DNA from: Pseudoscleropodium purum
Lineage: Eukaryota; Streptophyta; Bryopsida; Hypnales; Brachytheciaceae
NCBI GenBank assembly: GCA_963969395.1
Contig: OZ017802.1
Span: forward strand, 2,048,501 to 2,112,500
Direction: 5' to 3'
Length of the DNA: 64,000 bases
Under the pieces are notes generated by a model. The model did not search any database, was not told the DNA's origin, and was given only the letters and a program-made list of their open reading frames with translations. The position numbers were made by a program, and so were the translations under genes. Shown here piece by piece: positions 1 through 64,000 of the stretch. Numbering within the stretch: position 1 is the first letter of the stretch; each line of letters begins with the position of its first letter.

Positions 1-125
1 TCCAACTGCTGCAGCTGGAACTTTTCAGGTCCAGCCCCCCTCCCCCGGGGCCCCAATGGCGGAGGCCCCGGCGTCTCCTTCCTGCCCCGCCCAGGGACCC
101 CGACCCTCCCGAACTTGGAGTTCAT
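1..125 (-). CDS. Possible N-terminal coding start of a minus-strand gene (partial)
   Basis: Read on the minus strand, an ATG at 123-125 opens a frame that runs without a stop to the window edge, about 41 codons. The peptide is rich in Gly, Pro and Arg and ends in a Gln/Leu-rich stretch (EKFQLQQL). The segment is strongly GC-rich against an AT-rich background. The bases just upstream of the ATG read CAAACCCTAGCAACC, a leader style common in plants. I do not recognise the protein and too little is present to assign a family. A GC-rich leader rather than coding sequence remains possible. Confidence 0.35.
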   Translation of the reverse strand, partial: MNSKFGRVGVPGRGRKETPGPPPLGPRGRGAGPEKFQLQQL

Positions 126-414
126 GGTTGCTAGGGTTTGGCGCTCGGGGTCCGGCCCGTGCAATCCTTCGCTTAAGTTGGCATGGATTGTACTCCTTTC
201 CAAACCCTAGCGATCACTTCCTTCCTCACGACTGACTTGGTCGCAAACCCCAGCCGTTGCACAGGAACTATACCCGGATCCCGCAGACAGCACAAGTCGG
301 TGGGGTCCAAGAATCGCACGCAAACCACCACCACAAATTTGCAGTGTCGTTGCAGGAGGGTTTATGTCGCGCAATTAGGGTTTCAATTTGGAATTACGCG
401 CAATCGGGGATTAG
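126..414. other. Putative leader/promoter of the edge gene
   Basis: Moderate-GC sequence between the possible minus-strand ATG and the minisatellite. It contains two AAACCCTAGC-type motifs, at about 130 (minus) and about 202 (plus). The overlapping short reading frames show no family signature, so I treat it as upstream non-coding sequence. Confidence 0.3.
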
Positions 415-825
415 TACGAGCGAGTTTCATCATCCATCTCGGATTCTTCATCCACAAGAAATCTTTCCGGGGCAAAATTTGCCGCTTGCGTTGTATGTCG
501 GGCCAATGCCGCGCTCATCATCGGATATGACCCCAGAAAGATTTCATCCACAAAAAAGATGATCCAGAAAGATTTCATCCACAAAAATCTTTTGGGGTCA
601 ATGCCGCTCATCATTGGATAGTGCCTTGGATAGTGCCCTAGAAAGATTTCATCAAAAAATGGATCCTCAAAGATTTCATCTACAAAAAAGATGATCCAAA
701 AAGATTTCATTCACAAGAAAAATGACTTAGAAAGATTTCTTCCACAAAAAAGATGATCCAAAAAGATTTCATCCACAATAAATCTTTTTGGGCCAATGCC
801 ACTCATCACCCATTCATCATCAAAT
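415..825. repeat. Degenerate minisatellite, roughly 30-bp units in a higher-order pattern
   Basis: The unit GAAAGATTTCATCCACAAAA followed by AAGATGATCC recurs about eight times with small changes, for example at 536, 566, 641, 680, 699, 728 and 757. A second motif, CAATGCCGCTCATCATNGGATA, recurs about three times at roughly 514, 599 and 796, giving a higher-order period. Short open frames in this block are by-products of the repeat. Confidence 0.75.
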
Positions 826-1390
826 ATTGCAGGGAAAAAGAAATATATTTGCCATCTTCATAAAAAAAAAACTTCCACAATATCCTTTTCCTCAAGCATT
901 ATCTTATATAAAATGTTTGAGAAAGAGAGCAAAGACAATAATAAATATACATCATATACATGCCAATGATTGGTCACATATGATTTAGAATACTAAATAT
1001 CAGCATGAACATTCATTGTTAACTAAATGAGAATTGAAGTGAGTTACTTGATAGGATAAATAATACTATAGATACAATAATACTAAATTTCATTATTAGT
1101 TTGTGTATATAGGTACTATTGGATCTTATTATCTTGGAAATGTTGAATAAACATAGAGTTGGCTCTCATATACAACAAAAAAATGATCATTTTGTGAGAA
1201 AAATTGCAACCTTCTTCAACTTGAGTTCACATAGATTTATAGTTAGTATGAGAAAAAAACACTATTGCCCTTTACTTGACAATTCAATGTGCCTCTTATT
1301 TTCTATATTCATTGAATATTTTTTGTTATACTATGTGCCTAATGTGTTGCCTAGTTATTGCAAGTGTTTGTTTATTAGCATGTGCATGTA
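826..1390. other. AT-rich intergenic, nothing supported
   Basis: No coding frame with family similarity, no clear repeat and no RNA gene seen. Confidence 0.5.
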
Positions 1391-1612
1391 CACTACAAGA
1401 GAAAGAAGTGCTTCAAGTGAGTTTTTAAGTATAGTTTAAACATAAGATTTTATGTAATGACCTTTATGGAGATTTTTTAGCAAAATTTTACTAAAAACAC
1501 GTGTATTTCTAGTTAATTTTTGCTGAAAATCTCCTTAAAGGTCATTACTTAAAATCTTATATCTAGGACTATACTTAAAAACTCACTTAAAAAACCCCTT
1601 TCTCTTGTAGTG
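1391..1612. mobile_element. CACTA-type foldback MITE with 3-bp target duplication
   Basis: The 222-bp segment begins CACTACAAGAGAAAG and ends CTTTCTCTTGTAGTG, an inverted CACTA (EnSpm/CMC-type) terminus. The arms are inverted repeats for about 100 bp each around a short AT-rich loop near 1500. The 3 bp on each side are GTA (1388-1390 and 1613-1615), matching the 3-bp duplication made by CACTA transposases. No coding capacity: a non-autonomous element. Being nearly all inverted repeat, it could give a long hairpin transcript. Confidence 0.85.
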
Positions 1613-1615
1613 GTA

Positions 1616-3835
1616 CTACTCTATATTCTTCACTATATATCTTGTTTTGTTGAGTTCAAAAGGTAGGTGGTTAAGACAAAAAGAGTGATTAAGGATCTCC
1701 AAATGATATGCATCCCCAATTGAAGCTACAAAGCCTCTAGCATCCAACTAGTTGAAACTTAACCTTGTAGGTTTGAAGGTAGTTTTAGCTACAATAGATA
1801 AGAATATTTATTGGAGGAATATTTTTGAGATCATTAGTTTAAGAAGAAATCTAGATGTATGTGTACAATTCTCCAACCTCATATACAATGAAGAGTAGGG
1901 AGATGGACATGTCAAGTGTAAAACATGATCAAAATCCATCATCTACATTGAAAAAAATTCATAATGAAAGTAAATATATAGATGTCTTGTCTTGTGATTT
2001 ATAAAAAAAGTGTCAAATATAAGGTCTTATTAGAGTCACAAACCAAAAAAGGAAAGAATGAGACATTTTGGCTTACAAACATATAGTGGTAATGTTGTAA
2101 ATAAAAAATAAACACATGCAATTATGGATATTACACCAAGCATTATACATGAAACAACTAGATTTTGGGTATGTGTGTAGAATCTATTATAAAAAATGCC
2201 TATAAATTCTTGAATGTAATATTTTTCATTTATCAAAGCATATAACAACAAAGGTATCAATAGTAAGTACTACTTTGTAAGTGAATACATAGGAAAATAT
2301 CATAAATTCCTACAAAAACTTTGATTATATTCAAAACCCTATTTTGCAAAGATGAAGAGAAGATATTTCTTTGAGCCCTCCTCTTTTGCAAGTGGATGCC
2401 AATTAAACATTCTTTAGTAATTGTTACTCCCAGCATGCTCCTCAAATTATTATTTGTTGTACAATACATATGGCTTCTATATTTATTTTCTTTTGTGCTT
2501 CTTTTGATATAGTCTATGATGAATTTTTACATGGTCATGTGTAATTTTCTATAACTTCTATATATATTTGATCTATATTCTTTATATTTGACTTTTATAA
2601 ATAATGCTTTACCAAAAATATAAGAGACCATTTTTTCTAATCAGACTCCACATTCTTTTTGGATTTTCATTTACTTTTGTACCACACAATTTTGCAAGTA
2701 CTTTTGGATCTTGTGGAATCTAAAGATTATATCACTATTTGGAAATTTGAGACCAAAACAACCAAAAATTGTTGTTCAAATGCACCTATGATGTGCGTCA
2801 TGTTGTCTTAGTCAAAATGAGGGAAATGCTATTATATGAGCGTAGAATGTAGAGCTTAGAGCATAAAGCTTAGGTTTGGTGAGCCTAGAGTTTGTTTTGG
2901 AGGTTATTCTTAAAAACATAGGTACCTTTGAAAAGGTGTAAGTAGATATCATATAACCATTGAAGGTACCCCTTTAACATAAAATACCTTATAGATAATG
3001 TTACATATACCTATAACATGGTTATCATACACTTTAAAAAAACAATGTTTTAGGTGACTGACTTTAGGTGACATCCAATGTGATTACCTATGTTTGTATA
3101 TCAATAATAATGTCCTTTATACCATTGAGGTTTGATTCAATTAATGACCTTGGTCTACCAAATCACTTCCCTCATTCACCATGTGTACCATGGTTGAATT
3201 TGCATATATACATATACAATATACAAATTGCTATTTATAAAATCTACTAGATTTCTCTTGATTTGGTCAAAAAAAGTTTTGTAGTGCCTTAAACAACATA
3301 ATGTAGGTGGTATCATTATAAGAATCTATTGATAAAGTTAAGTCATGACCACTAGTGCCTAAAACAACAAAAAAATGTTGATTTTCTATTGTTTTGGTCA
3401 TAGTTTTTCTATTAGTGAATCTATTGGTCTTCATTTTGAAACCTTTCGGTATATTATTTCTATTCTAGGAATTAAATAAAATACAATTTAATTACAAACC
3501 TACATTCTTTTAAGGATTAACCCCTAATAGGTCTTCAATACATTTATCTCCCACATATAGAAAGTGTTTTGGGATACTAAGATGTATTTGAATGGGATTG
3601 AAGTTCAAAATGATTTGAAATCTTCTATGAACACAAAAGTGTTGACATTTTTTGGATGTATGAGAGTTTTTCACATCATGGAAAAAAAACCTTATAGTTG
3701 ATTGGTGGGAAGTGTATTAGCTTCTAACCTAGTTGCCTTTTAAGCAATATACTCCTAAATTACTATCTTCCAAATTGTCCAAATTTGCTCATACAAGATA
3801 AGAGCAACCCCATTAAGTCCTTAATTCCTAAAGCA
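1616..3835. other. AT-rich intergenic, nothing supported
   Basis: Low-complexity AT-rich DNA with only short random frames. A TTAACCCCTAATAGG stretch near 3514 resembles the ends of the TTAA elements at 40899 and 56530, but I found no partner end. Confidence 0.5.
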
Positions 3836-5336
3836 GCGGTGCTATTTTGTGAGCATGAGCTTGTGAGTGTTGAATAGGGATTATGTAAGCATTGAGCTTA
3901 GAAATTTAAAAAAACATTAGAAAATTTAATAATATTTTAAAAATAGATTCCATCTAAAATTTTTAATTAAAATTTACTATTTTTAGTACATTTTTGTACC
4001 TATTACTATATACCTATTACCGTGGATCTATTACCATAGTTATGTAAAATTCAAATGAAAATTATAATTTTTCGTGTTGTTTAAAATATTAGAAGTATAC
4101 ATTATGAAAATGATGAATTCAATTGATGTGAAAGATGGATGGAGATGGAAATAAGTTTGTACATAAAATTGGTTGATCATTGTTCTATAGCAACATGGAT
4201 CTTTTTAGAATTGATAAGAGGTTACCAATAATTTTCTCTTGATGCATTGTTGTTGGACTTGATTAGATTTTAGAAAAGAAATTGTTGATGAGAATTATTT
4301 TTACATCTAATGATCTGTCATAGTGAATTTTATTTGGTTGATCATCGTCTAGTAACATCATGGATCTTCTTAAGGTCAATAAAAAAGTACCAACACTTCC
4401 TTCTTGATTTGCAAGTATGTGGACTCTTTTAGATTTTAGAAGATAAAATTTGGTAATAGGAATTCATTATATGTAGAAAGATTTGAGCTTGCTCCTAATT
4501 TTATTTTTATTGATTACTATATTATTATAGCATGGGTCCTCTTGGGGCCAATGGTAGGTACCTATACTTTTGTCTTCATGTGTTGATAATCGAACTTGTT
4601 AAGATTTTGGAAGAAAATACTTAGTTGATAGGGATTATTTATATAAAGAATGAACTCAATTATACCAAATTATTGATTAGTTGATCATTGTCCTCTTGTA
4701 AGACCTCCCAAGGTCCAATTCTTCCATCTTTGATCACATGGTCATTTGGTTAATCATTCCCCTTTTATTGCTTGGGACCTCTCAGTGCTGAAAAGAGGAT
4801 TGGGTAAGAGGATTACTAAAAAGAAGATTGGGTACTTGCCATCTTAATGTGTTAATTACTAGACTTTGTGAAATTTTAAGAAAATAATTGGTTAATAATT
4901 AGGATTTGTTTGAAATTGAATGAGGTTGTTGAATACCTTTTAGCACCGAGAATAGATACCTAGTTGCAAGGAAGAGATTTTTTTTCCCCCCCTCCTTTTC
5001 TTCCTTGTAGATAGGGGTCTCCTCTTGGTGTTGAGAGATACCCATAATAAGAAGAAAGTGATTATAAAAATCAAAATCTCAATGCAACAACCTCAATTGA
5101 TTTCAAACAAATTTTAATTAATCACCAATTTGTTTTTCTTAAAATTTTGCAAAATTCAATAAGTACCACATCAAGATTGTTTAATGAACCATAGTGATAG
5201 GTTCATGGTAATAGGTCCACAATAATAGGTACTAAAATTTACCAAAATTAATAGATTTTGACTAAAATTTTTAGATGGAATCTCTTAAAAATTATATGCT
5301 CACAAGCTCACGCTCACACTCACAAAATAACAACCT
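3836..5336. mobile_element. 1.5-kb foldback element with internal tandem repeats
   Basis: The left arm (about 3836-4050) and right arm (about 5190-5332) are inverted copies. Both run from a G(C/T)TATTTTGTGAG end through ATTCCATCTAAAA to a series of CCTATTACC-like repeats; the left arm has about 70 extra bases. A second inner inverted pair (about 4850-4938 with 5083-5165) shares GAAATTTTAAGAAAA and GAGGTTGTTG. There is no reading frame. The structure fits a non-autonomous Mutator-like or foldback element. I could not fix the target duplication, so the superfamily is open. It abuts the element starting at 5338. Confidence 0.65.
4168..4840. repeat. Tandem repeats of about 168 bp inside the foldback element
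   Basis: Four degenerate units start near 4168, 4335, 4503 and 4672. Each has the order TTGATCAT, then CATGGATCTTCTT or similar, then a GATTTTAGAAGA-like stretch, then AGGAATTATT-like. The inner inverted repeat (4850-4938 with 5083-5165) appears to be a further, partly inverted unit. Confidence 0.55.
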
Positions 5337-5337
5337 T

Positions 5338-6245
5338 GGCCCCTAAGGACCAATATGTTTTTTTTTTGGCTACATAGTAATTTTGGGCAAGTACATGTGA
5401 TTGGAGAATTCCATATTTCTAGTCCAAATTTTAATAGAAGATGTAAACAAGGAATATCTTTCATATGCAATAAAGTTCATGACATTTGAAAATATGAGCC
5501 AAAAGTTATGGTCTAATATATATATTTTTTGTAATTGGGCAATTTGGGTAGATCTTAAAAAATCACTTTTTCCAAAAACTAAAATTTGAAATTGGTTTTC
5601 TAAAGTTATACATATTTGAAAAGCTTTTAATCATTCCATTTTGATCAATGAATCAAAAAATTATGAGGATTTTTTTATTTATAGGCAATTATGGATTTTC
5701 TATTCTAAAATAAACTTTGAAGTCCTTTATCTTACTCAATTTTCAGTATTTTTGGAAAAAATATATACTCATAGGATGTAGATTGTTTATTAGAACATAG
5801 CAACCAATTGGCATTTTTCAATCCCATAATTAAATTCTTAACAATTTAGTATTTTGAATCATTCTCTACTACTATCTACTTATTATTTTTTTCCTATATG
5901 TTGTACAATTCCAAATTATCTAAATTTTTTTAAACATGTGGCTGAAGTGTCTAGAAAAAAGAATCCAAAGAAGTAACATCATTTTGGACACATTTTCAAA
6001 AAAAGTGAGCTTGTGAAGTGTAGTTGCCTTGTTTTTTACAAGGCAAAAAAATTATTTCAATGAATTTGAATGCTTATATCTTGCCAACTATCTTGTGGAA
6101 ATTTTAGAAATTCTTACCACATGTTTTTAAGTTAGTATACTACAAGATCCTATGATTATATGTGTCAAAAATAGTTTTTTTTCAAAAAATTGGAACTTGG
6201 ACTAAAGTAGTAGTTTTTGAGCATTTTTGTTAAAAACATAGGTAC
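5338..6245. mobile_element. Diverged copy of the 0.92-kb TTAA-type element
   Basis: It begins CCCCTAAGGAC and is similar over most of its length to the reverse complement of the element at 56530-57451. Shared blocks include TTTTGGGCAAGT near the start, CTTGTGAAGTGTAG near 6010 and CTACAAGATCCTAT near 6140. The second end is diverged and no TTAA duplication is visible, so this is probably an old or truncated copy. Non-coding. Confidence 0.6.
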
Positions 6246-9200
6246 AAAACTTTACTGGTTATCACCCAAATTCCCTTCCTATGATTCCATAATCACCTAA
6301 TTAAGCATTCAAATAGATTAGGGCAATCTCTTATGCCAAAATTTCAATAGAATGCACAAATAAGACCCCAAAGTAGGTCAAAATGGGCCTATCAAATAAC
6401 TACAACACTCTTTCATTCACATTGATACATAATTTTTTATCATGCAATTGTGCAATCATGCACACCTTTACAAAGTAGTGGCCATTGCTTTCCAATGAAC
6501 TAGTGTAATAGTCATGAATTTGCACACATTCTATTTTTTTAGGCTTGTATGTATCAAAACCAATTTTCTATGCTTGAATCAAAGCCAACGTATGTGGTAA
6601 GCTCCATCTTCCTTGCTTATAAACCTTCCCATCTTTTTGTCCTTGGACATCTTCAAACTCTACCTCATTTTAAAGATTGATTGCCTTTAGATTCCAATTC
6701 ACATCAATAAATGTCCTTGGAGAGGCCATTTGAAGCTAAACATATTATCATATGATTTAATATTATATTGATTAATGAATAGCATATTAAATTAGATTCA
6801 CAAAATCTAATATACAAAAATATCATTATTGCATAATGAATAAACAGTTTTTAAAATTAAAGAATCCTTTGTTTAGAATAAGTAGAAAGGAACCAAAGAG
6901 CCATTTCAAATAGTAAATTATTAGTAATTAAAAGGTAAGAATAAATATAAAATGATTAAAATAGCCATTTCGAATAATGAAACCAAATAAACAATTCATA
7001 CGGTTCTTTAGCACAATAGTTCAACAATAGTATAGTAAGAAAATCAATAGTGTCTCACCACCCAAATTCCATCCATTTATATAACCAAAGTATGTATTCC
7101 AACATGTGATAAGATCAATTCTTGTGAATTGATTCTTACTAGAAAAATCTTTATATTAATAAACATTCATGAATTTTTTTGGAAAACTAATTATTTTTTA
7201 AACCAATTCTCAAAAATAAAAAATAAAACCTCAAAGCTAGAATTGAAGAGAATCAATTGTAGTAACCAAATAATTATTCAAAAAGATTGCATCTAATTAT
7301 GTACAAAATAAAATTGCACATAGTTATGAAGTCTATATAAATACAAATAGACTATTACAACTAATATTGGTTACATTTAGTTACACAAAGATATTGGTTA
7401 CAAAATTGTGCAAATCATACAGCTAACAAACTATATAATTGTTCCAAACTATTTAGGTTATGGAATTGACTAACTTGAAATTAATGACACTTTCCATTTC
7501 TAATATTTTATACAAACATTAATATTCATAATATAACACAAATATTTATATTCATACACTTATAAATTTTGAAGGTTATGACACTAACTGAACAATATTT
7601 TTCAATTTCTATTTTAACAAGATCATTATATTTTGAAATAACAATGGAAAGATGTGTAACAACAAAACAAAGCTAACTAATTAGCATAGAATTGTGACAA
7701 TATAGCACAACTAACTAATCTACTATAATTTATTAAACCAATCATTAGAGGATTTTGGGGGAGATTGCAAGGGCTATTTCAAGTTGGTGCGCCAAGCACT
7801 TCCCCCCTATAGTTCTGGTGAATGGTTGTTTCTAATAATTTTTTTATTTTTTATTTTTTATTTTTTAAATTAAATTAAATCTTGAAATGAAGAAAAAAGT
7901 TGAAAAAAAATTCATTTTTTTTTGAAATTTTTTTCTAGATGTGGTAGTCGCTGTGCCACATCAACAAGTTGCCTAAGCCATCTACAAGATAGTTCTCATA
8001 GTTTGGAAACTAACAGCCTTCCCAAGGGCGGAAAACTCTTTTGATGCCTACAATTTTATTGATTCAAATTCCAACTAATTCACAAACATTTGAGCCAACA
8101 AGGACTACTAAATTAACATTTGTACTAATACAAACTTTGAAGTTCTTCACAACAACACTCTTTAGTTTTAGTGTTAAAAAGCCAGATTGCACTCACTTGC
8201 AAACCCTAGCAAACTTCATATAACAAATTGGGAGCCAGAAAGTGCCAACGTTTGCCATCTTGGCGGTTGAATGTGACTCCTTGGGGCCAAATCGGCACCT
8301 ATTAAGGCTTCAAAATAGGGTTTTGTCGCCAGCATTTTCTCCCTTTGGCGCCCACTTCTATTGGAGTTATCACCACTACATTCCCATTTCGTGCTTAACC
8401 TGCTCTGCTTTCAATTAAGGTGTCGCCACTCCCTCCTCCACATTACGTCTTTATTGAATTGTGGATTGCTAGCAAACATTGTTGGTGAATGATGTTTTCG
8501 CCATGATTGCTTCTTAATTTCTAGGGTTCGCCTGTCATTGTAGTTGTAATGAAGCACTAATTTTGCAAGGCTCTTTTAGATTGTACGTTTGTGAATTTGT
8601 GCTCCACTTCTTGCAATTTCAATGTTGCTCATCAATTGTGGTCCTAGTGGTTTGAGTTGGTAGAAATGGCATCCTTGCACCTTCATGCACATAATATTTT
8701 GCACATGCATATTAAATTGTTGTTCTTCCCTTGTTTTTGTCATGGTTGAAGTGTTCATCAACTAGGTTTGGAAACTATGCCACTGTTGTTTGTCTTTGTG
8801 TTTGACATTTGCTTTTCCATATGCACACCCTGAAATTTGCTTCGTATACTAACAATTGTGTTTCATGGAGTTTGGAGGACAAGTATTTTAGTCAAGATGC
8901 ATGCGTAGGTCAATTTGCACTTCTATGCAAATCAAACTATGTAAGAATTTCGGATGTATTTACAAGTGTGATGTGTGATGCTATAGATAGTCTGGACATT
9001 GTGTTACTATTGAGGATATTAGCCTAGAACTTTCAAACTACAATGGAGGAGAGCTTAGTGTTGAAGATGGTGGCTTAGGGCTTCGAAGCGACAGAGAGGA
9101 GCTTGTTGTTAGCTTAGAAGGTGATACTTTATCATGTTCGTGATGTTTATATCGTATATTTATGTTGAAAGAATTAATAATCAAGTCATTCATAATTCTG

Positions 9201-11691
9201 TACAAATACTCTAAACTCCAAAATGCTCTTTAGGTCTTGTAATCCTACACTTTTGTCTAGAAAAATTGGGATGGATATTACATTATAGTTTCAAAGTGAA
9301 TGTGATTTCAATATTTTGTTCTACAGTTTTGTAAAGGGGCTTTATTAGCAATTCGAGGAAAATAGAATTGCATTATCCTCAAAACAATAACAAATCTTGA
9401 ATTGCAGAGCAAGAATTGGACCTACCCTACATAATCACATGATTGATCTAAGATTGTTGGCTTCGGTATTTGAATTTGGTTTAGCATCCTTTTGCTTCTA
9501 CTTCCATTGGCTCTCTATTAGTCTATTAATGGCAACAAATTAGTTACAATGGTTACAACCTTTATATCATCGTTTAATATATTCAAAATGATCGTTTCAG
9601 GTTTATGACTCAAGAACTCAATTCCAATTAAATTGTCATTTTTGAAATTGGATCAAGTTTAAGTACTTTAAGCATTTTTGCAAGTAGAGTTTGATATTCA
9701 AGAGATTTCTATGAAGCTTTGAGGAGATCTTTGGGTAAGAATAGAGTTTTATTCAGATCAAATTGTGTATGAATATGTAAAAATTTCTGATGTGTATACA
9801 TATGTATATTCCTACAACTTTGCCTATGATTGTTAGCTAGACTTAGTAGAATGTATGGTTGATCACTAAATTCTTGCATATATTTAAGCCATTGCTATAC
9901 TTTAGCTAATAAGGTAAATCAGCTCTCATGTGAATACTTGTTTGTGTTGTGTAATGGGTTTGTTTGCTCATTTGTAGAGGCTTCTAAACCTTGACATTCC
10001 ATTTTTGTCCACTTGTACAGTTGTCAATGTCTAATTTTTGTGATGTATGTAACTTGGACGACATGTTTTTGACTTTGGCATCGGAAGGTTGTTGGATTGG
10101 ATGCAAGTTATTGTATTTCATATTTTTGACTGTAGTTTTGAGAATTGTATTGATTTTGCTAATGGAAACTAACTAAGCTTTGCAATGCCGTATCCTAGTG
10201 TCCCAAAAAATATGATGCTACAAAAACATTTGTTTGCCTAATTCTCCGAGGCAACATTTACCCATTTTTCCAATTAAGCTACACAAAAATTTTAAGTTTA
10301 CTCAAAGTGTGTTTGCTCCAAGAATTGGTTTGCCCAGAAAAATGTAAAACCCACTATGAATTTGCCAAATACTTAATAAAAAATTTCTTAGGATTGCTAG
10401 TCTAAAACTCCCCCAAATTAGAAAAAGTTGCCAATTGAACGTAGACAAAGTATTCAATATCGCCTTTTCATCCATTCCTAAAATATGAAAAAAAAAGCCC
10501 TGAAGTGAATGCATGTAAATAGCTTGCATAGGGCTGAATAACTTCTTTGATGATTGACAAAATGGAAAAAAGAAGAACATACGAGCTCTAATATAGCCAA
10601 CTTGTGCATTGAGGGAAAGTCACAAAGATAACCTAATTCTAAAGCCACTTCCATGACCATTGATTGGGGGACTATTTGTCTTCTAGTGGTCACATTGATC
10701 ACCAATCCAACATGGAAGCTTGCCCTTAGAGACTTCCCTATTATTATTCATATCTTGAAAAATATTAAAAAAAATAATCCTTGATGCCTTTTACCTTATG
10801 AAGGATGAAGTTTATGCTACAATAGGAAGTATTAGGGTTGAATTTAGGATAATCCCAAAGTTAGAGGCATCATTTGGTGACTCTTTTCAAAGCAAGGAAA
10901 AACTTAGGTTTTCTTCAAATCTAACCTAATGCTTTATAATATCATTTTAAACCCTTGATGACCAAAGTGACCATTTTTTGGTTGTTGTTCCTTTTTTTTT
11001 TTGAATTGCTTATTTTCAAATTTTGAGGATTTTTTTCAATCACAACTGTTCAAAAATATGGACTAAGTTATAATCCAATGGGAGTAGTTTCATCAAATTA
11101 TTATGAATCAAAATTTTCTTGCCTTATAGAACTTTTTAAAAGTTGAATGGTGTAGTGTAGTTAATGACTCATGCTTTGGGGTTCAACTTTGGTATGGACT
11201 AAAAAGTTAGCCAACTAGTGAAATTGTTGCCTATCTAAAATAGGACAAATCCATGGAGCTCAAGGAAAAAACAAGTGTGCCCATTCTTGTTTACTCTTTT
11301 CATTTCATTGACCTCTATACATAATAAGCTTCATCCAAAATTGCAAAATAACTAGAATGTTGCAAAAATTTATAAGAGCATTCTCAATTTTTTTGTCTTT
11401 CACTGAGTACAAAAAGGTTGTCATTTCAAAATATTCTCACTAATATATGCTCCTTCAAAGTACATTACTATGTTTTTCTATTGACCCAAATAAAACTTCA
11501 AATTTAAATATCTATTAAATTGGTGCAATCAAATAATCTGAATTTTTTTGCGGTGCTCATCTTCAATGTGAACTTCAAGAAAAATGAGCAAACAAATTGC
11601 TCAAGTTCTCAATGATGCTAGTGTGCAAGCATGAAAATGCAAGCATTTGAGCCTTGTGTGTATACATATATATTCTACTTACAATACAAAC
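6246..11691. other. Long AT-rich intergenic stretch, no supported gene
   Basis: Only short frames without family similarity. The part from about 7770 to 9150 is less AT-rich and holds an AAACCCTAGC motif near 8204, so a degraded gene or leader may lie there, but I cannot name a product. No RNA gene seen. Confidence 0.45.
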
Positions 11692-11766
11692 ATCTATAAT
11701 ATAGTTATCTATAATATAGGTATCTATAATATAGTTATCTATAATATAGGTATCTATAATATAGTA
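11692..11766. repeat. Tandem 15-bp repeat, alternating variants
   Basis: Five units of ATCTATAATATAG plus two bases, alternating GTT and GGT endings, which makes a 30-bp higher-order period. Confidence 0.85.
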
Positions 11767-11845
11767 ATACTATAATTATGGAAGATTTCTATGATATAGA
11801 CACCTATATCATACTTAGGTATGTAGTCTTCTAAACTCATAGGCT

Positions 11846-12189
11846 CAGGGTTGACGAATCTCTACGTCCGTCCGAAAAAAGCATCCGTAACCCGGACGTC
11901 CGGACGCACAGACGCCGGTGGACGCAACGTCCAGATCGCCGTCGGAAAGCGGACGGGCTGGGCGGGGCGGACGGACGGGGCGGACGCCTAGATCGTGCGG
12001 TCCACATCGGTCCGCGTGTTGATCGGACGGTCGTAATCGGGCGGACGGGGCGGATGGGGCAGACGAGCGGACAGGCAGACGGGGGACAGGCAGACGTTGC
12101 GTCCGCCGGGACCGCGAATGTCAGCGGACGCTGCGGACACAGCGTCCGCGTCCGGACGTCTCGAACGTCCGGATGTCGTGTCAACCCTG
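11846..12189. mobile_element. GC-rich hAT-like MITE (deletion derivative of the 11.7-kb element)
   Basis: The 344-bp element has ends CAGGGTTGACGAATC and (inverted) CAGGGTTGACACGAC. It is flanked by a perfect 8-bp direct repeat, CATAGGCT, at 11838-11845 and 12190-12197. The 8-bp duplication and CAGGG terminus fit the hAT superfamily. It is packed with CGGACG/CGTCCG words and stands out from the AT-rich surroundings. In reverse orientation, its first part matches the left end of the 15647-27379 element and its last part matches that element's right end, so it looks like an internal-deletion product. A frame on the minus strand is only the GC repeat being translated. Confidence 0.9.
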
Positions 12190-12197
12190 CATAGGCT

Positions 12198-13141
12198 TAC
12201 ACTCCTAGGTTCACATACTAGCTTTTCTTCAAATTCTTGGTAGTTTTGTTTTCATTTGGAAAATACATCCCTCTTGGATCATTTGAAGTTAAGTGATTTT
12301 CTTTTGGAATTGGAATTCATAAAGATTTTGTATCAAAGCAATCTTTTAAATTTTAGAAAGCCAAAAGTCACCCAATGTTGTCTTTTTTTTAGCTAGCAAT
12401 ATATTGCCAAATGAAAAAATCTATATAATTTACAAATTACAAATGCTTGGTTTGCACTAAAATTTTATTTTCTTCTACCTAAAATTTTCATCCACATTGA
12501 ATGATATTTCATCTCATTCCATGCCTTTCATCTAATTTCAACTAAAAAACAAAACAATATGATTGATTGCCACCATGTTCAAATTGAATTGCAGGAAATC
12601 CTCGCACCTTGCCACGTTGAGAAGCGGATTGTGCCTTTACTTATTCTCAGCCCTTCGATTGTCAAATGTCTGCTTCGACAGACAAAGCACTCCAATCATT
12701 AGCGCGCAATTGGTGCCGGATTCTTGCTTGAAGGCCAAGATATGTACAATCAAGTCCACTTCATTTACAAATTCTAGACCACAGTCAATTTTCACTGAAA
12801 AGTTGAAGAACTTCAAAAAGCCATATCTTGGCCAAAAACAAATGTAATTTTGAGATCGCAAGGCGTGTTGATATCCTACTGAAGAGTAGTTTACAGTCCA
12901 TATAAATATATACATGTAACATACGTTATCATAGAATGTTTTTGATTCATTGAACCTAGTACCTACCATCTAGTGCTTCCCCCCCTCGCTGAAATGACAG
13001 CTTGAATTCGATGAGGCATGTTAGCTATCAAGTTTTGCAATTGCTCAAGATAGACATCCTCCCAAACCACTTTGATGGTTTTGATCATCTCTTTTTTTTT
13101 TTTTTTTTTTTGTGGTGGCGTAGCAAATCTTTAATGATCTT
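12198..13141. other. Intergenic; 3' remains of the Tc1 element likely reach to about 12990
   Basis: AT-rich to mixed sequence with a T-run at about 13090-13113. The frames at 12563-12969 on both strands overlap each other and match no family I know. The Tc1 transposase C-terminus should fall just left of 13142 but is degraded. Confidence 0.4.
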
Positions 13142-13974
13142 CTACAAGTTTTCTATCGGGTTCAAGTCTAGGGAATTTGGAGGCCATTCTAGTTTTGAGA
13201 TCCCGTGAGCTTGCCTCCAAAACTCTAGAGCTTTGCCACAATGCACAAGAGCTCCATCTTCCATGAGAAGAAGTTGTTTTGGCAATTCATGCACGAAATA
13301 AAATCCACTTAGAGTACCTTCATAGACATGATTTACAAAAAGAGTAGTAGTTCGCTCACCTTGTGGCATAAGACAAGTGGAGATTTGTCAAATCCAGTGA
13401 AAGCACCCCAAACCATGACCAATGTTCTCCCTGACTTAAAAGTAGGCACCAAGCAGTGATCAACATACTTTTCATGCACTTTTTGCCAAACCCGGATGCA
13501 GCAACTCTCTTTGCCTAGCTCGAAAGAAGACTCATCAGTCTAGATGATGTTTTTCCAATTATCGGCATCCTAATGTCTAAACTTTTGAGCAAATGCCAAC
13601 CTCCGCATCCTATGTACAAAATTTAAATAGGGTTTCCTTGGAGCAATGCGATTTCCAAAACCAAGATGCTAAATGTACTTACGGATGGTGTTTCAGTGAA
13701 CACCAAATGTTTCAGCAAGATTCACCAATGTGATGCGTTGATCGGACATGATGAGCCGTATTAGGTCTTGAAGAGAACGATTGGAGAGTTTTGGTGGCCG
13801 TGGTTTCGGTTTACCTGTAGTAACGCACCCAAATGACTTCTATTTTGTTAAGATTGTTGAAATAGTGGAATGGGGCATTCCAATAATGAGAGCAATGCGG
13901 CTTGATTTCATGCCACCTTCATGCATTCTAACAATGAGAGCCCTCTCATGATTGTTCAATGTCTGTGTGCACAT
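13142..13974 (-). pseudogene. Degenerate Tc1/mariner transposase (DD34E type)
   Basis: Reading down from an ATG at 13972-13974, the frame starts with an N-terminal helix-turn-helix region of the Tc1 kind (a HERALIVRMHEGG segment) and then a GKPKPRPPKLSNR basic linker. The catalytic domain follows: TDESSFELG (first Asp), MVWGAF, LLMEDGALVH (second Asp) and PPNSLDLNPIENL (Glu), with 34 residues between the last two acidic residues. It is broken by several in-frame stops (one replaces the Trp expected before TDE) and by a one-base frameshift near 13370, and it stops right after the catalytic Glu. The family cuts and pastes DNA at TA sites. I could not find its terminal inverted repeats. Dead copy. 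Confidence 0.85.
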
Positions 13975-14784
13975 GGCAATCTGAAAAAAATGACATGGGA
14001 AATGTTTGATGTTGATGGAAATGCTTGGAATGATAGCACAAAATGCATTAAAAAAACAAACTGAAAACCATCAAGAAGAAGTCAATAGGCACCCCAACAT
14101 TCAGAAACTAAAAATCAAAATGGAAATCGAAAAAGATTTGAATTAGAACGGATGAGCATGTAGATCAGATGGGGTGTAGGAAGAATTGAATCATAAGGTT
14201 TGGTCCACGAGGGTGATCCCCCCCCCACCCCCAAAGAAAAATTGGCCCAACTTGTGAGATCGCGGTGGAGAGCGCGATGCAAAGCGTAAGCAATGAGAAA
14301 ATGAAATGTGGTGCGCAAGGAAGAGTAGAAATGGAAGTGAACACAAGAATGGAAAATTGAAAGTTGGAAGGAAGGCCAATGCCAATGGGGAGTGGGTCCG
14401 TCATGAAGAAAGTGCCGTCGTTGCCAACGTTTGGAGCACTAATGGAATGAGAATTTTTTAGTGGAGAATGGGGAATGCGACATGTTGATGATGATGAGGG
14501 ACTAGACTAGGAGGAGTAATACAGAAGTAGGGACCTGGAGACCCATTGTTGCACCGGCATGGAGGGCTAGAAGAGTAGACATAGTCGTTGTCGAGGAAAA
14601 GGGGGAGGTCCAGAATTCATAAATAAAGTAGACCTAACTATACAGTATGTGTTGGAACATGATACAGATTCCTTAATTTGGTAATACAGTATGTTGCTTC
14701 GTCTTGAAGCTCTTCTTCTTCAGTTGACAATATATATACGTGGTGCCCCTTTGTGTGATTCCTTTGTGAAGAACTTCTTTTTGA
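13975..14784. other. Intergenic / possible remainder of the Tc1 element
   Basis: Mixed-composition DNA with a C-run at 14219-14230. Overlapping frames on the minus strand at 14115-14404 have no recognisable domain. Confidence 0.4.
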
Positions 14785-15646
14785 ATGCTTGCTAGCTATA
14801 TACGGGCTTATAAGGATTGGGACTTTTCTTCAGTTTGAGGTTCACAGTCGGGCGGAAGAAGCTTCAAAGTTCATGTACCAAAGTTGCTTGAGTCAAGGTT
14901 CTTGGTATTGTCGACGATTCAGATATTTGCTTAATGGGAACCGACATATGGGTACATCAATCACTCATATGGCGTTTTTCGTTGTTTGTACATGAGCTTT
15001 GTTTGTTCATTTTGTTACTAGTTTTCATGGAGCTTAATTATACTTCTAAGGTCTTGATTGTGTTGACGAAACCCGAAACCCTTCTTGTGACATTTAATTG
15101 GTAGAGCTAGCTAGCTGTCAAATTAAATGTGGAGTGTAGCATACCTAGCTTTTTTCTTATACTAATGTTTGTCGGAGTATTATTGGGATGACTTTCAATT
15201 AGGATTGGTATTCGTTTCTTGTGGTTGGAAAAACCTACCTTATTTGTTAGCATGTCATGGTAAGATAGTGCGTACCCACGTAGGTGTTCATCTCAGCTAG
15301 CATATCTATTCTTATAGACCTACAGTATATGTGAACTTGTATTTTGGTCTTGTGAATGGCTATGGGTATTTACTTCCTGAGTTTGAGATTCAGACTGATT
15401 GTTAATTCATAAAGTAGCTCGGTTGTGCTGTAATTCATGTGAGGCGCTTCATATTACCCTCACATGCATTCTCTAGAATTTAAGCTATTGTTTGGTCTCT
15501 TCATTTTTTAAGGAATCATTACAATGTGAAAATCAACGTTGTGTATGTTGATACATGGTTCATGCTTTCTCATTTTTGATCAATAGACTACATTAGATTG
15601 TTGAATTTCTTAACTATATTATTTGATCTGACGACAATGACTACAT
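14785..15646 (+). promoter_or_regulatory. 5' leader and first intron of membrane-protein paralog A
   Basis: This block aligns with the upstream part of paralog B (about 38150-39081). Shared blocks include GGGCGGAAGAAGCTT near 14850 (GGCGGAAGAAGCTT near 38200) and ATTTAAGCTA near 15480 (38918), and the last bases before the insertion, TTTGATCTGACGACAATGAC, match the corresponding bases of B. By analogy with B this is leader exon plus most of a 5' intron. The 11.7-kb element begins at 15647, a few bases before the expected 3' splice site. Confidence 0.6.
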
Positions 15647-15835
15647 CAGGGTTGACACGACGTCCGGACGCGGACGCTGTGTCCGCAACGTCCGCTGACA
15701 TTCGCGGTCCCGGCGGACGCAGCGTCCGCCGGGACCGCCCCGTCCGCCCTGTTCGTCCACCCTGTTCGCCCCGTCCGCCCAGACGGCCCTATTTCCCCCG
15801 ACCGCCCTATCCAAACTGCCCCGCGGTCACTCCCT
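15647..15835 (+). repeat. Left terminal GC-rich region of the 11.7-kb element
   Basis: Terminal repeat followed by CGTCCGGACGCGGACGCTG and many CCGCCC/CGTCC words, then an abrupt change to AT-rich DNA at about 15835. The same start appears in the MITEs at 11846-12189 (inverted) and 16553-16837. Confidence 0.85.
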
Positions 15836-16011
15836 TAATCTTTAAACAATTAAATGTTAAATGAAGTGCAATGGTTCGCGATTTGTTATTAAAACAATGT
15901 CTCTCATAAGTTGAAAGATTATAAAGTTTGACCACGAGTCCATGATAGTCTTGAAAGTATGAAAAAATTCCAATTCATTTTCAAAAGGCAAACTAAAAAA
16001 ATTTGTGACTT

Positions 16012-16014
<3 letters not shown>

Positions 16015-16049
<35 letters not shown>
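16015..16049. repeat. (AT)n microsatellite
   Basis: About 17 AT units just inside the left end of the element. Confidence 0.95.
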
Positions 16050-16050
<1 letters not shown>

Positions 16051-16254
16051 TATTTAAAAAATCAAGATCAACACAAATACAAACATAATCAATATGGGCA
16101 AAATGTATTCAATTTAATGTAGAATACCATACATTGTGCACATTTGGCTAATTGCACATATAATTTTTTTCATTCCAACTTTATATTTCTAAACTAATTT
16201 TTAATACCTATATAACCTATTCAAGTATTCAACTACTACTTCTGCACTACCAAT

Positions 16255-18041
16255 CTAATATAAATGGCGGAAATGTTCATCTGGCATCGGCCAACGATAT
16301 GTATTAGAAAATCGCGTAATCACATGGGCCAAACTAGTATTTTCATCGTCAGTCTTCGAAGAAATGCGCTTCAAGTAAGCATAAAACACTTTTGCAAAGT
16401 CATGAAAGGCAAATTGTGTCGCACTAGGTGTTTTAAGTAGCACGTTGAAATACGCCTCTGACATGTTGTTTCCATTCATCCGCCGAGCAATTTTTCGGAC
16501 GGCATACTCTTCCGACTTACGTGAATACATCGGAATGACTTCCACATCTGCAAAGGTGTTGACAGGACGTCCGGACGCGGACGCTGTGTCCGCAGTGTCC
16601 GCTGACATTCGCGTCCTGGCGGATGCAGCGTCTGCTTGTTCCCCATCCACCTGTCTGCCCGTCCGCCCGCCCGTCTGCCCGATTACGGCCGTCCAATCAA
16701 CGCGCGGACTGATTTGGTCCGCATGATCTGGGTGTCCGCCCCGCCCGTCCGCTTTCCGACGGCGGTCGGAACACTGCGTCCGGACGTCCGGAAAACGGAC
16801 GCTATTTTGGGGCGGACGTTGAAATTTGTCAACCCTGCATCTGCACCTGCTTTATGCAAATATGCAATACATGGATCCACCCACCATCTCCTCTGCAAAG
16901 TTTGTTTCATCTCATCTGCTGATGTGAATGTGTACAAAGACTTCATTGGCTGAGAAGCTAAGGTGGTCATGCCCCAATCACAAACTCCAATATACACACG
17001 TGACTCATCCTCTGGAAAATGCAACAAGATGTTGTCCGGAGAAAGATCATTGTGCAAATGTCTAGCAAGATGCACTGCATACATTATATGCATAAACGCC
17101 CATGTCAACTCCGTGCGCTTCTTCCGATATTGCCCTAAACGGTGAGCTTTTACAACCACCTCTTCGGTTGGATTTGTATACATCAAACGGATTTGAATGT
17201 TGTCTAGATAGTCCTTATCCATATTTAACATTTGTCGAAGAGTTCCACCATTTCACCAATACGCATAACCTTCACACATCGTTCCGTGCACTACAGCAAA
17301 TCGTATCACACCCGCGTGTGGAATTCGAACAGCCATTGATTTGTTTTGATGCTCTAACTTTGCAAGATCGGGTCGAGTTTGGTGGTGAATGGATTTCTTT
17401 GCCGCAAACTCCCAATAAGGAAGTATTCCTGGACATCCTTCAATACAAACCTTTCGAATCGTTGCATATCCACCTCTCATCGTTCTATCATCAACAGCAA
17501 TCACGCGTGTTGTATCTGGAAGTGCTATGAGGTGCCGTTTGTTCCTTTCCGCTTCAGCAACTCCATCATTGCTTTTCCACCAACCAATTGAACCAACTCG
17601 ATTGTGCTTTTTGGCGAATGGAGCACATCGCCCCCTAAACAAGTCCGCTTTCAGAATCACTTCTTCAAACTGGGCGTCATTGGGTCGATATTCCTTGCCA
17701 TATTTAACCAAAATGACTTTGGAATTCCACAAAGCGTCATGAACCTTGTTCTCCAAACATTTGGTGAAGTACGTTTTATGCATTTCGTCATACCACTTCG
17801 CCACATTCAATGCATCCAACAACATCTGTGTCATGTCTACCTTGAATTTAGACACGCACTCCTCTTGATATCTAATATACTTATTGTCTAAAGACAATGT
17901 TGTTTTCGATTCATAAAATTAAACGATGCGCTCAATCATGAATTTCTTGCATTCTTCCGAAGGACTTTGGCGAGCTACTTCTAAGTTCGATGGTCCCTCT
18001 CCATGTTTAAGCTTCGCAACCTTCTTCTTCCCGTTCGGCAT
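16255..18041 (-). pseudogene. Transposon-borne protein kinase, broken
   Basis: From the ATG at 18039-18041 one frame encodes a 497-residue protein once the nested 285-bp MITE and its 8-bp duplication (293 bp) are set aside. The N-terminus is basic (MPNGKKKVAKLKHG), then a helical region, then a kinase domain: glycine-rich loop RGGYATIRKV, beta-3 lysine in EFAAKKS, hinge ending NGGTLRQML, catalytic loop HNDLSPDNILL and metal-binding VCDWG. The key catalytic residues are therefore present, so the ancestor was probably active. Breaks: a TAA about 40 codons in, a TGA at 17253-17255 in the hinge, and the MITE at 16553-16837. No intron is needed. It lies second-in-line to the Gly-rich gene on the same strand, with its own GC island upstream (18237-18322). 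The closest kinase family is not clear to me. Confidence 0.8.
16553..16837. mobile_element. Nested hAT-like MITE inside the kinase gene
   Basis: The 285-bp insertion has right end GTCAACCCTG and a slightly decayed left end AAGGTGTTGAC. It is flanked by perfect 8-bp repeats CATCTGCA (16545-16552 and 16838-16845). Its left half matches the left end and its right half the right end of the 11.7-kb host element, including GGAAAACGGACGCTATTTTG near the right end. The MITE thus jumped into a larger member of its own family. Removing it rejoins the kinase frame exactly (GGT GCA GAT GTG GAA). Confidence 0.92.
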
Positions 18042-18236
18042 CGTGACAAATGAAATTGATATAGATCAAATTTTTTAATTTGAAATTGAATTCACGTGCA
18101 AGTGTCCAAAAAATTGGCAACAAGGGGGTCCCAATAAACCACTCTTGCCTTGCCTCGGAAAAGAGCCAATGGAGGATGAACCACTAAGCTCTCCGCTCCA
18201 CCTTGCATTCACAAGGGGCAAAGCAAAAGTGACAAT

Positions 18237-18322
18237 GCGGACGGCCCGTCTGCCCCATCGAACGGCCCCAAACCGTCCGCCCGATCGGACGGGCACGGGC
18301 GGACAAATCAAGCGTCCGCCCA
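18237..18322 (-). promoter_or_regulatory. CGGACG-rich island upstream of the kinase gene
   Basis: About 85 bp of GC-rich sequence with several CCGTCCGCCC/CGGACGGGC words, 195-280 bp upstream of the kinase ATG. It resembles the element's terminal regions and the islands before the other two cargo genes. No TATA box is evident next to this one. A promoter or transposition-protein-binding role is inferred. Confidence 0.5.
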
Positions 18323-18924
18323 ATCCGATTTATTTTTCATATTTGAAAATAGAATCTAAAGAAGAACCACTAATTGTCTAATTTGGGCATTTCTTCATAC
18401 GAATAAGAAATCATTTTAATTTTTAGCAATCGTTGAATGAAAAATAAAAAAATTTCAAATATTCAAATAATTTAATCTTTCATAAATTAATTAGAAATAC
18501 ATTTATATCATTTACGAGTTTCTAAATGTAATAAACACACAACAATAATTTCAAAATACACACCATGCTAGTACATATTTAACCTCGAATGCTAAATTCA
18601 AAAATAAACATAATATGGCTCTTACAAAATTACATTTCTTCTTCATATTTTTATTATTTATCAAAGTCGCTTATAGCCGTATATATCAACGCTATTATAA
18701 AATAATACAATGATGTCTTCAACAATATGCTTGCCTACATACATACTTGGTGTACACTATTACACAACACTTTTTGAAAAAGTGAACAAAATTGTTGTTC
18801 AAAATTGTTCTATTCATTTAAAATTTTGTACTACTTCTACCAATCTAGTGCTCTATATTTGTCGTGAGAGTAAAAATGAGAAAATTGAGCAAATACATGC
18901 TTACTATATACTTGCATGTTTTTT
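18323..18924. other. AT-rich spacer within the element
   Basis: Non-coding spacer between the kinase upstream island and the 3' end of the Gly-rich gene. No distinct terminator identified. Confidence 0.5.
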
Positions 18925-20187
18925 TTATTCGGAATCTGAATCAGACTCAAATTGTTGACTGCTGCCTCTTTTTTGTACTCCAATGAACGGACCACCTCCG
19001 TAGTTTCCGTGATATCCACTCGGTGCACCTCCTTGTCTATAATTTGAACCTCCAAAAGTGGGAGGAGGAACCGGAGTAGTAGGCTCTGATCCTCTTTCAT
19101 TTGAAGCCCCGTCATAAGAGGCCCCATGATGCCCGTATGAATCACTTCTAGTTGATCCCGGATAGTAGTGGGCGCTTCCGTGAAGAGAGCAACTATACTG
19201 CGGGGTTACATGGCTTCCTCCACTACCTTCAGAGCCCACTTGAGTGGGCGTCGTATAATATGAACCAGATTCAGTAGACCTACTATAGTGCGTGTTGCCA
19301 TAACTACCTGTCCCACCTAGAGAGCCAATTTCAGAGGGAGTGCCATAACGAGAACCAACTGCACTTGAACCACCATAATGCGTGGATCCATAGCTCCCTC
19401 TTCCACCTTCATATCTATTTTGAGGATCGTAACCAGAGTATGAACCACCTCTTCCATGTTCAGATTCTCACGTTCCATGTTCATGTCCGTAGGACCCACC
19501 ATGCCTATCTTGCCGTCCACGATCTTGAAGGCTTCTGCATGTTGCTTCTTGCATTTGTTGCTCGAATTCAATTCGTTCTCGTTCTTCTACCCGCTCGCGT
19601 CTAACTCCAAATGTGACAAGCGCTTGCATATCATCGTCATCATCGTCATCTGTCCACACATCTTCAGCATCTCGTAGAACAATTGAAGGTTGTTGTAGAT
19701 AACCTCGATTAGACTACTCTAGCATGCAATCGCTTGCGCCCCTCCATTGTGTGTCTATAACGGCATCCGTGCGCGTACAGTTCTCTACATTGCGACCTGT
19801 AGCAGTACGCCAGTCCACGTCCTTGTGGAGTACAATCTCTGCCCAAACCATTGCCATAACATTATAATTCATTATATTTGGTTTGGCGCTTTTAATGCCA
19901 AGAACTCGATGCACTTGTGTGTATCGTTGTTTGAAGTGCTCACTTTGGCACGTAGACATTTGTCCTTCCCAACGTGGCGCTTGGTGCTCTACACGTTCAC
20001 GTCGCCAAAGTTTTTGAATGTGAGTCATTTTTACATACTTCTTGCACATTGAACAATCCCACACTCTTGTTGGTTCTTTTTCTCATCCCGGTTCACCCAC
20101 GCACAATGGATCTGCCCAAGCATCCCAATCGAACAATTGGGGTCTTCCCTTTCGACTACTTTTTTTGGGTGTTCTATCTTTCGGCAT
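18925..20187 (-). pseudogene. Transposon-borne Gly/Ser/Tyr-rich protein with shared N-terminal domain, broken
   Basis: From the ATG at 20185-20187 a single frame of 420 codons runs to 18925 with no frameshift but three stops: a TGA about 35 codons in, a TAG at 19714-19716 and a TGA at 19468-19470. Order of parts: basic N-terminus (MPKDRTPKKSSRKGRP); a domain starting VWDCSMCKKYVKMTHIQKLW and extending through MNYNVMAMVWAEIVLHKDVDW; an acidic run of seven Asp; a charged, probably coiled segment (RRERVEERERIEFEQQMQEA); then a long low-complexity tail with repeated GSYG and HYG motifs ending SDSDSE. The first domain also occurs in the RING gene of the same element. The WDCSMC start hints at metal binding but I cannot name a zinc-finger class. 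A DNA- or RNA-binding role is a guess. Intronless. Confidence 0.7.
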
Positions 20188-20408
20188 GATGAAGCTGAAG
20201 CAAAGAGAATGAAACAATTAGAAAGCTTAAGAACCAAAATTTTGATTTAATTAATTCATTAAAATTTTACAAGTGTGAACTTTGTGAAAATTTGTAACAA
20301 TGCCACAACAATCGTTCACTCAAAGCGGAAGGGGCGCGCAGAGCTTCCAATGCACTGGTCCGCCCACTCCAAAAGAGAACGATTGTTCGGAATGAGCTGT
20401 CCGCCTCC

Positions 20409-20616
20409 CCATATATATATGCGGACGCCCCGAGGCGGACGTTCAGATCATGCGGACCACATCAGTCCGCGTGTCAATCGGACGGCCGTACCGGGGCGGA
20501 CAGGGCGGACTCCGGATCGGGCGAATAGGGCGGACGGAGGACGGGCGGACGGATATCGCGGCGGACGGGGTGGACAGGGCGGACGGGTATTGGGACGGAC
20601 AGGGCGGACGGCTCAT
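20409..20616 (-). promoter_or_regulatory. CGGACG-rich island plus TATA box upstream of the Gly-rich gene
   Basis: About 195 bp of GC-rich repeats, followed in the direction of transcription by TATATATAT at 20412-20420, about 225 bp before the ATG at 20187. Part of it (CGGACCACATCAGTCCGCG) matches the middle of the two MITEs in inverted orientation. A core-promoter role is inferred from position and the TATA box. Confidence 0.6.
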
Positions 20617-20681
20617 CTTGAACCCTAAACCTAATGAAGGAAATTGTTCTTTTTTCAAAATCTCACAGTAGAGATGTTTAA

Positions 20682-20880
20682 CCCGTAAAGTTCTTTTCAC
20701 TAAAAACACTTCAAAACTCCCAATAGTAGTACAAATATCAAGTCTTAGAAGAAAAATACTTTGGGGCATATGTAACCGTAGGATCTTGTAGTAAATTAGT
20801 TGGAAAAAATATGGAAAAAATTTTAGACAAATCCACCATTTGGATTGTAAGATATTAGATATTGAATGTTTCATTTAAAG
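20682..20880. mobile_element. Truncated end of a TTAA-type element
   Basis: TTAA at 20678-20681 is followed by CCCGTAAAG and then about 190 bp that align with the left end of the element at 56530 (shared: GTAGGATCTTGTAGTAAA-like, CCACCATTTGGATTG-like, AAGATATTA). The rest of the element is missing. Confidence 0.6.
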
Positions 20881-23036
20881 GGGCTACTCAATTATGTCTA
20901 TTAATGAACAATTGGTAGGCTAACAAACCTAACTTAGCATGTATTTTAATATTTGTTGCAATTGTTTTAGGAATATTATAACATAACACTATTATAATAT
21001 TCTTATAAATGATATAATACTAAATCATTTCAAAATCAACAACATTCGAACACAATCTGTCAATCTTGTCTTTCATACTCCTTTAATGATATATATATAT
21101 ATATATAAATATATATACATACATAAAATATATTAGATAAATCAACATGAACAAATCAATGATTATATATTTCATAGATCTATTCTTCATCAATCAAATA
21201 AGAGTGCATGTGCAAATATAGACAAAGATGGTTTCTCCATTTGTTGCTAAAAAATAGATAAACAAATAGAGAAAGATATGAAGTAAATGTTACTTAGAGA
21301 ATTGAAAAGAAAGAAATTGAAGTACTCAATTGCATTTTATTAAATTGGAAAATTGCATGTGGATGACATGAATTAATCTTCATAGATGCTAAACTTATAC
21401 GAGTTGCATTTTAACATTTATGATTTATGCAATTGATTGAATTGAAAGCTCTTGTAATTACATTTTCAAATTTTCGATTCAATCATTCAAATTTGCAAGA
21501 GTGATTTATGATAGATTTATAACTTTAAATGTGAAAGCATTCAATGCCTTTATGCGTTTGTTCATCAATATATTAATTTTAGATAAATAATATATATTTT
21601 TTATAACATATGCATAAACCATTACATTAAAAAAAACTAAAAACTAAAAGCCAAGCCAAATAGGCTAGTCCAATGAAGAGAACAAGATAATAAGAGCCTT
21701 ACGAGACAGAAAACAAAGGAAAAAAAAGAAATATCAAAAGGATTCAAAGGAAGAAACAAGATGCATTCTTGCAAGACCGTAGAATACATAATGATTTCAA
21801 AATCCAAATACAAATATATTTTCTATTTCAATGAGAGCCAAAAATGAACTACCTTGCTCTCAAAGATTGTATAATGTACATGTTATACAAAACGAACAAA
21901 TAACAGAAAGAGTAGAAGACATCGTTTATCATGATTGAAAACTGAAATGATTTTTTTTTTCTATGTAGAATATTTTATGAAATGTAACAATGTATTTAAT
22001 TATCATAGTAATTGGTAGAAATCTTTGTGCAATACATAGAAACATTTCATTCATGTGGAATGTTTTCATTTATTTAGGATTAAAATGGAAATATTATACT
22101 CTACAAAGTACAAACCAAAAACAATACCATATACCTAAGTTCAAAAGTTTGCAATTGTTTCGTGAATTCATTTTGAAAACTCAAACAAAGAAATATTTTA
22201 TAATCAATATCTTGTTCATTTGAATCATTTCAAAAATCGAATTCCGAATTCAATTCCTATTTATAATAGAAATTATATTTGTCAATTTTTTAGATCTCTA
22301 AACAATGAACCCTCTTTTTTAAAATTAATATTTAAAAACATCTGAAATAAAAATATTGGAATTACCCTTCAAAATAAATATAGCACATGTATAATGTATT
22401 CTACTCCACCAACTCAAGTAATGAATTTTTCTATGTTTTTAAGAAAAAATATATCCATACATGATTTGAAAGTTAAAACATTGATTCTTTTTCTTTGTTT
22501 TCAAATCTAATCAAAATTTCATTAAAAAATATGAAAGACTCGATGTTCATTTGAAGATCGTGATGCACTTTTAATGAGAAATCACAACCTTTCATTAAAT
22601 ATCATGAGGTTGAAATCCATTAAACTGTTATTCTAATTATGTATTGGGGCCTTTTTTTAAAATTTCATTTGCTTACAATGAAAATGGAATTGATTATTTT
22701 TGCAAAACATTTGATTTCCTAATGAACTTTAAAAAAATCCCCACCATCTTTAGATCTTCTCAAAACCTATTTAGAGGAATAATATCAGTAAATAATTCAA
22801 ACATATTCAACTTAACCACATTCCCCTCATTCGTAAAACAATTTAGGGGAGAAAAGAAAAGGTTTAGGGTAATTAGGGTATAAGGTTTAGGGTTTACATT
22901 TTAAGAAAAAAAAAAATGACAAACTAATTACATTGATCCTCATTTAGCAGTGATTATTAGGCTGTTTTATTTTTGAAATGTTACCGCTCTTTTTGAATAA
23001 TAATGGCCTCATAGGATGCACCAATTGACAGCTAGG
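20881..23036. other. AT-rich interior of the 11.7-kb element
   Basis: About 2.1 kb without a supported gene. It holds an (AT)n tract at about 21090-21117 and telomere-like repeats near its right side. I looked here for a transposase and found none; the longest frames (under 80 codons) are AT-rich noise. Confidence 0.55.
22841..22899 (+). repeat. Degenerate plant telomere-like repeats
   Basis: TTTAGGG and near copies occur five times in about 60 bp (ATTTAGGGG, GGTTTAGGGT, AATTAGGGT, GGTTTAGGG). In plants such telo-box-like motifs also occur in promoters; this block lies about 140 bp before the GC island of the RING gene. Confidence 0.5.
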
Positions 23037-23267
23037 CGGACGCCGTCGGCGGTCAGTGTTTAAGTGGGGCGGTCGGCGTGTCCAAAGCGCGGACGGCGTC
23101 GGAAGGCGGACAGTGCGGACAATCCGGTCGGACGGGGCGGTCGGACGGGGCGACGGGCGAAAGGCGCGTCCCCTACCGAAGCGAACGTCGTCGGTCCGCG
23201 CGGCGGACACGAGGTTCGAGGCCGCTTCGCGCGGTCCGGGGCAGGTCCGGCGGCGGACGGCTATAAG
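23037..23267 (+). promoter_or_regulatory. CGGACG-rich island plus TATA box upstream of the RING gene
   Basis: About 225 bp of GC-rich sequence with repeated GGCGGACG/GTCGGACGGGG words, ending directly at TATAAG (23262-23267), 214-219 bp before the ATG at 23481. The island-TATA-ATG spacing is close to that of the Gly-rich gene. The frames within it are translations of GC repeats. Confidence 0.6.
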
Positions 23268-23480
23268 GGTGGAGTGACTTTTCATTTCTTCTCACTTCAA
23301 TTCTCCTTCGGTGCCAAGTTGGATGTGCTACTATTGCTTTATGCGCTAGTTGCTCCTATGGGGTGGAGAATTGAGGTCCTCTATCTTGTGTTACTGTGTT
23401 GCGGTTGATGCCATCACTTTTGACTATCACGTGAGATTTTTTTATTCACTTCAATTGGTTATTGAATCCAATTGACAATC

Positions 23481-26400
23481 ATGAACGGCGAAGGTGATCG
23501 AAATATGGATGGGGTGACTCCGGAAAGCGAAGTGAAGAAAAAAAGCAAAGTGAAGGGGGCTACGCATGACCTTCCGCTGGACATTTTAAATGATCCTACA
23601 ATTAAAGCAGAGAGCGGGTGGGAAGATGAAGATGTGGAGTATTGGACATCAAAAATGTACAGGACCTATGTTAAAATGTACCACATTGACAAGTTGTGGC
23701 CTCAGAAGTCGCACATGAGTCATACACGGGATTTTTGTTGTAAACCATGGACTTGCAACAACAAACATTTTGTCCATCGATCTGAGGAGGTGTGGCGTGT
23801 TCTATTTGGAAACAAGCGCAGAAGTAAAAGCTATATTAATTATAGCGTGGCGTGTATGGTTTATGCGGAACTTATATTAGAGCGCAAGATCGATTGGAGC
23901 ACGTTTCCGACGACAACAGCTTGCCCACTTCTACTTGAAGCCAATCAAAAGGACATTCCCGACTTGTACAATTCAGAGGGAGAAACAGAAAAAGTATTAA
24001 AAAATACTATTGAGGTGAAAATAGATGGTGTGGAGAAAGCCTCAAATGTTGAAGAATTACGGTCTGTACAATCTCCAACAAAAGCAATCAATGAAAGCTC
24101 TTCGAAAAATGTGGGGAAAGATGTGGAGAAAGATGTAGAGGCGCAGGAAGGTGAAGTCTTTTCCACAGCTCCAACGCATTTGACCTTTACACCAAATGTT
24201 GCAGCACAAACGCAAACGGAGTTTGTAAACAAAGGCAAGGTTTGCACGGAACGCGGAGAAACTTCAAAAAGTAAAGTAGACGAAGTCTTGGCGGAGAAAG
24301 TGGCAAAGGCTAATGCTACAATTGATAGTCTGATAGCCAACAATTGTTTTGATAGTTTGGTCTACAAATCTCTGCCTGTGCATCAAGGCGTTGAATCTAG
24401 TCCAGCGTTAAGTTTAGAAGACAAAGTACATACGCCTCGTGAACAAGGCGTGACGATTGATAATATATCGTCATTATGGAGTTCCGAGCGTAAAAGGCGG
24501 GCGGAGGAGTTTTCAATTACATCGGCATTGCCAAGTCCTCTACATCGAACCTTGCAAGACATGTCCAATCCAAAACAATTGGAAAATCTTTTGAAGCTCT
24601 CGGTTCAGTTTGCTAACCTTCATGAAGAAATAGGCGGATCGTCGAACCCCGATGATAGTGCTACTACTGTTCCAATGAGTCCACTTGCAGATCCAAAGGA
24701 TGTTGCACATATACTTGATACAGCTTTCAAGATAACGATGTCAACTGAATTTTTAGCGCAAGCTACTCCGACTTTTATGAATTTGGCCAAGGAGTTTTCT
24801 TTAATAGCACCAGAGATGTTGAAAGGTGCTATAGCATTTCAGAATCTCACGAAGACTTTCGGACCACTTTTCGAAGAAAGAGATGTTCATATACTACAAT
24901 TGGTGGAATATGAGAAGAAAATTGCTGACCTTGAAGGAGTGGAAGCAAGGTACAAAGTGTTGGAGTTGAAATTAAAAACTTCGGAGAGTGAGGTTGAACA
25001 TTTAAATCAACAATCATCGAGGCAAATGGAGGAGTTGATGAAGATGCGTAAACGGATTGCAGAATTGCAAGGGACCTCCAAAAATCCAAATGAGGTTGCA
25101 ATCTCACCAGTGATTGTACTCGGAGACAGTCAAGAGACTCAAGAGAGTGAAGAGAAGCTCTCTCTTCCTTTTGATAAAGCCGAAGCAAGCGACAATCCTG
25201 CCATTCTGAATGTACAAGAAAGTCACGACATGAGTATGTTAAAAGCGACACAATAACCATCAATGGAAAAGATTTCATCCGTTTACGTGAATGCGGAGAC
25301 GCAAACGGAGAGTTGTGACTTTGAAGAGTTGAAGCATAAATTGGAGGAGGCAATTGAAGCAAAAGAAATCGTTGAATCCAAGTTGAATCGATTGCAATTG
25401 TCCTTGGATTTGAAGAAGTTTATGCCATCTAACGGCTTGGAGTCTCGATGGTTAGCATGGGTACAAAGACTCCAAGACAGACCCTCTGTAGTATCTCGTC
25501 CAATGGCAGGTCTTCAAACATTGGCAATGGAGTCAAATGAAAATTGTGATGCCATTCAAAGCTCTTTGAGTTGGTTCAAGACTATGTTTGACCAACATCC
25601 TTCTAAGGGATATACGGAGATCACATGTTGGGGAGACATGGATGCCATGTTTGAGCGGTTAAACCACACAAAGAAGGACCAAGCTCCACCCATCAATTGG
25701 GCCTTGGAAGTAAAGGAAGGATGGGTCCTTTACAACACACTTTCAACACACATCAATGTGAAAGACAAGCAAGTGGTGCATGCTTGTGATCCAGCCTCTC
25801 CAATCTTGGATGGTTGTTGTAGCCTTTGCCAAGGCCTCTTTGGACCGGAAGGTGCAGTAACCATGGGCCAATGTCGCCACACTTTCCATGTCACTTGCAT
25901 TGTGAAAGCATCACTCATTCATTTGGTGTGTGCCGAGTGTCGTAGTCCATTGAGTGCTAGGTTCTACGAAATGTTTGGTATCTTGGAAGCTATGCCTCCA
26001 GGCCACGAGTACAATCGTTGGAATCTTCTTCTTGATCAAGCGCCGTACAAATTTCAAAATTATCAACATTGAGGGAAGCCAATCCGGTGGAATGCAAATG
26101 AACAGAGGCATGATTTGTACGAGGAATCTCAGCAACCATTGGATTTGGATGTGTGGATGACTTACAATAGAGAGGTGGAATTGCGGGCTCGAGGAATCGT
26201 AGATGACGCGGCCCGTGAAATGTTTTGTCGCAACATGGGGGGACTTTGGAGCTTGCACACGAAAAGTTCTTTCGTTTTCTAGATAAAAAAGTGGAGAGAG
26301 GACCAGAAGACAGTTGGGTGGAGGTGAACCATGGAAAAGAGTTCGATGAGTAGTATAAGGCATATGACCACACCCTCGTAGGTAGGGCCCTTCTATTGTC

Positions 26401-26878
26401 GAAGTTGGAAGAGGCTGCAAAAGTTCGTACTGTCTACGATACAAATGGACTAACAAGCATAGGACATTCATCTGTAGATGTGGCAGCAGCATTTGATAGG
26501 CGCATTGGCGATATTATAGGGCATTGGAAGGCTTTCCTATTGGATGGAGACTGCCTCACAGTATGGCAAGGGAAAGGAGATGATGAAGTTGTTCAAGCGA
26601 TGGTAGATCGTGTGGAGAGCAACTTGAGAACCTTGGAGGCAAACGAAGTCGATTTATCACCGAAAAGAAAACAAAAAAGGAAGCGTGAAGAGGACGATGA
26701 CTTCTCTCCAGAAACCAAGAAACAATTTCATAAGGTGGACATCGAAGTTCAATCTGGAGGGCGAATAGTCCGTCCAAGTCAACAACGGTCAACTCGTCAA
26801 TCATCTGCTAAACTCCTCGGTACAGCAGATTTTCCTTTTGTTTTGGGAGAAGGTAGTGGTCCATCCGGTGGAAAGTAG
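23481..26878 (+). pseudogene. Transposon-borne coiled-coil RING-H2 protein, broken
   Basis: The first usable ATG is at 23481. The frame is open for about 590 codons to a TAA at 25254-25256, continues in frame to a TGA at 26070-26072, shifts by one base in a G-run near 26238, and meets a TAG near 26346 before ending at 26878, so the ancestor was about 1,130 residues. Parts: residues about 54-145 hold the domain shared with the Gly-rich gene (YVKMYHIDKLW to INYSVACMVYAELILERKIDW); a long acidic middle; predicted coiled coil around 470-560; a second helical block (ELKHKLEEAIEAKEIVESKL); a RING-H2 domain with CCSLCQG, QCRHTFHVTC and CAEC; and a basic C-terminus (PKRKQKRKREEDDD). RING-H2 domains usually act as ubiquitin ligases. 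Intronless. Not a recognised transposase. Confidence 0.75.
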
Positions 26879-27177
26879 GATTTGAGGAGAATTTTGTTTT
26901 TTAAAAACAATGGTCCTTTCATTGTTTAAAAACAAAAAAGAATGTGAAAGATTTAGATCTTAAAAAGATCGTATAGGATTCAATAGTGATATTGGAACTA
27001 TGTTTTCATGTATTTTGTTTATACATATATATTTATATATAAAGATGCTATATTTTCATTTGCGTATAAAAATATTTTTATATGTATATCTTATTTCACG
27101 TGGATGCATTCATTTGTGATTGTGTAACTTTCAAATTACATAACAATATAAAATTTTCTAATGACTAATGGCAATGC
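26879..27177. other. 3' flank of the RING gene inside the element
   Basis: AT-rich 3' sequence with a short inverted repeat just after the stop (TTTGTTTTTTAAAAACAATGG with CATTGTTTAAAAACAAAAAA-like, 26894-26938), which may form a hairpin near the transcript end. Confidence 0.4.
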
Positions 27178-27379
27178 GAAGTCCGCCCCGTCCGCCCTGT
27201 CCGTCCGCCCCGTCTGCTCTGTACGCCCGACCGCCTCGGCCGGCCGCCTCCCATTCGCCCCGCCCCGCGCGTCCACCTTCCGACGGCAGGAGGGACGCTG
27301 CGTCCGCTAGCGTCCGTGCGTCCGGACGTCCGGAAAACGGACGCTATTTTGGGGCGGACGTTGAGATTCGTCAACCTTG
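27178..27379 (+). repeat. Right terminal GC-rich region of the 11.7-kb element
   Basis: Starts abruptly with CCGCCCCGTCCGCCC words and ends GATTCGTCAACCTTG. It contains GTCCGGACGTCCGG and ACGGACGCTATTTTGGGG, also present near the right end of the nested MITE. The last terminal bases carry one change from CAGGGTTGAC (CAAGG). Confidence 0.85.
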
Positions 27380-27913
27380 GACTACATCTATTGCTTTGCA
27401 ACTAGTCACCATTCATTACGGGTATATATTGTACCAAAATTTTCATTAACAAACCTCTATTAGCCAAATTGGTCTTTACTTCCAGTGGCACCTCTAATAC
27501 CAGCTAGTTGTGGTTTTCAAGAGAAAGAATTTCGTGGAGGAAATTTATTTGAGCAGCGGTACATTGAACTTCTAAAGCATTGCAAAGTTTATTCATGCGA
27601 CACTTTTCAAAAAGCCTTTCTTTGTATCTATTGTACAAGGATGACTTGAAGAGTCTCTTGCAAAGATTATTTTTGTCGTCATTGCTACAATAGTGTTGTT
27701 ATGCTGCTCAGCTGCTCATATTAGTACTTCAATTCAATTCAATCATGTTGAAGAGTATTCATTGGTTATTGACTGTTTCTACAAATCACATTTGTTCAAG
27801 ACGAGAGTGGAAGAAATTGTGGTGTTATTGTGGTGCACGGCCATACATTACTTAGGACTGTGGGAGAGGAGAGAATAGCAAGGAGGTAGTTTGCAAGGGA
27901 CGTTGTGGCATCA

Positions 27914-29149
27914 ATGGGGTGGTCATGTTTGATCATTTTAGCCATTAGAGGATGTTGCAGAGTGTTGGCTGATGACTCTACTACAATGCAACCGAGTGCC
28001 GCAGTGGCACTTGAGGAGGAGGGAGGATGCTATTGTCCATTGTCAGATGTCATTTGGGGATTTCTGGTTACTTTTCTTGCCTTGACCATTTTCTTGTGGG
28101 GCTCAATGAAACATAGAGGTGGTGATACAACAACGTGCACTATGTTTTGTATTGGTGTATTTGTTCCACTTTTAGATCTTATACAAATTGTTGAATGTTC
28201 ATCGCGATGTGTTTCATTGTTATGGAATTGTCACAAAATGGAACACCCCAATTCATACATTATGAGTTGCTCATGGCTCAAGTTTTTGTGCTCATCACTA
28301 TTTCCATGGTTGAAGTCCCATGTACGAATCCTTGCCTCTTGTGATATTGTGGTGTACGTAACAAATGAGTCGCCATTACTCCAACAGACATGGTTATGGA
28401 GCTCTCAACGCCATGTGATGGATGAATTTGAGGCAATGGTAGTTGGAGAAAATAGGGCAAGAGCAACCTGAAATCACCAACATGAAGTAAAGGAACTTAG
28501 TTGTGAAGAATTAGGATTGTTGCTTTGGAAAGAGGTGTTCTTTCCAGTAGAAGCAGAAGAATCCAAGTGCTTGCCTAAGTATAATGAACTGAAGTATTTG
28601 CGTGGCAATTCCGGATTTGTAGTCATTGCTATTGCAGTGCAAGTCTTTGAGTATATTTATGCGGTTGGTTTTCAATTGGCTAAGAATTTGAAAATATCTC
28701 CCCTTGAAGTTTTTGGATTAGTTTTCAACATCACCTTGTTGATTAAAGTATTTTTCTATAGCACTTGCAATCGTTGCTATAGGCCATTGGTTTTTAATAT
28801 GGACTAAGATTGGGAATATGAAGTTAGTGGATATAACAACAACCAAAATGAGTTTGAACTCTATGATTCAAGCAAAGTCAAAGCAATCATATTCTTTGGT
28901 ATATTTGTTGGTTTAAACACTTTGTTGATATATTGTATTGTCTAAATAATAGAAGCTACAAATGTCATGGTAGTATTACCTACTATAACCTTTTCATTAG
29001 GACTTTGTTTAGAGTTTGTAGGATTACTAATTTCACACGAGAATAGTGGTTACATTTTATTGGTTAGACATCTAATGAATGTGATTGCTTATATTTGGGC
29101 TATAGTAGGAACAATCTTGTATTGGAGAATCATGCACTTCAATTCTTAG
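27914..29149 (+). pseudogene. Multi-pass membrane protein, paralog A, broken
   Basis: From the ATG at 27914 a single frame of 411 codons runs to a TAG at 29147-29149. It begins with a signal-peptide-like stretch (MGWSCLIILAIRGCCRVLA), followed by about seven hydrophobic segments, for example IWGFLVTFLALTIFLW, FVVIAIAVQVFEYIYAVGF, AIIFFGIFVGLNTLLIYCIV and NVIAYIWAIVGTILYW. Three in-frame stops break it: a TGA at 28469 (paralog B has CGA), a TAA at 28805 (B has AGA) and a TAA at 28943 (B has CAT). The 11.7-kb transposon lies 535 bp upstream, in the presumed 5' intron, and the 3' splice AG kept in B (TTGCAG) reads TTGCAA here. I do not recognise the family; no catalytic motif is visible. Confidence 0.75.
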
Positions 29150-32100
29150 GCAAATCTTATGAGCTTTTCTCAAATCAACCCTTTCATTGGTTAGGATTTG
29201 ATCTACTTAGAGATGTTTCTTGTGTAAAAAATACACTTAATTTTATAAAGCTTTTTTTCATGTTTTTTATTTAAATGTCAGTACCTTCTTGTTTTTGAGA
29301 TGAAAAATTTACTATCCTATATATTTGAATGTCCTTGAGCATTTTAAAGGTTTGCAAATCACTATAAATCCTTTTTGAAACAAGCTTATGCTGTTTTGGA
29401 AATCATTTGATGAAAAGCTTTTTAACATAGCATTTCAAGTGATTTTAAATGAAGATGTTGGTGATTGTTTTGATCCTCATGGCTTGTGAGGTTTTGCAAA
29501 GCTAAACAATGTCAAGACCATTTTTTACTCAAAAAACACTCAATAGTGTCATTTCTAATGCATTAAGTCATGTAGATATGAATTTGTATTTTTTAGAAAT
29601 CCAATTGCATGATCTTATAATCCATTTGTATGAGACCACATGAAGTTTTTATGAGATTACACCACATAGATTAGAAGATATTTGCTAGTGTTCAAGTTAC
29701 AAGAGAAGTTTTTTTACCCTATCTAAGAAGTTCAAATGACTTTGATTGCCTTTCTGTAGGAAATTTTTGAATTGCAGATTTGAATTTAAAAAATCTATCA
29801 TAGTAAAAACCATGTTGGGTATACTTCCACTTATTTTCATGTCTAACTAAGACATGAATCACAATAAAATCTTGCACTCTAATTATGTGTTTGAAAACCA
29901 CAATACACTAGAATATTTTTGTAAATAGTTTTTTCATGGCATTATTTGTCCAAAGAAGAATCTACACAATAGATTGAAAGACTTAAAAACCTTTAAAAAG
30001 TAAAAAAAAACAAGAGAAAAATAAACAAATAACTTCAATAGCTATAATAATTAGAATGCTAATACATTCACCCTAACAAGTAAAACATTTGGGAAAGCCA
30101 AATGAAGTGTTTCAATATATTCCCTCTACGTTCCCATCATAACATCATGTTCCCATCACATATAGGTGGACTAATCATCCTACTTATAATTCATGGATGA
30201 ATTGCAAATTATTTGGTTCGTTTATTGTAGCATTCAAAATAAATTAGCCACCCATAAAGCACTTGCCATGTACCACTTGAACCTCATTAGCCATCTCTCA
30301 TGCCTCCATACCATGCTTGCATTCTAAATTGAATTTGGACAATACAACTTGTCTCTCAAGTTTGGTTTTGCAAAAAAATGCCTTAAGCTTCTTCATTGGT
30401 AACTTGATTGTAATCAAAACTATATATCCATACAGCTTGTGTAGATCTATACGTCCTAAAAAAAGTTTCAAAAAAATGCAATATAAATTGAGACAATAGG
30501 AAACTACCTAAACTCCATTTTGTCTCCTAAAGAGAAATGGGACTTTAAGATTTAATATTCGGAAACAAGAGTGATATATTTGAAAATAATGTTGCATCCT
30601 CTTTGTAATTAATATTTTTAGGATTTTTTAGAAATTCATACAATACTTATGATCCAATTTCTATAATTTGTTAGGTTTTGTGGTTATTTTGAATTTTAGT
30701 ATTATTGAGATCACAAATTTAATGAATCTCAATTGGAAATTTTGAATACATGTTCTTTTACTAAGGTTGCATCCACTCATCAACAACCATCCAAAAATAG
30801 TTAATTCCTTGTCTTCTATAGGCCTACAAATAAGGATGCCCTGTGAAAATATTTCTAGACTTTTGAAATTAGTTTTCTATCACTTCTTTGGTGGCATTTC
30901 ATCTCTATCAAGTTATTAATCCTTAAAGTCTCCAACTTGCATATAGTTGTTGCCAAAGCACTCTTTTACATTGTCTTGGTTTGAACTTTGCTCCCTCATC
31001 TCTAGCTCCTCCATTGTTGCATGCAACTCCACAAATTATTGTGCTTTTTTTTGGCATTTTGCCCAATTAAATACCTCATCATTCTTCTCCTCCCTATACT
31101 CATTCATCATCATCTCTATAGAAATTAGATTGACTACTCCCCCAACTCCTCTACTTTTGCCAATTACATGCATCTTCCTTGCTTCCATCATTTAAGACAT
31201 TGTCACTACTTATTTTACTACTGCTAAAGTTGTGCTATCTCAATTGTAGCTTGATGTTGCACCAACACCTCCACTACATTTTTAGCTAAACTATTGGAAG
31301 TGCAAGCCTCTTACCATAGAATTCCACCATTCTTCCTTCTTCCTCTTGCAAAAATAGAGGCCCAACGGCCATATCATGGGACTTTTTTTTTAATATAATT
31401 GATTTGATTTAATTAGCCTTCATGAAGACTAATCATTGCCATTTCAAAATATGAGGGTTACTACACCTAAAGCAATCTATTGCAATTGATAACTGCTTTG
31501 TAAATGTCATTTAATCAATTACACATGACTTCCAAATTAATCTCTCTATATTTTGGTAGTTAGAGATGGAATGATCTAGGATGGACTTTTATTTAATACT
31601 ACTTAACAAGAATCATTTTTTTTCATAGAGGGAATTAAGAATACAATTATGAGTAAAAAGCACACTCAACAATAGTCCCTATCACTTGGTCAATATCCTA
31701 AAATCACGCATATAGGACATCAATTTCTCACCACACAAATTGAGATCCATTTTTGAAACTATCTACATTATTTTGGATAATTTTGTAGGGGCAATTCTAA
31801 TTATCTAGGTCGAATTCAAGCCTCTTGCCTTAGTGTAAAGTCCAATTGTCGGTTTTCAAAACTAAAGAATCTTGCATTGGCAATTGAAGGTTTATTACAT
31901 AGAAAGGTGCAACTACATAAGCAATGATTGACTAGCTCTATGCAACATTTAATTACTTTTAGACTTTTGAAAGTCTAGAAATAATAATGGTCATCAAGAA
32001 AAAAAAAATGATCATCAAGAGGTAATGCAAAACATCGGAAAATCTATGCAAAACCTTTGGATATCTAAACAAACATCGTGAGATCTTGCAATCTTTGTCT

Positions 32101-32296
32101 AAAATTCACTAAATAGTTCAAAAGTAGTTAAATGTGGCATCTTTGTCAATCATGTAGCTTTACAATGAAAAGTAGGGACAAATTGTCAATGAATTTGTAA
32201 TCACCTATATGTGATTGGTGATCACATTTGATGAAATCATCTTAATGTAGTGACATTAAAAAAATTGGGTTTTTGATAGTTTTTGAGACTAAGAGT

Positions 32297-32298
<2 letters not shown>
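29150..32298. other. 3' flank of paralog A and AT-rich intergenic DNA
   Basis: The part to about 29500 aligns with the 3' flank of paralog B and contains the empty TTAA site (29422-29425) of the element found at 40899-41493. Beyond that I see no supported gene. A weak minus-strand coding-like stretch at about 30890-31196 has no recognisable family. Confidence 0.5.

Positions 32299-32337
<39 letters not shown>
32299..32337. repeat. (AT)n microsatellite
   Basis: Nineteen AT units. Confidence 0.95.
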
Positions 32338-32340
<3 letters not shown>

Positions 32341-33052
32341 GAATGCAAATGTAGACAAATGAGTAGGGTGGTATATTTGAGTGCATTATAAACAAAAATG
32401 CACCATCTAAAGCTAATTTTCAACATATATTCAAAGGGAGGTCATATGTCAAATTTTTTTTGGTGATCAATTTTTCCAAAGAAAAATTGTAGTTCCTACA
32501 ATTTGAATGAAAATTCTTTAGAATTGATCATATATTACAATCTCTCATTTCAATATATCAAACTAGAATCTTCACTTCAACAAATAATATAGGATTAAAA
32601 ATTAATATTCTTTTTCATATTTGTATTTATATATGTATGTACACATACCATAACGACTATAATTATATTTTTTTAATTTGTATATTGACAAGACAATTCT
32701 TAATTTTTCTCCTTGTTTTTAGGAGCAAGTGTGTAATTTGAATTTTGGTTGTATAGTAGCAAATGCATTTGCTCAACCAACTCTTAGGCAAAGATTTTAC
32801 TACTAGAAAAAATAATGTTCAAACTGACATGATATTTAACTCAGATATAGTCGTTACAACATTTTGATTTTGATAACAATCAATAGTTATGTGTTGATTT
32901 TATTTCTTAATTTAATCAAATTTTGAAAAAAAAATTATTATTCAAGGATCAACCATATAAATTGCTACATAGGCAGAATTTACCACATCAATAGAAATGC
33001 CATATAGGTAGTTTTACCTGATCAACAACTGCCATACAAACAAGGCTATTAG

Positions 33053-33952
33053 CACTATAAGAAACCTGCGTTTATTTGTAACAAGCAGAAAAATATGGTA
33101 AGTACATCAATTTGAATGTCAACCATGTTAATAAGGATGTTTAAAAAAGTGCATCAAGTTGAACATGCCAAAAAACATGGAAATTTTTTTAAAAACCTGA
33201 TCTGATTTCAAGAAAATTTTGGAAGACGTCACAGAAATCATGGTCTTTGAAGGCCATGAAAAGTTACCATGTGCCTTCTACTTAGCCTCCACTTCAGCGC
33301 CAATGGGACAAGCAATCCTACATCAACAAATTTGCATCTAGGCCTTTGCCAATGCCATCAATGCATTCGGTCCTAAGTCTTATCAATTTAGACGTTTATT
33401 GTAACATGCATATGTTTTTTCAAACGTCAATAGTAATATGAGAATAATTTATTTAAACATCATGTAGCATCCACCTTGTGTTGTGGCATATCTACAAAGA
33501 TATGAAAACATCGCGAACAATATCTTCTTGGACATGCTTGATGAATATGTCTCAAATTTTTGCCTGAGTGCTATTTTTATTTCATTTTTTTCAAAAAAAT
33601 ACCATGTGGCTGCCCTTATCCTATTTTTTTCCAACTTTAGTCAATGTTTTACATCACTTCCAAGAAACCTCTACAAATTTATCTATAGTCAAGCCATAAA
33701 CTCTTTTTGATATTACATTGTTACGTTCTTTTGAATGTGACAAAAAACATGTTGATGTTTTTTTGGATGTCTCACAAAATATATATTTTTTTCCTAACAT
33801 ATTGTTGTTTTCTACTAACATGCACACATTCACTATGATGTTCACTCCAATTTTGCCACCCAGTGCCTCTTAATCTTTGACGTCTTCTTGTTCACAAAAA
33901 ACATGTTGCGTTTAAAGTTTGATATAACAACAAACATGGGTTTCTTATAGTG
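33053..33952. mobile_element. CACTA-like non-autonomous element, 0.9 kb
   Basis: The ends are CACTATAAGAAACC and GGTTTCTTATAGTG, a 14-bp perfect inverted terminal repeat starting CACTA. Flanking triplets are TAG on the left and TAA on the right, so the 3-bp duplication is imperfect. The interior has no transposase frame. The terminus is the same type as in the small element at 42121-42290. Confidence 0.6.
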
Positions 33953-36651
33953 TAATTATCCAACATCCAACTTTGTGGATGAATAAGTTGTTGGGTCCTT
34001 TTTACTACATTATTGAAAATAGATTCATTACTAGTGTGAATTCTAGGAAACAGTCTAAAGTCACTAAAATAAAATAAAATCCATTAAGTGCGCCTCATGG
34101 CTCTAACCTCACAATCACAATTTTCTTTAAGCGATGTTTTTATTTTGGACCAAATTCTTTTAGATTCTTTACTTTTATCTTTGGCAAAATTGGCTTCTGT
34201 TATGAGGCTATCAAGATTTGACACTAGGCTAGAATAGAAAGAATGCGTCAAACCTATGTATGTAGGCAATACAATGACAATGAGCTGAAAAGAAATCTAC
34301 CAAATTAGTGAATTAATTAACCAGCCCCCATCTGTGCAAAAAAACGAGAGCCGTTGATTTTTTTTTAAATTACGAATCCCCCTCCTAACCGTTGATCTCC
34401 AAAAAAATGAGAGATATAGATACGATACTTTGATATAGATACATATATGATATTGCAATATAGAAAATATGTGTACAATACAATACGGTTACATATACGT
34501 ATTGAGATACATACTTGGAAAATATATATCCCATATTCATTGGCAAGCAACCTGACTTTCAAAATTATAAAGAGGGGAAGGGGAGGGAGGATTTACCAGA
34601 AAAAAATTTAATTTAAATTATTTTCAATTGATTATATGAAGGAGGGGATATTGAAAAAAAATTAATTTTAATTATTTATCAACTAATTATGGGGGGAAAG
34701 GGGGGGGTGAATAAAAGGAACAAATTTTGAGCTCATTGTGACAGTTTGTCACAATGACTATGACAATGAACTCAAAAGAGACACTAAGTGTCTCACAATT
34801 GGAATGAATTCTTCATTTTGAATTTTTGTTTTTGGTGACATGTAGAGAAACTTAAACAATGCTAGTGGAGAAATTTAAACAAAACCAATCCAATTGAATT
34901 ATTTAAAGTTTTCAGTTGAGATTTTCTTTATGAATATGTGTCTACTATTCCATGTACTTTAGTTATTATGAAATATCAACTGAATTCTTTACCTAAAGTT
35001 TTGATTTTCAACTAATAATTTGAAAACTAAATTGGCTCAGTTTACAATTGTATTAAAATGACCACTTCACACATTAGACACTGAGATGACAATATTATTA
35101 ATAAGGAATAAATTTGACACCCACAATTAATAAAAGTCATCTGAGATGATTCTCATAATCTATGTCAAACATACACAAAATGAAAATGGCCTTAGAAACA
35201 ATGTCATTTTACCTTCTTCCTTCAATATTAAGGTGTGCCTTTTATACCTATTGGTACAATGTTGTCTTTTCTACAAAAGGGGTTAAGAAGCAAAGAATAT
35301 GGAAGCCCTACACTGAATGGAATTCCACAAAAATTGTGAACTCTTAGCATGCACCTTTCCTAGGGCAATAATATTTATCATTTACAATAGCCTTCATGGA
35401 TGTAAGATAGTCTCAAAAACCTTTAGTGCATTTTGTCTTAAATATGAAAATTTTCTTTGTAACTACTTCGAGAATATTTGTAATTGCAATTCTTTTTAAA
35501 ATGGCAAGAAATTCTTAAAAATAATTGAATACATGTGATTTCATCTTTGAAAATCAATACTAAATTTTTTTGGTTTACACATAATAGCAAACCTTCATTA
35601 ATACAAAGTGAAGGACTAAAAAGTTTAAAAAAGAGGATACATGACTTTGTTTTAGAGTTAAAATGAATGGATTTTTCTATCCTCGAGGCTTTCTTGAAAT
35701 AATCCAAAGGACTCAAAATATCCTTATAGATGTTTTAAAGATAATATTTCAAAATAATTTCTTTGGCTTTTGAAAAAAATTAACAATATTATATATAGAG
35801 TTTAAGTAATTTAGATTCTACTCTATCTAATTTTTTTGAAAATGTCCTAAAAATGTAGGCATTTTATTGAAGTTTAAGGTGAAGATCAACAATCACATTT
35901 CCAATGTAGATTGCCTTATAACTTTTCCTTATATTATTATGATTTCTACAATAATGCACTTATAGTTTGAAATTTTCATATTTTAAAAGTATATTTTATA
36001 TTTAATAAGAATTTTTCTCAGTTTTATTCAAAAATTTCTAAAAATTTCAAATTTACAAAAAATGGAGTTGTCTATGACTTCTATAAGACATTTGATTACA
36101 TCTCCAAAAAATAAATTTAAAAGTCATTCATTTATATATGGTTGCAAATTTGAAATATACAAAGAAAAGGATTTTTAATTTTGAAAAATGATCATTGGCT
36201 TGTCTTTTGAGTGTTTGAATGAAAAAAAATCAAAAGACCTAAAATACATTGTGTAGGTTGTCTATGACTTATATGATAAAGTGACCCATAGGAATTTTTT
36301 CTTAAATGGTATAACTTGAATTTCACTCAATAATATAGATAGAACATTAATAAAAGTGTATACAAAAATTGGATGAAAACTAGTTATTTTCAGTATAAAA
36401 AAAAGATTGACCTTCCAAAAGACACATTTAGTCCTCAACATTCCTTCAAGATCATAAGGTATAGACATCTATAATAATGTCTTTTCTAGTGCTCAATTGA
36501 TCCTTTGTTGTCTTTACTATATTCAAGAATATATCAAAAGATGTTACTCTCTTTGTCCCAATCTATTAGATATATCCTAATTGCAACTCCTATATTTATA
36601 CTAGAAAGTAACTTTGAAATCTAAATACTAATTTTACAAGATGTATAATCT
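33953..36651. other. AT-rich intergenic, nothing supported
   Basis: Only short frames. Purine-rich runs near 34575-34590 and 34690-34710. No RNA gene or family match seen. Confidence 0.5.
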
Positions 36652-37494
36652 AGTATAATGATCTTACAACCAACCTATTTGAACCATTCAATTTGTTTGC
36701 ACAAGGTAGAGTTTAATTGGTATCTTTTGGTAAAGACAATTATCATTGCATCCTTACACAATCCTAATTAAGCATACCCAATTTGGATTTCAAAAAATCA
36801 AAACTCCATTTTGGGTGAATTTTTAAAGATGATTTTTATGGTTTCACAAGATATTTTATTAAAACAATTGGTGATGAATTTTTTTAATTTGATTGTGGAG
36901 ATATCTAGGAAGCATCTATATGCACATCTTCCATCAACAAGCATCTCCAAAAAAGTTTCACAGTTCCTTCTATAGAAATTTCAATGCGAGGTGTTGTATG
37001 ACCAAATTTTTGTAAGATAGATATCTCTATAGATTTTAGCAAAGTAATTGTACCATCATGGTCAAATGTATGAAATTAGTTGTTAAGTGAGGGGCAAATA
37101 GAAAAATCTAATTATAATAAAGAAATATCTAGTTTTACAAAATTTGAGCATTATCAATCTAACATTGAAATCTCTATAGAGATATCAATGTGAAACTTTT
37201 TTGGAGATGCTCATTGAAAGGAAGATGTGTATATAGATGCTCCCTATATATTTATACAATCAAAAATTCATCGCCAATTGTTTTAATAAAACGTCATGTA
37301 AACCTATGAAAATTGACTTAAAAAATTCACCGTAATAAAAATGTCATGTTTTGAAACTGAAATTTGGTATGCTTGATTGGGATGGTGCAAGGATGTCATG
37401 ACAATTATCCTTACCAAAAGGTACTAATTAAATTCCATATCGTACAAAAGAATTTGAATGGCTCGAATAGGTTGGTTGTAAGATTGTTGTACTA
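36652..37494. mobile_element. Foldback element with arms of about 330 bp
   Basis: The left arm (36652 to about 36992) and right arm (about 37155-37494) are inverted copies. Shared blocks include CTTACAACCAACCTATT at the outer side, TTTATTAAAACAATTGG in the middle and GCATCTCCAAAAAAGTTTCAC at the inner side. A spacer of about 160 bp separates them. No coding frame and no clear target duplication. Probably a non-autonomous foldback or Mutator-like element. Confidence 0.7.
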
Positions 37495-37739
37495 CACTGC
37501 ACCAAGCACCATCAAATCATGAGAGCCAAGTCTTGAATTTTAGTGTCCCTGTACACAAACCATTTTTTGAAACCTCATAACTTATTCGTGGAATGTCCAT
37601 ATCATGCATGCTAAAGTGTGTTGAAATCCTCTTTTCCTTGCCAATAAGATCCAATCAAAGTAGTCTCTGTTTCATGATAGTAAATACACTCAGATGCAAT
37701 TACCAATTAGTGCAGTCTCTACAGCCTAATAAGTCATCC

Positions 37740-38280
37740 ATCAATTGTCAACGCGGAGCCTCCTCCCAGCTGTGGCGGAGATGCTCCCAACCTCTTCCGG
37801 TGAAGCTACAGTCTACAAGGCGCGTGCAACCGCCCTCATCGTAGCCCTTCAATTGACGGCTACGAGCGCCTCCTCCTCCACAATTCGCGATGACCATGTG
37901 GTAGCGGAAGTTTCAAAATGCATGAATAGAAGGGTAGCGGCATCTTCCTCGACGGAGCTCTCTTGGTGTCGACGCGGTGCCCCATCAATTGCATTTAAGC
38001 CCATCGTAAACTCGACAAAGCTTACTCGATCTGAGAGAGCGAGCGAGCGAGCTTCAGTCTGTTTCGTGAGGTAGAGGATGTATAGTCTTTTCAACTGGAT
38101 GGGTGCCACTCCCTCCGACCAGTGATTAGAAGAACTTGCTGAACGGCGGCACTCATCTTTGAAGCAATCGGGAATTTCCTTCGGTGGCTTCCAAGCAGGC
38201 GGAAGAAGCTTTTGTTCTGGAGCTCTGATCGAGTGCGAGTGACTACCGACACTTATACTCCACTCGCCGGGCTGGTTCAG
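37740..38280 (+). promoter_or_regulatory. Promoter and leader exon of paralog B
   Basis: GC-richer block with a GAGCGAGCGAGCGAG run near 38038-38052 and the GGCGGAAGAAGCTT motif near 38200 shared with paralog A. A good 5' splice sequence (CAG|GTAAATACT) at about 38281 suggests a leader exon. The open frames here on both strands overlap and have no family support. Confidence 0.45.
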
Positions 38281-39095
38281 GTAAATACTCGATCCGTCGC
38301 TTTGATCTGATTTGACACTCTCCTGTTAATTCGTCTTTGATTATCTCTGACCTAGCTGTGTTGCTTAGTTGGGATGCTTCACGTCGTAACGGGTTTTGAA
38401 AGAGTTTATTAGAGATCTGAAATCTAGACTTAGACTTACCTGCTTAATGAATTCAGGTTTAGATTTGCGTTTGACTTCGTACCTGTACGTGGACTCCTCG
38501 CTACGTGGTGGTCGCGGTCTAGAATGTTCTTGTGGCCTTTGACACTGTCGGAACGGAACTTTCAAGCGTAATGTGTCAAATCGTATGTACTTTTTCGGAT
38601 ATTGCTTGTTGGACAACTCCATGGAGGGTAGTACCTCATTGTAGCTTACTCTAGTAGATTAATTACGTGTGGGATTGGTTTTCTTGTTGCTGGAGAATGA
38701 ATTTTAGCATCTCGTGGGCAGACGGTGCGCGTGTGTTCATCTAATCTCATCTGTTCTCGCAGCTCTATACATGTCGTCTCGTATTTTGATCTGATGGCTG
38801 TCAGTCGGTATTGATTCCGAGTTAGAAAATCCACTTATTATGAAATCTTGCTTACACATGGTCGTTCATTTGTGTTCAAGTGAAGCCTTCATCATCCTTC
38901 ACGTGCATCCTCTTCAATTTTAAGCTACTTTTGGTTCACTATTGGATGTAAATCATGTAATCTATGTGCGAAAATGAAGATAGTGTTGGGTTCATCCTGG
39001 AAGCAGCTGTTCTATACTGATCGACTAGCTAATTGTTAGATTTCGTGGCCTAATTATTGGATCTGATGACGATGACCACATGCATTGCTTTGCAG
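38281..39095 (+). other. Putative 5' intron of paralog B with the empty hAT site
   Basis: It begins GTAAATACT and ends TGCTTTGCAG. The bases GACCACAT at 39074-39081 correspond to the GACTACAT that is duplicated around the 11.7-kb element in paralog A. Both sides of that point align with the two flanks of the insertion. Confidence 0.5.
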
Positions 39096-39377
39096 CTGAT
39101 CAGCATTCCATCCACGTATTTTGTCAAAATCGTCTCAAAGCCGAATTGGTCATTATCACCTATTCCTACAACTGAAACAATCCCGGCGCGTCTCTATTAA
39201 CAGCTACCGGCCTGTGGCCTTGAAGCGAAGAAATTCGGCGTAAGGGAACAAATTGAGCTGCAGTATTGGATTTCTGCAGCATTGCAACGTTGATCTAATA
39301 AGGAGCTTTCAAAAAGCATTTCTCTGTATCTACAAGGATAACTTGAAGGGTCCCTTGCAAGGGATGCTGTGGCATCA

Positions 39378-40603
39378 ATAGGGTGGTGGTGTTTGATCAT
39401 TTTGGCCATTGGAGGAGGATGTTGTGGAGTGTTGGCTGCTGACTCTGCTGCAATGGAGCCCAGTGCCACAGTGGCACGTGGGGGGAGGAGGGAGGATGCT
39501 ATCGTCCATTGTCGGATGTCATTTGGGGATTCTTGGTCACTCTTCTTGCCTTGACCGTCTCCTTGTGGGGCTCATTGAAATATACAACTGAGGGTACATC
39601 AACAGTGGGTTTCACGATTTTTATTGGTGTATTTGCTCCACTTTTTGATCTTGGATACATTGTTCAAAGATCATTGGCATGTGTTTCATTGTTGTGGAAT
39701 TGTCACAAAATGGGGTACCCTGATTCGTGCATTACTAGTTCTTCTTGGCTGAAGTTTTTGTGCTCATCACTGTTTCCATGGTCAAAGTCCCCTGCAAGAA
39801 TCTTGGCTTCTTGTGATATTGTGCTATATGTATCAAAAGTGTCACCGTTACTTAAAAAAGAATGGTTATGGTAAGATATGCTTGTTGTGGAGGATGAATC
39901 TGAGGCAATGGTAGTTGGAGAGAGTGGGACAAGAGCAATTCGAAATGATCAATATGCAAGAAAGCAACTTAGTCGAGAAGGAATTGGGTGGTTGGTATGG
40001 AAAGAGGTTTTGTATGGAGCAAAAGACTCCAAGCACTTGCCCAAGTATGATGAATTGAAGTATTTGTGTGCCAATTCCGGATATGCAGTCATTGCTATTG
40101 CAATTCAAGCCTTTGGGTATATATATGCAGTTGGTTTTCAGGGTGCCAAGAATTTGAGAATATCTCCCCTTGAAGTTATTGGATTGATTTTCAACATCAT
40201 CTTATTGATGAAAGTATTTTTTTATAGCACTTGCAATTGTTGCCATAGGTCATTGGTTATTTATATAGACAGAGATTGGGAACATGAAATTGGTGAATTT
40301 AACAACAATGATAAAGAAAAGTTCGAGCATTATGATGCAAAAAAACTCCTCGCAGTCATAGTCTTTGGTATATTTGTTGTTTTCAATACTTTGTTGATAT
40401 ACTATATTGTCCATATAGTAAAAGCTACAAATGTAATGGTAGGAGTACCTATAATATTGTTTTTATCACGACTTGGATTAGAGCTTTTAGGGGCTATAGT
40501 TTTTCTAAAGTATTTTTCTATGGGATATTGCATTGCTATTTTTGGATGTCTATTGACTGTGGTGGCTTACATTTGGACTCTAGTAGTAACAGTGTTGTAT
40601 TAA
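39378..40603 (+). pseudogene. Multi-pass membrane protein, paralog B, broken
   Basis: Aligned end to end with paralog A. The start codon of A is ATA here (39378-39380). A two-base gain in a G-run near 39480 shifts the frame, and a TAA interrupts at 39872-39874 (after KKEWLW), where A has AGC. After that the frame is open for about 240 codons to 40603 with good hydrophobic segments (YAVIAIAIQAFGYIYAVGF, VIGLIFNIILLMKVFFY, VIVFGIFVVFNTLLIYYIV). With A, this makes a locally duplicated family of which both copies are dead in this window, unless another start and splicing rescue the second half. Function unknown. Confidence 0.75.
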
Positions 40604-40898
40604 AGAACCATGCACTTCAATATGTGGGGAGATCTTATCAACCTTTCTCAGATTATTCCGTTCATTGGTTAAGGTTTGATCTAGTTGGACATATTTTTAG
40701 TGTAATTAATGGATTTCTTTCAATAAAGCTTCTTTTTATGCTTTTGTATTAAATACTGATATTTTTCATTCCAAAGGTGGTATTTGTAATATTCTTTCTT
40801 GAGTGTTCCTAAATATTTCATAGAATTTGGAAATCACTAATAACTCTTTGAATTAAGGATGAATGGTTTTTGCAATCACTTGATGAAAATCTTTTTAA

Positions 40899-41493
40899 TC
40901 CCTAAAGGCCCGAAGCACCAAATTTGGGTGTCAATAATATCTTGAAGTTAAATAAAACCTTACCAAATTTTTATTTTTTCTATAGTTTATATTATTTTTT
41001 GAAAAGTTTTATTTTGAAGTCTTCATTTTAGACTTGTAGCATTAATAATCCAATTTTAAAAATGATGGTTTATGATTTTTCTACTTGCAAATTTTATGCA
41101 AGGTTGTCCATTGAGAAATGCATTTAAAAAAATTATTGAGTAGATTTTGAGAACTTGAAAAGCCATTAATTGATTGGGGATATGCATGTTCGGCCCTTTA
41201 ACCCTATATTTTTTTGGTGACCAATCTTTTAGATTTGACATATGAAAAGAAAATTGAAATACTTTAAATCACTTTTCTAGTTTTAACACCCTCATGATCA
41301 AATATTATTATCTTTCAATTCATAAGAAATATTATTGTGTCCTATTTTCTAATGCAATCTCTAACATGTGAAGTAGTTGAATTTTTATGGGTATAATTCA
41401 AAAAGAATTGATATAACTTATCAAAATGTTGTCTTTTTGTTCAATTTAGGGCAAATTCCTAGAAGCTCAAATAAGGTCTTGGGCATTTAGGGG
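40899..41493. mobile_element. TTAA-flanked element, 0.6 kb (piggyBac- or Kolobok-type ends)
   Basis: TTAA at 40895-40898 and 41494-41497 flank a 595-bp element with ends TCCCTAAAGGCCC and (inverted) CCCCTAAATGCCC. The 3' flank of paralog A has a single TTAA at 29422-29425 with matching sequence on both sides (GATGAAAA before, ATTTCAAGTGATTTTAAA after), so this is a true insertion. TTAA duplication with CCCTAA termini is typical of piggyBac; Kolobok also uses TTAA. Non-coding. Confidence 0.8.
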
Positions 41494-41497
41494 TTAA

Positions 41498-42120
41498 CAT
41501 CCATGGTATTTCAAGTGATTTTAAACACAATGTTGGTGATTATTTAAATCTTCACAAATAGTGATGTAAGATAGAACATTCATTATGAAACCCTACTTTT
41601 TGACCCTAAAAATCAGCATGTTTATAATCCAATTCTAATTACTTTAGTCTACTTACCCTTATGATATATTGATGGACTCTCATTCCTTGGATTTATTACT
41701 TTTTGAAGAATGTATTTTATACAAAGCACATATCTATGGACAATAATAGGTACTAACTAACCTTTCTCTTCAAATATTCATCGAAATGAAAAAAATGTTA
41801 TTTAGATAAAAAGAACTTTAGTTGATATTTTCTCCACAAGGTAATCAATTAGGACTCTTGATAGTTAAAGAAGACAATTTTTTTCAAAGGTCAGAAGTAG
41901 ATTTGGTCCACTTAGTCCAAATCTCTATAATGCCAAGACTTGGTATTTCAATATAGGCAACACCAAGATTATTTGATGATGATATTTAATAAAAGTTGTA
42001 AACTTTGAGTTGTAAAGTGTATGAGTTTAATTGATCTCTTGACATCCCACCAATCAATATTTGTCCATAGAATGTAAGGTGATACATGTGATGAGCTCAT
42101 TGACCTTTATCAACTAATAC
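41498..42120. other. AT-rich intergenic, nothing supported
   Basis: The first part continues the homology with the 3' flank of paralog A; the rest shows no features. Confidence 0.5.
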
Positions 42121-42290
42121 CATTATAAAAAATCCGTATTTTTTTTGATGAATTTTTCTAAACATCCAAAGGTTTTCATACTAACAATAATATCAACTAA
42201 TATCAACTATAACCTCTTGATGTTATAGTTGATGTTATTATTAACCTGAAAACATGTGGATGTCTAAAAAAATATAGGTTTCTTATAGTA
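42121..42290. mobile_element. Small CACTA-type foldback MITE, decayed
   Basis: The 170-bp inverted repeat has ends CATTATAAAAAATCC and (inverted) TACTATAAGAAACC. Its arms contain AACATCCA(A/C)A and ATATCAACTA-like inverted matches. TAC lies on both sides (42118-42120 and 42291-42293). The ends resemble those of the 33053-33952 element. Confidence 0.6.
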
Positions 42291-42496
42291 TACCATCCCT
42301 TGACTAAGGTCTCAATCTAACATGAAAGCAAGAAACACTTGTATTGTTTTGAAGTTGAATATTATGGGTCTTTCTCAAATGCAAGCTTAACGATAAACTA
42401 AGAAAAACTTGCAGCAGTCCCATCAAGTAAAAAAGATTATCAAGCCTGCGGTAACAGTATACCACTTGGTGCATACTGTGTGCTTTTGAACTTAGC

Positions 42497-45400
42497 CTAT
42501 TTGTTGCCCACGATAGTGATGAGGTAAGGGCGCTCCAACGGAGCCTTGCAAGTCAGCAGGTGGCCTTTCAGTCGAGGCATGTTGGGCTGTGCGCTCCGGC
42601 ACCGGTGGCAACGAAGCTCCATCCTCAAAAACCTTTCCTCTATGTCCGGACCACAAGGCAGAACTCGCCCCTTCTCTGCCACTTCAGCCATAACATCCTG
42701 CGAGTCCCGGAAAAATCCAGTGGTGAAGGTGTTCCAGTGCTTCTTGTTCTTCAGATTCGGAGAGTCGAAGTCTTGACTTATGACATGCATGTGCAGTTGT
42801 CGCATCGACGGTACCTGAAGAAAGCGAAAACTGAGTTAAACATGGAAAGAGACTGTTCGACGGACAGCATGATGCAACGTAGAGGATTCTAAAACTGCAA
42901 AGGACGTGAACCCTCAACCCCTCTCCTGTGCTAACTGCAACTCACCTATTCATACACCTGGTTGGCCTTCAATGGAGCCAAATTAAGTTGGATACACTAA
43001 AGCATGACTTTTGGCTGAAGGAATGAATAATCACTCATCTTTGCAAGGATATCGATTTGTCTACTTTCCCATCAATATGGTCTACAAGCTCCCAATTTGA
43101 ATGATAGCATAAAAAATTAATAAATAGTGACAAAAACTCTGATCTCAACAGATTTGGCTGTCGAGCTTAAAAATCTCTCTACAGTGCTGCAGTGATCTCC
43201 CAAACAACACTTACATATGTTAGAATTCTTAAAGTGACGCAAATGGTATTCCCCTACCTTACATGCAAGGCAATTGTCCACCTTGCAAGCTCCTCAAGAA
43301 GATGAAGGACCGAATCCAAGATGTTGAGAAAGTAGCATATGAAATACAAACAGCATTCCACAGAATTTTCAGAGGTGATTTGAATATGGCTTACCCAGTG
43401 GTATCCAAGGCGAAACACTAGCGAAGGGTCCTCGTCGAAATACCGCCTTGCCCAAGTCTCACCAAGTGCATGCATATGCTTTAGAACAGGCAGATGCAGA
43501 GAACGGACATCCTCGATCGAGTCCAATCCGTCTCTTCTTGCAATGACCAGTAAATGCTTCTTACCCTGTCAAATTACCGTTTCGTAAGAAACTTATGCAC
43601 AATACCATCCATGTACTTATTCTCCTACTGAACTTGAATCAATCATGTAGAGAAAACTATCCAATCAGAGTCGACATGGTTAGACATCATGACTTAAATC
43701 GCGGTTCTCAAAACAAGTCAATTCTACTGCACGAGAGATAACGGAGGCACTAATATATAATCCTCCAAACCTGAGGGTTAACTTGGCGGCTAAGATAGAT
43801 GGTATTTACCTTTGCAAACTTGTCGGCGATGACAACTGCTTCATTTGTGACTTCCAGAGCAGCAGGAGAATGTTGCTCGGGATGCAATGCGATATTCCGC
43901 AATTCCTGAGCCCATGCTCCCCATTTTCCAGCTGTTCTCTCGTTGGTGGCTTTCTTGAATGTGGTCTCCAGACTCCCCAAAGTCTTCTCTTCCCTGCATG
44001 CCACCTTCAAAAGTCAAAATCACCATAACCCCTACTGAAGGCAAAATAGGGGCATCTAAAGTCACCAAAAAAACTCAATTTAGTGATACAACGAAAATTT
44101 CAGTCAATTCATAGAACAGGTACCCCTATCACAATCTTGTAATTGAAAGATTCTACTGGAGTTGTCCAATCAGAAAGGCAATAAAAGCAAGATAAGAGCA
44201 TACGAAATGCAGGTATCAAAAAGTTTACTATATTTGATTGCTCCTAAATTTATGAGGTTTTGTTCAGTCATATCAGTTTTTCATTCTAATTGTGCCATAT
44301 GCATGTTTCTGTGGCAGGTACTTAAGAGGAATCAAACTGTTAGATTAATCTCCTCATTCGAAATCATGAAACACCGAAAACAAGCTTGTACTTCAATTGT
44401 GTTATCAATTGTGATATCCTAATTTGAAGCAATGGTAAAAATAAAAAAACCAGGTCAATTGACAAAAACATGACACATTTCAATTCACATTGGGTATAAT
44501 CTGAAAATTTGAAGCAAGAAACTTTGTAAAATACGAGGAAAAAAAAGGATTCGAAAAGTCCTTCAAAAGAGAAATATTGCATGACGTCCAAGGATGAATC
44601 ATTTTAACTCTCTGCACGATTGCAGTTTCGGTCAAATTAGATATTAATACTGGGAAAAGAATGCGAAGGAGATACATAGAATGTTGCACAGCCAGGCCGC
44701 TATTGTCTGTCATGTCGATGTCGGAGTCCGTCTTAGTGCTTTCCTTCTTGACATTTTCATCAGTCTTCATACTTTCATCCCCAACAGGTCGATCCCGTTT
44801 CTGATGACGATCCATATCCCCTGGACCTTTCCGCTTGGCAGATTGCATCAAGAATGTGAAGGCATTCTTAGGTGCCGCTTTGAGAGAGTTCTTTGTTTCA
44901 GGTGAACCTCGAACATCAGCCCCCGCACTTTCACCACCAACTTGCTGCTCAACCAATGGCTTGTGGAGAGCGTTCAACGAATTGTTCTCTTTCAGCGCCA
45001 TCGTGGAGAAGGCCGTAAAAAGTTTACAGTATGCATTGCGTAATATTCGGCAACCTTGTGTATAATCTCCAGCAAGGGAATTTGGTCTCAGTGGATTCAT
45101 ATTGGGACCGAGCACATGGATGACATGAGTCACTCCTTCAATTCTGCGTAGAGGGCTCGTAGCAGGTAAAGCAACTGCCACAGCGTCCCCAGGTTGGAGC
45201 GTCTTTGCAACTTCTTTGGTTGCAAACTCCAACTCGAAACCGGCAGCCTCGAATATGGCTGCATTCACACCACCACCACCTGGTTTCAGCCGCCTGAAAA
45301 TGCAGACAATCATGTTGACTCAATCATCTAGAAGTTACAAGAAATCTGCGTCAAACTGGAGTAGACAATTTTGAAGCAATCAGTGCTGACAGATATAGAT

Positions 45401-47434
45401 ATGAAATCAGGCCATGCTCACCAATTCGTTGCATTTGCAATGAATCTGCACTTGGGACCTCCAGATGAATGCAGTTTCGTAATATCTCCAGCATGTATGA
45501 GCAGCTGCAGTGATGAGAGTCCAGCTGCAGCAGCCTTTTTCGAAACCCGACCTAGCATGTCTGAATTTGCAGAGAGATCTACAAATACGAGTCTCAGATC
45601 AGCATGGTTTGGGTTATGGAAAAACTCCGTAACCATTGCCACGATGATATCTGCTGCCATTTCATGATCAAACTGGAAGTCTGCTGTTGAAATAGATGGA
45701 AACGCTAGCGATCGAGACCCATCAATATCATCGTCCTTATTCATCATATTTACAATGTTTGCATCTGTTCTCCTGTCTCCAAAATTCAAATGAGGGCTAC
45801 TAATTGATACTCGCACGCTCTGTGAGGACGAACTTATATGTTCATCAACGGAAGATTTAGACTTCCAATCCTTGCCGAAAAGTGACTGTAAAGTCCCCTT
45901 CCCTTCCTGAACACTGGCACCGAACACACCCAAAGGTAGACGACCCCCACTGTCCAGCTGTGAGTAAAGAGCTACAGCTTTCTCAATCTCGGTGTCTGTC
46001 CGGCAGTAGGTAATCCGAACAAATCCTTCTTCCAGAGTCGGTGGAATTCGTGACCGTGAAACGCGGGACACCACTCCTCCAACACCTGAGCCCTGTAATC
46101 CTCCCTCGTGCTCAATACGTTGGGAAGCCCGCTGGATGCACACGCTCAATGGAAGATTAATAACCAATGCATGAGCTTCTACCCCCCTCTCCTTGGCTAG
46201 TAGGAGGAACTCTTTACGTTGTTCAAGGTCAATGTTGCAACGGTCTATAAGCACACAGCGCCATGTAGACAGTGCAGTCCCCGCTATCTTCAGACACTGT
46301 ACTTTGGTGCCACGTTTACCATTTGAAATTACATCCTGCAAAATTACATTTATGGTAATATGAAACTAGCAAGCCCGTAAGTATTACCCAAATGCCATTA
46401 AGAGATTTGCTATAAAAAAAACAGGGCATGTCAAATCCATGTATAGAAATTTCCATTTGCTTCCAGTTATATGTATGGCAGAATTTAAAACTTCTAGTTT
46501 GAGTTATCCATATTACTCAATTCCTTGCAGAGGAGATGATTCTTACTGCAAAGCTAACCAAGATAGTCCCAATCCTACCATCACACCATCGCCATCTTGA
46601 GTCTCAAAAATCTGCGAAAGATCTATGCTTCATCTTCAGAATAATCAAAGTCAAGAATAACAGCTATTTCTTACGAAACTTCAATTGCTATATGAGAATC
46701 ATTCAACAAACCTGGCAGATACGAGTCCAAGGCCGAGCTGCATTTTGAACAATTTTCTGACAAACCGTGCTTTTGCCAGACCCTGGCGGACCGACTAGCA
46801 TTAAAAGCACCAAGTCCTTGCTGTCATTTGGCCGCTGTAAAGTCGAAGCTGCAGACGCTGCTGATTAGTGCATGTTAAGAAAATATAACTCCCTCAATTG
46901 AGAGCATACTTCCAACTGATCATAAACTCTTCAACTATATCTAGTAACCCCTAAAGGATCAAGAATTCTTGGTTTGAAAATGAGAAGTTTGATTGATCGT
47001 ATTTCCAAAAATATATTTGAGATGGGACAGTTTCACCCAAATTAGTGAAGAACATTGCATGTGTTGGTCAACAATTAGGATTAGATACAAGAAAGTTCAC
47101 ATAAGACCTACTCAAAACTGCTCAGAAAAACATTTAGGGGGGTAAAGATACTTATCAATACACAAAACCAGGGTCTGCCCTACCCTACGACGAGTCCCTC
47201 TTCTTGATTTTCGTTACTTAAAGTGAATGGAGGATTTCGTGTTGTTCGAAGTAGAAAAACTGTCGTAAAAGTTATAAAAATTAAAATACCTGGCAGCTTA
47301 GGTGGTGTAGTCTCCTCATGAAATTTTACGCGATTGATCTCTGAAGGATGTCGAAACTCCAGCAAGTGCTCAGGATTTGTTCTATAGCATGCAGCACCCC
47401 ACTTGCAGTCCGGTAAGTGAATTTTTCTGTCCAT
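42497..47434 (-). CDS. APTX: Aprataxin-like DNA-repair protein (PBZ-kinase-macro-HIT-zinc finger)
   Basis: Seven exons join in phase: 47434-47290, 46860-46712, 46335-45422, 45293-44676, 43993-43810, 43565-43395 and 42814-42497, all with GT-AG borders, giving 832 residues. Order: PBZ-type zinc finger (C10, C16, H23, H29), which in other proteins binds poly(ADP-ribose); polynucleotide-kinase-like P-loop (GPPGSGKST at 72-80) with IDRCN near 128-132; macro domain with NATNWRLKPGGGGVNAA around 400; a charged linker; HIT domain with QLHMHVISQDF near 733; C-terminal finger with CHRC and HLLTC. Aprataxin removes AMP from aborted DNA-ligation ends in the nucleus. The kinase-macro-HIT layout is that of the plant homolog (Arabidopsis bHLH140); here a PBZ finger stands at the N-terminus. 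The first histidine of the HxHxH motif is Gln. All joints were made by eye. Confidence 0.9.
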
Positions 47435-48200
47435 TAAATAGCATCTGCGTCAATCACAGCATCGCTCAGTGAAACATTTGCATCCTAAGTTGCGGCGAAT
47501 GTCAGCTTCAATTAGCACTATATCGTCGCCTACGCAAACTTGCATCGAGATACTCCGTCAAAGAAGGCAAAAGAAGTGAGAAAACGAGAGAAAACTCCCT
47601 ATCTCTACGATCACAACAATCTATAGAAATTCACACTAAAAATAAACTGTCAATGACCTTCAAGAAGAGGCGCGACAACATCAAATCGTACGGATGCAAT
47701 CCATCAAAAGGATGCATAGCATTGCCGAGAGCCTACCGACAATATCGATTTCAGCCACAAATTCACATGAACATCAAAAGTTACAAACGAAATTATACTA
47801 GTCCAGGGCTCCCAAAAGGACAAAATCGGAAAAAAAAATTAAAGAAATCAAAGTTCGGATGCGAGCTCTTACCGATTGACAAATTTCGGTAAAGAAATGA
47901 TGCGACGACGCAGCGACCTTGACGCTTTGGCTCATCACCACGAGCTTCCCGATCAATGGCATTACGAACGTGCTCAACTAGGAAACCTAATTTCAAGGAA
48001 GAAACCCTACAATCCTATCGCAGCTCTCACTGTGGCAGAATTCACGGCCCGAACACGATGAGGATGCAATTGCTGTGGATGATGTGCAAAACCCTAAATC
48101 TTCGGAGTTGTACATTGAATCACATATAATTCCTTAAACCCTAGACTCACGATGGGGACGATGAATGCTTTGAAGAGCTCGCTTCCTTTAATTGATAATC
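47435..48200 (-). promoter_or_regulatory. Leader and promoter region of the aprataxin gene
   Basis: Less AT-rich than the intergenic DNA beyond it. It contains AAACCCTAAATC near 48090 and AACCCTAGACTC near 48140, leader-type motifs in plants. Start of transcription and any leader intron cannot be fixed by eye. The short plus-strand frames here look accidental. Confidence 0.4.
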
Positions 48201-49500
48201 ATAAAGAATTTATTCACCCCCACCGTGCTCAAATAAAATAACACTTTAGTTCTAATAGTATTAGTAGGTTAGTGGGAGACGCATTTAATGTATAGATATC
48301 ACATTTTCCTATTTGAACAAAATTTATTTTAAAAAGTTTTAAGACTTCTAAGCTAGAGAGATACTGAATAAATAAAAATAAAAATATTTTTTTATAAAAA
48401 AATTATAATATAAATCAATGAATGTGTGTACCACTTTTTGCAATTAATTTGAGTAATAAAGTCTCTTTAAAGAAATCTAAATAAATAATGGTAACTCATC
48501 ATAAATGTTTATATCATTAGAATATCCTAAAAAGACATAAAATATCACCTTTCATTTGATTCTTCTTTCATTTCATATTTTGAATTGTATTTGAATTTTT
48601 ATGCAATTTGTGTTTTTTGGGAATGACAAGATTTGGGGGGAAAAGATTCAAAATTATCTTTCATTTCTTAAAAAAAAGAGAACAAAATTAATGTCAAATA
48701 CAAAATTTTCTTCAAAAATCTTAATTTTGAACCATTGGTTTCTACAATGGCATAAATCATTGTAGTGTTATCCAAACTTTTGTATCCTTCTATAGTTTAA
48801 AAAAAAAGGATATATAAAAACAATGTTATATACTCTCATCTCAATATATAATGAAATACATCATTTTGAGATCTATTTGAAGCTTTCTAGCATTGTAGTA
48901 ATTAGACTTTAGAAGCTTCATATTGATTGTTAGTTACGGTCTAACACAAAAAAAAATCATTTGAATGTCAAAATCAAGTTTCACACTTAAAAAACCAAAG
49001 TGTTAATGACATGTTCCTCCAACTCATGGTTGAATAGCTAAATTTGCTACAAATTCCTATGACAATATTATTCTTGAAGGGATGCATATCCATGTGCATA
49101 GATGAACAAAAGAAAATTCTCATGTATTTTTCATATTTCATCTCTCTTCACATATGAAAATAGCTCCAAAACACCAAATCTTTTTTATTCTACAAAAACT
49201 ACATTGATTTGTTCTAAATACAATAGTGTGCATAACACTAATTTATCAAAAGTCATATTATTTTAAAATTAGTGTGATATATAATTTCCCATATCTAACT
49301 ACCATTGGTAGATTGTTGATTCTTTGGATTTCAATATTATGACCAAACTATGTGATGGGTTTTGTTTTTTTAAACACATGTGACTATTTCAATGGCCTAG
49401 AGAGTTCCACTTTGAAAACTCATAAGAAATACATGTCTTATCCAAAAATTCTAATTTTTTTTCTAGAAAAAGGTGCCCCTAACTGGTTTGCGTATTTCGA
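48201..49500. other. AT-rich intergenic between aprataxin and SOD genes
   Basis: No gene or clear repeat seen. The two genes diverge from this interval. Confidence 0.55.
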
Positions 49501-49828
49501 CATTTTTGGGTATTTTCACCACAGCTGAAACATTACGGGTGCCCTTTTCCTGCATGGACGAATGACCCAGGTGGACTGCCACGTGGTTGTCCACTTGGCC
49601 CAAGCCCTGACCCCTTCCCAAGTTCCCATCAAGCTATCCCTCCCCGGGGGATAAGGTGCCCTCGTCCCCCCCAATCCCCCACTTCGCACTTTGCCCTTTC
49701 CCCGCCATCTCCTCACAAGACTCTGCCTTCACAGCCTTCACTTCACTTGTGTGCGTTTGCTCATCCCTTCCCTCTCAAAGCCTTAACTCTTCACCATCTC
49801 TTCTTCAGGCTAAGGTCCGTTGAGCATT
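49501..49828 (+). promoter_or_regulatory. Promoter of the chloroplast Cu/Zn SOD gene with G-box
   Basis: Sharp rise in GC. A palindromic CCACGTGG G-box lies at 49579-49586, a light- and ABA-response type motif. A pyrimidine-rich stretch at about 49725-49810 looks like the 5' leader. The minus-strand frame in this block has no support. Confidence 0.45.
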
Positions 49829-50580
49829 GTTTCAGGGTTGTTTTCCCTTTGCTTCGGCGTGTCAATGATGTTTGGATTTGGGATTTGAGTGTCGGGCTTT
49901 TGGAGATTTTGATTTGGCATGGGTAAAGGTGGATCTGGGTTTGGCATATTGGGGAGCTGGGAATAGCGTTTCAGGAGTTTCGCTTTGCTTTCGTGGATCA
50001 GTTGCAGCAGTACGTTGTTTGAAGAATATGCCTTATGGACATGTAATTTGTGTATGGTGGTTTTGTGAATACCCGTTTTGTGCATTTCCAGAATGTGAGG
50101 TACAAATGTTGAGTTCATGTTTAGAGCATTTTTTGTGGGTTTTCTCTTTTCGTTGGTTTGTCCGTTGCAGTACCATGTTGTTTGCTGCTTAGATTCGAGT
50201 GTAGGGCTTGGAGATTGCGATTTCCGCATGTTTGGATTGGGGGTTTTCACATCGGGGAGCTTGGAGTAGTGTTTCGCGGTTGTCACTATTCTTTCGTGTA
50301 TCAGTTGCAGTAATATGTTGTTTTAGGGATATGCTTGATGGTTATATAATTTGTGTATGATGTTTTAATAAATACCCTTTTTGCACTCGTAGTCACAAAG
50401 ATCATGAGGCACAAAGATTGAATCCGTTAGCACAGTTTCAGGGTTTCCTCTTTTTCTTTGGTGTGTCAGTTGTAGTACAATGTCGTTTGTGTTCCAGATT
50501 CGAGCGCAGGAATTCGGTGATTATGACTCTCTACGTTTGGATTTGGGTCTCGCATGCTGGGCCAGTATTTCAGGCATGAA
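49829..50580 (+). repeat. Tandem repeats of about 305 bp in the SOD leader
   Basis: Half a unit (49829-49966) is followed by two full units (about 49967-50268 and 50269-50580). Each full unit reads in the order TTTCG..GTATCAGTTGCAGTA, TATGTTGTTT, TAATTTGTGTATG, GAATACCC, then a GTTTGGATT(T/G)GG block. Divergence between units is moderate. The block probably lies in a leader intron or the 5' untranslated region. Confidence 0.65.
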
Positions 50581-50706
50581 GGGTCAGTTGTAATAGTATG
50601 CATTGTGTGTTCCTCATTTTGAGCATAAGAAATCGGTGTACCTGTCCATATGGGCTTGACCTAATGGAAAAGACGTGGTGCTGTTTGCATCAGTTCGTGA
50701 TTTTGC

Positions 50707-53087
50707 ATGCAAGCACTAGTAGCAGCGATGGCAGCGACCGCAATGACAATGTCCACCTTGTCGACGTCGCTGGTAACTCCTACAGTGGCAGCCTCGCAGT
50801 CCACGTTCCAAGGGGTATCAGTGCGTGTGAGCCGCATGCCAATGTTGGCTATGGCCAAGGGACGCTCTCTCACCATTACGGCTGCCACTCAGAAGGCAGT
50901 GGCTGTGCTCAAGGGCACCTCCAACGTGGAAGGCGTTGTCACTCTCCTCCAGGAAGATAATGGTCAGTGCTCTTTCCTTCGTATTCCCCCATTCTATCTT
51001 TCCAGAAAATATTTCTATAGCTGCAGTCATTATGCAGTCTACAGCTTATGAGGGTAACTTCGTTGGTACGTTTTTTCGAATGGAAATTCGAGTGGTGATT
51101 CATCACGGTTGGTTTCTGAGTTTAAATCTCTAAAACCCTTCACCGAGTTGAGTCTTTTTACTAAGTATTTCTGGATGTTCTCAATTTGTAGGGGACTCCA
51201 AAGCACAAGAAATTGTATTAGTTGGAGTCTGTATGAATGAGTTATGAATCTTTGAAGTTTTGCTTATAGCCAAGTAAAATCGTGGGTAGGCTTAGACTCT
51301 TCGGGTGCTAAACATTGTTGTTCACATATATGTGTTTGGAACTTTTTATGGAACCTTTGAGCCTATTTTTAAGGGTCCCTAATTTGGGGTCCTTGTTTGT
51401 GCAGGACCGACGAAAGTCAGTGTGAAGATCACTGGTCTCGTTCCCGGCAAGCATGGGTTCCATCTTGTACGTCCCTTGTTCTTCGGGCTTACTGTCTTGT
51501 AGATACTAGAAGGACTTAGTTTTCTTTTCGGATCTTCTTCTTGCCATAAATGCTGAGAAGGAGATTTGAACGAATGTTTTAGAGCGAGTTTGAACTTTAT
51601 AAGATTTTATTGTTTGTGTACTTTCCTATAGCTTCTAGCTCTTCAGCATTTAAATTTTCTGGGAGTTCTTCTTCTCTTTCACTCGTATCTGATTTCTTAT
51701 GGTATTTGTTGTGTGTGCAATTTGTGTGCTTTGCACTAGTCAGACAGTTTTCGCTGATGTGATCTTTGTCGTGATGCAGCATGAGTTCGGTGACACAACT
51801 AATGGCTGCATGTCCACTGGTATATTTATTTGCATTTCTGATCAAGTCCTCTAAGCTCCATTCAAAATAGTGAGACTCTTGTAAAAGATTTGTGATTATT
51901 GAAACAGTCGAATTTTTTTTTCAAAATACTGATAACTTCATTAGAAACATTCTCTCAGATATCTTTCCAATTATTAGGACTCTGGTAATAGTGTTAAGGA
52001 GGAGGCGTATTTTTTCATCTGCGCTGAGCTATTTCCTTCATTTTACTTTTACTCTACGTAAAAATTCTCTGATGAGTCTTTTGGGAAACGGTGGTTCAGG
52101 TCCTCATTTCAATCCCGAGGGCAAGACACACGGTGCCCCAGAAGATAACAACCGCCATGCGGGAGACTTGGGCAATGTGGTGGCTGGCTCAGATGGTAAA
52201 GTTATAAACTGGAATAGATTTTGTTTGTTTGTATTGTCAAATTTCCTTTTGATAATATAATTCCTTCACGTCGTTTATGTGTGGATTTCTAAGGTATTTG
52301 GCATCTGGACATGACGGATTGTATTTTGGGTGGATAATTGCAGGTGTTGTAGAGATAGAACTCTCGGATACCCAGATCCCTCTGACTGGTCCTAACTCTG
52401 TTGTCGGACGAGCACTTGTCATTCACGAACTCGAAGATGATCTTGGAAAGGGTAAGTATCAAAAAACCAATCTTGCAATGCCTTAGTTATTGAATGCCTC
52501 CAGGGGTGTCACATCCGTAGCAGTATTAATGTAATACAGCATCTGCATAAACATCTTATTCTCCACCGTGAAATAGATAAGGGGTATTTGATGAGCTTTA
52601 TTGACCTTGTTTTCTTCGAGATTTTACTTTCTCCCGTGCATGTAGGAGATGAGACCCACAGTACGAAATTAGGAATCTCAGACTTTGACGAGGACAATGC
52701 ATAACAGTTTCACTCTGTAATTTGACAGGGGGCCATGAGCTCAGCTCTACAACAGGGAATGCAGGAGGCCGTCTGGCTTGCGGTACAGCTTCTCTCACTT
52801 TTTTCCCTCTTTGGTAAATGCAGCCCTTGCAAAACTGCCACCATCCACTGGTGTTTGGAACATGCCTCTATATTGTGACAGTTTTGCAAACACTATCGAT
52901 CCTTTCATGCACAGACCTTAGTTGATAGATCACATGTAAGACATAGAATTGTAGGTGGACCAGTTTTTTCCTACTTGGTATTTTGCCTTTTCATGCAAGC
53001 TAATTTTCGAGCACATCTGGACCCGCAGAATTCTGAGTTTTCCCTTGTGTTGTGTGTGCAGGTGTTGTGGGACTAACGCCACTGTAA
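50707..53087 (+). CDS. CSD2: Chloroplast Cu/Zn superoxide dismutase
   Basis: Seven exons in phase: 50707-50962, 51405-51466, 51780-51819, 52100-52195, 52344-52451, 52729-52782 and 53062-53087, giving 213 residues. It converts superoxide to hydrogen peroxide and oxygen in the plastid stroma. The first about 59 residues are Ala/Ser/Thr/Met-rich and lack acids, as expected for a transit peptide; the mature part begins near [11 protein letters not shown]. Copper ligands H105, H107, H122 and H179; zinc ligands H122, H130, H139 and D142; disulfide C116-C205; active-site arginine R202 in GGRLACG. All are intact. ATGs at 50728 and 50743 are alternative starts in the same frame. The gene symbol follows the Arabidopsis plastid isoform. 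Confidence 0.95.
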
Positions 53088-54128
53088 GCACTTCAGTTTG
53101 TAAGGGTCTACTTCAACTCAGCTTTCTTACATATGACTGGGGAGTTACGTCGTTGGGTGGCATGTACAATGTGGATGGAGGTCGCATGGAGTCAGTAATC
53201 TCCACCTTTTTGCCGGAGTTTAGGCTGCATCGTTACACAGCTTGAATGAAATGCTGACTTCACCGAGGAAGGGAGTGATGTTAGGCCTGCAATGTAGAAA
53301 TTGGCAAGTATTGACTCTGTTCTTTCAACGTGAACGTCAATATCATTCATTTTGTTCAGTTGCTTGCGTTCCAAAATGTTCTCACTTTTGTCAACGTCTT
53401 TGTCGAACATCCACCTCGCTCAATGCTTTCTTTGCTGAGTGTTTGCATTTTGCCTTCTTACTGATAGGCTGGGAAGAAGTCTTGTCGACTTTGTGAATCG
53501 ATGTCTACTTCTAGATTATGTCCATTAAATTTTAAATCCACGTTTAACCCTTAACCCTTAAACGTCGAGGCAGACGTTTTGTGTCCAATGGATGACAAGG
53601 AATCAAATTGTGTAGGACTGAAGTACAACTAATCATCCTCAAATTTGTTTTGGAAAGGGAAGATCTTCTACAGTAGTTTGACTTGCAATGATTGCATTTG
53701 AAATTTTGAAAGCTAGTGATTCACATGGTAATAGAAAAGGATGATTTCAAGGATCACCCCTTTGGTGTTTAAAGGTTAAAGGATGAAGGCGATCTTGGAA
53801 ATCATTATTTTTCATTACCATGTGGATCATTGGCTTAAAATATTGCAAAAGTACTCATTGGAAGTTAGTATTGTTAAAGACCTTTTTTTTTTCACAACAA
53901 GATTATGAGGATGAATAGTTGAACTTTTGTCTTACTAGAAGAATTCCTTATCATCCGTCAAATGCCAAACATCTTTGTCGATGTTTAAAGGTTAATGTTT
54001 TGAATTTTGAAAGAAATATTTGAGTTTATTTGCAAAAGTGCCATAGCAAGTGAATTTGTTTTTGAATTTGTAGTTTTAGACTTTGCTTGTAAATATTCGT
54101 AGCAGAAATAGTAAATATCCCTATATAA
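53088..54128. other. SOD 3' flank and intergenic DNA
   Basis: The first about 400 bp, less AT-rich, are probably the SOD 3' untranslated region. Frames at 53192-53496 on both strands overlap and have no family match. Confidence 0.5.
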
Positions 54129-54608
54129 GAGCATTCTTACGTGTCCTATAAAATGAATGACTTTATAAGGAAGGCTAGCAAAATTGCTCCACCTATCCTA
54201 CAAAAGAGATGACTTGTTTAGCAGTTGGTTGGCAAACAATGAGATGGCTTCTAGAAGGGGGCTATTTTGCTAGCGAAAGCTTGGCCTACTTGTGATTGGC
54301 ATAACTCAATACAACAAAATCCCCTTCTTGATCTTTGGTACTTATTGCAAATAGATCCACTTGTTGTGGCATTTTTGCAAATGAGATACAATTGTTGTAG
54401 CACTTGTTTCAAGCTTCCTCAACATGTCTACAATTCGTTTGATGTAGGAGCCTCAATTCTAGTACTTCCTTGATTTTCGATCTTAACGTACTCAAATGCA
54501 TTAGCTTGTTAAGAGTGAATGGGTGTACCACCTAGCTTGCAAAATGGATGGCTTTGCATTTTGCAAGCCAAAAATCCACCACATTTTGCAAAGTAGGTGG
54601 TAATGCTC
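54129..54608. mobile_element. Possible Tourist-like (PIF/Harbinger) MITE
   Basis: The ends are GAGCATTCTTAC and (inverted) GAGCATTACCAC, flanked by TAA at 54126-54128 and 54609-54611. TAA/TTA triplets are the usual PIF/Harbinger target. The inside holds internal palindromes such as TTGCTAGC-type and TTTGCAAG-type repeats. No coding frame. Confidence 0.5.
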
Positions 54609-54611
54609 TAA

Positions 54612-56529
54612 GGTAACCAAACCCACTATGGATTGGAGCCCAATATGGTCCTCGATCCAATTTTGATCTCTTGCATCCTAGAGTAGTAGATATTGCACAC
54701 TAGATGGAATTGGAGTTCAAATGGTTGGAATTAAGGTAAATAGTCACCATTTCATGAATTCAATGAATATCACTTTCATTATTCCACAAATATTGGAGAG
54801 GCATGTTTGCAACCAAAACAGTAAGAGTAGTTTCTAATCTCTATAACTGTGTGCCTTTCTTTTTTCCAAAATGAGTTGACCGAAGAAATTATGAAATTTA
54901 GTACGTGGAACCATAGGCAATGATCAAATGATCTACAATGAGCTACCTACCTTAGATGTTATTCTTTGTTCAAGCTTGAACATAGCTTCATTGGGTCTAC
55001 AAATTCTTCATTAGAGTCCATGGTATTTTAAAATATATCATGTTATATAGACTACCCCTAATTATATAGAGTTATATAGAGACCATCCATTGACTAGTGG
55101 TTTTGGGTGAAGTTCAAGATATGACAAATTGAAGAATTTGACATTATTATGAATCTTTGATATATTTTCAAAAAACAATACTATTTGACTTTGAAATTTC
55201 ATATTGAACTAAAAGCTTTATAATGACATATGTGTATAGTGTAATTTCCTTCCATGATTCTCTATACAAACTAGGGACTTTTATACAATCGCACATTTTT
55301 GGATGTTAAATGCTACCAATTATTCAAAAAATCCTTTGTAAATATACTTTGCTATGTGTTAGATTAGCCTAAAAGTTGATAAGTTAAATAAATATTATTT
55401 GTTAATAGCCAAAGAGCAAAACATATATTATTTGGTACTTGTTATAATGTTGTATTTCTTAGAAGTCTTCTAAAGTAGTAATACCCTTCATTGACTCCTC
55501 CCTTACTCTTGTCAAATAGATATTCATTGAAGTGTCACCAATATGATTGCAAACCATTTGCTTTGAATGGCTCTTTTTTAGCAAATAAAGTTTCAAGGTT
55601 GTCAAGTACCAAGCTTTTAGCAAATGGTCTAAAGTCTTTTACAACATGCTAAATAGAAGTACCTACTGAACATTTCCAAATTTCTTCCAATCTTAACTTT
55701 GAAAATTCACAAAAAATACTTAAATTCTCCAAATTTTATTTTATTCTAAATATTATTCATTTCCATTTGTCTACATGGCAAAAAAGTACCTAATTGTCAT
55801 TTTAGTCATTCTCTCTATATACACTAGCTTAAATGAATGATAATAGATGTTTCTACCTTATTCTCTATTTGTAACATATATAGAAGTTCAAGTGTAAAGT
55901 CCAACCATTTTCTCCTCTTTCCAAAATTTTACTTCTTTTGAGTTGTAATAGTTGTTGTTTTTCTACCCACATGATAAAATCTTATGTACAAAGGTTAGAA
56001 CCAATGTTGGGTTTGGGAGTCATTGTAATCTGGGTATCATTTTGGTTCTAAACACTATTATTCTAACCCCAAACTAGGTTGATTTCTAGTTTATCATACC
56101 ACCTTTCATACAAGTGTTGCAACATTAACATTCAATTGAAGTACCATGGCTAATGAATCTTGGAGGTTTCAATTTCTTAAACCTAACTTTATACAAATAC
56201 TACAAGTGCAATTTAAAATGCTATAAGAGTATTATTAACATCATTCAAGAACTTGGAATTGTTGGTATAGATCTATAGTAGCAATTACATATACAACTTT
56301 AACAATTTCAGAGATTCCAATCGAAGTGGGAGAAATGCAATAAGTAATTTAATTTTTTTAACATTTGAAGTTTTAAAAATTAAAGTGTACAACCTATTTC
56401 CAACTAGGGACCCATTTGTATAGAATAGGGTGATCCTATTTTTTGGAATGAGGGGAATATGATGTTGATGAAGGCCTTCATGATTGTGTAACAAATAACA
56501 AATTAAATGATACTTAATGAAGTTGTTAA
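54612..56529. other. AT-rich intergenic, nothing supported
   Basis: No gene, RNA or clear repeat recognised. The TTAA at 56526-56529 begins the next element. Confidence 0.5.
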
Positions 56530-57451
56530 CCCCTAAGGGTTGGAGACTATGTTTTCACCAAAAACCTTCCAAAACTGCCATTTGTGATACAAGCACCAAA
56601 TTTTAGATGAAAAACTTTTTTGGACTTATGTAACTATAGGATCTTGTAGTAAACTAGTTTTAAATATGTGGAAAAAATTTCAGAATTTTCCACCATATAG
56701 ATTGCAAGATATTAACATTTGAAGTGACAAAAATCATTTTTTGGGCCCTATAAAAATACAGGCAGCTACACTTCACAAGGTCACATTTGTATGAAAAAAT
56801 GTCAAAATGGTGGTGCTTCTTTGGATTCATTCTTCAAGGCAAGTTGTCTATATACTTAAAAACTTTTAAATCATTTGGAATTGCACAACATATAGAAAAA
56901 AAATAGTAAGTAGAAAGAAGTACAAAGTGATTCAAAACACTAAATTGTTAAGAATTTAATTTTAAAGTTTTAAAATTCCAATTCCAATGGTGGTAATATA
57001 GTAAAAAACAATCTACATTATACATTTTTATTTTATTTTTTAAATATTAAAATTTGAATTAAACAAAAGACTCCAAAGTTTATTTTCAAGTAGGGAATCC
57101 ATAACTACTTGCAAACTAGAACCCCTCATAACTTTCATCTCATATATCAAAATGGAATAATTCAAAGCTTTCCATGTACATATAAATCTAGAAAAACAAT
57201 TTCAAATTTTTATTTTTGAAATAAATGATTTTCTAAAAAAATTTGGAGTTGCTTACTGAACATTGAAAATTACATGGCATGCAATTACTTTTGAACCATA
57301 TAGTCAAAAGTTATGAAAATCATTGGGCCTTAAAGCTACTCCTTGGGCACATGTTGTATGAAAATTTCAGCAAAAAAAATAGAAACTCCATTCATAGTGA
57401 CTTGCCCAAAATCGGTATGTTGTCCCAAAACACAGTTTTGACCTTTAGGGG
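56530..57451. mobile_element. TTAA-flanked element, 0.92 kb (piggyBac- or Kolobok-type ends)
   Basis: TTAA at 56526-56529 and 57452-57455. The ends are CCCCTAAGGG and (inverted) CCCCTAAAGG. The interior is AT-rich and non-coding. It is related over most of its length to 5338-6245 (opposite strand) and at its left end to 20682-20880. A non-autonomous family with at least three members here. Confidence 0.75.
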
Positions 57452-57455
57452 TTAA

Positions 57456-59370
57456 ATCCAATTTATAGTTTTGCACTTCTCAAAAATAGGTTTGCCTATA
57501 CATCAAGAAGAAGTCAAACTATAAGCTACACTTTCTTAATTTCTACTAATTCCAAACTTGATGGATCATTAGCAAAAATAGTGCAATCTTCATTATTTCT
57601 ATTCACTAACCAAAGAAAATTATCCATTCACCATCAATCAATTGGACATATGCTAAAATTCTTAGTATTGTAAGAAATAGGTCATATACTTTATAAAATC
57701 ATTCTTTTTTATAATCCTATGTCAAGTTCTTAAGCTATATATGGTAGAAGTACCTATTTATGATAACTTAAGCATTTTAGCTTGTAGAATATGGAAAATT
57801 TGTTGAAAAATTGAATTGAATTTGTACAAATACAAGGATGAAAAAGAATGAAAACAAAAAACGGATTTTTTCCTCAAGAATGAATATCTTATTCAATATA
57901 AATGGGGATTCTTCATTTGAACCCATTCTAGTCTCATAGACTCACTTGCTACAAATAGTTTTGGCATTTCTCTTGAAGCCAAGAAAGAAGAGAGATGAAT
58001 GAACGAGAAGGTACAAACAAAGAATCTTTTTCAAAGAATTGTGCATCCAATTCTTGTCCACAATAGGTCACCCTGTAAAGTCATCATTGAAGAGCTATCA
58101 TATATAGGTACTTTTATATTATACGACTACCAAATTTTCTATAGTTCATTCATGTACTAAGGTAGCTTGAGTCCCAACATGCATGAATTAAAAATTTGCA
58201 TCAACCATTAAACAATTGGACAATCTTCTTGGTATGCATTTTCAAAAACTTAAACTCATAACGGTAATGTATATAAGTCATTTCTTGATGAGTTAAGGTA
58301 ACTAAGGTAGTGTACTCATAAAGCATCTTTTTAAGGGCTAGTTAGGCCTTTTTATGGGTTTTTGATGCTTGAAGGCATTTTTAATTATTTTCATTTCAAG
58401 AGAAACTAATGTGGGATCTATCTCATACAAGTGGTTTCATATTTTTCAGAGCATTTATAAATTACTTATAAATCTTCAAAGAATTTTGCCAAAGTACCTA
58501 TTCTTGATTGTAGGCCTTCCAAATCTACACATACCCAATCTGAAAAATGATATAGATTGACCAAAAAACAAGCATTGTGGCATGCAAAAAAGTAGTACAC
58601 AAGGTTCCAAAATGAGATCATTACTAAACTTAAACAAACCCTAACTAATTCTTTAACATTTGTAAAAAGGCAATTAGATAGTCAATTTTCATTTAAGAAA
58701 ATTAAGTGGACAAACCTTGGCTTTGAAATGGACACATCTTGGCTCTTATTCCATCTATTGGCAAAATATGAGCCAATACCTAACAAATCTTATTATACTT
58801 TCACATTATCAACAATCTATTTCAAAACCACTTATTATCCATTTTGACAACTTCTTGTAGGGACTATTTGAAGAAGAGGGTCGCAATAAGAGCCCTCTAC
58901 TATACACCTAATTTCAACCAATTTCTTAAATTACACCGTTTAGATTCTTGCCTAAAATATACTTTCACTATTTATGAGAATCTATGATTGATTTTAGAAA
59001 CACCTCTTTCCAATACTTTGAAATTTTGTAGTTTATTTATACAATGTCCAAAAAATGCATTCTAAGACAATCTAAAATCCCCTTTTGACTACCACTAGGA
59101 CTCCACAAAAAAATTCAATATATGAGTAGGACCACCCATTACCAACTAGGGACACATACCCAATTTGTATGGCTAAAAATAATTCCAACCAAGGCCGAAA
59201 CAAATTTCCAAACAAAGTGTAGAATGTGTTTTTCATCCTTTCAAAGTTGGGACTAATCAAATCATGAAAATGTTCGATACCTTTTACTGCTCCAAAACAT
59301 CTCTGAAATCCCTAAAGTGGTCAACTATGAGTGGTTCTACCATACTAGTGGGAATCATGCTGAATTGCTT
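57456..59370. other. AT-rich intergenic, nothing supported
   Basis: Only short frames without family match. Confidence 0.5.
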
Positions 59371-61119
59371 ATTTGTGCGAATTTAGGTGTAGTTCCCCGA
59401 CCTTTGTTTTCGTACATCAAGTACATTCTGGACACGTGTCAGAATCTTTCCTTGCCATCTGGATCCGACACCAGCACCTCTGCAATTGTGCCATAAGCTT
59501 AGAGGTTCAGTTCCGCTGTGGTCTTCTCCGCTCAACGAGATTCATGTGCTGGAGCGGCTCCGCGCGCCTCCAAGCTGCAAAGTGTATCTGACTAATGAGC
59601 TCAAGATCGTGCACAAAAGGAATCTGGATGTCTTTTCCAAGGGCATTACCGCAACCCCCGCAAGAATGTCAGTACTTAGCAAGAACGTACTCTGTGCCAG
59701 GAATAATTGCGAGGTTTCAAGGGAAACCTGCACTCAGCCCCATATTCAAGCTTGGAGTTGGGGTCACCCAGCTCATGTAGATCAACATTTTTGATGCAAT
59801 CGGTGCTGCTTTCGTCTGTAAGCTAGTTAGGGTTTAGGACCTGCTGTTTTTTCACTGCAATCTGTCATTGCTTCATCAAAGCGCAGTGTGCATTGGTGGA
59901 CTGGTAAGCTCTTCCTCAAGACTGATGAGCTCTTGAACCTTGAAGAAGTCTGGGAAATGTCTGTTTCTATTCTAAGCCGGCTTGCTTGTGTGAATCCTAT
60001 GTGATGTTGTGTAGCAGTTGCTTGTGTGTCGTGAATTGCATTACATAGTAGATTTCATTTTATAAAATTCTTCGTAGTTCTAAGCAACCAGGGCGCAGTG
60101 CTCCACTGTAGCAAGTACTCACCAACGTTATTGCCATGGAGTACCTTACCTTAGTTGCGTAACCTACCCACAATTTTTTTTGATGGACTGGATTGCAGGC
60201 TTGTTTTACCAGTTATGTGGACACTTGAAAGTGAACACGCGCTATATTTGAACAGGGTTCGTGTGGCAGTTCTTCATCGAGTGCTACAACACCGTGCTAG
60301 AAGGGTTGAGCCTTGGATTACTGGATGAGGCCATACTTTGAAGCATTTGATCATTTCTTGGGTAAGCATTTGAAGCATTTACACCTGGCCAGTGGAAACG
60401 CTATTTAAGGCAGCTTTAATATAAGCCCTACGAATTGCACCTGGCTAGGTTTTCTAGAACAGATCTGGTGGGTGGTTTTCCAACTATTTAGGGACTCACA
60501 AACTGGTGTGCGTAGGAGCAGTTGATGGCTATTTGTGGTAGAGACAACTTGTGTGGTTGTCAACCTATTTTGATTCTTTTCTGCACTGAAAGAGAATGCT
60601 ATCATTAATGACCTAATTAGCTTAATTTGAAATAGAAACATGAATCTTTCATGTTTGACTAGAAACGCACATGGAGCTCCTAAATGAGTTTAATCGGACC
60701 TTCGTCAAGAAAACCTATCCATCAAAGACTTATGCATAACTTAAGTACTCCTGTAAGCCCTAAAATTTTGTAGAACCCAGCAGACCTGTTGCAACTGCTG
60801 GTCAGAACACCATGACTCATTTACGTCAAGGTTCATGGACTCTATACAACTTTCCAGGCTGGTAAGTCTTGTTTCTGAAAACTGAACTTGCATGGCATTG
60901 CAGGTTGCAATTCGCAAGAGAGGTCTGTTGTGGGAGTCTTTCGAGTTATTCAAAGATTTGCAGCATCACTAAGCTATACTTTTGCCACTAGAAATTAAGC
61001 GGCACTTCATCAGAAAATTTTGTATTCGTTCCAATGTTGCTAATTCGATGTTGTTTCAACGTTGGGCTGCACTAGAGTCGTGATTGGAAAGCTCAGCAGG
61101 AGTGTGTACATATAAGACC
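59371..61119 (+). other. Upstream region of the kinase gene, possibly leader with introns
   Basis: Base composition changes to gene-like near 59390. Frames at 59373-59794 in several registers compete and none shows a known domain. This may be promoter, leader exons or remains of another gene. I cannot define splice sites with confidence. Confidence 0.35.
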
Positions 61120-63922
61120 ATGGAGGCGGCTATGGAGATGGTTGCTCGCGTCACCAGGACATGCAGCTCGGTGAAGATCAATGAACACCAATGCAAAAGG
61201 CTCGCCCAAGTGTATGAAGAGATAGGGTCGCACTTGTCCCTGAAAAGGATTCAATCACCTGTCAACATGGAGCCGCTGCTGAAAGTGATGGAAGCAGGGG
61301 AGCTTCTCGTCTCGCAGTGTGCTGGTCCAGACTGGTTTCGGACTGCGCTCGTCTACTCAGAAAACAAAGAGGCTTTTGAGGAGCTCCATGGTGACCTTCA
61401 CCTGTGGTTTGGGACCATCTTTTCTATCGAGCTTATGACCTTCGAATTTGATCTTATCTACGACGCCATCCATGACGCAAAGGCCATGCTGGAGACCTTA
61501 GAAAACATCCAAAGGAAGGGAGGGCAAAAGGAGCCCCCCCTAACTTTAGCTATCTGCAGGGTAAATAAATGAGGCCTGACCAAATTTTTGTAGCACATCC
61601 ATTACTTTTGGCTTTGAAATCTGGCATGGTCATATTTTGTTAAAATGTCTTGTTTTGTACTGCCAAATTTGTGACGTTCAAGCGGCCAGAGCGTCTGAAA
61701 ACTAGGACTAGGTAACTGCAACTGCACCGCATTCACTGATGTCCGACATTTTGACAAATATTAGGTTTAGTAATTGGGGTAATTGATTCCACGTCTTTTG
61801 AAGTAAGGTCTGTTTTTATTATACATTTTTCAGTGACTGTATAGCTTGATTCTCTTTGTGTAGGTAATTAGACGAACTCGGTTGTTGGAAGAGGAAGCTT
61901 CAGCCAAGCCACAAGCCTATTTTTCCGCAAGCTCCAGCTGTTCGGCGGATCAAGCTGCAGCCCCTGTTGAAAAACCTAATCTGCGGATTCCTGAGACGCG
62001 GGCTGCGTTTTCCGTTAGTGTACCACCGGAATTATGCATAAAAATGAATGAAATACATGTGAGAGGAGAACCTTTGATAGGCCAAGGAAGCACTGCAGAA
62101 GTCAAGAAGGCTGACTGGCTTGGGACCCCGTGTGCTGTGAAGATTTTTACAAACCACAATGGGACATTGGCCCAGACAGAATTGATGCTGCATCAGAAGC
62201 TACGGAGTGTCTATGTGGTGAAACTATATGGGCTTGCAGTGGAAGGAAACACGTGCATGGTTCTCATGGAGCTCATGGACTTCAATCTACACGACCTCAT
62301 TCTTAAGAAGCGAAGAAAGCTTCAAAGCGGGTTTTCTAAGTTGGTTTTCAAAGGCCAGTCACCTTTCCCGCTTCAGGTATGTTTACCCGAAAATCATAAG
62401 TTATATTTTCAAACTTCTGGAACTTTTGAGAACTTTTTATCCCTGAAGGACCAAGAAGCCAGGGAATTGCCATTGCAGTTTTGAGTAGGTCACATGAGGA
62501 CTTTCTTCCGTCAAATTTTGATACTTATTGACCATCCCAGTGCTATGTCTTCACTGGCTCTAGTTGTATAAAGTTTGACCTCTTCTGGGTCGTATCTTCA
62601 TCAATTTAATATATTCAGTCAAATCGGTCATATGACCTTTGGTTCTTTCGAGGCTAAACCTTTAAGACTATCTTTGGTTCAGTGCAAAAGAACACAGGTG
62701 AATCTGATGATGATGCTGTGAATAGCTGTTGTCAACATTTTGTAGTGATTCAATCATGAATCTGAAGTAGCCTTGATTTCAACAATAACTCTGAAATTTT
62801 AACCTTGCTGTGGTAACTATCATTCATTATTTAGCAATCGGGTTGGGGTGCGCACTATAGGAAGCCTATCACCCTATTGTCACTGCACCCTATGTCCTTA
62901 CCTCTTGACCTTGTCCACTGCCAATCATCTGCTGCCATATCCCTCTGTTCTCCCGTCTGTTTATTCTTAGTCCGTCACGTTTTGTTCTCCCTTGTTTGCA
63001 CTTAAGGATCAGTTCTGATCTACTCAATACTCCCTCCGTCCCCGTATAAGTGTCGTGTTTGGACCTCATGTTTTATAACATTGTTTAGAGTCCTAGATCA
63101 TATGGAAGCTTTTCTCTTGTTCCATTTCATTTAGGTTGCAATGAACACCTCCAGTGTTCTTCGTCGATTCTGGTGATACAAAATTGGACCCTTCTGCAAG
63201 TATGCTTTTCTTAACCTACTCCATGAAATTGGAACCAAATGTTTCCAACAAAACTGTGGACGCTTATTTCGAGACGGAAGAAGTACTAATGTCATGTGTG
63301 TCTCCAGGACGCAGTTGGGTTGATGCTGCAAATAGCCAAGGGCATGAACTACTTGCACGACGTTCACCACGTCCTCCACGGCGACCTCAAAACCGACAAC
63401 ATCCTAGGGCAACGTATTGGCAAAGACAACTACCGACTCAAGATCTCCGATTTCGGCATTTCAGAGAAGCTGTCCACCGAGAAGCCCACTGTTTCCGGAA
63501 ACAGGGGCTCCAGTTACTTTCGAGCACCTGAGGTTCTTCTGGGGACGGTGGCCTACTCCTTGGGAGCCGACGTGTACAGCTTCGCCATGATCTCTTACGA
63601 GATTTTGATAGGACGGAGACCCTTCGAAGGTGAGACACCGAACTCGCGGGTGATTAAAGAAGTGATCAATGGAAGGAGACCTCCGTTGCCTGGGAATCTG
63701 CACAAAGGGCTCAGGGATCTGGTGCAACGGTGTTGGCATGAGAATCAGCACATGAGACCAACTTTTTCTGAAATTTGTCAAGGATTGGAGGGCATTGGGA
63801 AGGAGCTTGTTTGTGAACCGAAGAGGCGGGAGGGCGTCTGGGAGGTTCGGGGTTTTCTGGTGTCGGTAATGCTGGGATTCATTGCGTTTTTGTGGTGGTG
63901 CAGATTCAACTCGAAGGTTTAG
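61120..63922 (+). CDS. Tyrosine-kinase-like protein kinase with N-terminal helical domain and C-terminal membrane anchor
   Basis: Three exons in phase, 61120-61560, 61864-62376 and 63308-63922, give 522 residues. Residues 1-147 form a helical domain (KINEHQCKRLAQVYEEIGSHL-type start) of the kind found at the N-terminus of plant mixed-lineage-kinase-like (MLKL-type) proteins. Residues about 212-480 are the kinase: glycine loop IGQGSTAEV (219-227), K240 in CAVKIF, catalytic loop HGDLKTDN (342-349), DFG at 366-368 and APE at 391-393. HGD replaces HRD, so it is a non-RD kinase, a group often linked to defence signalling. All catalytic residues are present. A hydrophobic segment at about 500-516 (FLVSVMLGFIAFLWWC) right at the C-terminus suggests a tail anchor. 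The first ATG in frame is at 61120. Substrate unknown. Confidence 0.8.
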
Positions 63923-64000
63923 AATGAATTTTAGGAGTTTTCTGAGCGTGAGGTTTTGTTCTGCAATAAGCGGCAATTCTCAAACGCGATTTGTGAAGTC
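63923..64000 (+). other. 3' flank of the kinase gene
   Basis: Presumed 3' untranslated region, cut by the window edge. Confidence 0.4.

Follow-up and report, generated by a model that had tools for sequence, protein, structure and literature searches.

Related transposon systems

Ordinary hAT elements encode one transposase, and a hallmark of the superfamily is the possession of short terminal inverted repeats of the CAGGG type. The Ac/Ds system consists of an autonomous element and its deletion derivatives. En/Spm elements produce two proteins, TnpA and TnpD, with a second protein binding repeated subterminal motifs, and to our knowledge they encode neither a kinase nor a RING protein. VANDAL elements are Mutator-like. 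These plant DNA transposons carry the non-transposase genes VANB and VANC besides VANA, together with repeated short motifs in their non-coding regions, and both motif binding and loss of methylation have been shown for VANC, according to the parts of PMC10398659 that deal with them.

The moss family considered here, represented by one large element in a 64,000-nucleotide stretch of DNA (the window), resembles hAT elements such as Ac, Tam3 and hobo in its 8-bp duplications, CAGGG ends, subterminal motifs, short derivatives, and the DUF659 and hATC domains of its sister forms. Unlike ordinary hAT elements, it carries three extra genes, reaches 16 kb in its fullest copies and includes hundreds of gene-bearing copies without a transposase. 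A likeness to En/Spm would lie in a second protein acting on repeated subterminal motifs, which for the moss family is a proposal, and the superfamilies differ. The accessory genes beside a transposase, and perhaps the short-motif repeats in non-coding DNA, recall VANDAL as described in those parts of PMC10398659; however, the moss transposase is a hAT and not a Mutator-like enzyme, no kinase or RING protein is named in the same parts of that source, and the binding and methylation loss shown there are a guess for the moss family. No hAT family with such genes is named in the open-licence literature searched by title and start of abstract, and a 2026 review of gene capture (PMC13317346) contains none of the whole words moss, bryophyte, hAT, kinase or RING. 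A hAT family whose transposase is accompanied by a Gly-rich protein, a RING protein and a kinase that retains its catalytic residues departs from the customary view of a single transposase and its debris.

Ends, target-site duplications and copy number

Judged by its sequence, the element at positions 15647-27379 of the window is a genuine unit of mobile DNA and belongs to a set of hundreds. The near-matching terminal repeats and perfect 8-bp duplication reported in the preliminary description (CAGGGTTGAC, GTCAACCTTG and GACTACAT) are present as stated. The left target-site duplication GACTACAT (15639-15646) is followed by the 10-bp left terminal inverted repeat CAGGGTTGAC (15647-15656, plus strand), whose limit is also supported by the common start of matching copies. 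The right repeat (27370-27379, minus strand) reads CAAGGTTGAC on its own strand; the right-end sequence GTCAACCTTG closes at 27379, and the second GACTACAT occupies 27380-27387. All ten bases of CAGGGTTGAC occur at both ends in copies b and k, and nine of ten in the window element and copy e. Since 7 of the 12 copies compared have GTCAACCCTG as their right end, the CAAGG of the window element represents one point change.

The family as a whole shows the 8-bp target-site duplications and short CAGGG-type terminal inverted repeats of hAT elements. Among 13 copies with both ends read, flanking duplications match at seven or eight of eight positions in 11, a 7-of-8 match of flanking 8-mers arising in 0.079% of random draws. 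Nine duplications are perfect (copies e and k of form A; the window element, b, c, d, i and j of form B; and the four-gene copy n), that of copy g matches at 7/8 and that of copy h at 7/8 once the right end is moved by 1 base, and copies a and f have none at their assigned ends. In the preliminary description, a lack of further copies with these ends would have cast doubt on the family; in a left-end search, all 40 candidates scored (of 2954) matched. Besides the window's own copy, 35 of 39 matching copies start within query positions 45-49; the end had been proposed at position 48. A 21-base left-end pattern, with 3 mismatches allowed at most, occurs twice in the window versus 0 expected, at the element itself and at a short relative (11846-12189).

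Genes and internal organization

Three decaying single-exon genes had been described, and all three were found, each of them broken in this copy: a kinase gene and a Gly-rich gene on the minus strand and a RING-H2 gene on the plus strand. Behind the left subterminal GC-rich tract with its many GTCCG/CGGAC motifs (15657-15830; its limits, like those of the tracts at 18235-18330 and 20315-20640, were set by eye) lies the kinase gene (16255-18041), which has an open frame of 505 codons in copies c, d, i and k. In the window it is split by a nested 285-bp non-autonomous relative (16553-16837, plus strand) with nearly the same ends and the target duplication CATCTGCA; this insertion is absent from 10 other copies compared and from k, l and m. 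The motif tract upstream of the kinase gene (18235-18330) is shorter than its counterpart in copies b, c, d and i. The Gly-rich gene (18925-20187), with its own upstream tract (20315-20640), is followed by an AT-rich non-coding centre (20630-23030) that is also present in hAT-carrying forms, and by the tract upstream of the RING gene (23030-23270). The RING-H2 gene (23481-26878) carries a stop codon at 25254, its frame is broken after 26072, and a right subterminal motif tract (27178-27369) completes the element. Altogether, 66 of the 73 GTCCG/CGGAC sites fall in 8 of 47 bins, two of which lie in or beside the nested relative; because these bins are GC-rich, base composition accounts for part of the clustering. 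In copy e, the motif-dense bins do not include the right end.

Pfam searches detected no hAT domain in the open reading frames of the window, in agreement with the earlier failure to recognize a transposase, or in those of less-broken form-B copies. The window element thus lacks a BED-finger and hATC transposase and is not an autonomous hAT.

Forms of the family and their transposase

Several forms with common ends coexist in the genome. Form B, the window type, measures about 11.7 kb and carries the kinase, Gly-rich and RING genes. Form A (9.5-9.8 kb) carries the kinase gene and a true hAT transposase gene in place of the RING gene, which it lacks, and hybrid forms show other losses. The fullest copies, about 16 kb long, have the order kinase (-), Gly-rich (-), RING-H2 (+) and hAT transposase (+), with a GC-rich GTCCG/CGGAC tract preceding each of the four genes. 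The kinase, Gly-rich and RING genes keep a fixed order across copies, a point that the preliminary description had proposed to check. Forms A and B have in common the left ~2.6 kb, the centre and the last ~120 bp; the form-A match to the window element ends at ~23133 within the tract upstream of the RING gene, and in the four-gene form the transposase gene, next after the RING gene, starts where the last ~120 bp start (about 27260-27270). The marks recorded number 850 for the kinase, 440 for RING, 506 for hAT and 398 for the Gly-rich gene. On C1, six kinase copies that have a listed left end but lack both RING and hAT marks proved to be three of form A, one of form B and two cut-down form B.

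The transposase of copy e (form A) has DUF659 (2.8e-27) and hATC (Dimer_Tnp_hAT, 6.5e-10) domains, a BED match (0.011) falling below the cut-off, and copies k, l, m, n and o align to this copy. A hATC transposase is thus encoded by family members having the window element's ends. Copy n holds all four genes in one 16.2-kb unit with a perfect duplication; its match to the window element runs from the left end to position 11624 of 11733 and is continued by a match to form A from 5599 to the right end. Copy o has the same order over the RING gene, transposase and right end, and its RING and kinase marks stand where expected on the same strand. The RING-transposase junction was found at at least 28 places (25 full length, 3 split) among 40 of 886 candidates scored. 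An initial reading, in which RING and transposase genes never occurred together and the two forms excluded each other, had rested on a 9.5-kb cut-off and on a non-random choice of 14 full and 6 partial copies; it was overturned by the four-gene copies, seen on following one pair of marks beyond that cut-off and in the junction search.

Taken together, the window element is very probably a decayed form B, derived by loss of the transposase from a large hAT family whose fullest copies carry four genes. The earlier suggestion of a giant cargo-carrying non-autonomous hAT was essentially right. Form B, the window copy included, would very probably have been moved in trans by the family transposase through the common left end and last ~120 bp. 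Its relation to the four-gene element resembles that of Ds to Ac, with the same ends and a lost transposase; unlike Ds, form B retains three protein genes and has reached hundreds of copies.

Since the form boundaries lie in GC-rich motif tracts, A and B look as if they had come from the four-gene element by loss of cassettes. The four-gene form is probably ancestral, and shorter forms would have arisen through recombination or copying errors between tracts, loss of the last cassette giving form B and loss of the Gly-rich and RING genes giving form A. Four-gene copies are the more diverged among themselves, with values of 0.070 versus 0.045 within form B for RING, and of 0.079 versus 0.050 (5' part) and 0.058 versus 0.040 (3' part) within form A for the hAT gene. 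There is some chance, if a rather small one, that A and B came first and that a form-B right tract later recombined with a form-A tract upstream of the transposase. Such a fusion would suit the far greater abundance of A and B (28 junction places against hundreds of marks), the 42 bases of GC-rich motif sequence by which the two matches of copy n overlap, a possible cross-over site, and the exchanged pieces in copies a, f and m; moreover, the trees carry no root and only n and o were read as four-gene copies. However, the junction is common to all those places, n and o differ more than A or B copies do among themselves, as expected of an older form, and one loss each from a four-gene element accounts for A, B, f and m.

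Proteins encoded by the extra genes

By its predicted fold and catalytic residues, the kinase gene product belongs to the protein kinase superfamily. Its model (pLDDT 85.3) has kinases as best matches in the PDB (E 4.1e-07, TM to target 0.59, rmsd 10.3), and K223, E242, D340, N345 and D363, which we take to be the kinase catalytic residues, are invariant in 34 sequences. Pkinase was matched at E<=0.01 by 33 of these 34, P0001 itself lying below the curated cut-off. Relatives number 61 matches for the kinase, two of them named Ceratodon purpureus, and 23 for the Gly-rich protein. In the RING protein (about 1100 aa, with conserved unannotated parts), the eight ligands of the C3H2C3 pattern of RING-H2 are invariant in 17 sequences, and the best solved relative is RING finger protein 24 (1.6e-06). 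Nine of its 18 matches measure 1039-1249 aa, and relatives 31-47% identical to P0005 have kept the full length. Its model (mean pLDDT 44.8) is too poor for a fold search. Searches of viral_contigs and genome_contigs with profiles of the kinase and the RING protein gave no relatives. An N-terminal domain is common to the Gly-rich and RING proteins; no tool links it to a DNA-binding family, and in profile comparison it gave no match to the hAT transposase.

Decay, selection and the question of capture

Variants were analysed in the reading frames of intact copies. Single-copy changes are neutral in every gene (ratio 0.73-1.12), including the transposase (0.90); since the transposase shows the same neutral decay, such changes say nothing about function in source copies. 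Among shared variants, stops number 1 versus 6.4 expected in both the kinase and the RING gene, while no depletion is seen in the Gly-rich gene (4 versus 3.6) or the N-terminal stretch of RING (2 versus 2.6), and shared missense variants show no departure from neutrality in any gene (intervals include 1). Copies would decay neutrally after insertion, with source copies having kept the kinase and RING genes open.

On these sequence comparisons, the extra genes are not accidental captures, given full-length relatives in other lineages and the depletion of stops in shared kinase and RING variants. That a hAT element once took up host kinase, Gly-rich and RING genes useless to it is unlikely: the neutral single-copy changes, the breakage of all three genes in the window and the ordinary eukaryotic character of the kinase and RING domains would fit this, but the transposase decays in the same manner, shared variants in two of the genes are nearly free of stops, the RING protein keeps its length in distant relatives, and the kinase is present in A, B and the four-gene form. 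The preliminary description had held that a hAT transposase at this place in other copies would make the genes accidental captures. Such copies do exist, both as form A, where the transposase replaces the RING gene, and as the four-gene unit, where it lies downstream of it; the inference was too strong, given the fixed gene order, the position of the genes beside the transposase in the fullest copies and the full-length relatives in other lineages.

Proposed roles of the extra genes

If the genes serve the element, they perhaps do so in escape from silencing or in control of transposition. As a tentative proposal, the three proteins might be helpers, either sustaining the expression of elements or controlling transposition. 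The GC-rich tracts would be bound by the N-terminal domain that the Gly-rich and RING proteins have in common, and host silencing proteins or the transposase would be the targets of RING and kinase there. Hundreds of transposase-less copies with three accessory genes offer a direct test of whether such genes help in transposition or silencing escape, and the family also allows asking whether shorter forms depend on one another's products, tests that good moss genetics makes feasible. More doubtfully, a four-gene hAT may be splitting into two high-copy, separately mobile forms with common ends, the family becoming multipartite. One form would then give the transposase and the other the RING/Gly-rich helper pair, both would give the kinase, and spread would proceed by product sharing, with exchange between GC-rich tracts holding both in one family; if true, this would be comparable with multipartite viruses.

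The idea that the RING or Gly-rich protein conceals a transposase was also considered and rejected, profile comparisons with the hAT transposase giving no match. The preliminary description had allowed for one of the three proteins taking part in transposition; that one of them is itself the transposase, most likely the long RING protein as the enzyme of an autonomous form B, is very improbable: its length, its conserved unannotated parts and a model too uncertain to rule out a catalytic domain leave some room for it, but no nuclease-like match appears beyond the RING in Pfam or solved-structure sequences, the protein has no similarity to the proper transposase that exists in the family, and the duplications and ends fit the hAT enzyme of copies with the same ends.

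Structure and copy number of the family

The window element (15647-27379) is genuine and present in many copies. It is a derivative, lacking the transposase, of a hAT family that has four genes and whose accessory genes are conserved; this family is a new variant within hAT and no new superfamily. The element starts with CAGGGTTGAC, ends with GTCAACCTTG and carries GACTACAT on each flank, confirming the terminal repeats and 8-bp duplication that the preliminary description had reported. Of its two readings, that of a non-autonomous hAT-like element essentially holds, and its three decaying single-exon genes are likewise borne out: the kinase (minus strand), Gly-rich (minus strand) and RING-H2 (plus strand) genes are intronless and all broken. 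The kinase gene is split at 16553-16837 by a nested relative of 285 bp, whose ends are nearly those of the window element and which has its own duplication, CATCTGCA. Another short relative of 344 bp (11846-12189, minus strand) shares the ends of the window element, and its 8-bp duplication, AGCCTATG, is perfect.

Copy searches were run on the 313-Mb source genome. In two end searches, the best 40 of 2954 and the best 40 of 2937 candidates, window included, all matched, and a 24-base left-end mark gave 1504 matches at no more than one mismatch (control 0). Gene marks of 30 bases, with up to two mismatches allowed, numbered 850 for kinase, 440 for RING, 506 for hAT and 398 for Gly-rich, whereas their controls gave 0. 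The genome also contains several gene matches arranged as inverted pairs, separated by approximately 10-35 kb, whose members share their stops and score equally or nearly so (e.g., C48:9791842-9811709, C49:700529-735404, C46:1160251-1185833 and C1:2659228-2689422). These are either young palindromic duplications or fold-back assembly errors, and would inflate copy counts.

A first, non-random sample of 14 copies comprised the window element, ten others (a-j; four with both ends among the matches listed in the end searches, six being the next-best left ends), k and l, picked for a hATC match at the right distance, and m, picked for adjoining hAT and Gly-rich matches. The preliminary description had asked whether the three genes recur and whether other copies hold a transposase, and both are the case: kinase, Gly-rich and RING occur together in 9 of the 14 (window, a, b, c, d, g, h, i and j), and a hAT transposase is present in e, k and l (with kinase), in m (with kinase and Gly-rich) and in the four-gene copy n; copy f is without Gly-rich. 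Among the 12 copies with both ends, the target duplication is a perfect 8 bp in 8 and 7/8 in g and h; copies a and f have none at the ends assigned. To the left of copies a (L009-L010) and k (L029; duplication GGCGGGAC), the flanking sequence is GC-rich and similar to the motif tracts of the family itself, which suggests that both inserted into other family copies.

Alternative and four-gene forms

Copies of the window type (kinase, Gly-rich and RING) are termed form B, and those with kinase and hAT transposase form A. Three parts of the form-A copy e match the window element: the first 2.66 kb, except for the nested insert, a central 2.5 kb and the final ~120 bp; between these parts the transposase is present and Gly-rich and RING are absent. 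Among the best matches scored, a biased top list in which query copies are counted, stop-free stretches were found in 19 of 63 for the transposase and 6 of 51 for RING.

Pairing was assessed with exact marks only, over C1 and the initial 17.6 Mb of C40, by counting partners that lay 4-9.5 kb downstream. Of 88 kinase marks, 26 were followed on the same strand by a RING mark, 28 by a hAT mark and none by both within this distance; opposite-strand pairings numbered 2 (RING) and 1 (hAT). The remaining 34 stay unassigned, as mutated copies escape exact marks. The Gly-rich mark accompanied 20 kinase marks (RING in 17, hAT in none, neither in 3) and was absent from 9 of the 26 paired with RING.

For one kinase mark, the RING mark lay 6.5 kb away and the hAT mark, beyond the cut-off, 10.9 kb away. 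This locus was read out as copy n (C40, L039-L040), a four-gene unit whose 16.2 kb include a nested relative of 316 bp and whose duplication, TATTGGTA, is perfect. From its left end, the unit runs through kinase, Gly-rich, centre and RING up to window-element position 11624 and continues with the form-A transposase part through the right end. With a 361-bp query across the RING-transposase junction of copy n, the best 40 of 886 candidates comprised 25 full or nearly full-length matches, 3 in two pieces and 12 to the transposase side alone. Compared against partial lists, 4 of the 28 junctions had a listed hATC match downstream, 4 a RING mark upstream and 7 either. In the second best junction match, copy o (L041), RING, transposase and right end were read, and kinase (C1:33261856) and RING (C1:33255951) marks lie on the same strand. 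In both copies (L039-L041) the transposase N-terminus is unlike that of form A around the BED-like motif. Of the regions compared in n and o, the transposase 5' part diverges most, and their transposases perhaps represent a separate subfamily.

Relations among the forms

The form boundaries lie in GC-rich tracts: the Gly-rich loss in e and f in the upstream tracts of kinase and Gly-rich, the A/B boundary (23133) in the upstream tract of RING, and the boundary between form B and copy n in the right tract. A-B distances are equal to B-B distances both in the left part (0.046 and 0.049) and in the kinase (0.048 and 0.047). In the centre, the A-B distance (0.0475) exceeds A-A (0.037) and B-B (0.033). 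The unrooted centre tree groups e, k, l and f with the full form-B copy a (support 0.998); the unrooted kinase tree places form-A copies with f and the form-B copy i (0.839). Exchange of pieces has therefore taken place.

Four-gene copies are more diverged from each other (RING 0.070 vs 0.045 for B-B; hAT 5' part 0.079 and 3' part 0.058 vs 0.050 and 0.040 for A-A), and the kinase of copy n lies 0.061 from form B (vs 0.047 for B-B). For two copies and unrooted trees, this divergence is consistent with an older four-gene form. A bolder reading, of complementary forms living on one another's products, is less probable.

Selection on the genes

Single-copy variants are near neutral (ratios: kinase 1.12, RING 0.85, RING N-terminal stretch 0.73, Gly-rich 0.97, hAT 0.90), with stop counts near expectation. 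Among variants shared by at least two copies, stops are few in kinase and RING (1 observed vs 6.4 expected in each) and 0 vs 0.6 in hAT; no depletion is seen in Gly-rich (4 vs 3.6) or the RING N-terminal stretch (2 vs 2.6). Shared missense ratios, all with intervals including 1, are 0.69 (kinase), 1.16 (RING), 0.71 (RING N-terminal stretch), 0.62 (Gly-rich) and 0.49 (hAT).

Accessory proteins and possible mechanism

Kinase relatives, with identity down to 23%, retain five invariant catalytic residues, and the predicted model has a kinase fold with a low whole-chain TM. The informative names among them are two from Ceratodon purpureus; one match labelled as a bacterial MAG is taken as contamination. 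A more distant kinase group (P0073-P0083), mostly with a longer N-terminus and 23-31% identical to the reference kinase P0001 among those aligned, may represent another lineage of such elements or the cellular source.

The RING protein (~1100 aa) has a coiled coil, RING-H2 and a conserved C-terminal part. The Gly-rich protein has a low-complexity tail and shares an alignable N-terminal domain with the RING protein. Across 22 sequences of this shared domain, C90, H94, F95, Y118, M123, L130 and W136 are invariant and C58 and H66 nearly so; the domain may bind zinc, and Pfam and PDB comparison gave no match supporting zinc binding. Nearest relatives show similar identity (kinase 73%, RING 77%, Gly-rich 73%), in keeping with, though short of proof of, joint travel of the three genes.

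The forms have ends and duplication length in common, and a hAT transposase is present in the sister forms and the four-gene unit. We infer that form B is mobilised in trans by the transposase, which would act on the left end and the final ~120 bp. In all four copies counted (window, i, e and k), dense GTCCG/CGGAC sites mark the left end and the regions upstream of the genes; in three of the four they are also dense at the right end. VANC proteins lift silencing and bind to short motifs that recur in the non-coding regions of VANDAL elements (PMC10398659). By this analogy, the shared N-terminal domain of the Gly-rich and RING proteins might target the GTCCG/CGGAC tracts, a tentative proposal that we consider somewhat improbable.

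Elsewhere in the window, 44480-46341 (minus strand) holds exons of a host gene that by eye would seem to be aprataxin-like.
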